A stretch of DNA of 64,000 nt from positions 420,957 through 484,956 of the forward strand of contig JACAAZ010000001.1 of NCBI GenBank assembly GCA_013376995.1, in the 5' to 3' direction. The position numbers and the translations under genes are program-made. The notes below the pieces were generated by a model. It was not told the DNA's origin and did no database searches. It saw only the letters and a program-made list of their open reading frames with translations. Below, piece after piece: positions 1 to 64,000 of this stretch (the first letter of the stretch is position 1; the number at the start of each line of letters is the position of its first letter). The DNA is from Bacteroidota bacterium (GTDB taxonomy: Bacteria; Bacteroidota; Bacteroidia; Bacteroidales; UBA4417).

Positions 1-648
1 GTTGGCAGCTACGACTTCATAATAAAGGATATCTTGTCCGAAGTCCATGAGCACACCATCGTCACCCGCACCTGGAGCACTTTCAGGAACATAGGTTGAT
101 GTTACGATGTCATGAATACACCTTGGGATGTTTGTTCCATAACCGGCTTGGGTAACCTGCGATGCATCCTGGTTAGCAATATCCAGGGTAAAAGCATTAA
201 GCGGTTGGATTTTATAAACCTTCATGTTTTGTGAAACACAAGCATCACCTGCTGAGGAGGTATTTTTTACCTGAATTACCACGAAAACCGGGTTAGCTGG
301 ATTGTAGGCGAAACTCTTCCAGGTAAGTGATAACTGCGATGTTCCGGTAGTCGGATCATTATAACCCGTACCAGTAGCAGCAACAACAGTACTTGATGGA
401 ACAGTTTCCCGGTTTGTAGTCAGGGTGCCAGCAGCAATAAAGTTGGGATCCTGGGTAACAAACCATAAATATTCTTTAGTACCCGGAGGGGTGGGGACGT
501 TAACCTCATATGTGTAAGGATTACCAGGGATAGGATGCAAAGCATCTGCAGAAAGACAGGTTACAGGACGTGGAGTCAACTGTGCGTAAGTACTTGAAAT
601 GCTGATAGCTAGTATAGCGACCAACAAAAGGAATAGTTGCTTTTTCAT
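1..648 (-). CDS. secreted protein of unknown function, 3' end outside window
   Basis: The frame is open from an ATG at 648 to the window edge (216 codons), so the C-terminus is missing. Residues 1-22 form a clear signal peptide: MKK, then a hydrophobic stretch (LFLLLVAILAIS) and cleavage after TYAQ. The mature part is rich in Thr, Ser and Pro and contains phrases such as PGNPYTYEV and TSQLSLTW, typical of beta-sandwich (PKD or Ig-like) surface proteins of Bacteroidota. It follows the giant PKD-like gene on the same strand after 231 bp, so it may be co-transcribed or functionally linked. A sorting signal, if any, would lie beyond the window. I do not recognise a specific family. Confidence 0.75.
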   Translation of the reverse strand, partial: MKKQLFLLLVAILAISISSTYAQLTPRPVTCLSADALHPIPGNPYTYEVNVPTPPGTKEYLWFVTQDPNFIAAGTLTTNRETVPSSTVVAATGTGYNDPTTGTSQLSLTWKSFAYNPANPVFVVIQVKNTSSAGDACVSQNMKVYKIQPLNAFTLDIANQDASQVTQAGYGTNIPRCIHDIVTSTYVPESAPGAGDDGVLMDFGQDILYYEVVAAN

Positions 649-879
649 GTTTTTTTGTTTTTTTGTTTGTTATTGTTACGTAATTCTCTTTTCTTGATTT
701 TAAGTAGTATTAAATTGATTTAGAATTGATTGAAGTAATCTGATTGTATTATTGCATTCCTGATTTATTCTGTTTCATAGGCTATTAGTTTTAGTTATTA
801 CTAGTTTCATTGGATAGAAGGATTTATGGCCCCTCGCTTGTTTGCTTTCGATGTATTCTTTTCATAATCTGATATTTAG

Positions 880-3800
880 TTAGAGTTTGATTATATTAGG
901 TCTGGGCCTGATAGTAATAGTCACGACCTTACTGGCAGAAAGATTTCCAGAGGCATCTTCCAACCAGTATGTGAGCGTATGCTGTACGTTATTTGTGACA
1001 TCGCCAGCCAGCCTGATCTCATTGGTATAAGCTGAAAGTAGCCCGATTCCTGTCAAAGGAGCCGGATTACCTCCATTGAAATCGAGCCTCCAGTGAAGAA
1101 TCAAGCTTCCTGATGGGGTACAATTATCAGTAAATGTTGCAGGATCAGGACTTAAAGCGATTTTATCTGCAGGAGTCAGGATATAGTACTCAGGCCTTGC
1201 CGGAGTAATATCCATTGTAGGATCATAGTAAGTGGCATTAATGATATTGATTACGCAAAAGGCCTGGTCTACAGGAGGAGTGAAATTGGGAGGTTGGTTG
1301 TCTATAACAGTGACGGTTTGAATACAGGTAACTGTACCGGCTATATTCGTTGCCGTCCAGGTTATCGTTGTTACCCCCAGGTTGAATGTGTAAGGATTCG
1401 GAACGATGGCTCCATTGCCGGATCCTAAAGTAGCTCCAGTCATTACCCATGAAAGGGTTACCCCTGTGCCACCAGTGATTGTTGGAATTCCCGGATTTGC
1501 AGATGCGGTGCAGACTCCAGCCTGAGTGTTCAGGATAATATTTGTAGGACAGGTAATAACCGGGGGATTATTTGGCGTCACAATTACATTAAAAGAGCAA
1601 TTGGTAGCATGCCCACATGCATCTGTAACTGTATAGGTTACCTGTGTTGTTCCGACATTGAAATGGAATCCCGCGGGTACTGGCCCGTTTCCTGAACCGG
1701 CCGTTGGTGCAGTCATTACCCAGCTAACAGTTATACTTCCGGTTGCAGTGCAGTTATCCGAATAAACCGGGGCCGGTAATGTAACTGTTGCATAAGTAAG
1801 TCCCGCATCTGCCGGAATCGTCTGGTTAGGAGGGCAACTTATCAGTGGAAATACATCATCCTTTACCAATACTGTTTCTTCGCAAACAGAAGTACAGCCA
1901 TGGGAATCGGTTGTACTTAAATCTAACTGGAAACTTCCATTGCAGCTTGCGCCAGATGTGACACTAACATTTTGAAGTGACGCTGAACCCGAAATTGAGC
2001 CACTGCCACTGATGGACCAGGAATAGGTAGTCATTCCGGCATTCCCTGAAAAAGCCAATCCTGTTGCTGATGGACACACACTGGCTGGCCCACTGATTAT
2101 ACAGGAAGGCAACGCATATACATGAACAGTTAATGAGCCCGATTGCAACTGGCTGCAGTTAGCAGCTGAGTTCACACTGACCAGGGTGTAGATTATGTCT
2201 CCTGGGGTAGTTGTTGGAATATTCAATGTAGCACTGTTACCAGAGGTAGTGGTAAGTGTTAAATTGCTTCCCCCGTTAATTTTATAGGTAAAAGTATAAG
2301 GAGCAGTTCCACCGGAGCCTGTAAAAGTAACTTGTGGAGAAGGTGAAAACTGACATACTGATGCAGGCCCGGTCACATTAGCAGTTGGCAGGGGCAATAC
2401 GGTAACTGTCACTGAATCAACTACGGGTGTGCAGCCATAACCATCAGATACAGTTAGAAAATACTTCCCGGAACCAGCCACTGTCAGGTTATTCAGAACC
2501 GGATCCTGCAATGTTGAATTAAACCCGTTAGGTCCTGTCCAATGGTAGGTAATTGGAGGACGCCCACCGTTGATATTGGCAAAAAGCTGGACGGATTGTC
2601 CGGTACAACAACTAGCCGGACTGCAATATGGATCCATTGTGAATGGGATCTGTGCTAACGTTCCAAATGAAATATCATCAAGTCCGAAGTCATTTCCATT
2701 GGCTGAGGTATTAAGGTCTAGGATTTCGATTACCGCTGTGGTTGTTGCACCTGAATTCCAGGTTCCATAGAACCGGTCTTTTAACAGCCAGGGATTATTC
2801 AGAATATTTTGTCCGGCAGTTAGAGTTGCTGTTGTACCAACCTGGACTCCATTTACAGAGAACCTTAATTCGGCAAAAGGCGCAACATTATTAAGGCTGA
2901 TAGCCCATGCAGAAAAGTAATAATCCTTATTGGGAACAACGGTAACGGTTTCTTTCCAGACAAAAGGTTGAGGTGCATATTTGGCCCCGTTAACAATTAA
3001 GAAATTCGCATTTCCGGTGCCGGTTCCGGAAGTATGATCATAACCCCAGAAATTTGGATGGTTATAATTTGCATTGTTATTAACAGCATATTCACTTTCA
3101 GGTGCAATCAATCCGTTAGCAGTTGGATCATAAGAATAACCTGATGAGAATCCTGAATTACCTGCCGAAAAATCACCATTCACTACAAGTTCATTTGAAA
3201 CTGAGAGGTAAGCAGTTGAAGAGCAACCGGAAGCATTGGTAACCACAACACTGTATACACCTGCAACATCTACATCAATAGATTGGGTTGTTTCACCTGT
3301 GTTCCATAAATAAGATGTACCAGCAGATGCAGTTAAATGTATTTTACCCGGAACAAGACAATAATTAGCCGTAATGGTTGGATTAGGAACAGGAAACGAA
3401 GTAACCGTTGTAGTGGAACTTCCGCTACACGTTGTAGTTAAATCCGTATAAACAGCAGTATATGCAGTGGTTACAGTTTGTGTCACATTCGTCGGGTTTG
3501 CAACATTCGATGTGAAACCGGCAGGGTTGGAAGTCCAGCTTACCGAAGGTGTTGAAACTGGTGTACCAGTTAGATCTACATTGTCAATTGCCCAATAACG
3601 ACCACGATTAGAACCGCAATAATAATTGAACCGCAACAGGAATGCACTACTGTTGATATAGGAAGCGCCCAAATTGATCACCTCGTTCTGGAAACCGGCA
3701 CCGCTCCCCCTGTCACTTGTATATGTTGCAACCGTTGTCCAGGATGAACCATTGTTGGTTGACACTTCAACTTTTGCATACTCACCGGTTGTGCTGTTAA

Positions 3801-6800
3801 AATCAAAGAAGTGCCAGAATGAAAGTGACAAATTTGAATACCCTACGGTACTTAACACCGGTGATACCAAGGTAGTTGCTGTGACTGTGCCATTCTGGGC
3901 CCGACTGTCTGATAAATAGAACCTGCTTGCATCATTGCTATGAATGGTAACACCATTAGTAACATAGCCATCATTCCTCATAGTCCATGCTGCATTGGCA
4001 GTTGTGCCGCCTGTTGATGTACTCGTGGTAGTCCAGCTATTGGCGCCATTAAAGGTTTCATTCATCAGTGTTGGGGACGCTACATTTGAGCAGGATGAGA
4101 ATAAATTGAAATTCGTACCCGGACAAACTGAGGCCACTGAAGAACTAGCACTTACAGCGGGTGTGGGATTTACTGTGACTGTAAGTGTGAAAGGAGTTCC
4201 GACACATGCATTGGAAATTGATGTTGGGGTAATCAGATACTGCACTGTTCCAGCTATAGAATTTCCAGGAATAGATAATGTTTGATTTATGGTTGAACCA
4301 GTTCCGGCAGAAGCACCTGTAACACCCCCTGTTATTGTCCCGACGGACCAGCTGAAGTTGCAAGGTACACTGGAAGAGAGTGCAGCCCCGAAAGCAGTTC
4401 CATTACAAATGCTGGCTGTTGCAGCATTCGTTACCACCGGCTTAGGATGCACTATAACGGTAATAGTGTAAGGGCTTCCAACGCATCCACCTGAAGATGC
4501 AGTAGGGGTTACAATATAGTTAACTGAGCCATCCGCACTTGTACTTGGGTTGGTCAGAACCTGGTTAAGAGTTGAACCTGTACCGGCAGCAGCACCGGTA
4601 ATTCCACCGGTAATTGTTCCTAATGTCCAGCTATATGTGCTGGGAATGTTTGAACTCAGTGTTATTCCGGTACCGGACCCACTACAAATTTCATATGAGC
4701 TTAGATTCGTAACAACAGGCTTTGGGTTGATCGTGGCCGTGACTGTAAATGATGTGCCAGCGCATCCGGTTGTACTTACCGGAGATATTGTATAAACAAC
4801 ATTTAAAGGAGCCATCGTCGCATTGGTCCAGGCATCATCGGCTAAAACAGTGCTTGCTAAACCGGCACCTGTTACCGGATTACCTGCTGAAGCTATGAGG
4901 CCATTGCTGTTGATAGATGTTATGGAATAGCTTGCAACAGCAACTCCATTGGTGCTGGCTCCAAGATTAAGCCCAAGTGCAATGTTGCTGCAGACTGATA
5001 CGGTCTGGCTATTAACCAAGGGAACAGGATTAATAGTAACAAGGATGCTCGTGCTGGTATTGGTGCATTCGTCGGCTGATGCTATGACTAAATATTTGAC
5101 TTGTGAAGGTGCTGCAGATGTGTTGGTAATCACCTGGTTGATTGAATTCCCTGTCCCTGACCCGGTAAATGTCGTGCTTGAACCAGATACCAAAGCAGCA
5201 GTCCAGGAAAATGAAGTATTGCTGATATTACTCGTGAGTGTTATATTGGTCGCAGTGCCGCTGCAAATCGTTTCCATTTGCGTAACAGGATTCACAGTTA
5301 CAGTAATTACCTGATTTGTTGTTACTATGGTAAAATTCGTGCTACTGCATCCTGTTGCAGGATTGGTTTCCACCAATTGATAAGTAGTGTTAACAGCGGG
5401 TGTTACAATTGGGTTTGATAATGTTGAGGTAAAACCTGCAGGTATAGAAGTCCAACTGTAAGTATTTCCTGGAATGGCCGGTCCTCCTATTTGAAAGCTT
5501 GCCCCAACGCAAATGATAGCATTAGGCCCGGTATATGCTGCCGGCGATGGATTTACTGTAATAGCCTTGGTTGTGGCTGGTCCGTTACCGCAGGAATTGG
5601 ACGGTGTTACTGTAATGCTCCCGGAAGTTGTTCCAATCGTTACCATTATTGAATTGGTCCCTTGCCCGGCAACAAGTGTCCAACTTGCTGGAATTGACCA
5701 GTTATAGGAAATTCCACTAACAGCAATGATGCTGTATGTTTGTGGAGAGTTTTGACAAACTGTTGTGTTACCTGAAATAATACCAGGCTGCAAAGGCAAA
5801 GCTTTAACAATAATTGCCTTTGACCTTGAAGGTCCGTTTCCACATGCATTGGATGGAATTACCTGGATAGTTCCACTTGTTGATCCTGGGATTACATTTA
5901 TGGAATTTGTACCCTGTCCTGAACTTATTGTCCATCCAACAGGTAAACTCCATGTATAAGTCACACCTGCAACATTGATCACCGAATAAACTTTGGTTGA
6001 TGATTCACAGATAGTATCATTACCAGAGATGACAGAAGGTTGTAAGGGTGCTGATGTCACAACGGTAACAGCTAAAGTTGATGATGGACCATTTCCGCAT
6101 GAGTTTGATGGAACCACAACTACATTTCCGGAGGAACTCCCAATTGTAACACTGATCGAATTTGTACCTTGCCCACTAAGAATAGTCCAATCAGAAGGCA
6201 CTGTCCATGTGTAAGTTACGTTTGTGGTATTTGTGACTGAATACACCTGGCCGGTTCCGGCACAAGCAGCTGAACTACCGATGATTGCCGAAGGCTGTAA
6301 AGGAGTTGCAGCTTGTGATGCCACTGCCAGGGTTTGCGATGCACCTCCACCGCAATAATTGGAAGGACTTACTGTTACGATTCCACTGCCCGCTCCTACT
6401 ATTACTGTGATTGAATTGGTTCCTTGTCCTGCAGTGATCGTCCAACCTGCAGGTACAGTCCAGCTATAAATAACATTAGCAACATTCACCACGCTGTAAA
6501 CCACGGAAGTTCCAGCACAAGGCGCAACGTTACCGGTTATTACACTTGGTTGGGCGGGTGAAGATGTCTGAACTGTTACTGCCAGTATTTGTGATGTTCC
6601 GTTTCCGCATGAATTGGATGGCACTACAGTCACATTTCCTGATGTAACTCCTGACGTGGTTGTTATGGAATTTGTACCTTGCCCAGATGTTATACTCCAT
6701 CCGGTTGGTACAGTCCAGGTATAGGTTACTCCGCTAACATTCGTGACGCTGAAATTCTGAACGGAATTTTTACATATCAGAGTATTCCCATTGATGGCTG

Positions 6801-9210
6801 AAGGTTGCGCAGGAACTGTAATCACATTTACTGCCAGTGATTGAGCCGGGCCCGTTCCACAAGCATTTGAAGGAACAACCTGAACATTCCCTGCAAGATT
6901 ACCAATGGTAACATTAACAGTGTTAGTACCTTGTCCGGATGTGATCACCCAATCTGCAGGGAATGACCAGGTGTAAGTGGTTCCTGGCAGGTTAGTAACT
7001 GAATATGTTTGTGTTGTGCCAGAACATGCATTTGCTGTTCCAGAAATGGCTGATGGTTGGCCAGGAATCGTCAGAACAGAAATCGCTAATACCTGCGCTG
7101 ATCCATTCCCGCAAATATTTGAAGGTGTGACTGTGATATTACCTGAATTTGCTCCAATGGTTACAGTTATGGAATTTGTTCCCTGACCTGAAACAATGCT
7201 GGTTCCGCCTGGAACTACCCATGTATAGGTAAGTCCGGCAACATTGATTATGGTATAGGCTTGAGTAGATCCCAGGCAAGGGGTTGCACTCCCTGTTATA
7301 GAAGAGGGTTGTGCCGGAACTGATGCCACAGGTGTTACTGCCAGTTGCCTGGCGGTGCCATTGCCACATGCATTCGAAGGAGTAACTGTGATATTGCCGG
7401 ATGATGCTCCTACTGTAACAGTGATGCTATTTGTTGTCCCCCCTCCTGTTTGTATCCAACCGGCCGGTAAAGCCCAGTTGTACGTTACACCACTGACATT
7501 TGTAACTGAATAGGTTTGAGATGAGCCCTGGCAAGGTGAACTTAACCCTGTTATTACGGATGGTTGAGCCGGTACTGTGCTGATCGTTACGGCTATTGTT
7601 GAAGAAGTTCCATTTCCGCAAGCATTCGAAGGCATAACCTGGATTGTGCCTGCATTTGCACCAACGGTCACCGTAACCGAGTTTGTTGTCCCCCCTGCCG
7701 TTTGTGTCCATCCAGCAGGGAAAGTCCAGGTATAAGTAGTACCTGCAACGTTCGTTACGCTGTAGGTTTGTGAAGAGCCGGAACATGGATTGGCATTGCC
7801 GGTTATTACACTTGGCTGGGCCGGAATTGTCATCACAATTATTGCCAATGACCTTGCAGTTCCATTTCCACAAGTATTTGAAGGAGTTACCGTGATATTT
7901 CCCGAAGTTGCACCACAGGTTACTGAAATCGAATTTGTTCCCTGCCCACTCACTATAGTCCATCCCGCAGGTACCACCCAAGTGTAGGTAACACCAACGA
8001 TATTGGTTAAACTATAGGTTTGTGAACTACCTGAACAAGGGGTTGTACTGCCTGTTATGGCAGAAGGTTGTGCAGGAACTGCAGCTACAGGTAAAACGGC
8101 TAATTGTCTTGAAGTTCCATTACCACATGCGTTTGAAGGAGTTACTGTGATATTTCCTGAATTTGCTCCGACTGTGACTGTTATACTATTGGTTGTCCCT
8201 CCTCCAGTCTGGGTCCATCCGGTTGGTAGAACCCAGGTATATGTAACACCAGCAACATTAGTTACTGAATAAGTTTGTGATGAGCCCTGGCATGGTGAGG
8301 CAAGCCCCGAAATAACAGAGGGTTGAGCAGGAACTGAATTTACTGTTACTGCAAGTATTGAAGCAGTTCCGTTTCCACAGACATTTGAGGGCGTTACCTG
8401 AACGTTCCCAGAAGTCGCTCCGACTGTAACTGTAACAGAATTTGTTGTTCCCCCTCCAGTTTGTGTCCAACCAGCCGGGAATGACCAGGTATAGGTAACA
8501 CCTGCAACATTAGTAACCGAATAGACCTGGGATGTGCCGCTGCATGGTGTTGCACTCCCTGCAACAGCACTTGGCTGATTTGGAACTTTACAACCTTCAA
8601 CCGTAAAATCATCAATACGGTATACTCCTCCGGTTCCATCGCTATCATAGGTCCATCTGAAACTCAGGTTTGTTGCACCGGAGGCACCTGCAGGCAAAGA
8701 AATTCTGGTGCCGCCATTCACCCATGCCCAGGTTGAATTAGCAGCAACGTCAGTAACAGCAAGTGTATTCCAGTTAGTTCCATCCGCCGACCACTCAAAA
8801 GTAAGATTGTTTGAATAAGTCCTGCGGGCAGCCCATAACACGGTTATGCTGGTATAACCAACGGTAGACAGGTTGTTTGAATACGTCACTACCCTAGCAT
8901 TACTGCTTGAGCCGGAAGCCAGGTTACTATTACCTGAGAAAGTAGGCGTAGGCGTTGATGAATTTGTATTGCTTACTGTCCAGGTACTTGAACTTGCGGC
9001 TGACCATCCTGTAGGAAAGGTAATTACTGCTCCAAAATTCTGAGAATATAAAGATGTTACTTGTCCTACCGACTTGTCAACAAAAATGAATACAATTATT
9101 GCTATTATGACACCTGAGGCAGGAAATACTTTGAAGATAAATGAATGAAAAAGCCTTCCGGATTTAACCGAATCGGGGCATTTAGTCATCCAAGTTCTGT
9201 CAAGTTTCAT
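880..9210 (-). CDS. giant secreted PKD-like/HYR repeat surface protein
   Basis: A 2,776-residue protein read from the ATG at 9210 (a TTG lies one codon upstream; an ATG at 9189 is an alternative). A long basic N-region precedes a hydrophobic segment near residues 34-46 and a probable cleavage site before VTSLYSQ. Residues about 50-208 resemble a jelly-roll ligand-binding domain. Residues 211-1223 are 12 tandem PKD-like repeats of 84-85 residues with recurring PSNxCGNG and YTW motifs and two conserved Cys. Further PKD/Ig-like units follow, then two galactose-binding-like segments (around NETFNGANSW and ELVVNGDFSAGN), and near residues 2,430-2,640 two HYR-type units (ISCPPNQT, ITCPTNI). Such architectures are cell-surface adhesins or matrix proteins in Bacteroidota. 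The C-terminus (RPRPNIIKL) shows no recognisable T9SS sorting domain, which is odd for this class. The function is inferred only as adhesion or structure. Confidence 0.9.
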   Translation of the reverse strand: MKLDRTWMTKCPDSVKSGRLFHSFIFKVFPASGVIIAIIVFIFVDKSVGQVTSLYSQNFGAVITFPTGWSAASSSTWTVSNTNSSTPTPTFSGNSNLASGSSSNARVVTYSNNLSTVGYTSITVLWAARRTYSNNLTFEWSADGTNWNTLAVTDVAANSTWAWVNGGTRISLPAGASGATNLSFRWTYDSDGTGGVYRIDDFTVEGCKVPNQPSAVAGSATPCSGTSQVYSVTNVAGVTYTWSFPAGWTQTGGGTTNSVTVTVGATSGNVQVTPSNVCGNGTASILAVTVNSVPAQPSVISGLASPCQGSSQTYSVTNVAGVTYTWVLPTGWTQTGGGTTNSITVTVGANSGNITVTPSNACGNGTSRQLAVLPVAAVPAQPSAITGSTTPCSGSSQTYSLTNIVGVTYTWVVPAGWTIVSGQGTNSISVTCGATSGNITVTPSNTCGNGTARSLAIIVMTIPAQPSVITGNANPCSGSSQTYSVTNVAGTTYTWTFPAGWTQTAGGTTNSVTVTVGANAGTIQVMPSNACGNGTSSTIAVTISTVPAQPSVITGLSSPCQGSSQTYSVTNVSGVTYNWALPAGWIQTGGGTTNSITVTVGASSGNITVTPSNACGNGTARQLAVTPVASVPAQPSSITGSATPCLGSTQAYTIINVAGLTYTWVVPGGTSIVSGQGTNSITVTIGANSGNITVTPSNICGNGSAQVLAISVLTIPGQPSAISGTANACSGTTQTYSVTNLPGTTYTWSFPADWVITSGQGTNTVNVTIGNLAGNVQVVPSNACGTGPAQSLAVNVITVPAQPSAINGNTLICKNSVQNFSVTNVSGVTYTWTVPTGWSITSGQGTNSITTTSGVTSGNVTVVPSNSCGNGTSQILAVTVQTSSPAQPSVITGNVAPCAGTSVVYSVVNVANVIYSWTVPAGWTITAGQGTNSITVIVGAGSGIVTVSPSNYCGGGASQTLAVASQAATPLQPSAIIGSSAACAGTGQVYSVTNTTNVTYTWTVPSDWTILSGQGTNSISVTIGSSSGNVVVVPSNSCGNGPSSTLAVTVVTSAPLQPSVISGNDTICESSTKVYSVINVAGVTYTWSLPVGWTISSGQGTNSINVIPGSTSGTIQVIPSNACGNGPSRSKAIIVKALPLQPGIISGNTTVCQNSPQTYSIIAVSGISYNWSIPASWTLVAGQGTNSIMVTIGTTSGSITVTPSNSCGNGPATTKAITVNPSPAAYTGPNAIICVGASFQIGGPAIPGNTYSWTSIPAGFTSTLSNPIVTPAVNTTYQLVETNPATGCSSTNFTIVTTNQVITVTVNPVTQMETICSGTATNITLTSNISNTSFSWTAALVSGSSTTFTGSGTGNSINQVITNTSAAPSQVKYLVIASADECTNTSTSILVTINPVPLVNSQTVSVCSNIALGLNLGASTNGVAVASYSITSINSNGLIASAGNPVTGAGLASTVLADDAWTNATMAPLNVVYTISPVSTTGCAGTSFTVTATINPKPVVTNLSSYEICSGSGTGITLSSNIPSTYSWTLGTITGGITGAAAGTGSTLNQVLTNPSTSADGSVNYIVTPTASSGGCVGSPYTITVIVHPKPVVTNAATASICNGTAFGAALSSSVPCNFSWSVGTITGGVTGASAGTGSTINQTLSIPGNSIAGTVQYLITPTSISNACVGTPFTLTVTVNPTPAVSASSSVASVCPGTNFNLFSSCSNVASPTLMNETFNGANSWTTTSTSTGGTTANAAWTMRNDGYVTNGVTIHSNDASRFYLSDSRAQNGTVTATTLVSPVLSTVGYSNLSLSFWHFFDFNSTTGEYAKVEVSTNNGSSWTTVATYTSDRGSGAGFQNEVINLGASYINSSAFLLRFNYYCGSNRGRYWAIDNVDLTGTPVSTPSVSWTSNPAGFTSNVANPTNVTQTVTTAYTAVYTDLTTTCSGSSTTTVTSFPVPNPTITANYCLVPGKIHLTASAGTSYLWNTGETTQSIDVDVAGVYSVVVTNASGCSSTAYLSVSNELVVNGDFSAGNSGFSSGYSYDPTANGLIAPESEYAVNNNANYNHPNFWGYDHTSGTGTGNANFLIVNGAKYAPQPFVWKETVTVVPNKDYYFSAWAISLNNVAPFAELRFSVNGVQVGTTATLTAGQNILNNPWLLKDRFYGTWNSGATTTAVIEILDLNTSANGNDFGLDDISFGTLAQIPFTMDPYCSPASCCTGQSVQLFANINGGRPPITYHWTGPNGFNSTLQDPVLNNLTVAGSGKYFLTVSDGYGCTPVVDSVTVTVLPLPTANVTGPASVCQFSPSPQVTFTGSGGTAPYTFTYKINGGSNLTLTTTSGNSATLNIPTTTPGDIIYTLVSVNSAANCSQLQSGSLTVHVYALPSCIISGPASVCPSATGLAFSGNAGMTTYSWSISGSGSISGSASLQNVSVTSGASCNGSFQLDLSTTDSHGCTSVCEETVLVKDDVFPLISCPPNQTIPADAGLTYATVTLPAPVYSDNCTATGSITVSWVMTAPTAGSGNGPVPAGFHFNVGTTQVTYTVTDACGHATNCSFNVIVTPNNPPVITCPTNIILNTQAGVCTASANPGIPTITGGTGVTLSWVMTGATLGSGNGAIVPNPYTFNLGVTTITWTATNIAGTVTCIQTVTVIDNQPPNFTPPVDQAFCVINIINATYYDPTMDITPARPEYYILTPADKIALSPDPATFTDNCTPSGSLILHWRLDFNGGNPAPLTGIGLLSAYTNEIRLAGDVTNNVQHTLTYWLEDASGNLSASKVVTITIRPRPNIIKL
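5545..8583 (-). repeat. 12 tandem PKD-like coding repeats with a 759-bp super-repeat
   Basis: Twelve in-frame units of 252-255 bp start at residue 211 of the giant surface protein. Each carries a PxQPS start, a first Cys near unit position 14, a YTW/YSW core, and TVTPSNxCGNG near position 65. Units 1-3 (8583-7825) and 4-6 (7824-7066) match unit by unit: units 2 and 5 share GLxSPCQGSSQ and a PVAxV end, and units 3 and 6 share IVSGQGTNS. This indicates duplication of a three-unit block of 253 residues. Units 7-12 have diverged. Confidence 0.9.
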
Positions 9211-9814
9211 CAAATTCTATATGTAAATCAGCAGTGCAATCTTATTAACTATCTATTTGATTTATAGACATATAAGTACAAAATACAATCCTCCCAATGA
9301 ACTCTTACGTGTCCTAGTAGTGGGAGATTGCCTCGAAAAACTTCATCAATTCTATGGTATTAATAGCTTTGCGCACTATTTGTAATAGCCTGGAAAGCAA
9401 TATACTTCAGTAATTATTGCAGATATTTCAAAGCAAATGCTAATAAATATTTTATTGAAATTTATTGAATTCCCGAATGTACCTTGATCAATATCTGGAA
9501 TATCAAAAATTTGGATTGAATAGCAATCTTGTCATTTATATTCAGAGAAAAATAAACATGATTTATTTGAAGAGAATGAAAATTAATCCCCGGGGCATTT
9601 CCCTCCTGAAGCCATATTCATAAACTATTGTTGCTCCTGTAAGGAAACAAAATTTAAATAATGTAATACCATATTCAAATATATCAGCAACTTAAATATC
9701 AAGTTACCTGATAACAGGCGCGATATTCGTTCAATTAAATCTTCATTTCGCAATTTGAATGAAGGTTAAATTCGAACTAATTCAGTAGAAAAGAAATTTT
9801 GTAAGTAAATGAAT
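9211..9814. other. intergenic region without a recognisable gene
   Basis: About 600 bp of AT-rich sequence between the start of the giant surface-protein gene and the end of the serine hydrolase gene. It must hold the promoter and leader of the giant gene. I see no clean TAnnTTTG element, RNA gene or terminator, and no open frame with coding character. Confidence 0.6.
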
Positions 9815-10843
9815 TTACTGAAGTTTTGCCTCATTAGCTGAAAGTGCCTGATACACTTTTGAAGAAATATCGGCAATTACTTTCGATTGCTTCTTCAGGT
9901 CTTTTCCTTTGGTCATTATAGTCAATAAATAGGGTGAATTCCCCATGTAGATGATAGCAGATTCATGTAATTCCTGGTTGATGGTATTTCCTTCTTCTCC
10001 AAATTTATGTGCAACCCTGATATTATAAGGAATACCCTGTAGAATTCCATTTCTAAAATCGCTTTTTGATAATAGTTCTATGGCAAGCTCAGAATTTGCT
10101 CTATCGAGGTAGCTTGCATTAAACAGAGCTCTCATAAATTTTGAATAGTCTGAAACACACATCGGGTAAATCTTGGAATTCTTGTCTGGAACCTGTAGCC
10201 CAAAATCTGAAAATACTTGTTTATAAATAGCAACATCTATGTTTTGAAGGAGCAGAAATGTAGCATTATTATCAGAATATTCTATCATATAGCGCAATAA
10301 TTCCCGTATGCTATAACTTTGGCCAGGCTTGATGGATTCAGTTACAAAAACAGCCTGCCTGTCACCATTATATCCCTTTTCAAACCTAAGCACTTTGTTC
10401 AGTAGCCCGGGATCAGCTTCTTCCATTTTCAAGTATGCTATCATTTCAGGCACTTTAAGCATGGAACCTGGGTTATACATTTCTGATCCGTTGAGGCAAA
10501 TCCACTCACTTGTAAGAAATTTCCTTACATAAATAGATGCGGTAGACAGCGTACCATCAGCCGTATACGAAGAAACGAGATTATTGAGCTCAACTTTTAA
10601 AAGTTGAAGATTGTCAGATTCACAGTTACTTTCAACAAAAAGAATAGGTTTTACAAGGCTATCTCCGTTTAACCTTTTGATCTGAAAACTACAATTTTCA
10701 GATTCATTTGGTCCTGGCGCAGGAAGTGATGCAATTGCTTTTCTGATTACTTTTCTGGTAACCGTGTAGGTTATTGCACTTGAAACCAAAGCCACAAGGA
10801 CCAAGTAAAATATAGAAACTTTATAATGAGATAAATTTGACAT
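9815..10843 (-). CDS. class A beta-lactamase-fold serine hydrolase, membrane-anchored
   Basis: 342 residues from an ATG at 10843. An N-terminal membrane segment (residues 11-27) acts as anchor or uncleaved signal. The class A beta-lactamase/D-Ala-D-Ala peptidase fold is indicated by SMLK at 127-130 (SxxK nucleophile motif), SDN at 190-192, and KFG at 280-282 where KTG is usual. Some class A family members are beta-lactamases. The altered third motif (Phe for Thr/Ser) and the membrane anchor make a peptidase or esterase of the PF13354 type as likely as antibiotic hydrolysis. It precedes a bidirectional hairpin shared with the tRNA-Ser gene and appears monocistronic. Family placement is firm; substrate is unknown. 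Confidence 0.85.
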   Translation of the reverse strand: MSNLSHYKVSIFYLVLVALVSSAITYTVTRKVIRKAIASLPAPGPNESENCSFQIKRLNGDSLVKPILFVESNCESDNLQLLKVELNNLVSSYTADGTLSTASIYVRKFLTSEWICLNGSEMYNPGSMLKVPEMIAYLKMEEADPGLLNKVLRFEKGYNGDRQAVFVTESIKPGQSYSIRELLRYMIEYSDNNATFLLLQNIDVAIYKQVFSDFGLQVPDKNSKIYPMCVSDYSKFMRALFNASYLDRANSELAIELLSKSDFRNGILQGIPYNIRVAHKFGEEGNTINQELHESAIIYMGNSPYLLTIMTKGKDLKKQSKVIADISSKVYQALSANEAKLQ

Positions 10844-10913
10844 AATAACAGATTATGATTCAAAATTAATTCATTTTAGATCAGTCGAGACAAAATTTAT
10901 TAATTCAATTAAT

Positions 10914-10950
10914 AAAAAAACCACTGCAATTGATCAATTACAGTGGTTTT
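10914..10950 (-). terminator. hairpin terminator of tRNA-Ser(CGA)
   Basis: CCACTG at 10921-10926 pairs with CAGTGG at 10941-10946, flanked by an A-run on the left and TTTT on the right. Read on the minus strand, the stem follows the tRNA by about 20 nt and ends in seven T, a standard intrinsic terminator. It also has a short T-run on the plus side. Confidence 0.8.
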
Positions 10951-10969
10951 CTAATAAAAAACTAATCAG

Positions 10970-11056
10970 CGGAGAGACAGGGATTCGAACCCTGGGACCC
11001 CGTGAGGGGTCAACGGTTTTCGAGACCGCCCCGATCGACCACTCCGGCATCTCTCC
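10970..11056 (-). tRNA. tRNA-Ser(CGA)
   Basis: An 87-nt tRNA on the minus strand. The acceptor stem GGAGAGA pairs perfectly with TCTCTCC, with discriminator G. The anticodon stem GCGGT/ACCGT encloses CTCGAAA, giving anticodon CGA (reads UCG). A long variable arm and the T-arm GGGTTCGAATCCC are present. CCA is not encoded. An intrinsic terminator follows. Confidence 0.97.
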
Positions 11057-11116
11057 TTAAGTTGCAAAGGGCTGCAAAAATAGGAAGTATTCCGGAATAA
11101 TCAATAGAATAGAATT

Positions 11117-11204
11117 GGAACGCAGATGACGCGGATAATACGCTGATGAACACGGATTTCTTTTTCCGCGCTAAACCGCGTTTCGTCTATGTTATCAGCG
11201 TTCC
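11117..11204. repeat. REP-like palindromic intergenic element
   Basis: About 88 bp bounded by GGAACGC at 11117-11123 and GCGTTCC at 11198-11204. The inverted match extends imperfectly inward to about 14 bp (GAT, AC). The interior has further inverted motifs (CCGCG, ACGCGG) and words such as ACACGGATT. It lies between tRNA-Ser and the 3' end of the MFS gene. Elements with this wording occur in many copies in some environmental bacterial genomes (recollection, not checked). Confidence 0.55.
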
Positions 11205-11222
11205 CATTTATAAAATCTGGAT

Positions 11223-12407
11223 TTATTCAGCAGAATACGTTTTATATTTCAGGAAAAAGATCAGGCTGATCCCACTTAAGATACCAAATAGAACTCCCGC
11301 AACGACCATGGCTGTCGACAGGTCGTAGATATCAGTTATCCATCCAAAAAATGGCCCTAAAACGGCAAAAATCCCCCGGATCACAAAATTGCGGACAGAG
11401 AGCACCGTAGCCCTCACATCTGAAGTTGTGATCAGGTTGATATAATTCCTTAAGGTAGGAGTGGCAATACCACGAGCAAGGTAAAATAGTACCAGGAAGA
11501 ATAAACCTGCATAAAACGCAAGAAATGAAATACTTAAGTATCCAGTTATCAAAATAAGTGCGAACATGAGGACAGTTCGCCTTGGACCCAATCTTCTTTC
11601 AACTTTCCATGCCCACAGAGCTGCTATTCCAACACTTAAATTTAAAACACCCCATGTAATGCCGTACCAGGTTAATGGCAAGTGAACTGATTTAAAATAA
11701 GGCTGGGCAAACCATGCCATTGTAAGAGTAGATGCGCCAATAATAGAGGAGAATAACGTATTCCAGCGTAATTTCCTGTCAACAAAGAGTGTATTCCTGA
11801 CAATCTGAAGAACATCGCCTATGCCCGGTTTCCTGGCCAATACATGCACAGGTGGCTCCCTGAGCGAAAACGCTGCAGGAATCGCCATAAATGCTACACA
11901 GGACTGAATAACAAATGGAGTCCGAAGTGAAATAACTGCCAACAAACCACCAATTACACCTGCAATAGCCTCTGCAAAATTTCCGATCGAGGTTATCCTG
12001 CCTTCTAGCTTTACATAATTACCTGTTAGTTTTTTCGCGGCGAGTGTATCATACAATAAGGCAGAATCTGCGCCGGATATCAGGCTCTGTCCAATCCCTA
12101 AAATGGTTTCAGCGATTACAAACTGCCAGAATCCTCCTGAAGATGCGTAAATCAGGTATCCGCCAAAACCAAAAAATGAACCTATCATCAGGCTGGTCTT
12201 GCGGCCGGCGATATCTGCAAAATACCCTGTAGGAATCTCCAGGCACATCAGTGTAACTGAATAAACTGACTGAAGGAGGAAGATATCCTTCATGGTCATT
12301 CCGTTCGAGTTGTAGAACAACACAATTACAGGCATCACTAAATTCATCCATTTGGCGACTTTGATCAGATAAAGCGCAGTAAGATTCCTCTTGACTGAAA
12401 ATTGCAT
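11223..12407 (-). CDS. MFS transporter
   Basis: 394 residues, with about 12 hydrophobic segments spread over the length expected for a major facilitator. After segment 2 comes the MFS signature loop (GYFADIAGRKTS), the equivalent of GxxxDxxGRR. The substrate is not evident. Overall composition resembles putative drug or metabolite efflux carriers of the Bacteroidota. The ATG at 12407 lies 15 nt downstream of a good -7 promoter element (TAATTTTG on the minus strand), which supports this start. Transcribed alone, away from the divergent secreted-protein gene at 12690. Confidence 0.85.
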   Translation of the reverse strand: MQFSVKRNLTALYLIKVAKWMNLVMPVIVLFYNSNGMTMKDIFLLQSVYSVTLMCLEIPTGYFADIAGRKTSLMIGSFFGFGGYLIYASSGGFWQFVIAETILGIGQSLISGADSALLYDTLAAKKLTGNYVKLEGRITSIGNFAEAIAGVIGGLLAVISLRTPFVIQSCVAFMAIPAAFSLREPPVHVLARKPGIGDVLQIVRNTLFVDRKLRWNTLFSSIIGASTLTMAWFAQPYFKSVHLPLTWYGITWGVLNLSVGIAALWAWKVERRLGPRRTVLMFALILITGYLSISFLAFYAGLFFLVLFYLARGIATPTLRNYINLITTSDVRATVLSVRNFVIRGIFAVLGPFFGWITDIYDLSTAMVVAGVLFGILSGISLIFFLKYKTYSAE

Positions 12408-12422
12408 GGTTCAGGAAAAAGA

Positions 12423-12430
12423 CAAAATTA
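12423..12430 (-). promoter_or_regulatory. -7 promoter element of the MFS gene
   Basis: Read on the minus strand this is TAATTTTG, matching the Bacteroidota -7 consensus TAnnTTTG, placed 15 nt upstream of the ATG. No convincing -33 TTG lies at the expected distance. Confidence 0.5.
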
Positions 12431-12689
12431 TGGAAGTCATTCAAGATGTGTTCTACTTTCTTGAAACATACTGCAACAATCCATGAGAAAATATGGGTAT
12501 CATACCCAGCTTACTATTGATGATTTGCCAGACCAGGGAGGCTCCCTGAGATGCAACGACAACCATATTAATAAAGAAGAAATTCAATATTAAATTAATT
12601 TTCAAGTAGTTAAATTCAGTTAGCAAAAACATTTTATAAAGTTTCATGTTACTACAACTTACCTGATTATAAACCAAAAACCGTAAAAC

Positions 12690-13478
12690 ATGAAAAAAGC
12701 ACTTACCATTTTATTGGCAGTTATTCTGAGCATCAGGCTCTCAGCCCAAACCCCTCCGCACACTTTGTATTTATTATTTGAATTTATGCATGTTAAAGGC
12801 GAGAATTCCTCAAGCTATGGCGAGGTAGAGGATTTCTGGGCAGGAATCCATAAACAAAGAATAGCTGATAAGCAAATCCTTGGATGGGATCTCTGGTCAT
12901 TAACTCCTTCCGGAACTGAACAAGGCTCCCAATATGTCACAGTAACACTGTTTGCAAGCCTGAAGGATATGATGCAGGCCACTTCTTCCTGGGATTTGGC
13001 TAAATATGCCAAAGCTGCTTATCCTAAAATGACCGAAAAGGAGTTTACTGCTATGATGGATAAAACAGTGAAATCAAGGGACCTGGCGCACCAGGTTCTT
13101 TTCAAACAAGTGGACATAACCAAGGGACCTTTTGAAATGAAAGAAGGTTGTGTAGCTACTTTTGATATGATGAAACAGCTGGATGACAGTTATGAAAAAG
13201 TAGAATCAGAAATTTTCAAACCCTGGCATCAAAAAATGGTGGATGATGGGAAAAAAGGAAGTTGGGAACTACTAGAACAAATCCTCCCAGCCGGAAGTGA
13301 ATCTTATGCTACCCATGTTACTGTAAGCATGTACAAGGACATGGCGCAGCTGGCGTCTTTTATGGAATACAGCGGTGGCGAAATGGACTTTCAAACTCAA
13401 CTTGCAGTGAAAGAAGGTCTTAAGACCAGAGAATGGAAAGAACTAAAGATTGGCACTCTCCAGAAAATGCTTAGGTAA
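12690..13478 (+). CDS. secreted protein of unknown function with internal duplication
   Basis: 262 residues. Residues 1-19 are a signal peptide (MKKALTILLAVILSIRLSAQ). The mature part seems to hold two related halves. The first has EVEDFWAGIHKQRI, GWDLW and YVTVTLF; the second has KVESEIFKPWHQKM, GSWELL and HVTVSMY. Each runs helix, then strand ending in a TVT/TVS strand, as in dimeric alpha/beta-barrel (ferredoxin-like) domains. The fold is inferred from this pattern only. No catalytic motif is visible. It stands alone, divergent from the MFS gene, and ends at a bidirectional terminator shared with malQ. Confidence 0.75.
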   Translation: MKKALTILLAVILSIRLSAQTPPHTLYLLFEFMHVKGENSSSYGEVEDFWAGIHKQRIADKQILGWDLWSLTPSGTEQGSQYVTVTLFASLKDMMQATSSWDLAKYAKAAYPKMTEKEFTAMMDKTVKSRDLAHQVLFKQVDITKGPFEMKEGCVATFDMMKQLDDSYEKVESEIFKPWHQKMVDDGKKGSWELLEQILPAGSESYATHVTVSMYKDMAQLASFMEYSGGEMDFQTQLAVKEGLKTREWKELKIGTLQKMLR

Positions 13479-13508
13479 GTCTGGTTAAAAGACTACTTTT
13501 CATTTCAA

Positions 13509-13538
13509 AAAAATCCCGGGTCAGTGCCCGGGATTTTT
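13509..13538. terminator. bidirectional intrinsic terminator
   Basis: AAATCCCGGG pairs with CCCGGGATTT across a 6-nt loop, with an A-run before and T-run after. It lies between two convergent genes (ends at 13478 and 13544) and fits termination on both strands. Confidence 0.85.
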
Positions 13539-13543
13539 AATTA

Positions 13544-16285
13544 TTAGTATATATCCAACCGGCCAGCCGCCTGGAACAATCCGCGGATCCATTCATTGAA
13601 TCCTGTCAATTCTGACAGTTCCTCAATGCTTAGGTGCATCCGGTAACGCCAGTAATGATTGGGATTCCCAGGCTGATTTATTCGCTCAGCATTTGCGTCA
13701 GGCAAGCGAATGCTGCCATCCATTCCTAACAGATCCTGGATTGGGAAAATGGCCCACATGCTTGGCGAATAGAGATGCTGATTGATGATCTGCTGAACGA
13801 TCTCAGGTTCGCAGAAAAACGGAGATTGCCCCCAGTTACCTAAAATCTCATTGTAGAATTTCTGGGAAACCCAGCTATTTTCTTCCCACCAGCCGCGAAT
13901 CGTTGAAGTATCATGCGAGGAAGGCGTTGCAACCGATAAGTAAGGATAATCAGCAGGATGCCCGAAAGTTATCTTTGGATTCTTGGGCATCCGCTGCACT
14001 TCAAGGCTTAAAATGCCCAATTCATTCATCACTGCAGGCACACAGGCAGGTACCATTCCCAGGTCTTCTCCGCATAGTAACATATTGGTGGCTTTCTTCA
14101 ATACAGGAAGCTTTGTCATAGCCTTACTTCTCCAGAACTCTTCGTTCCTCCTGTAGAAATAATCCATATAGACCTCATTGATGATCTGCTTGGTATGCTC
14201 ATCCAATTCCTGGAATGAACGCGTAAAATGAACGGTATTCCTTGGGAAATAAGCTTCACCATTCATACCCGGAGCCTCCAGGAAAATAACCTCTGAAACC
14301 AATGAATACAAGCCATCCCTTAATCTTTCCAGTCGGTTACGCGTATCAGGGCTTGCATCAGGCTCGACAACTATTTGTTCTTCAATTTTACGTTGAGTAT
14401 CAAATTCGGGACGAAGATCATAACATCCCGGGTAAAACTCAGTCAGGTAATTATGCTTGGCAAACTCGGTAAGATCCCCGAAACGCTCATAAAGGAAATG
14501 TTCCCGGATATAAGGCTGACAAAGCCTTTTATGATCAAACCAAATTCCCTTGTTCTGCAATTCATCCCGATAATATGGCAGGCTTGGATTAAAATATCCC
14601 ATCAATCCTTCCACCTGGGATGAAGGTATTTCCCAAATCCTGAAAAATCCAAGGATATGATCTATCCGGAATGCATCAAAGTAATGTGACAATTGCCTTA
14701 GACGTTGCTGCCACCATGCATAATTATCCTTTGCCATTTCATCCCAGTTATAGGTCGGGAAGCGCCAGTTTTGCCCTTTGTTTGAAAAATCGTCAGGAGG
14801 AGCACCTGCCTGGCAGTTCATATTATACAGATGAGGATGCAGCCATGCATCAACACTATTCCTGTATATTCCAATCGGGATGTCACCCTTCAGGACAACG
14901 CCTTTTGACCGGGCATAATTGGCAGCACCAAGCAGCTGGCGGTGAGCGTGAAATTGTATGAAATAATGGACTGCAATATCATCGTAATGGGATGCTTTAT
15001 CATTGGTCAGCAAATCCAGGAGGTCCTCAGAGGGAGAACTGTATTCACCCCAGCGGCTGAAATCAGGAGTGTTGAACAGGTCGCGCAGGTATGAAAATGC
15101 TGCATATGGCTTAAGCCAGTGTTCATTTTCCTTAAAGAATTCCAAAAATTCAGGATCCTTCTGGAATACTTTCTTTTTCTGATCATAGATAAGCTTAAAG
15201 AACCTGGACTTCAGAGCCATCACAGCTTCGTAATCAATCTTGGATAAGGAGTTCAGGTATTTCCCCTGGGCTTCGATGATCTGTTGGTTGATTTCTGATG
15301 ACAACTCCCCTATTTCCAATAGGTTGATGTAAATCGGGTGCATTGCATATACAGAAATAGCTGCATATGGATAAGAATCCTGCCAGGTATGCTTTGCCAC
15401 TGTATCATTGATTGGCAATAACTGGATAAGGCGAATTCCAACCTTTACTGACCAATCAACCAGCAGCTTCAGGTCAGTAAACTCCCCTACTCCAAAACCA
15501 TCATTCCTTCTCAGCGAAAATACCGGAATTGCAACACCTACTCCTTTCCAGGGATACTGAGGAAAATCAAACTTATCATCTCCAATCTCAATTACATCCG
15601 GAGTTTTTCCTTTGGCAAATGCGATAGTCCGATCATTTGCTTTTTCCCAAAAAGCTGTCTTCCCATTTTCATCCTTTACCAGGTATTTATAATGAATTGG
15701 AAAATCGGAAACACTAACCCTGGCTTCCCCAACCCAATAGGGATGATCCGGATTCCCCAGGACAAGCGCTTTTTTCTCATTCCAGGCACCCAATGACTTG
15801 GCATTCCCGCATATAGCAATCCTGTGACCGGATTTAACCCGAATCACATTAGGCCTGAAGCGAATAATGACAGTGTCCTCTTCTTTGGATGCTTTCGCTA
15901 TTGGAGCAGGGTAACGGTCTTCAAGTTTGAGAATGGCATTGGTAAAAGCTGAAGAATGCAGTGTAAAATCAGGATCCGATATGGCTCTCCATTTATCGAC
16001 AACGAGGACTTTCATATCTTTTCTTCCTTCTGAACGAAACAAACGGTCAGGGCCCCATTCATCGATCACCGTATTGAAATTATCATCCTTCACCATGTAA
16101 CGGTAACTGAAATCTGCAGCCGCCTTAAGTTCAAGTTTCAATTCCCAAATACCTGAATTCACTTCTTTGAGAATCAAATACTTGCCCTTTGATGGCTCAT
16201 TATAACCCAGTTCCTTTATTGAACCAACCATTATAAGGTTCTGGCCTGGAAATGTTTTATATTCTACCTGAAAATTGATCAACAT
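13544..16285 (-). CDS. malQ: 4-alpha-glucanotransferase (GH77) with two N-terminal CBM20 domains
   Basis: 913 residues. Two starch-binding CBM20-type modules occupy about residues 1-115 and 135-250 (signs: RVKSGHRIAICGNAKSLGAW, YRYMVKD, HYKYLVKD). The GH77 barrel follows. Catalytic motifs are visible: nucleophile Asp in AFRIDHILGFFRIWEIP, the acid/base Glu in LLCGEDLGMVP, and the third Asp in SSHDTSTIRGW. The enzyme transfers alpha-1,4-glucan segments between malto-oligosaccharides in glycogen/maltodextrin metabolism. This length and CBM20 arrangement are typical of Bacteroidota and of plant DPE2, rather than the roughly 690-residue E. coli MalQ. There is no signal peptide, so it is cytoplasmic. 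No other starch genes adjoin it in this window. Confidence 0.95.
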   Translation of the reverse strand: MLINFQVEYKTFPGQNLIMVGSIKELGYNEPSKGKYLILKEVNSGIWELKLELKAAADFSYRYMVKDDNFNTVIDEWGPDRLFRSEGRKDMKVLVVDKWRAISDPDFTLHSSAFTNAILKLEDRYPAPIAKASKEEDTVIIRFRPNVIRVKSGHRIAICGNAKSLGAWNEKKALVLGNPDHPYWVGEARVSVSDFPIHYKYLVKDENGKTAFWEKANDRTIAFAKGKTPDVIEIGDDKFDFPQYPWKGVGVAIPVFSLRRNDGFGVGEFTDLKLLVDWSVKVGIRLIQLLPINDTVAKHTWQDSYPYAAISVYAMHPIYINLLEIGELSSEINQQIIEAQGKYLNSLSKIDYEAVMALKSRFFKLIYDQKKKVFQKDPEFLEFFKENEHWLKPYAAFSYLRDLFNTPDFSRWGEYSSPSEDLLDLLTNDKASHYDDIAVHYFIQFHAHRQLLGAANYARSKGVVLKGDIPIGIYRNSVDAWLHPHLYNMNCQAGAPPDDFSNKGQNWRFPTYNWDEMAKDNYAWWQQRLRQLSHYFDAFRIDHILGFFRIWEIPSSQVEGLMGYFNPSLPYYRDELQNKGIWFDHKRLCQPYIREHFLYERFGDLTEFAKHNYLTEFYPGCYDLRPEFDTQRKIEEQIVVEPDASPDTRNRLERLRDGLYSLVSEVIFLEAPGMNGEAYFPRNTVHFTRSFQELDEHTKQIINEVYMDYFYRRNEEFWRSKAMTKLPVLKKATNMLLCGEDLGMVPACVPAVMNELGILSLEVQRMPKNPKITFGHPADYPYLSVATPSSHDTSTIRGWWEENSWVSQKFYNEILGNWGQSPFFCEPEIVQQIINQHLYSPSMWAIFPIQDLLGMDGSIRLPDANAERINQPGNPNHYWRYRMHLSIEELSELTGFNEWIRGLFQAAGRLDIY

Positions 16286-16474
16286 ATATAGTCTATTTTA
16301 CGTTTATGCATTTATAAATTTACCCGGATAACAGATTTCGGTTGCCGTAAATTGTTAACTGTCAAATAAAATCATTTACAAAAGCCGAAATGAAGATTTC
16401 TATTAAGATGACAGAAAGTTAGTAATTTTCTATTTTCGCCAATCATTACTCCGTTATTAATAGGATCTGGCTTC

Positions 16475-17029
16475 ATGGAGAATATCCCTTATATAAATTT
16501 TTCAACTGGCGGTCATCAGGTTGTAGTCAGGAAAATTCAGCCAGGTGATCTGGATTTACTGCTTGAATATTTCACTTACCTGGGACCTGAAACCAGGAGC
16601 CGCTTTGGGCCACATGCTTTTGACAGGGAAACCCTGATCCAAATTTACCTTAATTCATTGAATTATTTAGGATATATAGCAATAGAGAACGAAACCGGGA
16701 AGATTATTGCTTATTCAGTCATTAAGATCGGGTATCTAGAGCATGATTCTGATCGGCTATGTTCTTATGGTTTAACTCTTGATGCCCGGAAGGACTGCAC
16801 GTATGCACCTTCGGTTTCGGACGAATGGCAAAGCCTTGGTGTTGGCAAGGCAATGTTTCAGTTCATCCTAACATCTTTAATAGCTTCAGGATTCAAAAGG
16901 ATAATCCTCTGGGGAGGAGTCCAATCAAAGAATGAAAAGGCTGTAAACTTTTACAGGAATGCCGGGTTCCGAAAATTGGGCACATTTGAATACAAGGGGA
17001 TGAATACGGATATGTGTTTGGATTTGTAG
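16475..17029 (+). CDS. GNAT-family N-acetyltransferase
   Basis: 184 residues with the GNAT fold. The acetyl-CoA-binding motif A is QSLGVGKAM (Q/RxxGxG/A), and the C-terminal NEKAVNFYRNAGFRKLG is the usual motif B helix and strand. The opening VVVRKIQPGDLDLL is a normal first GNAT strand and helix. The acceptor is unknown. The gene is monocistronic, in front of a group of small stress-type genes but without the shared upstream motif seen there. Confidence 0.9.
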   Translation: MENIPYINFSTGGHQVVVRKIQPGDLDLLLEYFTYLGPETRSRFGPHAFDRETLIQIYLNSLNYLGYIAIENETGKIIAYSVIKIGYLEHDSDRLCSYGLTLDARKDCTYAPSVSDEWQSLGVGKAMFQFILTSLIASGFKRIILWGGVQSKNEKAVNFYRNAGFRKLGTFEYKGMNTDMCLDL

Positions 17030-17039
17030 ATAAATATGG

Positions 17040-17101
17040 CAATTATGTAATATATCGACTGAATTATATAATATATGAGGGTTTCTGGTTAGGTACATTT
17101 G
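17040..17101 (+). promoter_or_regulatory. direct-repeat activator-type site and promoter (copy A)
   Basis: Half-site ATGTAA at 17045 and half-site ATATAA at 17066 start 21 bp apart, within CAATTATGTAAT and TGAATTATATAATA. Exactly 22 bp separate the second half-site from the -7 element TACATTTG (17094-17101). The ATG at 17128 follows 27 nt later. No -33 TTG is at the usual place; the second half-site covers that region. The same layout recurs at 17686, 18322 and 27123. Confidence 0.65.
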
Positions 17102-17127
17102 TATAAATCTTATTTATACAATACAAC

Positions 17128-17319
17128 ATGGCACGGTATTCAAAAAAGGCAAGAATCAAAATCGGAGAAGTTATGCGTGAGTTTAAGGATGGAACCTTAA
17201 AATCAGGTAAAAATGGATCTGGTGGTAAAGTCAAAAGCAGGAAACAGGCTATTGCAATTGGCATCAGTGAAGCCAGGGATTCCGGTTTAAAGGTTCCTGC
17301 TGAAGAATTAGCTAAGTAG
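17128..17319 (+). CDS. small basic DUF6496-like protein
   Basis: 63 residues, MARYSKKARIKIGEVM..., very rich in Lys and Arg. The C-terminal half (KSRKQAIAIGISEARDSGLKVP) matches the pattern of the DUF6496 family, small basic proteins of unknown function widely found next to stress genes. It has no membrane segment or signal. The basic charge could suit nucleic-acid binding, but this is speculation. It is preceded by copy A of the direct-repeat promoter motif. Confidence 0.85.
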   Translation: MARYSKKARIKIGEVMREFKDGTLKSGKNGSGGKVKSRKQAIAIGISEARDSGLKVPAEELAK

Positions 17320-17414
17320 GCAACTGTCAAATTCTATTTGTAATTATAAACGCTACTAGACAATCTTCTTTCACAACATTTTTTGTTGGCACACAATCCA
17401 TAAATAAAAATAAC

Positions 17415-17585
17415 ATGGAACCAAACTGGCTAATTATTATCATTGTCATGATCGTAATAATGGCAATTATTATCTTTTTCATCATTAGAAATCAAAAAGA
17501 TAAAGTAGCTCTGGAGAAAGATTTAATCAAAAAGGACGGATTATTGATACCGAAGGAAGAAGACAATGAAGTTGACAATACTTAG
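17415..17585 (+). CDS. small single-pass membrane protein (56 aa)
   Basis: A 57-codon frame, ATG at 17415 and TAG at 17585. Residues 6-24 are a continuous Ile/Val/Met/Phe membrane segment (LIIIIVMIVIMAIIIFFII), followed by a charged, Lys/Glu/Asp-rich cytoplasmic tail. The frame is followed 25 nt later by a strong intrinsic terminator, which supports it being transcribed. It lies 95 bp after the DUF6496-like gene and may share its promoter. No function can be assigned. Confidence 0.6.
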   Translation: MEPNWLIIIIVMIVIMAIIIFFIIRNQKDKVALEKDLIKKDGLLIPKEEDNEVDNT

Positions 17586-17609
17586 TCACTGTTTCTTTAA
17601 ATTAAAACG

Positions 17610-17650
17610 GAGAGCAAGACATGCATAGATGGCTTGCTCTCATTTTTTTT
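17610..17650 (+). terminator. intrinsic terminator
   Basis: GAGAGCAAG at 17610-17618 pairs with CTTGCTCTC at 17633-17641, followed by an uninterrupted T-run. It ends the DUF6496/small membrane protein unit. Confidence 0.9.
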
Positions 17651-17685
17651 GGATGCACTAAAGTTACCTCATAAATCTAATGTAG

Positions 17686-17747
17686 CAATCATGTAATTCA
17701 TAACCGGAATTGTATAATACTTATTGGTGTAAAGTGTGTGACTTTTA
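17686..17747 (+). promoter_or_regulatory. direct-repeat activator-type site and promoter (copy B)
   Basis: CAATCATGTAAT with half-site ATGTAA at 17691, and GGAATTGTATAATA with half-site GTATAA at 17712, again 21 bp apart. The octamer at the same 22-bp spacing is GACTTTTA (17740-17747), a degenerate -7 element. The ATG of the next gene is 29 nt downstream. Over a 34-bp alignment 25 positions equal copy A. Confidence 0.6.
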
Positions 17748-17775
17748 CGCAAATAAACCAATTTAATTAAAAACC

Positions 17776-18219
17776 ATGAAAATGAATAAAACGATCATCA
17801 TTCTCTTGCTTGCAATTGCAGGAAGCATAGGCATAGCAAGTGCACAATCACCGGCTGTAATGATAAGTGATGCTGCAGGATGGCACAAAATAAGTGAAAG
17901 AACAGTAGCATTTAAAACAGACCGCGATGAAATTTCGGTTATTGGCTCAGATAGGTTCTCAACTATTAAGTTTAAGGTGACGGAAGCTGCAATCGAGCTT
18001 ATTTCCCTTGAAATAGCATTTGAAAGTGGTGACAAGCAGGATGTGAAGATTAACCAGTCAATCAAATCACCAGGGGAAAGCCGCACAATTGATTTGAAAG
18101 GTGGTGCAGAGCGTAGCATTAAGAAAATTATTTTTGTTTACAAAACGCTTCCTAATAGTAAAGATGAACATGCCCGTGTAGAAATATGGGGATATAAATC
18201 AAATGCAGTTAAGAAGTAA
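17776..18219 (+). CDS. secreted DUF2541-like protein
   Basis: 147 residues. The signal peptide covers about residues 1-24 (KTIIILLLAIAGSIGIASAQ). The mature domain of about 120 residues is predicted all-beta. It ends in a pattern I associate with the YaaI/DUF2541 group: an ESGDKQDVKI strand, the central SRTIDLKGGAERSIKKI, and a final RVEIWG strand. No catalytic residues are apparent. The product is exported to the periplasm or outer surface. The promoter region holds copy B of the direct-repeat motif, linking it to the neighbouring stress-type genes. Family placement is from memory and only moderately sure. Confidence 0.75.
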   Translation: MKMNKTIIILLLAIAGSIGIASAQSPAVMISDAAGWHKISERTVAFKTDRDEISVIGSDRFSTIKFKVTEAAIELISLEIAFESGDKQDVKINQSIKSPGESRTIDLKGGAERSIKKIIFVYKTLPNSKDEHARVEIWGYKSNAVKK

Positions 18220-18235
18220 ATCAATATCAATTGAT

Positions 18236-18276
18236 ACATAGAGCCGTCCTGCCTGATTGCAGTGCGGCTTTTTGTT
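18236..18276 (+). terminator. possible weak terminator
   Basis: GAGCCG at 18241-18246 can pair with CGGCTT near 18266-18271, followed by TTTTG. The loop is long (about 20 nt), so this is a tentative call for the end of the secreted DUF2541-like gene. Confidence 0.4.
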
Positions 18277-18321
18277 TTACTTGAATGTTCTGCTGAAAAT
18301 GTATAGTATTATTTTAATGAT

Positions 18322-18382
18322 AATTATGTAATTTATTTTCAGAAATATGTAAGATGGATTAATTCAAATTCAATCAAATTTG
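18322..18382 (+). promoter_or_regulatory. direct-repeat activator-type site and promoter (copy C)
   Basis: ATGTAA at 18326 (within AATTATGTAATTTAT) and ATGTAA at 18347 are 21 bp apart. Exactly 22 bp later comes CAAATTTG (18375-18382), a near -7 element. Identity to copy A is 25 of 34 positions. The ATG at 18448 lies 66 nt downstream; a TTG at 18406 would give the 24-nt leader seen at the other copies. Confidence 0.6.
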
Positions 18383-18447
18383 TAAAATGTCAATCCTCGT
18401 TTAGGTTGACATTGATCAATTTGACAAAATCTTTAAAGCATTATAAT

Positions 18448-18696
18448 ATGCAACCACAAGAAAAACATCCGACAGAAAATGAAAATATTTCCGAATTGCC
18501 CAAAATGAAATCAGCTTGTGTATGCGGAGGAGATTCTCAATATAAAAGCAAGGACCAGCTTGAAGCTAGATATCAGTGCCCTATGCATTGTGAAGACAAT
18601 AAAACGTATAACCAGGAGGGCAAATGCCCGGTTTGTAATATGCAATTGGTTAAGGTTGATTTGGATATTCAAGGAGATAGATCAATCAACATGTAA
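18448..18696 (+). CDS. small heavy-metal-binding (HMBD-type) protein
   Basis: 82 residues from the ATG at 18448. An in-frame TTG at 18406 would add 14 residues and cannot be excluded. An N-terminal ACVCGG motif is followed by YQCPMHCEDNKTY and GKCPVCNMQLVKV. The latter is the heavy-metal-binding domain seen at the ends of copper P-type ATPases and CusB-type proteins (CPMHP...GxCPxCGMxL). It probably chelates copper or a similar soft metal in the cytoplasm, as there is no signal peptide. The promoter has copy C of the direct-repeat motif. Confidence 0.85.
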   Translation: MQPQEKHPTENENISELPKMKSACVCGGDSQYKSKDQLEARYQCPMHCEDNKTYNQEGKCPVCNMQLVKVDLDIQGDRSINM

Positions 18697-18937
18697 AGAA
18701 TAACCAAAACGATCATCAGGTTAGGAAGTATGAAATTATGCAGAATCGCAGGCTATAATTGGGGAAATGAAAGGGCATATTACCGGATATTTCAATTCAG
18801 GTATACGAATCGGTAAATATTTAAGATTGAGAAAAAATAATGCCTAAAAAAGAAACAAGCCTGGAGTAAAATCATAAACAACAACTGGTTCATTTAACTT
18901 TGAGGAATCACAGTTTACCATCAGAAAATCCGAATGA

Positions 18938-19561
18938 ATGAAAGATTTGAAAATTCCGGATAATGCTAGCGACTTTCCCATAGTATGTGTGGGTGGTTCA
19001 GCGGGTGGTCTTGATGCCTATATCCGTCTACTCCAAAATCTTCCTGATGATACTGGAGCAGCTATTGTTATTGTTAATCATTTGAGGACTGTTTCTACCC
19101 GGTTGCATGAAATTCTTCCGAATTACACTAAAATGCCTGTAGAATTGATCACTGAAAAACTTGATATTCAGCCAAACCATGTATTTATTATCCCGGAAAA
19201 GAGAGACTTGCATGTTCTTGATAACGAATTTCACCTGATGCCAATTTCAAAACCGAGGGGATGGCCGGATGTAATTACTGTTTTTATGCGTTCGCTGACT
19301 GAGAACTGGAATGGAAAACTAATCGCGGTAATCGTTTCCGGTTATGATGGTGATGGTGCTGATGCTCTTTGCTCCATAAAAGAAGTTGGTGGTATCACAA
19401 TGGCTCAGAAACCCGACACAGCCTCACAGCCAGACATGCCTGAAAGCACCATTGCAAGCGGGTGCATAGATTTTATTTTATCGCCGGAGGAGATAGCTAT
19501 CGAAATTAAACGAGTTGTACTGGCAGATTCAAAATTTGAAAATGAGGTTATTATCCAATGA
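18938..19561 (+). CDS. stand-alone CheB-type methylesterase domain protein
   Basis: 207 residues, covering only the CheB catalytic domain; no receiver domain is attached. The catalytic triad is visible: Ser21 in CVGGSAGG, His48 in VNHLR, and Asp138 in SGYDGDGADAL (equivalent of TGMGxDGAxG). CheB removes methyl groups from chemoreceptor glutamates. No cheR, cheA or receptor gene is nearby in this window. Such solitary CheB proteins occur in non-motile Bacteroidota, often near stress genes, with unknown substrates. It follows the metal-binding gene by 241 bp and is convergent with the methyltransferase at 19625. Confidence 0.9.
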   Translation: MKDLKIPDNASDFPIVCVGGSAGGLDAYIRLLQNLPDDTGAAIVIVNHLRTVSTRLHEILPNYTKMPVELITEKLDIQPNHVFIIPEKRDLHVLDNEFHLMPISKPRGWPDVITVFMRSLTENWNGKLIAVIVSGYDGDGADALCSIKEVGGITMAQKPDTASQPDMPESTIASGCIDFILSPEEIAIEIKRVVLADSKFENEVIIQ

Positions 19562-19624
19562 GAACGCTATTAATTTGTGGCTATAAAATTACCTGGCTGG
19601 TTCAAACGCTTTTCCCCACATAAC

Positions 19625-20446
19625 CTAACTCAAATCTTGTGAGTCCGGATAACCTATTAAGAAAGTAACATGCAACCCATATCTGCATTTCAATCGGCCA
19701 GTCTTCCAATAATATTTTTCGCTTTCGATTTCATTCGCAAACTGCAGCAATTCCTTCGGGCGATATAATCGGATTATGGAAATAATACCATCCCAAACCG
19801 TGCAAAAAGGTATTACCGGAAGGATATAAGTAAAGAATAACCTTGAAAACCTGAAAGGCCTGAATAAAGGGGTGAAAAAGAAAAACAAAAGCGGATGCAC
19901 GAAAAGGATGGCTAAAATAGCAAGAAAGGATTTATCTCCCCCATCAAATATCCCTATACCGGAATTAGTTGAAACAGCATTTTGAATTATTGCTTTTGCA
20001 TCTTTTTTTTTGAAATGATGAAACCCGGAAAAAATTGTTCTGAACCCGGTCAACGACCCAGGAACATCTCTAACATCAATCGAATCACTGAGATATGAAA
20101 TAGCTCCATTTGTCCTCGCTGCAATAAATTCATATGCCTTTGTATTTGGAAATTTATCCGTTAGGGTGATGTTTACATTAACTCCTGACTGATCATGCAA
20201 TTCTTGCTGAATTTGTTCAATAGCCCCGCCTCCACCCGAACATAAATCAACGATGTTTTCTGCTCCTGAATGATTCATTCCTTCCATAATTAAAGGAATT
20301 ATTGGGCGATAGAAATCGAGCCTAGTAATCAGGTAACGCAAATAGTCTGTCATACTTTCCCTGATAATATTGGGAAACCAATCCAGATCTTCAAATTCGA
20401 AAAGAAAGTTACGATAATTCAGAATTGCTTTCCGTGAGGCCATCAA
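19625..20446 (-). CDS. SAM-dependent methyltransferase with membrane segment
   Basis: 273 residues. The class I methyltransferase motif I is VDLCSGGGGAIEQI near residues 88-101, and the following acidic strand (NITLTDKFPN) is motif II. After the Rossmann part comes a hydrophobic stretch (LAILAILFVHPLLFFFFTPLF) that suggests membrane association and a lipophilic substrate. It is the last gene of a five-gene minus-strand cluster and overlaps the upstream monooxygenase by 38 bp, which implies translational coupling. A plausible role is O- or C-methylation of the lipid-linked phenol made by the cluster (inference). Confidence 0.85.
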   Translation of the reverse strand: MMASRKAILNYRNFLFEFEDLDWFPNIIRESMTDYLRYLITRLDFYRPIIPLIMEGMNHSGAENIVDLCSGGGGAIEQIQQELHDQSGVNVNITLTDKFPNTKAYEFIAARTNGAISYLSDSIDVRDVPGSLTGFRTIFSGFHHFKKKDAKAIIQNAVSTNSGIGIFDGGDKSFLAILAILFVHPLLFFFFTPLFRPFRFSRLFFTYILPVIPFCTVWDGIISIIRLYRPKELLQFANEIESEKYYWKTGRLKCRYGLHVTFLIGYPDSQDLS

Positions 20447-22043
20447 CTTTTGGAATTGCTATTAAATACAGGTTTAAATAATTGTGAAGAGACTGAGATT
20501 CCATACTTACTGAATGGAGGGCAATATGCATATCGGGCCTTATAAGCAGAAACCCGGACATTGAAATTCCAAGTTTATGGTAAACATCTTTTGTTTCGGG
20601 AAGTTTAGGGATCAAAATCACATTCAGCTTAAATTGATCAGCAAGTTTCCGGATACTGTCAGGCAAGGCATGATCAAGAACAATCAGATTGAAAAATAGT
20701 TGGTTCAGTATTTTATGCGTATTGGTGATTTCTCCCTTCAACGAAAACACAACATAAGGCAGGCTTTCTCCTTTTCCAGGAGCTCGAAGCAAAAACGACC
20801 CTTCTATTTCAGCAAGGGATAGAATGCTCTCAGGATAGTGAATATCTAACTGGGAAATGGATCTGAAAAAATAATGACGAAATAATTTTTGTTTTTCAAT
20901 AAAAGGGAATAACACCACGAAAAAGAACTTCAAAACATACTTGCGGAGAATCTTGACTATTCTGTTTGTGCTGGTTACCAATTTGAAAACGATGTCAGCA
21001 TAGCGCGCAAAACCTTTAGTTATACCTGATCGCTCGTCACTGTATGTTTTTAGCAATTCCGGATTTGCATTATGGTTTAGTACCAAGGCAAGCTTCCAGG
21101 CCAGGTTAAATGCATCCTGTAAACCGGTATTCATTCCTTGTGCTCCCACCGGGGTATTGACATGTGCAGCATCACCGGCTAAAAAGCAGTTTCCAAGTTG
21201 AATTGAACCGGAGTATTTTTGATGGGAATGAGAAACTGAAAACCATTCGTTGCTTTCCGGACTAAAATTTACATTCGTCCATCGAGGAAGATTCTTTTCA
21301 ACTTCTTCTGATTTAACAGTTTGCATTCTTTCCATTTCCTCCGGCAGAGAGCCGTCTATCCTCCACCTTGAGTTTTTCAAAGGAAAGAATCCGGTAACTG
21401 TTGAATCGGAGAATACGAAATTTATTTCCCCGGGAATAAAATCCGTTTTTGCTTTGCAATCCATAATAAAAATAGGCTTCGGATAGGTTATTCCTGAAAA
21501 AGGAATATTCAAAAGACCCCTGATTGTACTATTTCCACCATCGGCAGCAACCAGGTATTTGGAAGTAATTGAATGTTCCGCCCCATCAATACCAGCTACT
21601 ATGGATATTGTATTTCCAGAATCCTGGATTAAACTTAAAAATTGAGTCTCTCTTTCAATGGTATGCCCATGGGCTTCCAGAAAACGGGTAAGCAACTTTT
21701 CTGTCTTTGATTGTTCAAGCATGAGCAGGAATGGGAATTGAGAAAGGCTTCCTCCTATCTCCTTTATGGATGTTGAAACAATGATTTTCCCGTTAAATAA
21801 AATATTCACCTTATCCGCTATGATTCCTTCCTTAAGCGCCTCCCCTGCCAGGCCTATTGATTCGAGTATTTCAAGGCTGCGTGCCTGTAGAATCAATGCA
21901 CCTGAATTATTGGAAGGAGATCTTTTCTTATCGATAATTCGAAATGATATCCCATGGATTGCCAACTGGCAAGCCATCATCAGTCCGGTGGGCCCTGCCC
22001 CAGTAATAAGTACATCAACTTTGGAATCGCGTAACTGCTTCAT
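20409..22043 (-). CDS. FAD-dependent aromatic monooxygenase (PheA/TfdB-UbiH type)
   Basis: 544 residues. N-terminal dinucleotide-binding GAGPTG motif at about residues 15-20, and the second FAD motif FLAGDAAHVNTPVGAQGMN. The C-terminal region of about 170 residues (ending near SMESQSLHNYLNLYL) corresponds to the thioredoxin-like third domain of phenol-hydroxylase-type enzymes. This class hydroxylates activated aromatic rings using NAD(P)H and O2. It overlaps the methyltransferase genes on both sides (38 and 29 bp), so it is co-translated with them. In the cluster it probably adds a hydroxyl group to a polyketide-derived phenol, possibly leading to a quinone (inference). Confidence 0.93.
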   Translation of the reverse strand: MKQLRDSKVDVLITGAGPTGLMMACQLAIHGISFRIIDKKRSPSNNSGALILQARSLEILESIGLAGEALKEGIIADKVNILFNGKIIVSTSIKEIGGSLSQFPFLLMLEQSKTEKLLTRFLEAHGHTIERETQFLSLIQDSGNTISIVAGIDGAEHSITSKYLVAADGGNSTIRGLLNIPFSGITYPKPIFIMDCKAKTDFIPGEINFVFSDSTVTGFFPLKNSRWRIDGSLPEEMERMQTVKSEEVEKNLPRWTNVNFSPESNEWFSVSHSHQKYSGSIQLGNCFLAGDAAHVNTPVGAQGMNTGLQDAFNLAWKLALVLNHNANPELLKTYSDERSGITKGFARYADIVFKLVTSTNRIVKILRKYVLKFFFVVLFPFIEKQKLFRHYFFRSISQLDIHYPESILSLAEIEGSFLLRAPGKGESLPYVVFSLKGEITNTHKILNQLFFNLIVLDHALPDSIRKLADQFKLNVILIPKLPETKDVYHKLGISMSGFLLIRPDMHIALHSVSMESQSLHNYLNLYLIAIPKVDGLTESNSELS

Positions 22044-22752
22044 AATTTTCTAAATTCCCAACTATTATTAGCCGGAATAGCCTTTTCCTGTGTATTGAGT
22101 AGTTGATAATTCCTGCTTTATCAAGCAGCATAATAAGTTCCGAAGATTTGAAGCTACGCAGCACGGAAACTGGGCCATCATTTTTCGATAACTCTGTGCC
22201 ATTGAATAAACGTGTAAAAAGCCATGCGCTGTAATATGCAATCCAATGCCGGTATAAATCGTTGATAATGAATCCAACATTAAGTTTCTGCCGGAAATAC
22301 AGGAAAAGATCTGATAGTTGGGCATCATTCAAATGATGACAGAATAATGAAGCATGGACAATATCAATGCCTGGAGTTTTATTCAGATAATCCTGGTAAT
22401 CAGCGACTACACCTTTTATTTCCGGGTAATCCGAACAATGCTTCTCCAAATATTCAATGGCTCCCGGATTCATATCCACCCCTGTAAGCCTTAAACCATA
22501 CTTATTTATCCTGGCCCAATCGGCTATATATTTCAATGCATCACCGCTGCCGCAACCAAGGTCAACAATATGATATAGTTTGTCATGATCTTTAATTAAC
22601 TGTTTAATTCCAAATAGCGAAAGACTATGTCCGCCAGAAATCCGGTTCAGGATGTCCAACTCACGGAGGTTCTCATTGAGCAATCCGGAATCAATATTAA
22701 CCTCGTCGAGTAACTCTTTTTCATTGGAGCGGAATTTGAACCTGGAGTGCAT
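22015..22752 (-). CDS. SAM-dependent methyltransferase
   Basis: 245 residues. Motif I is HIVDLGCGSGDALKYI (about residues 61-76) and motif II is LTGVDMNPGAIEYL, a clear class I fold. The second half contains FCHHLND and FIINDLYRHWIAYYSAWL. I associate this wording with methyltransferases that accompany type III polyketide synthase genes in Bacteroidota (from memory). It starts 15 bp after the PKS stop and overlaps the monooxygenase start by 29 bp, so it is an integral cluster member. The substrate is probably the phenolic polyketide. Confidence 0.9.
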   Translation of the reverse strand: MHSRFKFRSNEKELLDEVNIDSGLLNENLRELDILNRISGGHSLSLFGIKQLIKDHDKLYHIVDLGCGSGDALKYIADWARINKYGLRLTGVDMNPGAIEYLEKHCSDYPEIKGVVADYQDYLNKTPGIDIVHASLFCHHLNDAQLSDLFLYFRQKLNVGFIINDLYRHWIAYYSAWLFTRLFNGTELSKNDGPVSVLRSFKSSELIMLLDKAGIINYSIHRKRLFRLIIVGNLENYEAVTRFQS

Positions 22753-22767
22753 CTTTGAAATTCTGTT

Positions 22768-23961
22768 TTATAGGATTGATACCTCTTCAGGCTTATTGCT
22801 CAAATGGTTTATAGTATTCTCTTTACTTACATACTCCTCTAGTTTCGGTTTCCCAAGCGCATTAGCTTCAAATACCAGTAACGCAGTTTCAATACTTAAT
22901 CCCGGGCCAAATCCGATTGAGAAAATAGATTCTCCCTCCTTTTGTACTGAATCCATAATTTCACGCAACACAAACAGTATTGTAGGGGATGACATATTTC
23001 CATAGTCAGCCAGGACCTTATAGGAAAATTGCATTTCGGTATCACCCAGTTGCAATTCCTGCCTGACTGAATCCAGTATCTTTTTCCCGCCGGGATGTAT
23101 GGCCCATTTATCAATAGCTGATTGAGTAATATTGAACTTTTCACCTGCTTTGTGAAGGATATCTTTCACCTCACTGCCAATGAATTCAGGTATCCCTGTA
23201 TTAAGGACCATCTCGAAATTTACCGGTGTAATATTCCATCCCATTAATTGCCTGCCCTTGTAAAGCAGCAAAGAGAAGAATCCTTTGATGCAAAGTCCTG
23301 CAAGATGATTCTTTTTTGCGGCACTATCGGATACAACCAACACAGCTGCTGCTCCGTCCCCGAAAATTGTATTTGCCAACAGATTATCGCTATTATCGAC
23401 TGCATGGAAATGCAATGTGCAAAGTTCCACACAGACGATTAGCACCTTCGCATTCTCATCTGTTTGGGTAATCATATTGGCAAGATTTAATGCCGGGAAA
23501 GCTGCATTGCAACCCATAAAATTTATGGCCGTATGAAATATATCTTCCGGCAGTTCCAGCTCTTCAATCAATGCGGCCCCAATGCCCGGAGCATATATCC
23601 CTGTGCAGGTAACCGTTATAAGGTGCGTTATTTTGAAATCAGAAAGGCTGGTATTCAATCTTTGAAATGCATTATTCATAGCCTTGATTGCAAGTGATGA
23701 TGCATTTTCTTTAAATACCTTCAACCTTTCTTCAACACCCGGTACCGGTAGATTAACATCAAAAAAACTCTTTCCTGATTGCTTATTTCCAAAATCCGGG
23801 ACAACCGAATACCGGGTATTGATACCACTGTTATGGAATAAAATATTCAATTTTCGGGATGCAGTATCGTCATGATATGCATTTCGCATGAATTCCAGTA
23901 TGGTGCTTTGTCTGGCACCATGTTGAGGCACTGCTGTTCCTATGGAAATAATTGTACTCAT
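22768..23961 (-). CDS. type III polyketide synthase (chalcone/stilbene synthase family)
   Basis: 397 residues, normal for the family. The Cys-His-Asn triad is visible: Cys151 (NFMGCNAAFPAL), His289 (WAIHPGGKK) and Asn322 (YGNMSSPTI), with spacing like that of plant chalcone synthase. TCTGIYAPGI is the conserved entrance to the active site. The enzyme condenses malonyl-CoA units on an acyl-CoA starter and cyclises them to a resorcinol, phloroglucinol or pyrone. Bacterial relatives often use long fatty acyl starters. The starter here cannot be read from sequence. It lies 2 bp after the UbiA gene and heads the PKS-MT-monooxygenase-MT series. Confidence 0.95.
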   Translation of the reverse strand: MSTIISIGTAVPQHGARQSTILEFMRNAYHDDTASRKLNILFHNSGINTRYSVVPDFGNKQSGKSFFDVNLPVPGVEERLKVFKENASSLAIKAMNNAFQRLNTSLSDFKITHLITVTCTGIYAPGIGAALIEELELPEDIFHTAINFMGCNAAFPALNLANMITQTDENAKVLIVCVELCTLHFHAVDNSDNLLANTIFGDGAAAVLVVSDSAAKKNHLAGLCIKGFFSLLLYKGRQLMGWNITPVNFEMVLNTGIPEFIGSEVKDILHKAGEKFNITQSAIDKWAIHPGGKKILDSVRQELQLGDTEMQFSYKVLADYGNMSSPTILFVLREIMDSVQKEGESIFSIGFGPGLSIETALLVFEANALGKPKLEEYVSKENTINHLSNKPEEVSIL

Positions 23962-23963
23962 GG

Positions 23964-24947
23964 CTAAAACCAGGTGTAGTGATTGTTCAGGATGAGAACC
24001 AGGAAGAACAGGTTCATAAAGATTGAGGTCAGGAGGTTCATCTTCATGGTATTCTCAAAATTTGCATTGTCGGTATTCTTCCGAACCTTTTTAAACCAGA
24101 CTGACAGGTCAATTATCACAGGCAACATCAGTATGATGAACAAGACTAATGCTACCTGCTGATGTTTCAGATTAAAATAATAGTAGAGAAAAACGGTAGC
24201 AATTGAGAATAAGATAGCCGAAAAAACAAAGGTTCCGTTATATCCCAGTTTATAACTGATGCTGATCACCCCGTCTCTTTTATCTGCTTCATGTTGGTAT
24301 ATCTGGGTAAGAGGATAAATGCTCCCGATAAAGAAACTGGCCACGGACATGCAAATTATGTTATTCATTGTGAACAAGTTGACAAAAGAATAGTGAGAAA
24401 TTGCTGAATAGGCCATTAAGTAGACAAAAGCACCCTGGAACAGGAATACAGTCAAAAACCCGATGACTGCATATTTTTTCAATCTCACATTCCTATAGCT
24501 GTAAGCCCTTGAGACCAGGATAAAAATAAAAATGAAAGATGAGAACATCGGTGACACCAGGAATCCTGCAGCTACCGCAACCATATCCATCAGTAACGTT
24601 ACACGGAATAAATTACGCGATACTTTGGGCGGATGCTTTAATCCACCAATGCTCGTAGTATCACGATCCTGGTAACTATTATACCCATTGCTTGAAGGAA
24701 ATACAAACAGGTGCAAAATCACAAAAGCAATTACAGTTGTATCCCAATGGACATTAGCTGCCTGGCTTAATGCAAACAAGAAAACGGGCATGAGGAAGAA
24801 TGAAAACGGCAACCTAAGGTGCTTTATCGTACTTCTGTCGAACCAGGAAAGGAAGAGTATCTTACTCATTTCATGTGATTTCAAAAAGCCGTTATTATTT
24901 GCCTCATTCCTTCTGATCCTGAAGGCAGAGAATAGTAAGTCGCACAT
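23964..24947 (-). CDS. UbiA-family prenyltransferase
   Basis: 327 residues with 8-9 hydrophobic segments. The first Asp-rich motif is NSYQDRD (Asn90, Asp94, Asp96) and the second is ADKRDGVISISYKLG, both characteristic of UbiA-type membrane prenyltransferases that bind Mg-prenyl diphosphate. The start may be the ATG at 24947 or the Met at 24869 (MSKILFLSW); the second gives a more typical N-terminus. It is placed directly before the type III PKS with a 2-bp gap, so an aromatic acceptor made by that enzyme is likely (inference). A quinone-biosynthesis role outside the cluster is the main alternative. Confidence 0.88.
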   Translation of the reverse strand: MCDLLFSAFRIRRNEANNNGFLKSHEMSKILFLSWFDRSTIKHLRLPFSFFLMPVFLFALSQAANVHWDTTVIAFVILHLFVFPSSNGYNSYQDRDTTSIGGLKHPPKVSRNLFRVTLLMDMVAVAAGFLVSPMFSSFIFIFILVSRAYSYRNVRLKKYAVIGFLTVFLFQGAFVYLMAYSAISHYSFVNLFTMNNIICMSVASFFIGSIYPLTQIYQHEADKRDGVISISYKLGYNGTFVFSAILFSIATVFLYYYFNLKHQQVALVLFIILMLPVIIDLSVWFKKVRKNTDNANFENTMKMNLLTSIFMNLFFLVLILNNHYTWF

Positions 24948-25041
24948 TTCCAGCAGTCAACATTGCTAAGGCTCTACAACTGCTAAGTTTACCAATAAAA
25001 CAATTAAGAATCAGGAAGGTTTTGATTTTCAGCCACTCTGA

Positions 25042-25956
25042 TCACTTTGCTGCAAATTTTATCAATTCTTCATTAAATTTTTGAGTTTCTTCCAGGAACA
25101 GGCTATGCCCACTCTCCTCAAATGCTATGAGATGTGAACCGGTAATTCCGGCTTTCATTTGTTCAGCCAGGTCGAATGAGCATATCTTGTCTTTTTTGCC
25201 ATGCATAATCAGGGTGGGAATTTTAATTTCAGCCAGGTCATTTCTCAGGTCTGTATCACGCAAGGCGACTAAACATTGCGCCATGGCATAGGATGAAGAA
25301 CTGATGTTAATCCCGTTTAACCAGCCTGCAATTCCTTCATTCAATGTGGATTCGTCCGCTGAGAATATTTTCCTGAAATCGGACAGCAGTTTTGGCCTAT
25401 CCCTATTGTTCAGTTTGATCAGGTCATCAACGGCTTTTGTGGGAAGGTTGTAGGGAAAATCCTGACGTTGTGTCCATATTGGAGCAGCAGCACCAAACAA
25501 TGCAAGTTTTGAAATCAGGCTTCCTTTATCGTTTGAAGCTACCCGAATAGCAATGGCTCCTCCCATAGAGAATCCTCCCAGGACGGCATTTTCAATTTTC
25601 AGCTGATTTATGATTTTGCGTATATCGGCTGCGTGCGTGTCATAATCATACCTTCCATAAGGTTTATCCGATTTGCCAAAACCCCTGAGTGTGATTCCAA
25701 TAACGCGGAATTTATTATTTATCAAATCATTATACTGATATTCATACATTTCATCGCTAAGCGGCCAACCGGGAATAAGCACAATTGGCCTGCCCTCTCC
25801 AGCATCGGTAATATGCAGCCTGACATTAGGTTCTACTTCTATATATTCGGCCCTGGCAATTGTTACCGGGGTAGTCTGTTCCACAAGAGTATTCATAGTT
25901 TTTTGCATTTGACCATTTATTGTTTTAGAGATAATTACCAGTTTCCCACCCTTCAT
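25042..25956 (-). CDS. alpha/beta-fold hydrolase
   Basis: 304 residues from the ATG at 25956; a start at the Met of MNTLVEQ (about residue 21) is equally plausible. The catalytic triad is visible: nucleophile Ser in GGFSMGGAI, Asp in GKKDKICSF and His in EESGHSLF, with oxyanion motif PGWPLSD. It resembles the non-heme chloroperoxidase/3-oxoadipate enol-lactonase group of esterases. It is 94 bp upstream of the UbiA gene and 6 bp downstream of the iron-permease gene on the same strand. It could therefore belong to either unit; a role in the PKS pathway is possible but unproven. Confidence 0.88.
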   Translation of the reverse strand: MKGGKLVIISKTINGQMQKTMNTLVEQTTPVTIARAEYIEVEPNVRLHITDAGEGRPIVLIPGWPLSDEMYEYQYNDLINNKFRVIGITLRGFGKSDKPYGRYDYDTHAADIRKIINQLKIENAVLGGFSMGGAIAIRVASNDKGSLISKLALFGAAAPIWTQRQDFPYNLPTKAVDDLIKLNNRDRPKLLSDFRKIFSADESTLNEGIAGWLNGINISSSSYAMAQCLVALRDTDLRNDLAEIKIPTLIMHGKKDKICSFDLAEQMKAGITGSHLIAFEESGHSLFLEETQKFNEELIKFAAK

Positions 25957-25962
25957 GTGTTC

Positions 25963-26424
25963 TCAGGTCTTATTTTGTATATCTTCTTTAATTTGATCAG
26001 CCAGTTCTGAATACTCTTTTGAAAGTTCATTCAGTTCATGTTCTGTCTTATTCTCCAGGTTAATAACAGCATTACTGGCCGGCTCATGGGAGGCAACCAG
26101 CTCATTCACTTTTAGATGCAATGAAGCTGAAAACCTGTTAAATGATTTCTGAATGATAAACAAACTCAAAAAAGCGATGCCAAGCAGCAGATCTGCAATG
26201 CATGCATGAATATCCTGGCGATAAAATTGCTTGTTGGTGAGCCAGAATATGACAACACAAAAAGCAATTATAAACGTGATGGAATTACCCAGGACAGCAA
26301 TGGCTATTGAGACCAGTTTCTCGAAAACATTTTCTGTTTGCCTGTATATGTTTTTCATAATAGACCAATAAGAAGGAATTCCAAATCCGGATATATCCAA
26401 ATCTGAGAAATCCTTCCCATTCAA
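25963..26424 (-). CDS. low-affinity iron permease-family membrane protein
   Basis: 153 residues; the Met at residue 23 (MKNIYRQTENVF) is an alternative start. Two membrane segments (LVSIAIAVLGNSITFIIAF and LLLGIAFLSLFII) are followed by QKSFNRFSASLHLKVNELV. That motif is typical of the Iron_permease (PF04120) family, where QKxQNRDxxALHxKLDEL is usual. The C-terminus is a charged helical tail. Bacterial members are common but iron transport has been shown mainly in fungi, so the function is uncertain. It lies 10 bp after bacterioferritin, which fits an iron- or stress-related unit. Confidence 0.85.
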   Translation of the reverse strand: MNGKDFSDLDISGFGIPSYWSIMKNIYRQTENVFEKLVSIAIAVLGNSITFIIAFCVVIFWLTNKQFYRQDIHACIADLLLGIAFLSLFIIQKSFNRFSASLHLKVNELVASHEPASNAVINLENKTEHELNELSKEYSELADQIKEDIQNKT

Positions 26425-26434
26425 TTCAAATGAT

Positions 26435-26914
26435 TTAGCCGGCTATAACTTCCGTTTGGTTAACCAGGTAATTCTCGATGCCCATCTGTGAAATCTGGGC
26501 CCGCTGTATCTCAGCCCAATCCACATGACCTTCTTCCATTTTGAGAATTTTGGTCAGGAGGTCAACACTTCCCTGGTCATCAATCTCCCGGGCCAGTTTA
26601 ATGGCCCTGTTATATGCATGAATTGCATCCAGTTCATCTCCGTTATCATTGCTGATCATTTCCAATACAGTTTTACCGATCTTCATGGGATTAAGTTTGG
26701 AAACCGTTGGTGCACCTTCAAAAAAGAGTATCCTTTCAATAAGCCATTCTGCATGATGCATTTCATCCATAGCTTGCTTGCGGATAGCCATATGAAGCTT
26801 AGCATAACCCCAGTTTTCGCACATTTCAGAATGTACCATATACTGGTTTATAGCTGTGAGTTCATCAGCCAAAAGCGAATTCAAAGTTGAAATCAGGTCT
26901 TTATTTCCTTTCAT
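26435..26914 (-). CDS. bfr: bacterioferritin
   Basis: 159 residues from the ATG at 26914, matching the E. coli start MKGD and length (158); an ATG at 26941 would add nine residues. Diiron ligands are in ADELTAINQY and DEMHHAEW for the first helix pair, and LDAIHAYNRAI and EEGHVDW for the second. The Met of DEMHHAE corresponds to heme-binding Met52. It stores iron as ferric mineral in a 24-mer cage in the cytoplasm. First gene of a run with the iron-permease and alpha/beta-hydrolase genes. A degraded relative of the direct-repeat promoter motif lies about 97 bp upstream on this strand. Confidence 0.95.
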   Translation of the reverse strand: MKGNKDLISTLNSLLADELTAINQYMVHSEMCENWGYAKLHMAIRKQAMDEMHHAEWLIERILFFEGAPTVSKLNPMKIGKTVLEMISNDNGDELDAIHAYNRAIKLAREIDDQGSVDLLTKILKMEEGHVDWAEIQRAQISQMGIENYLVNQTEVIAG

Positions 26915-27009
26915 AGTCTTGACTTTATATGTTAGTTCCATTTATGATTTTCGGATCATCAAAAGTGATAATAAGCAACCTAGATAGCTTTACAGAATCT
27001 TTGGAAAGA
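26915..27009. other. leader of bacterioferritin
   Basis: AT-rich region between the regulatory motif and the bfr start. The nearest -7-like octamer on the minus strand is TATCTAGG at 26979-26986, a poor match. Nothing else is recognised. Confidence 0.3.
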
Positions 27010-27041
27010 GTTATATAATTCACATGTTTCTAACCATTATT
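27010..27041 (-). promoter_or_regulatory. degraded copy (E) of the direct-repeat motif before bfr
   Basis: On the minus strand the second half is TGAATTATATAA, identical over 12 bases to copy A (17060-17071). At the position of the first half-site (21 bp earlier) the sequence is AATAATGGTT, matching AATTATGTAA at 6 of 10 positions. The -7 spacing is not kept, so this copy is uncertain. Confidence 0.35.
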
Positions 27042-27122
27042 CAAATAAAATCTATCCTCAGCAATCCCAGACTTATTCATGTTGAAATCACTTCATGCTA
27101 TCCTAGGGTAATAACATGAGTG

Positions 27123-27183
27123 AATCATGTAAGAATCATAATTAATTATGTAACAACACACTGTATAACCCAAACTACCTTTA
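27123..27183 (+). promoter_or_regulatory. direct-repeat activator-type site and promoter (copy D)
   Basis: AATCATGTAA with half-site at 27127 and AATTATGTAA with half-site at 27148, again 21 bp apart. TACCTTTA at 27176-27183 is the -7-like element, 22 bp after the second half-site, as at the other copies. The ATG at 27223 lies 40 nt downstream. Confidence 0.6.
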
Positions 27184-27222
27184 CACCTAATATTTAAACC
27201 AATCCACTTAATTCAAAAAAAA

Positions 27223-27558
27223 ATGAAAAAAATAATCTTTTTTGTGCTTGTGAGCCTCATTTCATTCAGCGCTTCTACTTTGTTAGCTGGAAATGACAAC
27301 CCAATAAAACCGACTGAAAAACCTGCAACAACTGTCACCTCCAAAGCTAAACTTACTCCTGAACAGCTGACCCAATTAAACAATCGTTCTAATGAAATTC
27401 GCCAGATGGATAAAACGAAACTGACATCAGCAGAAAGGAAAGACTTACGCAAGGAAAACAAGGAAATTAAGCAGGCTGAAAGAAGAGACGGCGGATACAT
27501 CATTATTGGAGGTAGCACTTTGCTTGTTATAATAATCTTACTCATCATATTGCTTTAA
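27223..27558 (+). CDS. small secreted/membrane protein of unknown function
   Basis: 111 residues. Residues 1-22 form a signal peptide (MKKIIFFVLVSLISFSASTLLA). A Lys/Glu/Arg-rich helical region follows (TPEQLTQLNNRSNEIRQM), and the C-terminus has a hydrophobic segment (YIIIGGSTLLVIIILLIILL). The layout suggests an inner-membrane protein with a charged periplasmic helix. Such small proteins are common in Bacteroidota but uncharacterised. Copy D of the direct-repeat promoter motif is upstream and a strong terminator lies about 140 bp downstream, so the gene is probably monocistronic. Confidence 0.8.
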   Translation: MKKIIFFVLVSLISFSASTLLAGNDNPIKPTEKPATTVTSKAKLTPEQLTQLNNRSNEIRQMDKTKLTSAERKDLRKENKEIKQAERRDGGYIIIGGSTLLVIIILLIILL

Positions 27559-27866
27559 TGAACCTTTTCCTTTTTTAATACAATAAAATGGAATCAGGAT
27601 TTTTTGAGTAATAACCTTCATGTCGAAGCTTAACTGAACAGAAATAACTTTTAGCCGGGATTTCTGGACATATTAGGAATAATCAACATGAAGAATAAAA
27701 TAGAGTCCTATTTATTAAAGGACTCTATTTTTATTTTAAATGATATGAATCAGAAAATAAATGCCGACAATGTCAGTGCTTAAATAAGCATAGCAGTTCA
27801 TCATCCATTGATCTTTCAGAATCATTTCGGAGTAATTAATAATTGTAACCTTTAACAGAGGCTGTT
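27559..27866. other. intergenic region with a terminator
   Basis: About 308 bp between the small membrane protein and the M1 peptidase. Apart from the terminator at 27697-27735 I see no gene or clear promoter element. Confidence 0.5.
27697..27735 (+). terminator. strong intrinsic terminator
   Basis: AAAATAGAGTCC at 27697-27708 pairs perfectly with GGACTCTATTTT at 27720-27731, with an 11-nt loop and more T after the stem. It can work in both directions. Confidence 0.88.
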
Positions 27867-30857
27867 TTGAGAAAGATCCTCAATAATTTCAGTTCAGGTA
27901 GGTTTCTACTTTTATTCGCTTTATTCCCCTGTTCCCTTAAACCTGTTATAGCACAGGAATATTTTCAACAGTTGGTAAATTATACGATTGATGTGACACT
28001 CAATGATCGTAAACATGAACTGTCGGCTTTCGAAGAAATAGGTTACATAAATCGCTCAGATGATACGCTCACATTCCTGTATTTTCACTTATGGCCGAAT
28101 GCTTACTCAAACAACAAGACTGAACTGGCAAAACAGTTACTTAATCAAAAAGGAAAAGAAAAGCTCTTTAAAGATCCTCAATTGAAGGGATTTATTGATT
28201 CACTTGACTTTAAGGTAAATGAAAATCCAGTAAAATGGCACCTTCTTAAAGCCAATCCTGATATTTGCATGATTTTGCTCAACAATCCACTTTTACCGGG
28301 TGAAACAATTAAAATCTCAACTCCATTTCATGTAAAATTGCCAAAAGCCGTGACTTCACGATTAGGCCATGATGGCGAATCCTACCAGGTTTCACAATGG
28401 TATCCTAAACCAGCTGTGTATGATCGGGAAGGCTGGCATCAAATGCCTTATCTTGACCAGGGAGAGTTCTATTCTGAATTTGGAACATTTGAAGTAAATA
28501 TCACATTGCCAGATAATTATATTGTTGGAGCAAGCGGTGAGCTTCAGAACGAAATTGAATTGGAAAGGCTCGACAAATTAGCAGCCGATACTTTATGGAT
28601 AAAAGATAAATACCCGGAAAAACCTGCATTCCCACCTTCCTCAAAACAGTTAAAAACCTTGAAATTTACAGGAAAGCATATTCACGACTTTGCATGGTTT
28701 GCTGACAAGAGATTCCATGTCCGGAAAGGGATTGTCAAATTACCGGAATCAGGCAGGAAAGTTACGACCTGGGTTTTGTTCACAGATAAGCAGGCAAAAA
28801 TCTGGATAAATGCAGATATTTACGTGAACAGGGCTATCGTGGAACTTTCCAACTGGATTGGAGATTATCCATATAATTCATTTACAGCCATTGAAAGCGA
28901 TATAAATGCCGGCGATGGGATGGAATATCCCGGGCTTACTGTAATTGGGCTGGCAAAAGACACCTATTCACTGGATGAAGTATTAACACATGAAATTGCA
29001 CATAGTTGGTTCTATGGTGCTTTGGGATTTGATGAACGCCGGTATCCTTTCCTCGATGAAGGCCTTGCTTCCGCTTATGAGTATCGTTACATGAGTATTC
29101 ACTACCCCGGGAAAAAATTATGGGATGTATATATCCGAAATTGGAAACTTGCAAAGTTCTTCCATCTCAATAATATGCCGGTCCAGCTGATGCAGGAATT
29201 AGAATGGCTGATCCAGGCACGGGACAATTTAGAACAACCCCTTAATCTTGCAGCGCCTGAATACAGTAAGGCTAACTACGATATATTAATTTATTACAAG
29301 GCCGGTCATGGTTTCAACTACCTGAGAGCATACCTTGGAGATACCGTATTCGATTCAATTATACATAACTTCTACAACGAATGGAAATTCAGGCATCCGC
29401 AGCCTATTGACCTTGAAAATGCTTTCAAACCCCAAACTGCAAAAAACCTGGATTGGTTTTTTATAGACTTCCTTGGAACCACCAAACATATTGATTATAA
29501 GATAATTCGTTTCAATAAACAAGAATTGCTTGTAAGGAACAAAGGAGAGATTGCCGCACCATTGATTATTTCAGGAAATACTGCAGACTCGGGCAGTTTC
29601 GAAAAGTGGATGGACGGTTTTAAAGGGAAAAAATGGCTTACAATACCTGCAGGAAATTACCGGCAATTAAGCATTGATAAAGGACACCAAATGCCTGAGT
29701 TGTACAGGCTGAATAATAACTACCATGCTTCGGGAATCTTTCGGAAATCAGATCCTGTCCGCAAACAGTTCTATTTTACCCTCGATGATCCTGAAAAGAG
29801 ATCCCTGATGTACATCCCAGTTGTGAACTGGACCAGGGAAAACGGCTATATGCTGGGAATAGCATTTCATAACGGTTTCCTGATTCCGAAACCACTGGAT
29901 TATATTCTAATGCCATTCTATAGCTTGAAGAAACCGGGAATTGCCGGGTACGGTAAAGTTTCTTTCAATTATTTGCCCTACGGAAAATGGATCAGGAAGG
30001 CAAAAATATCGTTGGAAGGAACTCAATTTGGTGCTCCCGGTGACCAGGATTTCCATAAGATAAAAGCCTCAGTCAATTTATTTCTCAGAACTTCAAAGAC
30101 GTACAATTCTTTTGCACAAAGTATATCCGGAAATTATATTCTCGCATCAAATCTGTACCAGATTGAAATTCCGTTAAAAGCGCAAATGGCATCATTTTTT
30201 CAAATGGGATACCTCGTTGAAAAACCGGGAATGATAGACCCTTTCAGCCTTCAGTTCACCCTGGAAATGAGCAATTCCTATCAGAAAACATCCATGGAAT
30301 TCAAGTACAGGTATAGTTATATTGGAAAGAATAATGGACTGGATATCAGGTTATTTGCAGGTACAATGCTGAACAACAGTTCCGGAATCACTTATTATTC
30401 CCTGGCAGCAGGTGGAAGAAGCGGGAATGAGCAATATTTACTGGATGGCACTTTCCCGGACCGGTTTACATCCAATCATACCACTTTCCTTTCACGGCAG
30501 GTAATGTTCACGGAAGGAGGCCTAATTTCAGTTGTGAACGACAGTCTTGGTTACAGCAATCGATTAATTTCAGTTTCCCTGGTGAGCAGTTTGCCAGGTA
30601 AAGCCGGGATAATCCCGGTTAAGCCTTTTGTAAATATTCTTTTGAATGATCATGCACTAAATCAGGATTTTGGATCGCTTTTCTTTTTTGAGGCCGGTAT
30701 TAAAACCGGAATTTGGAATGTACTGGAAATTTTTGTGCCATTGATAGTTTCCAGGAATATCAATTCCATCAGCAGCACAGTGAAAGAACGCATTCGTATT
30801 ACACTGAACCTTGATCTGTCAAAACAAGTGAAATTAGATGGAGGATTGTTAAACTGA
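27867..30857 (+). CDS. secreted M1-family metallopeptidase
   Basis: 996 residues, starting at TTG (27867). An in-frame stop at 27846 and the absence of an upstream ATG make TTG the only start that keeps the signal peptide (about residues 1-30, ending VIAQ). The zinc site is HEIAH at 375-379 plus Glu398 in DEGLA, the exact HEXXH-18-E spacing of gluzincin M1 peptidases. An exopeptidase-type GDGMEYPG motif lies upstream at about residues 351-358, where GAMEN is usual. The last 400 residues are predicted mostly beta and of unknown role. The enzyme probably trims peptides in the periplasm or outside the cell. Confidence 0.92.
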   Translation: MRKILNNFSSGRFLLLFALFPCSLKPVIAQEYFQQLVNYTIDVTLNDRKHELSAFEEIGYINRSDDTLTFLYFHLWPNAYSNNKTELAKQLLNQKGKEKLFKDPQLKGFIDSLDFKVNENPVKWHLLKANPDICMILLNNPLLPGETIKISTPFHVKLPKAVTSRLGHDGESYQVSQWYPKPAVYDREGWHQMPYLDQGEFYSEFGTFEVNITLPDNYIVGASGELQNEIELERLDKLAADTLWIKDKYPEKPAFPPSSKQLKTLKFTGKHIHDFAWFADKRFHVRKGIVKLPESGRKVTTWVLFTDKQAKIWINADIYVNRAIVELSNWIGDYPYNSFTAIESDINAGDGMEYPGLTVIGLAKDTYSLDEVLTHEIAHSWFYGALGFDERRYPFLDEGLASAYEYRYMSIHYPGKKLWDVYIRNWKLAKFFHLNNMPVQLMQELEWLIQARDNLEQPLNLAAPEYSKANYDILIYYKAGHGFNYLRAYLGDTVFDSIIHNFYNEWKFRHPQPIDLENAFKPQTAKNLDWFFIDFLGTTKHIDYKIIRFNKQELLVRNKGEIAAPLIISGNTADSGSFEKWMDGFKGKKWLTIPAGNYRQLSIDKGHQMPELYRLNNNYHASGIFRKSDPVRKQFYFTLDDPEKRSLMYIPVVNWTRENGYMLGIAFHNGFLIPKPLDYILMPFYSLKKPGIAGYGKVSFNYLPYGKWIRKAKISLEGTQFGAPGDQDFHKIKASVNLFLRTSKTYNSFAQSISGNYILASNLYQIEIPLKAQMASFFQMGYLVEKPGMIDPFSLQFTLEMSNSYQKTSMEFKYRYSYIGKNNGLDIRLFAGTMLNNSSGITYYSLAAGGRSGNEQYLLDGTFPDRFTSNHTTFLSRQVMFTEGGLISVVNDSLGYSNRLISVSLVSSLPGKAGIIPVKPFVNILLNDHALNQDFGSLFFFEAGIKTGIWNVLEIFVPLIVSRNINSISSTVKERIRITLNLDLSKQVKLDGGLLN

Positions 30858-30923
30858 TATAATTATCTCGTTGAATTAGCTTTCATTTTTCGAAAAAGAA
30901 ATTAATGCTGCCTGAGGACATAT

Positions 30924-31379
30924 TTACTCAATCTTATTCTTTTCGGTCAGAAAACGGATTATACTCTCAAGCTTTTCCTTCAAGTCAATTAATTCCCCTA
31001 TTTCCATCTTTTCGGAAATAAGCCCTGCTGCAAGTTGCTCAGGTATTGCAGCAGCCTCAAACTGCATCTCTTTCCCTTTTTTTGTGAGCTCAACAATAAC
31101 TTTCCTTTCATCACTCCCCGATCGCTGCCGTTCGATAACGCCGAGGTTTTCCATCCGTTTCAGTAAAGGCGTAATTGTATTGGTGTTTAGTATCAGTTTT
31201 TGGGATATCTCATTGACAGATATTGCATCTGTTTCCCATAAGACCATTAAAACGAGGTATTGGGGATAGGTGATTCCAAGATTATCAAGGTAAGGCTGGT
31301 ATTCCCTGGTAATTAGCCTCGAGGCAGCATAAATTGGGAAACACAGCTGATTGCTCAGTTTCAGTTGGTCAAATTCCAT
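30924..31379 (-). CDS. ohrR: OhrR-type peroxide-sensing MarR regulator
   Basis: 151 residues from the ATG at 31379 (an upstream start at 31424 would add 15 residues). LSNQLCFPIYAASRLITREY, with the N-terminal Cys13, and LGITYPQYLVLMVLWE are the hallmarks of OhrR, where that Cys is oxidised by organic hydroperoxides. The winged helix shows NTNTITPLLKRMENLGVI and SDERKVIVELT. It lies 62 bp downstream of glutathione peroxidase on the same strand, so the two are probably one autoregulated operon. OhrR normally controls ohr; here it is paired with gpx. Palindromic sites in the gpx promoter are the likely operators. Confidence 0.9.
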   Translation of the reverse strand: MEFDQLKLSNQLCFPIYAASRLITREYQPYLDNLGITYPQYLVLMVLWETDAISVNEISQKLILNTNTITPLLKRMENLGVIERQRSGSDERKVIVELTKKGKEMQFEAAAIPEQLAAGLISEKMEIGELIDLKEKLESIIRFLTEKNKIE

Positions 31380-31486
31380 TTTTTCTGTTTTTTGAGAAAA
31401 AGTTAACAAATTAACCAGGTGCAAAGGGGAAATATGTAAAAAATAGTCATATTAAAAAGCCCTACGCAACTGGCTTGTTGTTAAAA

Positions 31487-31969
31487 TTAGTTCATAATAG
31501 TTGCCAGGTATTTGTCGATTTTTTCAGGTTTGGTGACAGGAGCAAATCGTTTGACCGGATTGCCTTCAGTATCAATCAGGAATTTGGTAAAATTCCACTT
31601 TATAGAACTCCCCAATATGCCTTTAAGTTCACTCTTCAGGTATTTAAAAATAGGATGGGCATCTTCCCCGTTAACATCGATTTTTGAGAACATTGGGAAG
31701 CTTACCCCATAGTTAATGATGCAACCTTCAGAAATGGACTTGTCATCCCCGGATTCCTGGTTAGCAAACTGATTACACGGGAAACCAAGAATTACCAGTC
31801 CTTTGTCCTTGTATTTCTGATATAGTTTTTCCAGGCCTTCGTACTGAGGAGTTAAGCCACATTTGCTGGCAGTATTAACAACAAGAATGGTTTTGCCCTT
31901 GTAGCTATCCATTTGTATTTCAGGGCCTTTCAAGCTTTTTGCCGAGTATTGATAAAATTGATCATTCAT
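31487..31969 (-). CDS. gpx: glutathione peroxidase-family (thioredoxin-type) peroxidase
   Basis: 160 residues. The active-site tetrad is visible: Cys37 (NTASKCGLT), Gln71 (FPCNQFANQE), Trp125 and Asn126 (IKWNFTKF). A second Cys (Cys83, EGCIINYGVSFP) is at the resolving position of 2-Cys, thioredoxin-dependent members, so thioredoxin rather than glutathione is the probable reductant. It reduces organic and hydrogen peroxides in the cytoplasm. First gene of an operon with ohrR. A -7 element and three related palindromic sites lie within 90 bp upstream. Confidence 0.95.
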   Translation of the reverse strand: MNDQFYQYSAKSLKGPEIQMDSYKGKTILVVNTASKCGLTPQYEGLEKLYQKYKDKGLVILGFPCNQFANQESGDDKSISEGCIINYGVSFPMFSKIDVNGEDAHPIFKYLKSELKGILGSSIKWNFTKFLIDTEGNPVKRFAPVTKPEKIDKYLATIMN

Positions 31970-31987
31970 AATTTGAAGCTTTACTAT

Positions 31988-32057
31988 TTATATCGTTTAA
32001 GATTATATCGTTCGCGATGCAAATGTACATATTTTTATTATATCGCTTGCGATATAA
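31988..32057 (-). promoter_or_regulatory. gpx-ohrR promoter with three OhrR-type operator sites
   Basis: A near-perfect palindrome, TTATATCGCTTGCGATATAA, at 32038-32057 has 9-bp arms and a 2-bp centre. A degenerate copy at 32003-32022 matches 16 of 20 positions and a third at 31988-32007 matches 14 of 20. All begin with TTATATCG. The -7 element TACATTTG (minus strand, 32027-32020) lies between the first two, so bound repressor would cover both the -33 region and the start site. The gpx ATG is at 31969. Confidence 0.75.
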
Positions 32058-32366
32058 AATGTTTTATTCTAAAAGTTTACGATAAGTCGGATTTTGTTAA
32101 AGTTAATCGTTACGATTAAATCATTTCATTTACATAAAGTATTCATCTTCATATAGATGTAGCCTATTCAAAAATATATTGAAAAAAAGAGCATATTATC
32201 ATATTACAACTTAAGGTATTGATTATTAACTGTTGTATGAGGATGGCTGGAATCTAGTAAGTCACTTAAATAACAATATGAGTGCGACCAAATTCATCAA
32301 CCTTTCCTGTTGCATACAATAACTGAATATGCTTGTAAAACTCATGCCTGCTAAAGATTAGTCACT
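32058..32366. other. intergenic region without a recognisable gene
   Basis: About 309 bp between the gpx operators and the small sorting-signal gene. AT-rich, with no convincing -7 element, hairpin or open frame. Confidence 0.45.
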
Positions 32367-32612
32367 GTGAAAAAGCTCCACAAACTCCTGAATGCATTTC
32401 CATTATTTCTGATACTCAGCATCGGATTGATTTCAAATCATTCTTATGGACAATTTGCACCTCCTCCCCCTCCTCCTCCCGAAAATAAAGGTTCAATGGG
32501 CAATCATAGTCCTATGGGTTCATCAGGGGCTCCAATAAAAAGTGGACTCTGGGTATTTTTAACTTTTGCAGCAGGGTATGCATTCTATTCTATGAAACTG
32601 CGAAAGGAATAA
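32367..32612 (+). CDS. small secreted protein with PID-CTERM-like C-terminal signal
   Basis: 81 residues, GTG start. The signal peptide ends near HSYGQ (about residue 29). A proline run (seven Pro) and a Gly/Ser/Met-rich linker follow. The C-terminus has GAPIKSGLW, a membrane segment (VFLTFAAGYAFYSM) and a basic end (KLRKE). This resembles the PID-CTERM type of C-terminal sorting signal of Bacteroidota, where PIDGG is usual; here it is PIKSG. Such mini-proteins are often found near large secreted proteins, here the 2,021-residue beta-helix protein. The function is unknown. Confidence 0.7.
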   Translation: MKKLHKLLNAFPLFLILSIGLISNHSYGQFAPPPPPPPENKGSMGNHSPMGSSGAPIKSGLWVFLTFAAGYAFYSMKLRKE

Positions 32613-33041
32613 GCGAATCGATTGAGTATAATACATGATACTCAAATTCTGAATATAGCACTTAAGTCCTGAATAATTAGGCTATTTATCATCTAATTAC
32701 AAATAAAACTTTAATTTTTGCTCAAAGTAATTGGAATTCATACTAGAGATTAATTTTAGGATATCTGGTCCAAAACAGAGTCATAATAATTTCTGTTTCA
32801 ATATCTTGGGATTGATTATAGGTCAGGTTTCTTGAGAAATATTTTCAACCTGAATTCTTTCAAATTAAAGATTCTCATATCGTTTCCTTTTATAGCTGGG
32901 GGCTTGAGATACCAAAGTGATACGATCACAAACGAATCTTACGACTCAATATCTTATCATACCTTGACAAGAGTTTCCAAAATCTAAACTTATCCTGAAT
33001 GAGGAAAGCAAATTAGATTAAATGGCATTCTCCAATATTCT
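32613..33041. other. intergenic region without a recognisable gene
   Basis: About 430 bp of AT-rich sequence between two converging genes. No clear terminator hairpin, RNA gene or coding frame was recognised. Confidence 0.45.
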
Positions 33042-36000
33042 TTATGGAAGGATTACTTTCTTGATTATTTTGTCCTTGCCTGAATATAAGTTCACAATGT
33101 AGACCCCTTTGCAAAGCATGTCTGTTGCAAGCGAATGAAGATTTCCTTCCTGTAATGCACTTGCATATACTACCCTGCCCATCATATCGGTTATTCTCAC
33201 ATAATCTTTCTCATTCGTTTCACCTTCTATTATTATTCGATTATCACGGGAATAAATCGATATGGACTGAATTGGCGCAGATTCAACCGAATTAACGTCC
33301 TTCAGGTGAATGATGAACCTGGCAGGATCATCAATTGCATTGGATGAAAATGCATAGACAGTTTGATTATCCAGTTTCTGAAAAACATTCAGCTTTTTAT
33401 CTTCCAGGATTACATTTCCCGGGAAACTTTCCAAACCCTTAATCTCCAAAATATAATCTTCAGACGTATTCTTTATGAAATCAAAAGGTAACTTGGTATC
33501 CTCAACAATTCCAGGAATCATGTTTACTGAAAGTTTTTGATTAACGGCAAGTGAATAAAATTTTGGGCCAAAACCTCCCAAATAGGTACCATCCAGTAAC
33601 GGGTCAAAACCATTGGTACTCTGGGGATTGACTACGATATAACTCTCTTTTCCTGAGTGATTGTCAGCGGCCAATACTGTAAGTTTTAACACTGTAGGTT
33701 CCGAACTCTTGTACCATGGATCTAAGCTAAATGTACGCGAAGATGCTGGAATTGTAAGAGATGCATTGTTTTCAGTAGCCTGCACCATGAATCCATTCAT
33801 AGCTGGGATTGTATCACCGTTTAGAAGCGGGGAATAATCCATAAGGCTTTCATTCCAAATAGCGCAATTTGGATTGATCTGAGAACTGGTCCACCCATTG
33901 TACCATCTGAGAGCACATGGATATGGATTGCCTAATAAGTGCCAGCTGTTGTTTTGACCACTCGAAACAGTAAGACCTGAAATAGAAACATCATTAACAT
34001 TCAACGCACCCTTAAATTCCTTAGTGGAGGCTTGTTCATATTCAACCAGGTATCCTTTCCCAACCTGGAAATTAGTGCTGTTATTATTTACAGAACTGAA
34101 TGTTGGGCTTGATCCATCCTTGAAGTTTACCCATAAATTATCCGACTCGGACCAGGCATAGAAATCATATTCATTTCCAGCTCCAATTGTGACAAATCCT
34201 CCATCATTTATGGATTGTTCTGCGACCGGGGATGAAAGAAAATGCCAGCCATCGTCCCAGGTTCCCCAGTCAGCTGCAGCAATATATCTTTCAATAGTAG
34301 CATTAACACCTCCTGTGCTATTTGTCAGAGATCCGCTTCCTGTCCCATCTGATTTGATAACCAATCCAGATACTCCGGAACTGTTGACTATAGTTCCCGA
34401 AACAGTAAGGTTAACCAAGGGTACGACTGTTAGCTTGCTTCCATTTGTTATACTTAAATTATTATTCACGGAGACAGTTTTCTCCGCCCTCACCCCGTCA
34501 GAAGATGTATTCGAAATAATAAGATTATAGAAATTGATTGAAGTTGCATCATCATCTAAATCACCATCAACGCCATCAAGCTCCTGGACCAAAGACCCAT
34601 TAAGAGTTACTGTACTGCTTGCTGTGGCATTGATAGTACCATCACATAGGATATCACCTGAGATGGTATGGCTATGTGCCCCGGTAGTGAAAGATGCGCC
34701 TGACTCTACCGTAAAATTGCCATGGATAGATAGGTCAGTACCTGCTGAGCAGTTTGTAGTTCCTGTAACTATCATATTGCCGTAAATATCCAGTGCACCC
34801 GATGGAATAGATTTGGTTCCGCTACCACTGAGAACTAGATTGTAATAACCTGTAGTTAACCCATTGGGCATAATTATTACCTGGTCGGCACCATTGAACT
34901 CAATAGTATTGGGTAACATAGCAGCACGTAGAATCCCATTATTAGTCAAAGTTCCGGCAATTCTCATAACATTTCCAGTTTCAGGTGTTAATGAAGCTCC
35001 TGAGGCAATTGTAAGATTATAGAAATTTGTCGGATCCGACATTGTGGCATTTGCATTTGTAAATATTATAGTGCTGGTCCCTGCATCGAATGTTCCCAGG
35101 TTCAGCCAGGCACCTATACTTCCGGTAATTGTAAGTGAAGTGCCGGTACCACCTTCAAGTATTGCACCATTATTAATGGTTAAGGTTTTGATTGAAGTTG
35201 TAGAGGGTAATACCGGGTCGTGGGCTGTACTTGCCGCATCCGGAATAACTACATCACTGGTAGAGGTCGGGACATTGCCGCCTGACCAGTTATTTGGATC
35301 TGCCCAATCTGAACTTGGAGTCCCCTGCCATGTAAAATCAGGAGTTTCTGATTTTGAAAGGGTCCAAACATGGGTATTCCAGGTCGGATCAAAATAGGTC
35401 ACCTTACGATTTGATATCCCTACCCAGTTATCAATGATACTGCTTGTAGCTTTTCCATGTTCTTCCACTTTCGGAACACTTGCATGGTAATCCCAAATAA
35501 CGAGGTCGGACTCTGGATTGGTATTGAGTTCAGTATCCAGGTAATGAAGGTTGAAAGTAACAAGCGTTGCATCGGAACCCCCGATTCTTTTTATATCATA
35601 ATAACGCTGAGCAGCACTCGTTTTCCAGGAGGGTGAATTTCCGATGGAAATATTGATGTTCATTTCATCAGGCATCACGCCTCCGGACGAAAATGTAAAT
35701 GTAGTAAACTGGCTGCCAAATGAATACGGAGTATTAGCCACGAAACTAGTCCTTTTAACGATTCCAGTAACATCCCCAATTCCAGATGTCACTGAATTGG
35801 GACCCATTGTAAGAGTATTGGCGCCCATATCCAGACTGCCTTGAGTCGGCGATGGATTGGCAACTGCTAATGAAAGTATTCCTAGTAGAGTAATATCCCC
35901 ATTAGAAACTGCACCAGTGGAACGGCTGATGGTAAGATTGCCTAATGAATTTGAGGTGAATGATCCTGATGGAAGGACCAATTGAGTGCCAGAACCACCT

Positions 36001-39000
36001 AAATTCAAAGTTGAAGTTTCATCTGCAGTCAATGTACCTGAAGTTCTAACCAAAGTCCCGTTAACAGTCAAGGTATGATTACCGATCACAAGAGATCCAT
36101 TAGAAAGTGTCAAAGTTCCAGTAGAAGATACATTTCCATCCAGGCTAATACCATTGGCACGGTTCAGAGTTAGATTATTTAAGGAAACAGTTGGTAGGGC
36201 AATGCTGGCACCAGAACCGCCGACAACTATATTAGAATTGCTTCCACCGGTAAAAGAACCGTTGGAGACGGTAAGCAAGCCATTAATTGTTAGCGTATTG
36301 GAACCAATGGAAAGGGCTCCGTTAGCCAGCCAGAGGGTTCCAGTCACTGTTAAGTTCCCGTTCATTTTAAGGCCGCTGCTGTTGTAGAGGGTAAGGTTAT
36401 TAATTGTGTTGCTTAAAAAAGCATTGAGAGGCAAGTTAACTATTGTACTTCCATTAAACTTTAGGGTGGAATTTGTTGCAGTTGCATCTATCTGTGCCCC
36501 GGATGTAAAATTCAGATTGCCATTAACTGTAAGCTGATGCCCATTCAGGACAAATTTGTAAGCCGATTGGGCATTGGTCAAATCATTAATGATACGGTCC
36601 TGATCCAACACACAATTGTTCGAAGGGGTCGTAGCGAATAATATGTTTGCTCCTGACGGAGGTACAACTCCTCCAACCCAGTTGGCTGCTGTAGAAAAAT
36701 CACTGTTGGATGTTCCCTGCCAGGTATATGTATTCGATTCTAATGCCCCGGGTTTTGGCGGATTTCCGCGTGTCACAGCATTGTAATCAGCAGTAATACC
36801 GGAGATTACTGTACCATTCAGAAGTGTATTGATAAGATAATCATTAGGAGTAGTGCCTCCCGGGTTGGCAAATCCCGGGTTACTGCTTACGCTATTTGCA
36901 TCCTGTCCTGTTGCGGATTGCCAGGAGGCTAGAGTTGTTTTATCAGAACCAATATAACCCAGAACTCCCCCTGAGCCCGGTGCATAATAATCATTGTAAT
37001 TAATTGTAAGATTAGAATTACCTGAAAGGCGGATTCCGTAATGCTTACCAGTTGTTCCGCCAGAACGGTTATTATATAGGATATTGTCCCGGTAATCCCT
37101 GTTATTGGAATTCGAATTATCAAACATCCCGTAGGTGGAGGCTGTTGGTCCACTTACACTACCTCCAATATAAACTGTGTTGAACCATACATTATTTGTG
37201 CCTCCTTCAGTACCACTATCGTAAATACCGCAAATATTGCATCCAGCTGATACCCCTGAACCCAGGGTAACTATATTATTGAATACAGATGAACTTCCTC
37301 CATAGATCCTCAATCCAACCAAAATTGCTGGTGTTGAGATAGGGGCTGTAGATGCTGTCGTAAATCCATAAATGAAATTATTTGATATGGTATTAGTTCC
37401 TCCTGCACCACCTGTATAACATAATCCTATAACACTTGAAGGCCTGGTACCGGTATAGGTGCATGACAAGGAATATATTTTATTTCCGGATATAGTTTGA
37501 CCGGCATTTGAACTCCTTTGCGTAATCCCGATAACAGCTGCATTATAACCAGGATCATTGCTCGGGCTGCTGGTTGATAAATTCCAGACCGAATTATTTA
37601 GGATGGTATTTACTCCTCCGGTAGTATAAATCCCTGTCACTCCACCATTAGTTGCAGTGGAATATAAATATGCATTGAACAGATTAGCGACCATATTATT
37701 TGCGATGGTTACATTACCTGTGCTGTTACTGAGAATGCCGTATAAAGTTTGAGCTGTCCCGTTCGTTGATGAAGAGGACGTTTGTAAGCTGTTGGGAGTA
37801 GTTGTACTACCTATAATATTATTGCTGATTGTGGTTGTTCCCGTCACAGTTGATTTGTAAATGGCATTGAGTGAATGAGAATTAGATGAAGACCCAATAG
37901 CTGTAATTGAACCAATCGAATTATTGGAAATGGTCGTATTTCCAGTACTGATAACATATATCCCATAAGATGTAGCGAAAGATGTGCTGTTTGTGAGCAC
38001 AATAGATCCCGTTCCGGTTGCTTCTCCAATAGTATTCCCTGTTTCAGTTCCAATATTTGCATTTCCAGAATTCACATCGATTCCCATCCATGGAATATTG
38101 TTGCTGCTACTTACATTAAAATTTGAAATCAGGTTGTTTTGTAAGGAACATGCATTGGAAGAAGCCGCAACATCCAGATGAATCCCATAGAATCGAGTGG
38201 ATTGCGATGAATTAATGTTCCATGCACTGCCACCGCATAGTTGTGAGCTACCTCCGATACAGTTATTGCTGACAAGGAAATTTAATCCAGAAGTACTGTT
38301 AATTCGAATACAAAAGTAGGATGCCCCTGATGTTGGGACAAAAGAAGTCGTTTCATAGAAACTGTTGCCAGTGATATTCCAACCGGAAGCACATGTGTAA
38401 ATATATATACCATAGGTTGTCGCATCAGGCCTAAAGAAATCGTAGAAGTAACTATTCGAAATGATATTATTATCATTTTCATGGCCTGTTGAACCGTACG
38501 AGTAAATAACATAATATGGTCGGTCTGTGACATTAAGACCTGTCAGGTAGCAGTTGTCAATTGTATTGCCGTCGTTACCATTGCCGGAGGATGAACTTGA
38601 AAACAACAGAACACCACTGTAAACGCCAGTTGCACCACCCTTAATAGTACAGAATTTTATGATATTATTTTCCGCAGAATTGATATAACGGATTGTAGAC
38701 GTATTCGATGTTCCTGAAGTATTTGTATTTATTATACTTAAGTCTTTTGTACTTCCGGAGGCATTGACCCTCCCATCAATCGTTACATTGTCAGCACCGT
38801 TCAGGTCAATCAGCGGTAATGCCAGATTACCACTAATGCTAAAACCTGTTCCTGTTGGATAAATCGTAACAGACGAATAGCTGGCACTCCCACTCCCGCT
38901 TGCATTTAACTTAGCTGTTGCCGCTTCTGTTGTACTTGAAACAAGTGTGAGTGTGATATTACCAGTAATGCTTCCCGCATTTATAGCATCGAAAGCAGCT

Positions 39001-39107
39001 TTTAAGGTTGCAAAATTCCCGCCAGTGCCAATGGTTTTAACAGTTTGACCCTGTAGCATTTCGATACAAAATAAAAGTACAAGTCCAAGCAAACGATAGC
39101 GTTTCAT
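33042..39107 (-). CDS. giant beta-helix surface protein with T9SS type A sorting domain
   Basis: 2,021 residues. Residues 1-21 are a signal peptide. Up to about residue 740 the sequence is Asn/Ser/Thr/Gly-rich with recurring short strands (TISNN, NNTI, NNFIY), as in right-handed parallel beta-helix proteins. Two related modules follow, opening YTWQGTSNSDFSTAANWVGG and FTWQGTPSSDWADPNNWSGG, each leading into strand repeats (LTVNGNL, LTINGLL). The last 80 residues (ISIYSRDNRIIIEG..., VRITDMMGRVVY, KGVYIVNLYSG, KKVILP) are a typical type A T9SS C-terminal domain, so the protein is exported through the outer membrane and attached or released. It is probably an adhesin or a polysaccharide-binding protein. 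Confidence 0.93.
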   Translation of the reverse strand: MKRYRLLGLVLLFCIEMLQGQTVKTIGTGGNFATLKAAFDAINAGSITGNITLTLVSSTTEAATAKLNASGSGSASYSSVTIYPTGTGFSISGNLALPLIDLNGADNVTIDGRVNASGSTKDLSIINTNTSGTSNTSTIRYINSAENNIIKFCTIKGGATGVYSGVLLFSSSSSGNGNDGNTIDNCYLTGLNVTDRPYYVIYSYGSTGHENDNNIISNSYFYDFFRPDATTYGIYIYTCASGWNITGNSFYETTSFVPTSGASYFCIRINSTSGLNFLVSNNCIGGSSQLCGGSAWNINSSQSTRFYGIHLDVAASSNACSLQNNLISNFNVSSSNNIPWMGIDVNSGNANIGTETGNTIGEATGTGSIVLTNSTSFATSYGIYVISTGNTTISNNSIGSITAIGSSSNSHSLNAIYKSTVTGTTTISNNIIGSTTTPNSLQTSSSSTNGTAQTLYGILSNSTGNVTIANNMVANLFNAYLYSTATNGGVTGIYTTGGVNTILNNSVWNLSTSSPSNDPGYNAAVIGITQRSSNAGQTISGNKIYSLSCTYTGTRPSSVIGLCYTGGAGGTNTISNNFIYGFTTASTAPISTPAILVGLRIYGGSSSVFNNIVTLGSGVSAGCNICGIYDSGTEGGTNNVWFNTVYIGGSVSGPTASTYGMFDNSNSNNRDYRDNILYNNRSGGTTGKHYGIRLSGNSNLTINYNDYYAPGSGGVLGYIGSDKTTLASWQSATGQDANSVSSNPGFANPGGTTPNDYLINTLLNGTVISGITADYNAVTRGNPPKPGALESNTYTWQGTSNSDFSTAANWVGGVVPPSGANILFATTPSNNCVLDQDRIINDLTNAQSAYKFVLNGHQLTVNGNLNFTSGAQIDATATNSTLKFNGSTIVNLPLNAFLSNTINNLTLYNSSGLKMNGNLTVTGTLWLANGALSIGSNTLTINGLLTVSNGSFTGGSNSNIVVGGSGASIALPTVSLNNLTLNRANGISLDGNVSSTGTLTLSNGSLVIGNHTLTVNGTLVRTSGTLTADETSTLNLGGSGTQLVLPSGSFTSNSLGNLTISRSTGAVSNGDITLLGILSLAVANPSPTQGSLDMGANTLTMGPNSVTSGIGDVTGIVKRTSFVANTPYSFGSQFTTFTFSSGGVMPDEMNINISIGNSPSWKTSAAQRYYDIKRIGGSDATLVTFNLHYLDTELNTNPESDLVIWDYHASVPKVEEHGKATSSIIDNWVGISNRKVTYFDPTWNTHVWTLSKSETPDFTWQGTPSSDWADPNNWSGGNVPTSTSDVVIPDAASTAHDPVLPSTTSIKTLTINNGAILEGGTGTSLTITGSIGAWLNLGTFDAGTSTIIFTNANATMSDPTNFYNLTIASGASLTPETGNVMRIAGTLTNNGILRAAMLPNTIEFNGADQVIIMPNGLTTGYYNLVLSGSGTKSIPSGALDIYGNMIVTGTTNCSAGTDLSIHGNFTVESGASFTTGAHSHTISGDILCDGTINATASSTVTLNGSLVQELDGVDGDLDDDATSINFYNLIISNTSSDGVRAEKTVSVNNNLSITNGSKLTVVPLVNLTVSGTIVNSSGVSGLVIKSDGTGSGSLTNSTGGVNATIERYIAAADWGTWDDGWHFLSSPVAEQSINDGGFVTIGAGNEYDFYAWSESDNLWVNFKDGSSPTFSSVNNNSTNFQVGKGYLVEYEQASTKEFKGALNVNDVSISGLTVSSGQNNSWHLLGNPYPCALRWYNGWTSSQINPNCAIWNESLMDYSPLLNGDTIPAMNGFMVQATENNASLTIPASSRTFSLDPWYKSSEPTVLKLTVLAADNHSGKESYIVVNPQSTNGFDPLLDGTYLGGFGPKFYSLAVNQKLSVNMIPGIVEDTKLPFDFIKNTSEDYILEIKGLESFPGNVILEDKKLNVFQKLDNQTVYAFSSNAIDDPARFIIHLKDVNSVESAPIQSISIYSRDNRIIIEGETNEKDYVRITDMMGRVVYASALQEGNLHSLATDMLCKGVYIVNLYSGKDKIIKKVILP

Positions 39108-39743
39108 AACTCAATTATTAGTATTCGATCAAACATCTTTGTGAATTAGTTATTTGCTCATTTCCTGAGAGTTACACATCTCATTCATAACTTAATAACA
39201 TATATTGGGAATTGTAATAGTTTATAACAGTTAATGTTTATTCCATACTTTATGGACCACATTGAAGTTATATCCTATTTCAATTATACTTGCATAATAA
39301 TACTGCTATATATCTTTATAGTAGTGTGTTACAAAATTTAAACTTGCTCTGTTGCCCCGGGCAAATAACATATGGATGCAGACAAATCTTTTCAGCATAT
39401 AACATAAAAGACCTCTACTAAAAATTGAGTAGGTAGGAGTAAGATATTCTACACAATAAAAGCTGACATTGTTAAATCAATAATGTTGAATGCAATTGCA
39501 CTCTATCGGCCAATTTACTTTGATCCTTGAATTCAAGATTCATGGTAATAAAAACGAAAATTAACATGCTTGTCATGAACCAGCATCCAGGGCTGCCAGA
39601 GCTTCTGTAATGTCCTATTTAAGGGCATTCTGTCATATATCCTCTTTTGAAAGCATGCAATGCATTCCGAAGGCTGGGAGCGTCGCCCTGAAATGATACA
39701 TTTTTTTCCATTAGAGAAAACCAAATCTTCTCTGACAAAAACA
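39108..39743. other. long intergenic region without a recognisable gene
   Basis: About 640 bp upstream of the T9SS protein. It should hold that gene's promoter on the minus strand, but no clean TAnnTTTG is apparent. A 107-codon frame inside it (39533-39856) has no coding character and runs through a tRNA remnant. Confidence 0.5.
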
Positions 39744-39779
39744 AAAAGCCACTGATAATGACTACATTTCAGTGGTTTT
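39744..39779 (-). terminator. hairpin, relic of a tRNA-Ser terminator
   Basis: GCCACTG and CAGTGG (stems at 39749-39754 and 39770-39775) with A-run and TTTT flanks mirror the tRNA-Ser(CGA) terminator at 10914-10950, including spacing to a downstream TCAGCGGAGA word. It accompanies a broken tRNA-Ser copy. Confidence 0.6.
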
Positions 39780-39801
39780 CGGTTATTAACTCTTATGGTC
39801 A

Positions 39802-39845
39802 GCGGAGAAACAGGGATTACCCCTGGTGATCCCTTAAAGGGGGAT
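39802..39845 (-). pseudogene. 3' fragment of a tRNA-Ser gene
   Basis: GCGGAGAAACAGGGATT (39802-39818) is identical to the 3' end of the tRNA-Ser(TGA) gene at 39977-39993. Beyond it the T-loop is broken (ACCCC in place of CGAACCC), and only a weak GC-rich trace of the variable arm remains. No anticodon arm or 5' half is present, so it is not a functional tRNA. Together with the hairpin at 39744 it looks like a decayed duplicate of a tRNA-Ser plus terminator. Confidence 0.7.
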
Positions 39846-39864
39846 GCCCAGATCAATTCATTTG

Positions 39865-39961
39865 AGGGACTGCGTCCCTTTCATATTTATTGTAAATGGC
39901 TTTGCTCATAAAAGCATGGCAAAGCCCTTTAAAATAAAAATGCCCCCGCTTATGCGGGGGC
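39865..39961 (-). terminator. three consecutive hairpins after tRNA-Ser(TGA)
   Basis: GCCCCCGC-TTAT-GCGGGGGC at 39942-39961 is followed on the minus strand by TTTTTATTTT, a strong terminator 16 nt after the tRNA. Further along are GGCTTTGC/GCAAAGCC (39898-39926) and AGGGAC/GTCCCT (39865-39879). Confidence 0.85.
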
Positions 39962-39977
39962 AAATAAATTAATCTGG

Positions 39978-40064
39978 CGGAGAAACAGGGATTCGAACCC
40001 TGGGAGCCCTCGCAGGCTCAACGGTTTTCAAGACCGCCGCAATCGACCACTCTGCCATCTCTCC
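39978..40064 (-). tRNA. tRNA-Ser(TGA)
   Basis: An 87-nt minus-strand tRNA. The acceptor GGAGAGA pairs with TTTCTCC with one G-U pair; discriminator G. The anticodon stem GCGGT/ACCGT encloses CTTGAAA, giving anticodon TGA (reads UCA). It has a long variable arm and normal T-arm (GGGTTCGAATCCC). CCA is not encoded. Confidence 0.97.
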
Positions 40065-40216
40065 GGTGATGCAAAATTAGAAAAAAATCAATTATTTCAT
40101 ACCATGTATATCAATTTCTTTGAGCGACATTATAAATTCTTTGAAGCCAGCTAGATGCAAATAATTGAAATCCCACCAAAAAAGCCTAAGAATGACTAAT
40201 TTTACATCAAATATTA

Positions 40217-41713
40217 ATGCTACTGGCCATGAAAAAAGCTGTTCTCCTTATTCTGTTTATTAGTTGCATACTTTTTGGTTTCAGCAAGCCACAGAATTTA
40301 CGTGCCTATCTCTCCTATTCTACATTTTACTCCCCTGAACACGGGCCATACATTGAAACTTACCTTTCTGTTCTCGGGCAGAGTGTCATATTTGTCAGGA
40401 ACGACAATGGTAAATTCCAGGGCTCAGTCAAGATTACCATGCTTTTCAAACAAAATGACACCATAAAGGATTTCAGAAAATATGATCTTATGAGTCCTGA
40501 AGTTGATGATACAACAACCATCAACTTTAGCTTTCTTGATCAACAACGAATTCCTCTTCCAAATGGAGCGTATGATTTTGAACTTTCTATTTCTGACAAG
40601 AATCGCGATAAGACACCCTTTACTATTTCCGAAAATCTTTCGCTCAGCTATCCGGATCGTAAACTAACTGTTTCCGGAATCGAATTGATTGAATCCTATA
40701 AAAAAGCATCAGTTGATAACCCGCTAACCAAAAGTGGATACGATTTCATTCCCTACATGGACAATTTCTTCCCGGCATCCATCAATAAACTCACATATTA
40801 TTCGGAAGTGTATAATTCGTCTGCATCCATACAGGCCGGTGAAAAGTTTGGAATTACGGTGAGCATACAATCCTATGAAACCAGCAAACTGATCACGAAT
40901 TACCAGCGTATTAAACGTGAAGATCCGAAAGGTGTAAATGTTGTTTTCGGAGAATTTGATATCAGCCAACTCCCGTCTGGTAACTACAATCTTTTAATCT
41001 CCGTCAGGGATAAGAACAACCAGGAACTCACTTCAAATTCCCTGTTCTTCCAGCGAAGCAATCCGTCAATCAAATACGATATGGCTGATATTTCTGACGT
41101 GGACCTTATGTCGAGTTTTACGTCAGGCATTAAAAATGCTGATTCTCTCCGGGAATTCATTCGCTGTCTTTTCCCAATATCTTCGGGTACTGAAAAACTG
41201 TTTATCAAGACCCAATTGAAAACTGCTGACCTTGATCTCATGAGAAAATATTTCCATGTATTCTGGACATCTCGTGATAATGTTAATCCTGTGCTGGCCT
41301 GGAATAAGTATTATGAGCAGGTTTTGGCTGTCGAAAGAGAATTCAAGGCTACGAACAAGAGAGGGTATGAAACTGACCGTGGAAGAGTATACCTGCAGTT
41401 TGGAGCGCCTAATGCCCGCTCGCAGGATACCAAAGACCCTTCAATGTACCCTTATGAAATCTGGCAGTACTATAAGATCGGGAACCAAACGAACAGGAAA
41501 TTTGTATTCTATACCCGCGACCTCGCATTCAACGATTACACTCTTGTGCATTCAGATGCTGAAGGGGAAGTATACAATCCCTGGTGGCAGCGACAGGTCA
41601 AAAGGCAGAGTATTACCACCAATGATAATAATAATTATACCCACCGTCCTCAGGATGAGGAAGATAATTACTTCGGCGGGCATTCATCGGACTATTACAA
41701 CTTACCCAGGTAA
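40217..41713 (+). CDS. secreted GWxTD-domain protein
   Basis: 498 residues from the ATG at 40217; the Met at residue 5 (40229) would give MKKAVLLILF, an equally good signal peptide. The signal ends near FGFSKP. The C-terminal part (residues about 350-470) holds the GWxTD domain: FWTSRD, NKRGYETDRGRVYLQFGAPN and YPYEIWQYY. The signature Trp is replaced by Tyr (GYETD). The N-terminal 300 residues are beta-rich and probably Ig-like. Family members are common in Bacteroidota but uncharacterised. A plain glycosyltransferase gene follows 184 bp later with no obvious link. Confidence 0.88.
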   Translation: MLLAMKKAVLLILFISCILFGFSKPQNLRAYLSYSTFYSPEHGPYIETYLSVLGQSVIFVRNDNGKFQGSVKITMLFKQNDTIKDFRKYDLMSPEVDDTTTINFSFLDQQRIPLPNGAYDFELSISDKNRDKTPFTISENLSLSYPDRKLTVSGIELIESYKKASVDNPLTKSGYDFIPYMDNFFPASINKLTYYSEVYNSSASIQAGEKFGITVSIQSYETSKLITNYQRIKREDPKGVNVVFGEFDISQLPSGNYNLLISVRDKNNQELTSNSLFFQRSNPSIKYDMADISDVDLMSSFTSGIKNADSLREFIRCLFPISSGTEKLFIKTQLKTADLDLMRKYFHVFWTSRDNVNPVLAWNKYYEQVLAVEREFKATNKRGYETDRGRVYLQFGAPNARSQDTKDPSMYPYEIWQYYKIGNQTNRKFVFYTRDLAFNDYTLVHSDAEGEVYNPWWQRQVKRQSITTNDNNNYTHRPQDEEDNYFGGHSSDYYNLPR

Positions 41714-41897
41714 ATTATTACTACTGGGTGAATCTTAATGGTACTTCTCAAGTCATTAGTTGAGAAGTATTAAGCTTGTTTTTATGATTATGTTGTCTCA
41801 TAATGGAAGCATTATCCATTGAATCTAAGCCAACCGGCTTAATGCCGCAATTTTCCAAAGGAATAATTTTCTACCTTAGCTGCAAATCTGAACACAC

Positions 41898-42920
41898 TTG
41901 CCACACGTAGCTGTCGTCATACTGAATTGGAATGGAAGGGAGTTTTTGCGCAAGTTCCTGCCTTCAGTCATTATGCACAGCAAGGATGAAGCCGAGATTA
42001 TTGTTGCCGATAATGCTTCAACCGATAGTTCAATCGAGTTTTTACAGGAAAATTTCCCTCAGGTACGGATTATCCAGAACCTTACGAATGGAGGATTTGC
42101 AAAAGGCTATAATGACGCACTCAGCCAGGTAAAGGCTGACTATTATGTTTTGCTTAATTCTGACATAGAAGTTACTGAGAATTGGATCAAACCCATTATA
42201 ACATTAATGGAGACTGATCCTTTGATAGCCGCCTGCCAACCTAAGCTCCGCTCCTATCATTCACCTGAAAGGTTTGAATATGCCGGTGCTGCCGGGGGGT
42301 TTATTGATAAATATGGTTATCCTTTCTGCCGTGGGCGTCTTTTTCAGCATATTGAAGATGATCATGGCCAATATGATGACGAAAGGGAGATATTCTGGGC
42401 CACTGGTGCCTGCCTGTTTGTAAAATCAAAGCTTTACCATGAATTTGGCGGGCTTGACAAGGATTTCTTCGCACATATGGAAGAAATTGATTTTTGCTGG
42501 AGACTCAAAAATGCAGGGTACAAAATCATGTACTGTCCCGGTTCTGTTGTTTACCATGTAGGTGGCGGGACTCTCCCAAAAAAATCATCCCACAAAACCT
42601 ATCTCAATTTCAGGAATAATTTATCCCTACTATATAAGAATCTTCCGAACCACCTGATATTCCCGGTTTTTGCAGTCAGGTTCCCTTTAGATGGCCTTGC
42701 AGCATTTAAATTCCTCCTGGATGGAGGATTTGGGGATTTTTATGCAGTGCTCAGGGCTCACATCCAATTTTACAAGAGCTTCAGAAACTTAAGAAAGAAA
42801 AGAAAAACCGTTCATCAACACCAGGTAAGTTGCATCTATATTGGTCACTTATTGATTGATTATTTTATCAGGAGAAAAACCACATTCCCTGAATTGGACA
42901 GCAATAAATTCACCTCTTAG
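41898..42920 (+). CDS. family 2 glycosyltransferase (rhamnosyltransferase-like)
   Basis: 340 residues, beginning at TTG (41898); an in-frame stop at 41889 excludes a longer form. GT-A fold: VAVVILNWNGREFL opens, VADNASTDSS is the nucleotide-binding strand, VLLNSDIEV is the DXD-equivalent, and FFAHMEEIDFCWRLKNAGY carries the ED motif of WbbL-like enzymes. It adds a sugar, probably to a surface glycan or lipid-linked saccharide. A C-terminal amphipathic segment and basic KKRKT stretch suggest peripheral membrane binding. No polysaccharide cluster surrounds it. Confidence 0.92.
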   Translation: MPHVAVVILNWNGREFLRKFLPSVIMHSKDEAEIIVADNASTDSSIEFLQENFPQVRIIQNLTNGGFAKGYNDALSQVKADYYVLLNSDIEVTENWIKPIITLMETDPLIAACQPKLRSYHSPERFEYAGAAGGFIDKYGYPFCRGRLFQHIEDDHGQYDDEREIFWATGACLFVKSKLYHEFGGLDKDFFAHMEEIDFCWRLKNAGYKIMYCPGSVVYHVGGGTLPKKSSHKTYLNFRNNLSLLYKNLPNHLIFPVFAVRFPLDGLAAFKFLLDGGFGDFYAVLRAHIQFYKSFRNLRKKRKTVHQHQVSCIYIGHLLIDYFIRRKTTFPELDSNKFTS

Positions 42921-42978
42921 AACCTTCTGTTCAGAGAGAAATACCAGGTTGTACATGACAAGTTGTTTTCCCATTCTA

Positions 42979-43413
42979 TCAGATCCTTTGCCCGGATTCA
43001 CGAATCAGTTTCTCAACGGCCATCCTGTATACATCAATACCAAATCCAACAATGATACCCATCACTCCTGCTGAAATCATTGATTTGAGACGGAATTCCT
43101 CCCGGGCATGTATATTGGATATATGAACTTCAACGACCGGAGTAGTAATAGATTTAATGGCATCCCCTATTGCCACTGAGGTATGGGTATAGCCACCGGC
43201 ATTAAGCACAATACCATCATATGAAAAACCGCAATCATGAAGTTTATTAATAAGCTCCCCTTCAATATTGGATTGAAAATATTCTAGTTCAATACCTGGA
43301 AAAACAGGTTTAAGGGATTCAAAATACTCATCGAAAGTCTGATTGCCATAAACCAAAGGTTCCCTGGTACCAAGCAGGTTCAGATTCGGACCGTTGATAA
43401 TTATTATTTTCAT
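42979..43413 (-). CDS. aroQ: type II 3-dehydroquinate dehydratase
   Basis: 144 residues, full length. It converts 3-dehydroquinate to 3-dehydroshikimate in the shikimate pathway. Hallmarks are INGPNLNLLGTREP, catalytic Tyr22 (VYG), NAGGYTHTSVAI and the His of VEVHISNIHAREEFR, all as in dodecameric AroQ enzymes. Its 3' end is convergent with the glycosyltransferase. A -7 element (TAAATTTG on the minus strand, 43443-43436) lies 22 nt before the ATG. Confidence 0.97.
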   Translation of the reverse strand: MKIIIINGPNLNLLGTREPLVYGNQTFDEYFESLKPVFPGIELEYFQSNIEGELINKLHDCGFSYDGIVLNAGGYTHTSVAIGDAIKSITTPVVEVHISNIHAREEFRLKSMISAGVMGIIVGFGIDVYRMAVEKLIRESGQRI

Positions 43414-43796
43414 CTCATGTAAATATGTTAATTGACAAATTTACACTAATTTGGAAAGATGAACTGCTTGAAATTGCCATAGGTAAGACAATCCGGAGGA
43501 ATTCAGGCAAACATTTAATTCTCAGGAAAGTTAAAATGTGAGCAGTCCTGAAATCTCTCCTGTGCATAATGAGGAATTATCCCCAATAAATTCAGAACAA
43601 ATGTAAATTTCTGCATATTTTGAATTATATTTGTAACAGGCAATACGAAATCTAATTTCTACATTCTGACCTACTGAAAATTCTTGTTATTCTATTGTTA
43701 TTATTAAGTTGAATCATCTGCTAATTCCGTAGAAGTTAACTCCTTCATTTCAAAATAAAGCCGGTATATTTTATACTAACTTATTAGTTATAAATC
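43414..43796. other. intergenic region with promoter elements on both strands
   Basis: About 380 bp between divergent genes. On the minus strand TAAATTTG at 43443-43436 is a good -7 element for aroQ. On the plus strand TATATTTG at 43626-43633 is a -7-type octamer about 165 bp before the STAS-like gene. Nothing else is recognised. Confidence 0.5.
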
Positions 43797-44183
43797 ATGG
43801 AAGATAACCGATATGAGATCTTTATTGATGAGAAACAAAAGATCATTCAATATAAGCATTGGGGAATTTTGAAAATCGAAGATATTGGTGAAGCCTGGCA
43901 GCAACTCCTTAAGACAGAAGAATTCACTAAAATGGGATACAACCTGCTAAGTGATTACAGTGAAGCTGATTTTAATTTCTCTGTCGGCAACACCATGATA
44001 GTATGGGATTTTTTTAAATCAATTCAACATATACTGCGCAATAAGAAAGAAGCGGTTATCGCCACAAACCCGTTTACAACGGCCATTAGCATATTATTCG
44101 AAAATGAAGCTTATAAAAACCTGAATTTTGAAGTAAAAACCTTCACGACCAGGGATGTGGCCCTGGACTGGCTTCGCAAGTAG
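43797..44183 (+). CDS. STAS/SpoIIAA-like domain protein
   Basis: 128 residues, no signal peptide. The pattern RYEIFIDEKQKIIQYKHWGILKIEDIGEAW, then NLLSDYSEADFNF and a final helix/strand pair (EVKTFTTRDVALDWL), resembles small STAS or SpoIIAA-like proteins. In this fold a mixed sheet is followed by helices, and members often act as regulators or lipid binders. The family is common in Bacteroidota and uncharacterised. It is monocistronic and unrelated to the TPP-controlled gene downstream. Confidence 0.7.
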   Translation: MEDNRYEIFIDEKQKIIQYKHWGILKIEDIGEAWQQLLKTEEFTKMGYNLLSDYSEADFNFSVGNTMIVWDFFKSIQHILRNKKEAVIATNPFTTAISILFENEAYKNLNFEVKTFTTRDVALDWLRK

Positions 44184-44266
44184 TTTTAAGATATTACGAA
44201 TATAGTCATACTTGTATTCTGATCAGGTTTGAATCTCACATATCGACTTTTCATTTACCATGTATC

Positions 44267-44298
44267 TTGTCCCTGGATCGGAATAATTTCTAACTTTG
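44267..44298 (+). promoter_or_regulatory. promoter of the TPP-controlled receptor
   Basis: TTG at 44267-44269 and TAACTTTG at 44291-44298 fit the Bacteroidota -33/-7 pair with a 21-bp spacer. The riboswitch starts within about 10 nt downstream. Confidence 0.7.
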
Positions 44299-44305
44299 CT
44301 TCTTC

Positions 44306-44398
44306 AACTGAATAGGGGTGCCCTAAACAAACGGGCTGAGATCAAACCCATATAACCTGATCCGGGTAATGCCGGCGTAGGGAAAGCAGGGAACCTTT
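44306..44398 (+). promoter_or_regulatory. TPP riboswitch (THI element)
   Basis: Conserved blocks in order: GGGGTGCC (44315), GGGCTGAGAT (44333), ACCTGATCCGGGTAATGCC (from 44355) and GGCGTAGGGA (44373). The first pairing arm before GGGGTGCC and the GCAGG after it close the structure. This is the thiamine pyrophosphate aptamer. A bulged hairpin (AACCTTTGAA at 44392 with TTCAAGGTT at 44417) follows and could serve as expression platform before the ATG at 44449. Confidence 0.95.
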
Positions 44399-44448
44399 GA
44401 ATGGCCCCTTTCAACGTTCAAGGTTTAACAAGAAATGGAACAATCGAG

Positions 44449-46890
44449 ATGAAAAAATACCTGCTCCTGGCTGCTATTGCCATTTGTATGTCTTTTATGG
44501 CTAATGCTCAGTATACAATATCTGGACTAATCAGGAATGATAAGGAGCCACTTCAGGGGGCTGAGGTAAAATTCCAGGGGACATTCGTTTCAACAGCGTC
44601 TGATCATTCAGGCCGATTCCAGATTAAAAACGTAACTCCCGGTAATTATACGCTGATAGTATCATTTATCGGTTATGAAACTGCTTACCGGGATATCAGG
44701 GTAGATAAATCGCTTGATCTTACATTAGTATTGCAAAACAAGGCAATTCTTACGGAAGAAGTTGAAATTCAATCAACCCGGGCTGGCGAGAAAGAACCAT
44801 TTACTTATCAGAACATTTCTTTCCAATCTTTGGAACCCAACAATTTCGGACAGGATATGCCGGTCTTGCTATCGAATTCCATTTCAACAGTTTCCACCTC
44901 TGACGCAGGAAATGGAGTTGGTTATTCAGCGCTACGGATACGCGGTACTGACATGACCCGTATTAATGTTACCATCAATGGGATACCGCTGAATGACCCG
45001 GAATCACATAATGTCTTTTGGGTTGACCTTCCCGATTTTGCATCTTCCACTGACAATATCCAGGTTCAAAGGGGAGTTGGCACTTCAACGAATGGAGCTG
45101 CAGCCTTTGGTGCCACTATTAATCTTCAGTCATCAGCTATTAAGCAAAATCCTTATGCAACATTATCAAGCTCCTATGGTTCCTTTAACACACTAAAAAA
45201 CTCTATTTCTTTCGGCAGTGGTTTGCTCAAAAATCATTGGGGAATTGATGGACGGATGTCGGGAATCAGTTCAGATGGATATATCGACCGGGCATCATCT
45301 GATCTAAAATCCTATTTCTTTTCGGGAGTTTATTGTGACCAAAAGACAATCCTGCGTTTCAACCTTTTTTCAGGACAAGAAAAAACTTACCAGGCCTGGA
45401 ATGGAATTCCCAAAGATATTCTGGATACCAATCGTACATATAATTCAATGGGCATGTACACAGATGCTTCGGGGAAGGTGAAATATTACAATAATGAGAC
45501 TGACAATTATAAGCAAACGCATTTCCAGGCATTGTTCTCACGGCAGTTGGGTAAAAGCCTGTACCTGAATGCTGCTGCTCATTATACCAGAGGTGCCGGT
45601 TACTATGAAGAGTACAGGGAAGATGATAAACTGGCTTCCTATGGCATTTCTCCTGTTGCACTTCCCGGGCCGTACTATATTATAGCAGGAGATACAACTT
45701 TTGTCCCAGACTCGCTTATTTCAACATCAGACCTTGTGAGGCAAAAATGGCTTGACAATGATTTTTCAGGGATTACCTATTCGCTTAACCTGAACAAGGG
45801 CAAGTTCAAGGCTTCCATTGGCGGTTCAATGAACACATATTCCGGAAGACATTTTGGAAAGGTTATATGGATGCAGTTTGCAGGTAATGCGGAGAATAAT
45901 CATGAATGGTATAGAAGCAAAACGAAGAAGCAGGATCTGAATATTTACACCAAAACCAATTACGGAATCAATTCCTGGATGAACCTGTTTCTTGATCTTC
46001 AGTTCAGATACATTAAATATTCCATAAAAGGAATAGATGATGATTTTAGAATCATCAGCCAGGATCACGATTTTTCATTTTTCAACCCTAAGGCTGGTGC
46101 ATATTTAATAATAAGTCAGAGTCAGTCAGCTTACTTGTCATTCGGGATAGCCAACCGGGAACCCAACAGGGACAATTTTGTAGATGCAAATCCGCTTAAA
46201 GCTACTCCCAAACCTGAGCGGTTATATGACCTGGAAGTTGGTCACCACCTGTCTCTTAACAACATCGAACTGAATACGAACCTGTTCTATATGAATTATC
46301 ATGACCAACTGGCACTTACCGGAGCGATTAATGATGTTGGTGCTGCCATTATGGAAAATGTTCCTGAAAGTTACCGAATGGGGGTGGAAAGCAGCTTGTT
46401 GGCAAATTTTCCCAATGAAATTCATTTACAGATAAATGCAACTTATAGTATTAATAAGATCAGGTCATTTACTGAATATGTTGATAATTGGGATACCTGG
46501 GGACAGGAAAAGATCCTGCACAAGAATACTGACCTTGCATTTTCTCCATCCTGGATTGCAGGTGGCTTATTAAAATGGGATTTTTGCAAAAATGGGTATA
46601 TAAGCCTTAATTCAAAATTTGTTGGCAAACAATTCATTGACAATACTTCAGATAATGGCCGATCGCTGCATGCCTATATTGTCCATGACCTGGGTATCTC
46701 CTACTCTATTCAAACCAGCCTGTTCAGTTCAGTGGAATTAAACTTCAAAGTCAACAACTTCCTGAATGAAAAATACGAATCCAATGCCTGGGTATACAGG
46801 TATTATGAATCCGATTCATTCCATGTGATGGATGGCTATTTCCCGCAAGCCGGGCTAAATCTGATGGCTGGGGTGAATATCAAATTCTAA
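44449..46890 (+). CDS. TonB-dependent receptor, predicted thiamin uptake
   Basis: 813 residues from the ATG at 44449 (MKKYLLLAAIAICMSFMANAQ, signal peptide). An in-frame ATG at 44401 lies inside the riboswitch tail and lacks a signal-like start. A carboxypeptidase-regulatory-like domain at about residues 21-100 (SGLIRNDKEPLQGAEV) is followed by the plug (about 115-230: RIRGTDMTRINVTINGIPLNDPESHNVFW) and a beta-barrel ending in Phe. It transports a ligand across the outer membrane using TonB energy. Control by the TPP riboswitch argues for thiamin or a thiamin precursor as ligand, as predicted for THI-regulated receptors in Bacteroidota. No inner-membrane transporter follows. Confidence 0.92.
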   Translation: MKKYLLLAAIAICMSFMANAQYTISGLIRNDKEPLQGAEVKFQGTFVSTASDHSGRFQIKNVTPGNYTLIVSFIGYETAYRDIRVDKSLDLTLVLQNKAILTEEVEIQSTRAGEKEPFTYQNISFQSLEPNNFGQDMPVLLSNSISTVSTSDAGNGVGYSALRIRGTDMTRINVTINGIPLNDPESHNVFWVDLPDFASSTDNIQVQRGVGTSTNGAAAFGATINLQSSAIKQNPYATLSSSYGSFNTLKNSISFGSGLLKNHWGIDGRMSGISSDGYIDRASSDLKSYFFSGVYCDQKTILRFNLFSGQEKTYQAWNGIPKDILDTNRTYNSMGMYTDASGKVKYYNNETDNYKQTHFQALFSRQLGKSLYLNAAAHYTRGAGYYEEYREDDKLASYGISPVALPGPYYIIAGDTTFVPDSLISTSDLVRQKWLDNDFSGITYSLNLNKGKFKASIGGSMNTYSGRHFGKVIWMQFAGNAENNHEWYRSKTKKQDLNIYTKTNYGINSWMNLFLDLQFRYIKYSIKGIDDDFRIISQDHDFSFFNPKAGAYLIISQSQSAYLSFGIANREPNRDNFVDANPLKATPKPERLYDLEVGHHLSLNNIELNTNLFYMNYHDQLALTGAINDVGAAIMENVPESYRMGVESSLLANFPNEIHLQINATYSINKIRSFTEYVDNWDTWGQEKILHKNTDLAFSPSWIAGGLLKWDFCKNGYISLNSKFVGKQFIDNTSDNGRSLHAYIVHDLGISYSIQTSLFSSVELNFKVNNFLNEKYESNAWVYRYYESDSFHVMDGYFPQAGLNLMAGVNIKF

Positions 46891-47360
46891 TTCGCATGGG
46901 TAGCTGAATCGGCTTTCTGTACTTTAATTATATTCGCTTCATGTATAAAGAAGATGAGGTATTTTTAGCGGGAAGCTAACAGTCTATTTAGAAATCAATA
47001 TCAATAAAAACTGGAAAAATATCATCCTGTATTTCCATATTTTCCTGATTTAAAGCATCATCGATCCTTTTATTTATTAATTGGTGATTCTAAATTACTT
47101 GGATAAGCGGGGAAAACACCTCCCACTTTCAATCATTCTCCAGCTTAATTTGTTAATAAAGAATTATTGCATTTGGCAAACTGCATAATACTTGTAAATA
47201 CTTTTTAATTAACTAACTGGAAACCAAGGGAATTATGCTGCAATAATTCCAGTCAATCATAACTTCTGAAACACTCTTGAGCATTAATGATTTGTAAATA
47301 AACCGTTAGGCTAATGTGTGCGCATGCTAGCATACTTCGTCAAACTCAAAACAAAACCCA
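46891..47360. other. intergenic region without a recognisable gene
   Basis: About 470 bp between two plus-strand genes. It holds no clear terminator for the receptor. A short palindrome ATGCTAGCAT is near 47324 and a poor -7-like TACTTCG follows it, close to the start of the next gene. Confidence 0.45.
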
Positions 47361-49913
47361 ATGGCAAAACGACTTACACTTATCTCATTGATTGTTACAG
47401 CTTTAGTTAATATTTTAGCTGCCCAATCAACTGACTCCACCCGTCTTCAACCAATAGCACATGACTCATCAAGAGTTATCCAGACGCCAACCCGACAGGT
47501 AAACCCAATCTTCCCTGCAAGTGGAGGAACCTATATAGATGCTACAAGTACATTATTACCCTATTTTGGATACTCAATTTCCGGTGCAGGAAAAGCTTAT
47601 ACCATGTATAATGGAAATACCAATCAATTTGAATATCACCAGAGCAGTGATGTAACTCCTGATTTTTTGATAAGTGGAAATTCAAAAGCTGTCTTCAATA
47701 CATCATTTCTGGGTTTGGGAACGTCATCTGCTACTAATTCCTTTACCGGGCTTACCCTGAAAAATCCTACCAACTCGTATTGGGGAATGTATATTGATGC
47801 AGGTATAACGGGCGCTCCTTTTTATGGATACGCTTTAAATGGAAACCCTGTTGCTTATACTCAGTTTAATGGTTCGACAAATCAATTCGAATATTATCAT
47901 AACAATGGCTTCAATCCTGATTTCCTCATCAGTTCATCTACTGCGGCCTTTCAAAACACTTCCTTTTTTGGTATTGGAACAACAACTCCAACAACTACCT
48001 TTACAGGACTTAGCTTAAAAAACAATACGAATAACTGGTGGGGAATGTATGTTGATGCAGGGGCAACAGGTTCACCTTTCTATGGGTATGCATTAAACGG
48101 GGTATCCACTGCTTACACACAATATAGCGGGACAACAAATCAATTGGAATATTACCATTCCAACCCCTCTAACCCTGATTTCCTGATGAGTTCTACCAAG
48201 GCAGCCTATCCGTTTACTAACTTTTTTGGAATTGGTACCTCTTCGCCTACTACGCCATTCACAGGACTTTCGCTAAAAAATAACACGAACAACTGGTGGG
48301 GAATGTACATTGATGCAGGAACAACCGGTTCTCCTTTTTATGGTTATGCCCTAAACGGAGTTGCTACTGCCTATACCCAATTCAGCGGAACCAGCAACCA
48401 GTATGAATATTATCATTCTAATCCAAGCATACCCGATTTTCTAATTGGCACAACAAATGCAGCTTTTCCTGCCACTACATTCCTGGGAATAGGAACCACT
48501 ACTCCAACAACTGGATTCACTGGACTTTCACTGAAAAAAAACGCCAATAGTTTCTGGGGAATGTATATCGATGCAGGAGCAACCGGGCAGCCATTTTACG
48601 GATATGCTCTCAATGGAACAGCTGTTGCTTACACTCAATACAATGGCGTAACAGGCCAATTCGAGTACCATCATACTACTGATGCCACTCCTGATTTCCT
48701 GATCAGCTCAACAAATGCGGCCTTTCCTGCCACTACATTCCTGGGAATAGGAACTACTACTCCCACTACCGGATTTACAGGTCTTTCACTGAAAAAAAAT
48801 ACCAATGGTTTCTGGGGAATGTATATTGATGCAGGAGCAAGCGGGCAGCCTTTTTACGGATATGCTCTCAATGGTACAGCTGTTGCTTACACGCAATACA
48901 ATGCCGTTACAGGTCAATTCGAGTATCACCATACTACCGATGCCACTCCTGATTTCCTGATTAGCTCAACGAATGCGGCTTTTCCGGCTACTTCATTCCT
49001 TGGTATCGGAACAACAACTCCCACCACCGGTTTTACAGGCCTGGCTCTAAAAAGTGCAGCTAACTCCTTCTGGGGAATGTACATAGATGCAGGTGCCACA
49101 GGAGCTCCCTTTTACGGGTACGCGCTCAGCGGAACAGCAAAAGCCTATACCCAGTTCAGTGGAACTGCAAACCAGTTTGAATACCATCAAAGCAGTGATG
49201 CAATACCTGATTTCTACATCAATGGTAATACAAAAGCTGTGTTTAATACCTCCTTTGTTGGCATAGGTACGGGCACTGCAACAACCGCCGCTACAGGATT
49301 TGCTATTAAAAGCGCTGTAAATGGGTATTATGGGATGTATGTGGACGCCGGCTCTACCGGGCAGCCTTTTTATGGTTATGCGCTTAATGGAAGTGCAAAG
49401 GCCTGGACAGACATAAACGGAAGCAACAATAACTGGGAGTTGTATTATAACGGCGTGCAGATTGCTGTGAATTCATCCGGCAATGTTGGATTAGGAACAC
49501 CTTCACCAGCCCAGAAGCTGGATGTTAACGGCACTATTCATGCAACTAACCTGAACGGAGGTGCTACAAGCCTTAGTACTGATGCCTCTGGCAATATCAT
49601 AAGGACTCCATCTGATGCCCGATTGAAATGCAAGGTTACAGCCATTGAAGATCCGTTGGATAAGGTTATGCAATTGCAGGGAGTCAGCTATAATTTTATT
49701 GATGCAGACCGGTTTGGCAGCCAGCGGCAAATGGGATTCCTGGCACAGGACCTGGAAAAAGTAGTCCCGGAAACTGTCAGTTCAGGTGGCGAATATAAAT
49801 CTGTTAACTACCAGGAAATTACCGCTTTGTTGACAGAAGCCGTCAAAGCTCAGCAAAAGATCATTGACCAACTGCAGGAACGTATTGAACAATTGGAAGA
49901 ATCGAAGAAATAG
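47361..49913 (+). CDS. secreted repetitive protein with S74 intramolecular chaperone domain
   Basis: 850 residues. The signal peptide is residues 1-21 (ending ILAAQ). Seven repeats of 86 residues and a leading partial unit share FLGIGTTTPTTGFTGLSLK, WGMYIDAGATGQPFYGYALNG and QFEYHH...PDFLI. A linker (LDVNGTIHATNLNGG) leads to SDARLKCKVTAIEDPLDKV, GFLAQDLEKVVPE and YKSVNYQEITALLTEAVKAQQ, the Peptidase_S74/endosialidase chaperone that trimerises and autocleaves at the Ser of SDARLK. A final coiled coil closes the protein. Bacteroidota have many such chromosomal proteins; the trimeric stalk suggests a surface fibre. No T9SS domain is seen, so export beyond the periplasm is unexplained. Confidence 0.9.
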   Translation: MAKRLTLISLIVTALVNILAAQSTDSTRLQPIAHDSSRVIQTPTRQVNPIFPASGGTYIDATSTLLPYFGYSISGAGKAYTMYNGNTNQFEYHQSSDVTPDFLISGNSKAVFNTSFLGLGTSSATNSFTGLTLKNPTNSYWGMYIDAGITGAPFYGYALNGNPVAYTQFNGSTNQFEYYHNNGFNPDFLISSSTAAFQNTSFFGIGTTTPTTTFTGLSLKNNTNNWWGMYVDAGATGSPFYGYALNGVSTAYTQYSGTTNQLEYYHSNPSNPDFLMSSTKAAYPFTNFFGIGTSSPTTPFTGLSLKNNTNNWWGMYIDAGTTGSPFYGYALNGVATAYTQFSGTSNQYEYYHSNPSIPDFLIGTTNAAFPATTFLGIGTTTPTTGFTGLSLKKNANSFWGMYIDAGATGQPFYGYALNGTAVAYTQYNGVTGQFEYHHTTDATPDFLISSTNAAFPATTFLGIGTTTPTTGFTGLSLKKNTNGFWGMYIDAGASGQPFYGYALNGTAVAYTQYNAVTGQFEYHHTTDATPDFLISSTNAAFPATSFLGIGTTTPTTGFTGLALKSAANSFWGMYIDAGATGAPFYGYALSGTAKAYTQFSGTANQFEYHQSSDAIPDFYINGNTKAVFNTSFVGIGTGTATTAATGFAIKSAVNGYYGMYVDAGSTGQPFYGYALNGSAKAWTDINGSNNNWELYYNGVQIAVNSSGNVGLGTPSPAQKLDVNGTIHATNLNGGATSLSTDASGNIIRTPSDARLKCKVTAIEDPLDKVMQLQGVSYNFIDADRFGSQRQMGFLAQDLEKVVPETVSSGGEYKSVNYQEITALLTEAVKAQQKIIDQLQERIEQLEESKK
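47703..49480 (+). repeat. seven 258-bp coding repeats
   Basis: Units start at 47703, 47961, 48219, 48477, 48735, 48993 and 49251, strictly 258 bp apart. Units at 48477 and 48735 are nearly identical over their length, pointing to recent duplication. The last unit (49251) diverges after its first 60 residues. Confidence 0.9.
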
Positions 49914-50063
49914 TTAAAGACAACAGCTGCATGGTGTAATTAGCATTTTCATTCAGGTCATTGAAGAGATCAGCAAAAATTAAATTTGAATTTTGAGATT
50001 TGACATTCAGTCCGCTGAACTCATAATTGAATAAGGTTGTCGGTCCTGCTGGCAACCTTTTCT

Positions 50064-50071
50064 TATCTTTG
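50064..50071 (+). promoter_or_regulatory. -7 promoter element of smpB
   Basis: TATCTTTG matches TAnnTTTG and ends 7 nt before the ATG at 50079, so transcription should begin at or just before the start codon. A TTG at 50037-50039 is 24 bp upstream. Confidence 0.55.
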
Positions 50072-50078
50072 CAGCATT

Positions 50079-50537
50079 ATGGCTACAACTCCCGTACAGA
50101 TCAGGATTAAAAACAAGAAGGCATGGTATGAATACCTGCTGCTTGAGGATTTCGTTGCGGGAATTGTTCTCACAGGTACTGAAATAAAATCCATCAGGGA
50201 GGGGAAAGTAAATCTGACCGACAGCTATTGCACTTTCGACAGCAATGAATTGTTTGTTTTGAACATGCATATTGCTGAATACAAGTATGGTAACCAGTTC
50301 AATCATGAGCCCAAGCGCCCTCGTAAACTTTTGCTGAAACGAAGGGAGCTGAATAAGATCCAGGGGAAAGCCCGGGACAAGGGGGTTACAGTTGTGCCTA
50401 CTGAACTCTATATAAATGAGGAAGGCCTGGCCAAGCTTAATATCCATATTGCACGTGGAAAGAAGACATACGATAAGAGGGAATCCTTGAAGAATAAAGA
50501 CCAGAAACGGGAGATTGAGAGAAGGCATGAAGAGTGA
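50079..50537 (+). CDS. smpB: SsrA-binding protein SmpB
   Basis: 152 residues. The ATG at 50079 gives the normal N-terminus; an upstream in-frame TTG at 50037 would add a stretch lying within the promoter. Motifs are IKNKKAWYEYLLLEDFVAGIVLTGTEIKSIREGKVNLTDSYC, RPRKLLLKRREL and the basic C-terminal tail (KKTYDKRESLKNKDQKREIERR). SmpB brings tmRNA to stalled ribosomes for trans-translation. The stop codon directly abuts a tandem array of 16-bp repeats. Confidence 0.97.
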   Translation: MATTPVQIRIKNKKAWYEYLLLEDFVAGIVLTGTEIKSIREGKVNLTDSYCTFDSNELFVLNMHIAEYKYGNQFNHEPKRPRKLLLKRRELNKIQGKARDKGVTVVPTELYINEEGLAKLNIHIARGKKTYDKRESLKNKDQKREIERRHEE

Positions 50538-50667
50538 AAGGGTTCGGCGTTGGAAGGGTTCGGCGTTGGAAGGGTTTGGCGTTGGAAGGGTTTGGCGTTG
50601 GAAGGGTTTGGCGTTGGAAGGGTTAGGCGTTGGAAGGGTTGGGCGTTGGAAAGGTTTGGCGTTGAGG
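50536..50667 (+). repeat. 16-bp tandem repeat array (8 copies)
   Basis: The unit GGCGTTGGAAGGGTTT starts at 50546, 50562, 50578, 50594, 50610, 50626, 50642 and 50658, at a strict 16-bp period. Variation is mostly in the GGTT-N-GGCG junction (C, T, A or G). The array starts at the smpB stop codon. A 14-bp inverted copy (AACGCCAAACCCTT) occurs at 52639-52652. Confidence 0.93.
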
Positions 50668-50752
50668 TAGTTGGTAAGAATTGGGGTATTTCACGGTTGA
50701 TTTCATATACATATTGTGGAAAGAAGAGTTACGTTTAAACAAAAATAATTCT

Positions 50753-51286
50753 ATGAAGATCATCATTTCGACCTTGCTGGTCATGGTATATTTCAGTGCA
50801 CATTGCTTCGGTCAAACTGAAGCCCCTGCGGCGAATGCAGAAGTCAAGTGGTATCCTTTTGAAGAAGGCATGAAACTGGCCGGCAAGAAGCACAAGTACG
50901 TTATTGTTGATATCTATACAGATTGGTGTGGATGGTGCAAAAAGATGGACAATGAAACTTTCCGGGATCCATCTATAGTTTCCTACCTTAATGAGAATTT
51001 TGTAGCAATAAAACTGAATGCTGAAGGCAAGGAACCTATTGCTTTCAATGGAAATATCTATACCAACCCGGAACCAAACAAATCGAGGTCCACTCATCAA
51101 CTTGCAGCACAACTTGCCGGAAACCGGTTAGCATATCCCACTTATATTTACCTTGACTCCAAAGGAAAGAGCATTACAGGCACGCAAGGTTATTCACAGC
51201 CCGAAGACCTGCTGCCCCTGCTTCGGTATATTGGTACCGGATCTTATAAAACCCAGACCTGGAAGGAGTTTACAGGATTGAAGTAA
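50753..51286 (+). CDS. secreted thioredoxin-like protein
   Basis: 177 residues from the ATG at 50753; a longer frame upstream lacks a signal-like start. The signal peptide ends near HCFGQ. The thioredoxin fold has the redox motif DWCGWCKKMDNETF near residues 60-73 (CGWC), then YLNENFVAIKLNAEG and a YPTYIYLDSKGK segment with the cis-Pro. It resembles Thioredoxin_7/DUF255-type proteins. It probably reduces or exchanges disulfides in the periplasm. An intrinsic terminator follows, so it is transcribed alone. Confidence 0.9.
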   Translation: MKIIISTLLVMVYFSAHCFGQTEAPAANAEVKWYPFEEGMKLAGKKHKYVIVDIYTDWCGWCKKMDNETFRDPSIVSYLNENFVAIKLNAEGKEPIAFNGNIYTNPEPNKSRSTHQLAAQLAGNRLAYPTYIYLDSKGKSITGTQGYSQPEDLLPLLRYIGTGSYKTQTWKEFTGLK

Positions 51287-51363
51287 TTACAGCACCTTAT
51301 ATTACCTGAGAGTTACCATAACCGTTTCCCTGTAATTTCTAAAAAGTATTCCACCATGATCAT

Positions 51364-51390
51364 AAGCCTGTCTTATTCACAGGCTTTTTT
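51364..51390 (+). terminator. intrinsic terminator
   Basis: AAGCCTG at 51364-51370 pairs with CAGGCTT at 51379-51385, followed by a T-run. It ends the thioredoxin-like gene. Confidence 0.88.
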
Positions 51391-51408
51391 ATTATGCCTT
51401 GTTTCATC

Positions 51409-51416
51409 TATATTTG
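51409..51416 (+). promoter_or_regulatory. -7 promoter element of the YhdH-type gene
   Basis: TATATTTG fits TAnnTTTG and lies 52 nt before the ATG at 51469. No -33 TTG lies at the usual distance. Confidence 0.5.
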
Positions 51417-51468
51417 TATGAAGCAGATAAAGATCCTGCATATCAAACAATATAACTGTAACCAATAG

Positions 51469-52458
51469 ATGGAAGAATTCAGGGCACTATGGGTATCAGA
51501 GGATGCCAATGGCAATTTTGACCGGAAGATAATTGTGCGAAAAACAACTGTTTTGGAGGAAAAAGGGGTATTAATAAAAGTATCATATTCGTCACTCAAT
51601 TATAAGGATGCCCTTTCCTCAACAGGGAATAAAGGTGTTACCCGCAGGTATCCTCATACACCAGGTATTGATGCTGCCGGAACTGTTGAACAAAGCAATT
51701 CCCCTGATTTTAAGATTGGTGATCCCGTGATTGTTACAGGCTATGACCTGGGAATGAATACTTGCGGAGGATTCGGCGGATATATCAATGTCCCTTCAGG
51801 TTGGGTGGTACCCATGCCTGCAGGACTGTCAGCTGAAGACAGCATGACACTGGGAACTGCAGGATTCACCGCAGCCCTGGCAGTGCATCATTTAATAAGA
51901 AGTGGACAGAAACCAGATTCCGGTAGCATCCTTGTAACCGGGGCATCCGGTGGAGTTGGATGCCTGACTGTTGCATTGTTGTCTGTCCTTGGATTTGAAG
52001 TAATCGCTTCTACCGGGAAACCTGGTCAGCATGATTTATTAAAAAGGCTTGGAGCCAAAACGATCATTGACCGGGCAGAGGTTGACGATAAAACCAACAA
52101 GGCCTTACTGAAGCCCAGATGGTCAGGAGCTATAGATACAGCAGGAGGCAATATCCTTGCAACAGTGCTGAAGGCTTGTGCAGAGCATGGAAACGTTGCC
52201 AGTTGCGGAAATGTAGCTTCTCCCCTGCTGAATACAACGGTATTTCCTTTTATCCTGAATGGTGTGAATTTACTTGGAGTGAATTCTGCAACAACTCCAA
52301 TGGTGTTACGAAAGGAAATCTGGCTAAAACTTGCAAATGAATGGAAAATACCGCATTTGGCTGCAATCAGGCAGGTAACATCTATAGATGGATTGGAAGA
52401 TTGGATCCAGAGGATTTTGAAGGGAGAAGTGGCAGGGAGAGTTGTAGTGAGGCATTAG
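51469..52458 (+). CDS. YhdH/AcuI-family NADPH-dependent oxidoreductase
   Basis: 329 residues, zinc-free medium-chain dehydrogenase/reductase fold. YSSLNYKDALSSTGNKGVTRRYPHTPGIDAAG is the substrate-domain signature of the YhdH/YhfP group. VTGASGGVGCLTVALL is the Rossmann nucleotide motif, and GCLxxxLLxxLGF and ASTGKPGQHDLLKRLGA fit NADPH binding. Relatives reduce acryloyl-CoA or similar enones. The exact substrate is not evident. It stands alone, with repeat-rich non-coding DNA downstream. Confidence 0.92.
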   Translation: MEEFRALWVSEDANGNFDRKIIVRKTTVLEEKGVLIKVSYSSLNYKDALSSTGNKGVTRRYPHTPGIDAAGTVEQSNSPDFKIGDPVIVTGYDLGMNTCGGFGGYINVPSGWVVPMPAGLSAEDSMTLGTAGFTAALAVHHLIRSGQKPDSGSILVTGASGGVGCLTVALLSVLGFEVIASTGKPGQHDLLKRLGAKTIIDRAEVDDKTNKALLKPRWSGAIDTAGGNILATVLKACAEHGNVASCGNVASPLLNTTVFPFILNGVNLLGVNSATTPMVLRKEIWLKLANEWKIPHLAAIRQVTSIDGLEDWIQRILKGEVAGRVVVRH

Positions 52459-52708
52459 GGGGAGCTGGGAGCCGGGAGTCAGAAGTCAGAAGTTGGAGGT
52501 AGGAAGCTGGAAGCTAGTAGCAGGAAGCTAGTGGGAGTCAGAATGCAGTGAGCTGGAAGCAATAGGTTATGAGAGCGTGAGGGCGAGAGAGCGTGAGGGC
52601 GAGAATAAAATAACGAAACTTTAACCTTTTAATCCTTGAACGCCAAACCCTTTAAATGTCAAACAGTAGCTACAACAAGCAACCAATAACCAATCCGTCA
52701 GCTGACGG
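52459..52708. repeat. purine-rich quasi-repeats and a palindrome
   Basis: 52460-52610 is built of variants of GGAAGCTGGAAG, GGGAGTCAGAAG and GAGAGCGTGAGGGC. Then come an inverted 14-bp copy of the smpB tandem unit (52639-52652), low-complexity CAATAAC words and the perfect palindrome CCGTCAGCTGACGG at 52695-52708. The same sequence types recur at 58440-58640 within the complex I operon. No coding frame is seen. Confidence 0.75.
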
Positions 52709-52729
52709 AATCAACTAATCCCCAATTCT

Positions 52730-53089
52730 CTAGTGCCCAGCGTGATCAGGATCATCAGACTTCTTACAGCAGGGAGGCAATTTCTTATAGGCAGCTTCCA
52801 CAGCTGGAATTGAATCGGCATCATAACCCACTGCAGCAACGGCCAAACGTATTTTATCCGGGGTTGTCTTACCTATCTTATAGATTACAGTCAACACTTT
52901 TGAGTCAACATCCAGGTTTGACTTCACAACCCCCTTTTCATAGGCCATTGCAGTTTCCAGCCTTGTTTTGCATTGTCCGCACTGGGCTGAAGTCAGTATC
53001 TTCAATTCTTCTGTTTTCTTGCCAGCCTGTGCATAAGCAGATGCGGACAGGGAAAAAATGATCATTATCAAAAAGAGTGTCCTGTTCAT
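52730..53089 (-). CDS. periplasmic heavy-metal-associated (HMA-like) protein
   Basis: 119 residues, with a signal peptide over residues 1-20 (ending AYAQ). The domain ELKILTSAQCGQCKTRLETAM, followed by a strand with VVKSNLDVDSKVLTV and a helix, matches the HMA ferredoxin-like fold. Its CGQC binds a soft metal such as copper. The C-terminus adds CCKK and HAGH, further ligands. The location suggests a periplasmic metal chaperone. The start codon is about 260 bp from nuoA and divergent, with no clear functional link. Confidence 0.87.
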   Translation of the reverse strand: MNRTLFLIMIIFSLSASAYAQAGKKTEELKILTSAQCGQCKTRLETAMAYEKGVVKSNLDVDSKVLTVIYKIGKTTPDKIRLAVAAVGYDADSIPAVEAAYKKLPPCCKKSDDPDHAGH

Positions 53090-53287
53090 GATTAAAGCTA
53101 TTGTTTTAGTTTATGTACCATCCAAGCCTGGAAGCGACAATTGATTTTGCAAAGGAAGTGAATCTAATATCATGAGATTGTTTTTTAACATCCGGATAAC
53201 AATTTTTCTCCTGATCACCATCATTTTCACCAAAATTCACTACTTAGATTGAATCTAAATTTCAAAAATATTCAAATACCTAGATAC

Positions 53288-53314
53288 TTTGATTTTTACA
53301 ATTCAATACTTTCG
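53288..53314 (+). promoter_or_regulatory. possible promoter of the nuo operon
   Basis: TTTG at 53288-53291 and TACTTTCG at 53307-53314 resemble the -33 and -7 elements, with one mismatch in the latter and a 15-bp spacer. The nuoA ATG is 35 nt downstream. Confidence 0.4.
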
Positions 53315-53348
53315 CATTCGTAAAATATTCACCTGAATTATAGAAATT

Positions 53349-53699
53349 ATGGAAAGTCAATCCCTTGTACTTTTCTTTATCGTGGCGGTAGTACTTGTAG
53401 GAGGAGCCCTACTGTTTTCAAGCTACGTCCCTCCCACCTCCTACAATCCGGTTAAGTTTGAACCCTATGAGTGTGGTATTGAGACCATTGGGGGAACATG
53501 GTTACAATACACCGTTGGTTACTACCTGTTTGCCATTCTTTTTCTCATCTTTGATGTTGAAACTGTCTTTATCTTCCCTTGGGCAACCGTGATGAAGGCA
53601 ACAGGTATGGCTGGATTTGTTGAAATTCTAATCTTCTTCTTCATACTTGGCCTTGGTCTTCTGTATGGATGGAAAAAACATGCATTGAAATGGGAATAA
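53349..53699 (+). CDS. nuoA: complex I subunit A
   Basis: 116 residues with three membrane segments (residues 5-25, about 62-82 and 88-108). [16 protein letters not shown] is the conserved NuoA loop with the Cys near the quinone site, and [22 protein letters not shown] follows. First gene of an 11-gene operon. Its 3' end overlaps the nuoB ATG by 10 bp. Confidence 0.97.
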
Positions 53700-54226
53700 G
53701 CTCAAAAAAGGAATTTGAAAAAAATGACTTCCCTATCCTTGAACAATATGAAGGGGGAGCAATCATACTTACCCAGCTTGACGCCCTTGTTAATTGGGCA
53801 AGAGCCAATTCAGTCTGGCCTTTGACTTTCGGAACCCGATGCTGCGCCATTGAATTCATGGCAGTTGGTGCCTCACGTCATGATATGGCCAGGTTCGGCT
53901 ATGAAGTTGCTCGTGCCACACCACGCCAGGCAGATATGATCATCATTTCAGGATCCATCAATTACAAGATGGCTCCTGTTCTGAAACGCCTCTATGACCA
54001 GATTGCTGATCCCAAATATGTGATCGCAATGGGAGCCTGTGCTGTTTCAGGAGGACCTTTCTTTTACAACTCCTACTCTATTGTTAAAGGAGCCGATCAC
54101 GTGATCCCCGTCGACATATATGTCCCAGGATGCCCTCCACGCCCTGAAGCTCTGCTGTTTGCTTTCCTCCAGTTGCAGAAAAAAATCAAGCGGGAGAAAA
54201 ATTTTAAGAAGTCAATAAAGAAATAG
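53690..54226 (+). CDS. nuoB: complex I subunit B
   Basis: 178 residues from the ATG at 53690, which overlaps the nuoA stop (an in-frame ATG at 53669 is less likely). It carries the N2 [4Fe-4S] cluster. The Cys ligands are visible in [12 protein letters not shown] (two), [11 protein letters not shown] and [12 protein letters not shown]. It passes electrons to quinone at the junction with NuoD and NuoH. About 225 bp of non-coding low-complexity DNA separates it from nuoC. Confidence 0.98.
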
Positions 54227-54451
54227 TAACTGGTTATTGAGATTAGTTATTAGGAAGATAATTGATTGAATTAGAGGGGGTTCAAATTGCAAAATATCAA
54301 AGAGCAAATTGCAAAACTGAATTTGTTGTAAATCGATCGGAGTTGCTAGAAAGTGAGATCATAAGCTAACCTATAGCCAATACCTAATATACTGATAACA
54401 AATCACTAAAAACACTTTATCCACAAACAAAAATTGTCAATCTCAACATAC

Positions 54452-54907
54452 ATGACCAACGAAGAATTGACCACGTTTTTATCAGTAAAATTCCCGGAAG
54501 CTGAGTTCAGGCAAGGATCTCAGTACCTGGAAATGATTGTGACCAATAGCACTTTGCATATGGTCGCAACCTTCCTGAAGGAAACCAGGGAACTGGCTTT
54601 TGATTACCTTATGTGCCTGTCAGGTGTTGACTTTCCGGAATTCTTGACGGTTGTTTACCACCTTGAATCCACATCCAACAAGCACTGCATGGTTTTGAAA
54701 GCCAAAACAGAAAACCGTGAAAAACCGGTTCTGGATACTGTTTGTGATATTTGGCCTACAGCTGAATTTCACGAACGGGAAGTGTTTGATTTGCTGGGAG
54801 TTAAATTTAACTATCACCCTGACCTTCGCCGCTTATTCCTCGGTGATGAGTGGGGATTCCCACTTCGTAAGGATTATGTTGATGATGTCCATATTGTAGA
54901 AAGATAA
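54452..54907 (+). CDS. nuoC: complex I subunit C
   Basis: 151 residues from the ATG at 54452 (an in-frame TTG at 54434 gives six more). DYLMCLSGVDFPEFLTVVYHL and the family signature ERREVFDLLGVxFxxHPDLRRLF (here HEREVFDLLGVKFNYHPDL) identify the 30-kDa subunit. Stand-alone NuoC; many Bacteroidales carry a NuoCD fusion instead. The nuoD start follows after 2 bp. Confidence 0.97.
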   Translation: MTNEELTTFLSVKFPEAEFRQGSQYLEMIVTNSTLHMVATFLKETRELAFDYLMCLSGVDFPEFLTVVYHLESTSNKHCMVLKAKTENREKPVLDTVCDIWPTAEFHEREVFDLLGVKFNYHPDLRRLFLGDEWGFPLRKDYVDDVHIVER

Positions 54908-54909
54908 CC

Positions 54910-56049
54910 ATGACTGAACTAACAGAATTAGAAAAAGTTATCCCGACCGATACCATCAAAACTGATGAATACCTGGTGAATATGGGGCCACAACACCCTT
55001 CTACTCACGGGGTTCTTAGGCTATTGGTCAAACTGGAAGGTGAAATCGTGCACAATGTTCAGCCGGACATAGGCTACATTCACTCTGGTATTGAGAAGAT
55101 GTCGGAAGCATTATCCTATACACAGATCCCGCACCTGACTGACCGTATGGACTATCTTTCAGCCCATATGAACAATGAAGCAGTTGCATTATGTGTCGAG
55201 AATGCTTTGCAGGTTGAGGTTCCTGAACGGGTAAAATATATCAGGACCATCATGTCGGAATTGCAGCGTCTTGCTTCTCACCAGCTGTGGTGGTGTGCTT
55301 CCGGTATGGACCTGGGTGCACTGACTACCTTCTTTTATGGCCTCCGCGATCGTGAAGATATTCTTGATATATTCGAGGAAACATGCGGCGCCCGCCTAAC
55401 CTTGAACTACAGCCTTCCTGGTGGAGTAATGTTCGACATTCACCCTAATTTCCAGCGTAAGGTTAAAGATTTTATCAAGAAGTTCAGGAAGAAACTGCCG
55501 GAATACGACAAACTGATCACAGGTAATGTAATATTCACTGAACGTACAAAAGGTGTCGGTATCCTTACAAAAGAAGATGCCATTGCGTTTGGTGTTACGG
55601 GACCAACCGGAAGGGCTTCCGGGTTTAGCTGCGACGTACGCAAGCATATTCCCTATAGCGCCTATCCTTATGTAAAATTTGAAGAAAAGCTTGGCACTGA
55701 AGGTGACTGCTATACCCGTTGGGTAATGAGGATGGACGAAATGTGGGAATCCTTGTCTATTATCGAACAACTGATTGACAATATCCCGGAAGGAGATTAT
55801 ACTGCCAAGATGAAGGGTGTCATCAAACTTCCGGAGGGTGAATTCTACCAGCGTGTAGAAACTGCCCGTGGTGAATTGGGTGTCTACATTATAAGTGATG
55901 GTAAGAAAAATCCCTACAGGGTTAAGTTCAGGTCGCCCGGATTCTCCAATTTGTTTGCAATCAATCATATAGCTAAAGGTTGGAAAATTGCCGACCTGGT
56001 CGCGATTATGGCAACCTTCGACTTAGTAATTCCCGATATCGACAGGTAA
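54910..56049 (+). CDS. nuoD: complex I subunit D
   Basis: 379 residues, the 49-kDa subunit related to the large subunit of NiFe hydrogenases. NMGPQHPSTHGVLRL, with the quinone-binding His, and GYIHSGIEKMSE, ELQRLASHQLWW and GEFYQRVETARGELG are all intact. It forms the quinone cavity with NuoB. It is followed by nuoH, whereas operons of complete NADH dehydrogenases have nuoEFG here. Confidence 0.98.
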   Translation: MTELTELEKVIPTDTIKTDEYLVNMGPQHPSTHGVLRLLVKLEGEIVHNVQPDIGYIHSGIEKMSEALSYTQIPHLTDRMDYLSAHMNNEAVALCVENALQVEVPERVKYIRTIMSELQRLASHQLWWCASGMDLGALTTFFYGLRDREDILDIFEETCGARLTLNYSLPGGVMFDIHPNFQRKVKDFIKKFRKKLPEYDKLITGNVIFTERTKGVGILTKEDAIAFGVTGPTGRASGFSCDVRKHIPYSAYPYVKFEEKLGTEGDCYTRWVMRMDEMWESLSIIEQLIDNIPEGDYTAKMKGVIKLPEGEFYQRVETARGELGVYIISDGKKNPYRVKFRSPGFSNLFAINHIAKGWKIADLVAIMATFDLVIPDIDR

Positions 56050-56114
56050 TAGCCTGCTGGCTTCCTGCTGATGCTTAAGCATACGATATTTCTAATTGAA
56101 AAACGCAATATAGA

Positions 56115-57203
56115 ATGGCATTCGAAAAATACGATTTCACCCCCATTTCACAATCCATCCACCAGTTTTTATTGGAGAAAATGTCTCCCATGGTCACAAC
56201 GATTATCGAATGGACGATTATCGGGGTTTTATACCTGCTCTTTGTAGCAGTGTTCGGGTTGTTCCTGGTTTATGCGGAAAGAAAGGTTTGTGCTGCCTTC
56301 CAGCAACGGCTTGGCCCTATGAGAGTGGGCCCCTGGGGACTTCTGCAAACGATCGCCGACTTTGTCAAGTTGTTGATGAAGGAATTGATCCAGCCTAAAA
56401 GCGTGGATAGTTTCCTTTATAACCTTGCTCCATTTGTGGTGATCATTGTACCCTTTCTGACCATTTCAATTATACCGTTTGCGCCGGGCCTTCAATCCCT
56501 CGATTTTGACATTGGTGTCTTTTTTGTCACTGCGGTTTCATCTGTTGGTGTGATTGGAGTGCTTCTTGCAGGCTGGGCATCCAATAACAAATACTCTCTC
56601 ATCGGTGGAATGCGTTCTGGTGCTCAAATTGTCAGCTATGAATTATCTGTAGGTATGTCACTGATTACCATGGTAATCCTGGCAGGTACCATGCAGATCT
56701 CTGAGATTGTAAATATGCAGCGTGACGGATGGTTCATTTTTAAAGGACATATTCCAGCTATTATTGCCTTCTTTGTATTCGTTGTTGCCGGGACTGCAGA
56801 AACCAACCGCGGGCCTTTCGACCTTGCAGAAGCTGAATCTGAATTAACTGCGGGTTTCCATACCGAATACTCCGGAATTAAGTTTGCATTTTTCTTCCTC
56901 GCAGAATATATCAACCTCTTTATTGTATCAGCAATGGCTGTTACAGTATTCCTAGGCGGGTGGATGCCTTTCCATATCGGCAGTTGGGACGGATTTAACG
57001 CAATCATGGATTTCATTCCAGGTTTAATATGGTTCTTCCTTAAAGTATTTGGAGTCATATTCCTGATCATGTGGTTCAAATGGACCTTCCCCCGCCTGCG
57101 TATTGACCAGATCCTTACACTCGAATGGAAGTACCTGTTACCTATTAATCTTTTCAACATACTCCTTATGGCCCTGGTTGTGCTTATGGGATGGCATTGG
57201 TAA
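56115..57203 (+). CDS. nuoH: complex I subunit H
   Basis: 362 residues, about eight membrane segments. VYAERKVCAAFQQRLGPMRVGPWGLLQTIADFVKLLMKE is the conserved N-terminal region, and GTAETNRGPFDLAEAESELTAGFHTEYSGI is the acidic loop near the quinone entrance. It couples quinone reduction to the proton pumps. Confidence 0.98.
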   Translation: MAFEKYDFTPISQSIHQFLLEKMSPMVTTIIEWTIIGVLYLLFVAVFGLFLVYAERKVCAAFQQRLGPMRVGPWGLLQTIADFVKLLMKELIQPKSVDSFLYNLAPFVVIIVPFLTISIIPFAPGLQSLDFDIGVFFVTAVSSVGVIGVLLAGWASNNKYSLIGGMRSGAQIVSYELSVGMSLITMVILAGTMQISEIVNMQRDGWFIFKGHIPAIIAFFVFVVAGTAETNRGPFDLAEAESELTAGFHTEYSGIKFAFFFLAEYINLFIVSAMAVTVFLGGWMPFHIGSWDGFNAIMDFIPGLIWFFLKVFGVIFLIMWFKWTFPRLRIDQILTLEWKYLLPINLFNILLMALVVLMGWHW

Positions 57204-57244
57204 GAAATTGAAAACTGAAAACACAAGCATTAGACAATGAAATA

Positions 57245-57319
57245 GCCATGGTCGAATCCTCTCCATTTAAAAATGATTATAAAAATGACCATGGCGAATT
57301 CCATCCCGATAAATCGGGA
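57245..57319. repeat. two inverted repeats between nuoH and nuoI
   Basis: GCCATGGTC (57245-57253) and GACCATGGC (57287-57295) are perfect inverses with a 33-nt loop. Next is TCCCGATAAATCGGGA (57304-57319), with 7-bp arms. Neither has a T-run, so they are mRNA structures or repeats rather than terminators. Confidence 0.6.
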
Positions 57320-57354
57320 CAGGTACTGACCTTTAAAAAACAAATTATTAACAG

Positions 57355-57837
57355 ATGAAATCATTCCTTAATTATATAGCTGAGATTTTCAAGGGGATTT
57401 GGTCATTGCTGACCGGTATGAAGGTCACAGCAAAGTATTTCTTCACCCCCTGGCGAAATGTAACCCAGCAGTACCCTGAAAACAGGGATAAGCTTGTCTT
57501 CGGTGAACGATACCGTGGTGAACTGGTAATGCCACATAATGAAAGCAATGAGCATGCATGCACAGGTTGTGGGATATGTGAACTGAATTGTCCCAACGGT
57601 TCTATCGAGATCATTTCCAAATCGATCATGACAGAAGAAGGCAAGAAGAAAAGGATAATCGACCTGCATATATACCACCTGGGGATGTGCACCTTCTGCA
57701 ATCTTTGCGTAAGAAGTTGTCCCTCAGATGCTATTAGCTTTACCCATTCCTTTGAACACGCATACTGGGATCGTAAAACAATGACCAAAGTGCTGAATCA
57801 GCCAGGTTCAAAAATCATGGCAAACGTCAAGGAATAG
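57355..57837 (+). CDS. nuoI: complex I subunit I (2x[4Fe-4S] ferredoxin)
   Basis: 160 residues. Two CxxCxxCxxxCP motifs bind clusters N6a and N6b: CTGCGICELNCP (about residues 64-75) and CTFCNLCVRSCP (about 110-121). It connects the electron input module to NuoB. In the absence of nuoEFG it is the likely docking surface for the unknown electron donor. Confidence 0.97.
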   Translation: MKSFLNYIAEIFKGIWSLLTGMKVTAKYFFTPWRNVTQQYPENRDKLVFGERYRGELVMPHNESNEHACTGCGICELNCPNGSIEIISKSIMTEEGKKKRIIDLHIYHLGMCTFCNLCVRSCPSDAISFTHSFEHAYWDRKTMTKVLNQPGSKIMANVKE

Positions 57838-57899
57838 CTGGTGATGTATCAACGCTATCCGAATTATCAAATTGGTGAAAAAGATTTAACATAGAAATT

Positions 57900-58439
57900 A
57901 TGAATAGTGAATTGATGTTTTTTATCCTTGCGGGAATGATCCTCATCTTTTCGGTGATGACTGTTACAACCCGGAGGATATTACGTGCTGCCGTTTACCT
58001 TCTTTTCGTACTTATCTCGACTGCCGGGCTGTATTTCATGCTGAATTACAACTTCCTTGCAGCCGTTCAGCTTACAGTCTATGCAGGAGGTATAGTGGTC
58101 CTGATAATTTTCTCAATTCTCCTTACAAGCCATATCAGCGAACGGGCTGTTGTAGCAGGCTGGAAACAAAACCTGCTTTCAGCTCTGTCGGTTGTCGCAG
58201 GTGCCGCACTTACGCTTATCACCATGTTCAATTATACCTTCACTGCATCATCAGAGCCAGCGAGTGGTTCATCAGTAAAGGATGTTGGAACTGCCCTGGT
58301 TTCCTATGGTGACAATGGCTTTGCTCTTCCATTTGAAGTTATTTCCATACTTCTGCTGGCTGCTATGATTGGAGCTATTATCGTTGCCAGGAGAGAGAAG
58401 CTGAAAATAGAAGAGAAGGAGATAAGGAGGGAGAACTAG
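57900..58439 (+). CDS. nuoJ: complex I subunit J
   Basis: 179 residues with five membrane segments. LRAAVYLLFVLISTAGLYFMLNYNFLAAVQLTVYAGGIVVLIIFSILL is the conserved core, with the flexible YAGGI helix. The C-terminus is charged (KLKIEEKEIRREN). About 250 bp of repeat-rich DNA follows before nuoK. Confidence 0.95.
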   Translation: MNSELMFFILAGMILIFSVMTVTTRRILRAAVYLLFVLISTAGLYFMLNYNFLAAVQLTVYAGGIVVLIIFSILLTSHISERAVVAGWKQNLLSALSVVAGAALTLITMFNYTFTASSEPASGSSVKDVGTALVSYGDNGFALPFEVISILLLAAMIGAIIVARREKLKIEEKEIRREN

Positions 58440-58650
58440 AGGGAGGCCGGAAGCCCGAAGTCGGTTGTCAGAAGTAGGAGGCAGGAAACCAGATGATGGA
58501 AGCAGGAAGATGGAAGTAAGAAGTAAGAGGTTGGAAACAGGACATAGGCAGGAAATAAATGAAACTCTTACCAATAACTAATCACCAATTACTAATTTCT
58601 AATTACTGATAACCAATAATTAACCCGTCAGCTGACGGAAATAACCAATA
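58440..58650. repeat. quasi-repeats and palindrome inside the nuo operon
   Basis: 58441-58560 consists of GGAAG/GAAGT-type purine-rich words (GGCAGGAAACC, GGAAGCAGGAAG, GGAAGTAAGAAG). 58575-58650 is CAATTACTAAT/ACCAATAA low complexity around the palindrome CCGTCAGCTGACGG at 58625-58638. Layout and wording match the region at 52459-52708. Confidence 0.75.
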
Positions 58651-58690
58651 ACAACGCTAACACAGAGCTTACTTAAAAATACATAATCCA

Positions 58691-59008
58691 ATGACCGGAA
58701 CGATTCCCTTGATGTATTTCCTTGTAATCAGCACATTGATGTTCTTTATCGGCATCTATGGCTTCCTTACCAGGCGTAACCTGATCACCATGCTGATGTC
58801 GATTGAGCTGATCCTCAACTCAGTTAACATCAATTTTGTGGCATTCAACAAGTATTTGTATCCTCAGCACCTGTCAGGCCATTTCTTCAGCCTGATAGTG
58901 ATTGCTGTAGCCGCTGCTGAAGCTGCCGTAGCCATTGCAATTATCATCAACATTTACAGGAACTTCAAGTCCATTGATGTTGACAAGGTAGATCAAATGA
59001 GATACTAA
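58691..59008 (+). CDS. nuoK: complex I subunit K
   Basis: 105 residues, three membrane segments. FIGIYGFLTRRNLITMLMSIELILNSVNINFVAF carries the conserved proton-channel Glu (SIELILN), and a second Glu lies in VAAAEAAVAIAI. It belongs to the Mrp/MnhC-type antiporter-like subunits. Confidence 0.97.
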   Translation: MTGTIPLMYFLVISTLMFFIGIYGFLTRRNLITMLMSIELILNSVNINFVAFNKYLYPQHLSGHFFSLIVIAVAAAEAAVAIAIIINIYRNFKSIDVDKVDQMRY

Positions 59009-59098
59009 ATATTTTTCAACAAACTAAATACAAGCTGGTTAGGATAAGTTATCGAAACCAGGAATTGAATAAAAGATAAACCGTTTTTCATTATCCAT

Positions 59099-61015
59099 AT
59101 GACAGACTTCACTTACACGATACTTATTCCATTAGTCCCCCTGGCAGTTTTCATTTTTGTCGGCCTGACCGGTCACAAAATGAAACCCATCGTTTCGGGA
59201 TTGATTGGTACAGCCGGCCTCGCCTTTGCTGCAGTCCTGGCTTATATCACTGCCTTCAATTATTTCTGGATCGGGCATACTGCCGGCACAGGCTATACTT
59301 CCATCAAGGCCTTCGAGATATCCTGGCTGCATCTCACGGAACACCTGACTATCAAGTTAGGTTCCCTGATTGACCCCATTTCTGTAATGATGCTGGTTGT
59401 TATCACCACCGTTTCCCTCATGGTGCATATTTACAGCATTGGTTACATGAAAGGTGAAAGAGGCTACCATCGTTTCTTTGCGTTCCTCTCCCTATTCAGT
59501 TTCTCCATGCTGGGATTGGTATTGGCTACTAACATATTCCAGATGTACATATTCTGGGAATTAGTTGGTGTATCCTCGTTTCTCCTTATTGGTTTCTATT
59601 ATGAAAAACCATCTGCTGTTGCAGCTTCAAAAAAGGCATTTATTGTTACACGTTTTGCTGACCTCGGATTCCTGATTGGTATCCTGATGCTGTCATTCAA
59701 TACTAATACCTTTGATTTCCAAACCCTTGTAAGTCCAACAGGGCCAGCAATCACCCAGGCCGGTGGTGCAGCTTTTATGGGTCTTTCCGTATTAAGCTGG
59801 TCATTGATCTTTATATTCATGGGAGGTGCCGGAAAATCGGCCATGTTCCCGTTGCACATCTGGTTACCGGATGCCATGGAAGGCCCTACGCCTGTTTCTG
59901 CCCTTATTCATGCTGCCACGATGGTTGTAGCCGGTGTTTACCTCGTTGCAAGGTTATTCCCTGTTTATGCCCTTGGTGCACCTGATGCGCTTCATGTGGT
60001 TGCCTGGGTAGGTGGTATTTCTTCACTTTTTGCGGCGGTTATTGCCTGCACCCAGACTGACATCAAGCGGGTTCTTGCGTATTCAACCATGTCGCAGATC
60101 GGTTATATGATGCTTGCTTTAGGGGTTTCAGGCTTTGGAGGCCATGAGGGACTTGGTTTTATGGCATCAAACTTCCACCTGTTCACTCACGCAATGTTCA
60201 AGGCCCTCCTCTTCCTTGGAGCAGGTGCTGTAATTCACGCTGTTCACAGCAATGATATGAGCGGAATGGGTAACCTGAGGAAATATTTGCCTGTTACTCA
60301 TGCAACATTTCTTATAGCTTGTATTACCATAGCTGGTATCCCTCCTCTTTCAGGATTCTTCAGCAAGGATGAGATACTGGTTGCAGCATTTGAAGGCAAT
60401 AAAGCTTTGTTCTTTATTGAATATGCTGTTGCCGGACTTACGGCTTTCTATATGTTCCGTCTTTACTACTCCATATTTTGGGGTAAAGAAACCCATTACC
60501 ATCACACTCCGCATGAAGCACCGCTGGTTATGACCATTCCATTAATGATTCTGGCTTTCGGTTCAATATTTGCCGGCTTCCTCCCTTTCCATAACCTCGT
60601 TACTTCCGACGGGCTTCCTTTTGAGACTCCCACTGAATGGTCTATAGCTATTCCATCTGTTTTGATCGCATTGCTGGGAATTGGTGTAGCCACCTTTATG
60701 TATCGTAAAGTCACAGGTGTTCCTGATAAGATTGCAGGAGCTTTCAGCCATCTGTATAAATGGTCTTACCATAAATTCTATATGGATGAGGTTTACCTCT
60801 TTGTCACCAAAAAAGTCATTTTCAATCTCATCAGCCGTCCGGTTGCATGGTTCGACAGGCATGTTGTTGATGGTACAATGAATGGAATAGCAGGGATCAC
60901 ACAATTTGCATCTGTTAAGATCAAAGGTTTCCAGTCGGGCCGTGTCCAGCAATATGCATTTGTATTCGTTACAGGTGCGATTGCTTTAGTTTTAATTTTC
61001 GTTTATCTCTGGTAA
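59099..61015 (+). CDS. nuoL: complex I subunit L
   Basis: 638 residues with about 14-16 membrane segments. FQMYIFWELVGVSSFLLIGFYY carries the channel Glu, and MGGAGKSAMFPLHIWLPDAMEGPTPVSALIHAATMV is the antiporter signature with Lys and His. The last 120 residues include the lateral helix and final segment. It pumps protons at the distal end of the membrane arm. The nuoM start follows 11 bp later. Confidence 0.98.
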   Translation: MTDFTYTILIPLVPLAVFIFVGLTGHKMKPIVSGLIGTAGLAFAAVLAYITAFNYFWIGHTAGTGYTSIKAFEISWLHLTEHLTIKLGSLIDPISVMMLVVITTVSLMVHIYSIGYMKGERGYHRFFAFLSLFSFSMLGLVLATNIFQMYIFWELVGVSSFLLIGFYYEKPSAVAASKKAFIVTRFADLGFLIGILMLSFNTNTFDFQTLVSPTGPAITQAGGAAFMGLSVLSWSLIFIFMGGAGKSAMFPLHIWLPDAMEGPTPVSALIHAATMVVAGVYLVARLFPVYALGAPDALHVVAWVGGISSLFAAVIACTQTDIKRVLAYSTMSQIGYMMLALGVSGFGGHEGLGFMASNFHLFTHAMFKALLFLGAGAVIHAVHSNDMSGMGNLRKYLPVTHATFLIACITIAGIPPLSGFFSKDEILVAAFEGNKALFFIEYAVAGLTAFYMFRLYYSIFWGKETHYHHTPHEAPLVMTIPLMILAFGSIFAGFLPFHNLVTSDGLPFETPTEWSIAIPSVLIALLGIGVATFMYRKVTGVPDKIAGAFSHLYKWSYHKFYMDEVYLFVTKKVIFNLISRPVAWFDRHVVDGTMNGIAGITQFASVKIKGFQSGRVQQYAFVFVTGAIALVLIFVYLW

Positions 61016-61026
61016 AATAGCGTACA

Positions 61027-62541
61027 ATGAATATACTCAGCCTTTTTGTTCTTATCCCGGTACTTACCATTGTAGGTATCTTGTTTACAAAAGACTATAA
61101 ACAGACACGAGTAGTCAGTGCAATCGGTATGGGGATACAATTGGTCCTTGCCGGGCTGCTGATCTACCTGTACCTTGCTGAAAGGAATGCCGGCAATACT
61201 GCCGCCATGCTATTCACCTATGATACTGTTTGGTTTCCAACTCTCAACATACATTATTCTGTTGGAGTTGATGGCATTTCAGTAGCTATGATAGGCTTAA
61301 CAGCAATTGTTGTGTTTGCCGGAATATTCGCTTCCTGGATGGTTACCTTTCTCTCAAGGGAGTTTTTTATTTCATTGATTTTACTCTCATCAGGGGTTTT
61401 TGGTTTTTTCATCTCACTGGACCTCTTTACCATGTTCCTTTTTTACGAGGTTGCCGTTATCCCGATGTACCTTCTAATTGGAATCTGGGGTTCAGGGCCT
61501 AAGGAGTATTCAGCTATGAAACTTACCCTTATGCTGATGGCTGGTTCTGCCCTGATACTTGTTGGATTACTGGGTATTTATTTCAATTCTGCTCCTGGTG
61601 GCGGCCAGCTTACCTGGAACATTCAGCAGATTGCCAGGATACAGATCCCCATCCAAATGCAACGGTTCTTGTTCCCATTCACTTTTATAGGTTTTGGGAT
61701 ACTTGGTGCATTATTCCCATTCCATACATGGTCTCCTGACGGTCATGCCTCTGCTCCAACTGCAGTTTCAATGTTGCATGCCGGAGTACTTATGAAACTT
61801 GGAGGATACGGTGCTTTCCGCGTAGCCATGTATTTAATGCCGGAAGCTGCCCAGGAACAAGCCTGGATCTTCATTATCCTTACATCGATAAGTGTTGTTT
61901 ACGGAGCTTTTGGCGCTATCTGGCAAAAGGACCTGAAATATATCAATGCCTATTCATCGGTTAGTCACTGCGGACTCGTATTGTTTGCTGTGCTGATGAT
62001 GAATCAAACCGCCATGAATGGCGCTGTTATCCAGATGATCTCACACGGACTTATGACAGCCCTCTTCTTTGCTTTGATCGGTATGATCTATGGAAGGACC
62101 CATACCCGTATGATCAATGAAATGGGTGGCCTGATGAAAGTTATGCCTTTCCTTGGCGTTGCCTGGGTTATTGGTGGTCTTGCTTCCTTAGGTCTCCCGG
62201 GATTAAGTGGTTTCGTTGCCGAAATGACCGTATTTGTCGGAGCATTCCAGCACACTGATGTTTTTCACCGGACTGTTACCATACTTGCGACTTCTTCCAT
62301 TGTTGTGACTGCAGTTTATATATTGAGAGTTGTTGGAGCATTGTTGTTCGGCCCAATTAAGGATGATCATTTTCTGCAACTTGATGATGCCAAATGGTAC
62401 GAACGGTTTTCGACAATCACCCTTATTGTATCCATTGCAGCCATTGGTCTTGCACCATTGTGGCTTTCGGATATGATTGGCAGCAGCCTGGTTCCCATGG
62501 TCGAGAAGATAACAGGGATGTCAATCGCTGGCTTGTTCTAG
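61027..62541 (+). CDS. nuoM: complex I subunit M
   Basis: 504 residues, about 14 membrane segments. LFTMFLFYEVAVIPMYLLIGIWG has the channel Glu, and GILGALFPFHTWSPDGHASAPTAVSMLHAGVLMKLGGYG is the conserved antiporter-like core. A middle proton pump of the membrane arm. About 230 bp of non-coding DNA separates it from nuoN. Confidence 0.98.
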   Translation: MNILSLFVLIPVLTIVGILFTKDYKQTRVVSAIGMGIQLVLAGLLIYLYLAERNAGNTAAMLFTYDTVWFPTLNIHYSVGVDGISVAMIGLTAIVVFAGIFASWMVTFLSREFFISLILLSSGVFGFFISLDLFTMFLFYEVAVIPMYLLIGIWGSGPKEYSAMKLTLMLMAGSALILVGLLGIYFNSAPGGGQLTWNIQQIARIQIPIQMQRFLFPFTFIGFGILGALFPFHTWSPDGHASAPTAVSMLHAGVLMKLGGYGAFRVAMYLMPEAAQEQAWIFIILTSISVVYGAFGAIWQKDLKYINAYSSVSHCGLVLFAVLMMNQTAMNGAVIQMISHGLMTALFFALIGMIYGRTHTRMINEMGGLMKVMPFLGVAWVIGGLASLGLPGLSGFVAEMTVFVGAFQHTDVFHRTVTILATSSIVVTAVYILRVVGALLFGPIKDDHFLQLDDAKWYERFSTITLIVSIAAIGLAPLWLSDMIGSSLVPMVEKITGMSIAGLF

Positions 62542-62697
62542 ATTTGTTAATAGTTAATGGTAATTCGTTATAAGTTATTGGCTGTTAACTTGAAATAAAT
62601 AGGAAAGAGATTAAACGAATTAATTGTAAGTAAGATAAGAAGTAAAAATATTTGACAGGAATGGAGTTTAATGATGCTGGTTGATTAGGAATTAGGA

Positions 62698-62712
62698 CGG
62701 GGTACATCCCCG
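62698..62712. repeat. short palindrome between nuoM and nuoN
   Basis: CGGGG-TACAT-CCCCG, with 5-bp GC arms and a 5-nt loop and no T-run after it. Similar in type to the palindromes at 52695, 57304 and 58625. Confidence 0.5.
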
Positions 62713-62770
62713 AATAACTTTTAACTTATCACAAACAACTCCACCCTGACACAATACAAAACATACCCCT

Positions 62771-64000
62771 ATGAGCATTACTGATTTTCTAACCATGAGG
62801 CACGAGGTTTTACTAACGATCCTCGCGATACTTATCCTCATCATCGATTTGAACCTGAAGAAAGAGCAAAAACATTATATCATTCCAATAGTGTTATGCC
62901 TGTTCATGGTGCATGTGATCATTGGATTCCTTCCTGCTGAAGGAGGTGTTTTGTTTGGAGGAATGTACAAGACCTCTGCTCTAACCATGATGATGAAAAA
63001 CATCCTTAATGTAGGAGTTATGATCATCCTGTTTCAGTCGAACGGATGGCTGCGTAAACCGGATAACCAGGAGAAAATGAGTGAGTATTTTATCCTGTTG
63101 TTTTCCACGCTGATAGGTATGTATTTTATGATCTCCTCAGGCGATTTCCTGATGTTCTACCTGGGCCTCGAACTTGCCACCATCCCAATGGCAGCTCTAG
63201 CAGCATATACTCATCACCAGTCACGTTCAGCTGAAGCCGGTATCAAACTGATCCTCTCATCTGCACTTTCATCAGGTATCCTGCTATTCGGGCTCTCATT
63301 GATCTATGGCACAACCGGTTCTATCTATTTTGATAAGATCGGTGAAGTATTCACAAATTCACCGCTACAAATCCTGGCATTCATATTCTTCTTTACCGGG
63401 ATGGCATTCAAAATTTCCCTGGTTCCATTCCACCTTTGGACTGCCGACGTATATGAAGGCTCGCCAGTGAATGTTACCTCCTATTTCTCAGTAATTTCAA
63501 AAGGAGCAGCAAGCTTCATATTTGTAATAATCCTGTTTACTGTCTTCCATTCAATCTCATATTTATGGAAAGACATTGTATACCTGATTGCCGTTTCAAC
63601 CATGACTGTCGGTAACCTCTTTGCTATGCGACAGAAGAATATGAAGAGGTTCCTCGCATTTTCTTCCATTGCCCAGGCTGGTTTTATCCTGCTTGGTATC
63701 CTTGGTGGAAATGTACTGGGGATGACATCCGTTATTTACTTTGTGCTGGTGTACATTTTCTCCAACCTAGGAGCTTTCGGAGTTGTTGCTGCCATTTCTG
63801 CTGCAACAGGCAAAGAATCAATGGATGATTATGACGGACTTTACGCCACCAATCCAAAGTTAAGCCTGCTGATGACATTATCCATGTTCTCCCTGGCTGG
63901 TATCCCACCTGTTGCTGGATTTTTTGGTAAGTTCTTCCTGTTTACCGCAGCTGCATCTGGTGGATACTATTGGTTAGTTTTCATTGCTGTTCTGAATGCT
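62771..64000 (+). CDS. nuoN: complex I subunit N, 3' end outside window
   Basis: 410 codons to the window edge; a full NuoN is about 460-490 residues, so some 60-80 are missing. DFLMFYLGLELATIPMAALAAY holds the channel Glu, and GMAFKISLVPFHLWTADVYEGSPVNVTSYFSVISKGAA is the antiporter signature. AGIPPVAGFFGKFFLF is the conserved late loop. It is the third proton pump and the usual last gene of the operon. Confidence 0.97.
   Translation, partial: MSITDFLTMRHEVLLTILAILILIIDLNLKKEQKHYIIPIVLCLFMVHVIIGFLPAEGGVLFGGMYKTSALTMMMKNILNVGVMIILFQSNGWLRKPDNQEKMSEYFILLFSTLIGMYFMISSGDFLMFYLGLELATIPMAALAAYTHHQSRSAEAGIKLILSSALSSGILLFGLSLIYGTTGSIYFDKIGEVFTNSPLQILAFIFFFTGMAFKISLVPFHLWTADVYEGSPVNVTSYFSVISKGAASFIFVIILFTVFHSISYLWKDIVYLIAVSTMTVGNLFAMRQKNMKRFLAFSSIAQAGFILLGILGGNVLGMTSVIYFVLVYIFSNLGAFGVVAAISAATGKESMDDYDGLYATNPKLSLLMTLSMFSLAGIPPVAGFFGKFFLFTAAASGGYYWLVFIAVLNA

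Follow-up and report, generated by a model that had tools for sequence, protein, structure and literature searches.

Five copies of one promoter element lie in the window, the 64,000-nucleotide stretch of contig JACAAZ010000001.1 from a Bacteroidota bacterium that was analysed here, and the two-part switch that they share recurs before stress-protection genes across many Bacteroidota (Table 1). Site E precedes a bacterioferritin/Dps-like gene that probably forms one operon with the iron permease-like and hydrolase genes. The initial annotation had described sites A to D, and checking the sequence confirmed their half-sites, the 21-bp step between these and the 22 bp that separate the second one from the octamer. 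It had taken the bacterioferritin copy to be degenerate, which the scores contradict. With a matrix built solely from sites in other genomes, themselves found with the host-genome matrix, site E is the best in the window (E 47.1, B 40.2, D 37.5, A 33.0, C 25.9), and with the host-genome matrix, in which the five window sites are included, it ranks second (B 54.5, E 51.6, D 50.6, A 47.4, C 43.2). The next best window position scored 2.6 with the other-genome matrix, and the maximum in the reversed window was -0.6. Sites A to C are kept 5' of orthologues in a sister species: 28 of the 30 core positions are retained at site A in G160 (and likewise in G158), 25 of 30 at site B and 28 of 30 at site C in G160, and locus L168 has orthologues of the site B and site C targets (86% and 66% identical, respectively) behind the corresponding sites. 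Homologues of the site D target follow sites in L108 (two), L134 and L139.

Table 1. Promoter sites in the window and the genes associated with them
Feature	Position	Strand	Details
Site A	17034..17101	+	box TGGCAAT; ATGTAA 17045-17050; ATATAA 17066-17071; -7 element TACATTTG 17094-17101
Site A target, DUF6496 protein, 63 aa	17128..17319	+	PF20106, E 7.7e-27
Small protein after site A target	17415..17585		DUF6249, E 6.7e-4, under cut-off
Site B	17680..17747	+	box TAGCAAT; ATGTAA 17691; GTATAA 17712; -7 element GACTTTTA 17740-17747
Site B target, secreted DUF2541-like protein, 147 aa	17776..18219	+	PF10807, E 1.9e-5, under curated cut-off
Site C	18315..18382	+	box TGATAAT; ATGTAA 18326; ATGTAA 18347; -7 element CAAATTTG 18375-18382
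Site C target, small heavy-metal-binding-domain protein, 82 aa	18448..18696	+	PF19335 (HMBD), E 5.6e-12
Alpha/beta hydrolase, after iron permease-like gene	25042..25956	-	
Low-affinity iron permease-like gene, 3' of bacterioferritin	25963..26424	-	PF04120, E 4e-17
Site E target, bacterioferritin/Dps-like protein	26435..26941	-	PF00210, E 6e-32
Site E	26960..27027	-	TGTGAAT box intact; half-sites ATATAA, CTGTAA; -7 element CACTTTTG 26960-26967
Site D	27116..27183	+	box AGTGAAT; ATGTAA 27127; ATGTAA 27148; -7 element TACCTTTA 27176-27183
Site D target, small membrane protein, 111 aa	27223..27558	+	no Pfam match

The full motif reads TGTGAAtnATGTAA-N11-AATTrTGTAAc-N22-TAnnTTTG. The whole-genome search that the initial annotation had called for gave more matches in the 5.05-Mb host genome than the reversed pattern did, with five exact matches versus none and, when up to two mismatches were allowed, 38 versus 15. 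The motif as first described is real, but its extent had been drawn too small, an upstream box having been overlooked. This box, TGTGAA at a fixed place 5' of the first half-site, is exact in 14 of the 19 matches with zero or one mismatch, takes variant forms in D (AGTGAA), A (TGGCAA), B (TAGCAA) and C (TGATAA), and is missing from a single one of the 19 (L007, ATACGG). A search extended by the box found 20 sites versus one in the control, site B being the 21st, and of these roughly 21 copies 13 fall inside one 50-kb stress cluster on contig C23 and eight outside it. When the two half-sites were searched by themselves, their spacing left free, the count barely exceeded the control (49 versus 42); it is the upstream box and the -7 element that provide the signal. 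The seed matrix was made from 19 hand-picked host-genome sites, with L007 and all two-mismatch matches except L024 excluded. A CRP-like reading of TGTGA was dropped, as the logo showed no inverted half-site by eye.

Besides genes for CsbD, YtxH, Mla, OmpA, sensor kinases and a receiver protein, the C23 cluster encodes four paralogous proteins of about 186 residues that combine an HMA-like (copper-chaperone) domain with an AraC-type helix-turn-helix (HTH). The 1.28 Mb surrounding 80 relatives of these proteins in other genomes contain 145 matrix matches, compared with one in the reversed control, and 59 of the 80 loci carry a match. These loci are the best 80 of 571 confirmed regulator matches, chosen by regulator, and they also served for the position, promoter and spacing tests. 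One of them, L104, is classified in Candidatus Auribacterota rather than Bacteroidota; L166 comes from Niastella caeni and L139 from Emticicia aquatica. All but six of the matches (139 of 145) lie outside genes, as called by a purpose-made simple hexamer caller in place of a published gene finder, whereas 83% of random positions fall within genes. Of 143 matches, 137 lie no more than 400 bp 5' of a same-strand start, versus 21% of random positions. Twenty-four matches, in 23 of the 80 loci, stand 5' of the regulator's own gene, at a distance of 186 bp or less in 22 cases.

Using a matrix that contained no -7 part, we found TTTG starting at offset +54 in 84 of the 145 matches and at +53 in 20, with no more than four at each remaining offset between 30 and 79. 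A matrix-free count of intergenic TGTAA pairs gave 101 at a spacing of 21 bp and at most eight at any other spacing (8-44 bp tested), and even the 21 loci without a matrix match yielded 17 such pairs versus at most three at other spacings. TGTAA spacing near the regulator genes is exactly 21 bp, and the distance to the -7 element is fixed. The initial annotation's proposal of an activator-type promoter before stress-type genes, with direct repeats two helical turns apart of which the second occupies the -33 position, is supported.

Several genome samples connect the sites with the AraC-family proteins, which track them in presence, number and position. Among the 16 genomes of the family, all six with at least 12 sites have a regulator scoring above 240 bits and none of the other ten does. 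In a sample of 149 genomes from the order, searched with a slightly longer pattern, 30 have a regulator of at least 250 bits; a site occurs in 27 of these but in only 11 of the 119 others (Fisher 1e-17, kinship ignored), and in the three remaining genomes with a close regulator a matrix site adjoins the regulator gene; family and order sites are counted among the matches listed. In the phylum sample the corresponding figures are 19 of 36 and 9 of 260 (Fisher 8e-14, kinship again ignored), and outside the host genome 14 of 72 sites have a listed regulator gene no more than 5 kb away (0.31 expected), and for nine the distance is at most 1 kb (0.06 expected), only regulators among the matches listed being counted. 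Co-occurrence by itself could also arise from a single gene cluster being gained and lost, yet eight of the roughly 21 host sites lie outside the cluster.

These associations bear directly on the initial annotation's suggestion that a LytTR-type response regulator binds the repeats as a dimer. LytTR proteins bind direct repeats separated by roughly two helical turns, and the host has LytTR genes (domain PF04397), one of them 2.3 kb from a site on contig C41. But every one of the 16 family genomes has such genes, in one to 17 copies that bear no relation to site number. Among the host's 15 LytTR genes, the 14 listed all lie outside the C23 cluster, which holds 13 sites. At E ≤ 1e-3, neither the 80 loci nor C23 gave a match to a LytTR DNA-binding-domain query, although a single query makes this a weak test. 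The proteins that do follow the sites, moreover, have an HTH_18 rather than a LytTR DNA-binding domain, and we consider control by a LytTR regulator very improbable. Separately, a full-length LytTR query picked up receiver-type stretches, in 16 of the loci and once in C23.

HTH_18 (PF12833) is found in all four cluster paralogues above the curated cut-off (E 1.3e-13 to 5.4e-20), and all eight sequence matches in the PDB fall in the HTH part of AraC-type proteins. No HMA match appeared in the Pfam scan of the regulators. In an AlphaFold model (pLDDT 87), the C-terminus is AraC/MarA-like by Foldseek match, and the N-terminal 65 residues form a beta-alpha-beta-beta-alpha-beta, ferredoxin-like fold resembling the copper chaperones Atx1 and GolB (Foldseek E 0.04-0.12, TM by target 0.63-0.70). 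These chaperones have the metal site M-x-C-x-x-C. The regulators differ in that the domain is fused to a DNA-binding domain and mostly reads M-V-S-x-R-C, one cysteine being lost: among the 37 of 80 regulator proteins taken into the fold analysis, serine replaces the first cysteine in at least 90% of those aligned and the second, Cys13, is invariant, so that CxxC is mostly reduced to SxxC. Intact CxxC is retained in L087, L077 and L080-L082.

We therefore consider it very probable that the sites are operators of these HMA-AraC activators, which would switch on their own gene together with a stress regulon. According to this model, an activator dimer, or two monomers, would occupy both half-sites, 21 bp apart, from the same side of the helix. 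Conservation is stronger in the distal half-site (TGTGAAtnATGTAA), and the proximal half-site (AATTrTGTAAc) overlaps with the -33 position. The bound activator may then position RNA polymerase with the housekeeping sigma factor on the TAnnTTTG -7 element, and would thereby turn on its own gene and those for CsbD, YtxH, ferritin/Dps, envelope and outer-membrane proteins, small membrane proteins and sensor kinases. The trigger may be a stress sensed by the HMA-like domain or, alternatively, by the kinases encoded in the cluster. The arrangement resembles that of I1-I2-type AraC operators: like AraC/XylS activators, the HMA-AraC proteins have a two-HTH C-terminal domain, and near their genes direct repeats 21 bp apart lie beside a promoter with the proximal half-site at the -35/-33 place. 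AraC and the hybrid HTCS proteins carry a sugar-binding or kinase-receiver part where HMA-AraC has its HMA-like domain, and they serve sugar catabolism where the predicted HMA-AraC targets are stress genes. The chain of about 186 residues holds the HMA-like and HTH parts only, so that it lacks the HTCS layout of periplasmic sensor, kinase, receiver and AraC HTH.

Could an alternative (ECF) sigma factor read the sites instead? A Sigma70_r2/r4 protein is encoded in the C23 cluster (C23:146702-147199), but a 21-bp direct repeat spanning about -33 to -68 is unlike a sigma-factor footprint. The -7 element, furthermore, fits the TAnnTTTG housekeeping element described for Bacteroides (PMC7366714), and we regard a sigma-factor reading as extremely improbable.

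A different activator from the same stress loci might also read the sites, with the AraC genes as mere passengers and targets. The C23 cluster contains kinases and a receiver protein, and G046 (94% complete) has seven sites and no regulator relative at E ≤ 1e-6. Other genomes, too, fit the HMA-AraC reading less well. Close regulators are missing from G152 (five sites) and G156 (eight sites, 64% complete), G158 (seven sites) has only a second regulator subfamily (162 bits), and two of the 28 site-bearing genomes of the phylum sample (G207, G354) have no relative at E ≤ 1e-25. G107 (12 sites) shows the close regulator only as a 66-residue piece, 55 bp after a site and 117 bp before the contig end, too near for a whole gene. 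Conversely, no site appeared at three mismatches in 17 of the 36 phylum-sample genomes that have a close regulator, suggesting that the motif drifts or that the regulon was lost. Against the passenger scenario, site number drops with regulator similarity, from 214 of all 242 sites in the order sample, in 30 genomes at 250 bits or more, to three sites in 17 genomes at 200-250 bits, and sites stand directly 5' of the regulator gene in 23 of the 80 loci. The 21-bp spacing is also the average reported for the direct-repeat motifs of AraC-type HTCS in Bacteroides (PMC3878776). A separate activator is thus very unlikely, and direct control by the HMA-AraC proteins is the reading that we favour.

What these proteins would control is indicated by the recurring targets, which include ice-binding proteins, CsbD, YtxH, ferritin/Dps, BON and YceI. 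A Pfam tally of 100 of the 137 downstream genes, with 24 regulator matches set aside and 13 genes of more than 600 aa dropped, counted ice-binding 19, CsbD 9, cupin 6, DUF5670 5, ferritin 2 and YtxH 2 (25 of 51 families listed). These families have roles in stress, and the tally thus describes a protective target set common across species. The stress regulon suggested by the initial annotation would thus extend far beyond the four genes named for it. CsbD, YtxH, Dps/ferritin, BON and YceI are also families that overlap with the SigB, RpoS and EcfG regulons. Those regulators are alternative sigma factors, whereas the sites described here combine a predicted activator with a housekeeping-type -7 element.

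We know of no described general stress regulator for Bacteroidota, and searches of the open-access PMC library yielded no such regulator, regulon or HMA-AraC protein. One possibility, to which we give slightly less than even chances, is that the Bacteroidota general stress response is governed by HMA-AraC proteins as its long-missing master regulators, counterparts of SigB, RpoS and EcfG that would work through an activator and a housekeeping promoter with a reshaped copper-chaperone domain as sensor. A close regulator is present in 30 of the 149 order genomes and 36 of the 296 phylum genomes sampled. With a candidate operator, a regulator family, a predicted autoregulatory site and a target list now defined, the question is directly testable. 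Roles are also suggested for DUF6496, DUF2541-like and DUF5670 proteins and for the small membrane protein behind site D. Bacteroidota count among the most common bacterial phyla of soils, waters and guts, and the matrix should be of use to annotators across a large part of the phylum.

All four copies of the motif that the initial annotation read as promoter elements (sites A to D) lie at its coordinates, with the 21-bp step between half-sites and the 22-bp gap to the -7 octamer. The exact pattern occurs five times in the 5.05-Mb genome versus zero times for its reverse. Overlooked in that annotation was a TGTGAA box at a fixed place 5' of the first half-site. Of this genome's 19 matches with no more than one mismatch, 14 carry the box intact; it is weaker in four (A, B, C and D) and missing from one (L007). 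The full motif reads TGTGAAtnATGTAA-N11-AATTrTGTAAc-N22-TAnnTTTG, and searching with it returned 20 sites in this genome versus one in the control, with B as an additional site; five of these lie in the window, 13 on one contig (C23:122-174 kb), and the other three on C41 (two) and C2 (one). When scored with a matrix of 145 sites from other genomes, which were themselves found with this genome's matrix so that the test is independent in sequence but not in design, the supposedly degenerate bacterioferritin copy (site E) reached 47.1, B 40.2, D 37.5, A 33.0 and C 25.9; the next place in the window scored 2.6, and the maximum in the reversed window was -0.6.

The sister species G160 has a syntenic locus (L168) in which gene order is kept from the DUF6496 gene to CheB. 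Sites A, B and C are all in place there, with 28/30, 25/30 and 28/30 core bases identical and 22/38, 24/38 and 21/38 of the others. A site also precedes the DUF6496 gene (76% identical) of G158, with 28/30 core versus 17/38 other bases identical. A 132-aa secreted-type gene (MLAIAGFLTSSYAQTL...) lies behind a site in three sister species (L170, L173 and L177 of G160, G158 and G154; orthology judged by eye), and in these sites TAGGAA or TGGGAA replaces TGTGAA.

Features of the window and of the syntenic locus L168
Feature	Location	Strand	Identity
Site A (DUF6496 protein)	window 17045		
Site B (DUF2541-like)	window 17691		
Site C (HMBD)	window 18326		
Site D (small membrane protein)	window 27127		
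Site E (bacterioferritin)	window 26960-27027	minus	
Type III polyketide synthase (chalcone synthase-like), UbiA prenyltransferase, FAD-binding monooxygenase-like protein, methyltransferase, Pfam-less protein, in a row	window 19625-24947	minus	
Very large open frame, 2776 aa	window 880-9210	minus	
Very large open frame, 2021 aa	window 33042-39107	minus	
DUF6496 gene	L168 (G160)		79%
Small gene after DUF6496	L168 (G160)		48%
DUF2541-like gene	L168 (G160)		86%
HMBD gene	L168 (G160)		66%
CheB	L168 (G160)		79% over 43 residues in reach

The candidate regulator is a protein of about 186 residues with four paralogues in the C23 cluster. Of 571 confirmed matches in genome contigs, we took the best 80 as regulator loci; these include Saprospiraceae, Paludibacter, Emticicia, Arcicella, Niastella, Flavobacterium and Aquimarina. 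A single locus, from Candidatus Theseobacter, lies outside Bacteroidota. A 40-bp matrix lacking the -7 part gave 145 matches in 59 of the 80 loci versus one in reversed sequences. TTTG starts at +54 in 84 of these matches and at +53 in 20, and at no other offset from 30 to 79 in more than four. Only six of the 145 lie inside called genes, a same-strand gene follows within 400 bp in 137 of 143, and 24, spread over 23 loci, precede the regulator gene itself. Counting without any matrix, intergenic TGTAA pairs at 21 bp number 101 in the 59 matched loci and 17 in the 21 unmatched ones, where other spacings (8 to 44) give at most eight and three, respectively.

Regulator and sites also occur together, by tests that ignore kinship, in samples from the family (16 genomes of one genus), order (149) and phylum (296). 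Within the family, genomes hold 0 to 36 sites, with one reversed-control match across all 16, and a regulator above 240 bits is present in precisely those six that have at least 12 sites (0/10 of the others). The order sample holds 242 sites in 38 genomes versus nine control matches, and 214 of them fall in the 30 genomes with a regulator of at least 250 bits; 27 of these have a site and 20 have three or more, and in the three without a pattern match a matrix site adjoins the regulator gene, with TTTG at the expected place. Among the remaining 119, 11 have a site and two have three or more. One of these two, G107, carries a piece of the regulator N-terminus 55 bp 3' of a site, on a contig ending 117 bp further on; the other, G046, is 94% complete and has seven sites and no regulator relative at E<=1e-6. 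Across the phylum there are 89 sites in 28 genomes versus two control matches, and a relative at E<=1e-25 is found in 26/28 genomes with sites versus 116/268 without. Among the 36 genomes of this sample that have a close regulator, 17 showed no site at three mismatches, so the motif is not constant throughout the phylum. A second regulator subfamily (MKLYLKFD..., 162-165 bits), which lacks the Cys motif, occurs in L078, L084, L085 and L086 (G158, G154, G160 and G150). It is the only regulator of G158, which has seven sites on seven contigs, and therefore may recognise the motif itself or a sister of it.

The model of the 186-residue regulator (37 aligned sequences, pLDDT 87) has a predicted beta-alpha-beta-beta-alpha-beta head and a helical tail. 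In Foldseek the tail resembled AraC, MarA, AdpA and YesN (E from 9e-5), and the head gave weaker matches (E 0.04-0.12) to copper chaperones, Atx1 and GolB among them; Pfam found the HTH and gave no HMA match. In all 37 sequences the metal motif keeps its second Cys, and in most of them Ser stands in place of the first. AraC-type proteins bind each half-site with two helix-turn-helix motifs set into adjacent major grooves, and the TGTGAA and TGTAA of the distal half-site, which start nine bases apart, would fit the two motifs of one such protein. The proximal half-site occupies the place of the -33 TTTG, as expected of an activator touching RNA polymerase. According to PMC7366714, that TTTG is an element of Bacteroides promoters, and Flavobacterium johnsoniae yielded no -33 motif. 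The Bacteroides AraC-type HTCS motifs, direct repeats about 21 bp apart according to PMC3878776, resemble the present motif in this spacing. We infer that the regulator binds the sites, activates, and responds to a signal.

The C23 cluster encodes four paralogous AraC-type proteins (173-202 aa as called) and none of the 14 LytTR genes listed of 15 in this genome. The motif and the promoter idea of the initial annotation stand, and its LytTR-type regulator is very probably wrong. The cluster also encodes two CsbD-like proteins (one under the curated cut-off), YtxH, an MlaE permease, an OmpA protein, an NADH:flavin oxidoreductase, an ECF-type sigma factor, and PAS-kinase and CheB-CheR sensors. 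From C23:122685 down to 118760, a site is followed by CsbD and then by same-strand genes for an AraC protein, a PAS hybrid kinase and a receiver protein, which would form one operon behind it.

Excluding the regulator, we tallied 100 downstream genes. Among them are ice-binding-like proteins (19), CsbD (9), cupins (6), DUF5670 (5), outer-membrane barrels (5 and 4), ferritin, YtxH and OmpA (2 each), and MlaE, BON, YceI and DUF6600 (one each). The ice-binding-like class (PF11999) leads among genes from other genomes (for example L091, L100 and L112) and hints at surface or secreted proteins in the regulon. By local comparison, both CsbD proteins, YtxH, OmpA, MlaE and the site D protein of this genome have relatives among the 100, the last behind sites in L108, L134 and L139; the window's DUF6496, DUF2541-like, HMBD and bacterioferritin proteins have no match there. 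By eye, small genes are hidden in leaders between site and called gene (L033:6897-7190 and L036:6162-6475): a 51-aa protein resembling DUF5670 and one homologous to the 83-aa protein encoded at L168:305-556. The polyketide synthase row shares its strand with the bacterioferritin gene group and lies downstream of it; it is possibly a pigment or quinone-like pathway, and transcription from site E may continue into it.

Probably, then, the sites mark an AraC-family stress regulon in many members of the phylum, of which the literature searched yielded no description. What began as a motif observation in one stretch of DNA grows into a putative AraC-family stress regulon in many Bacteroidota.
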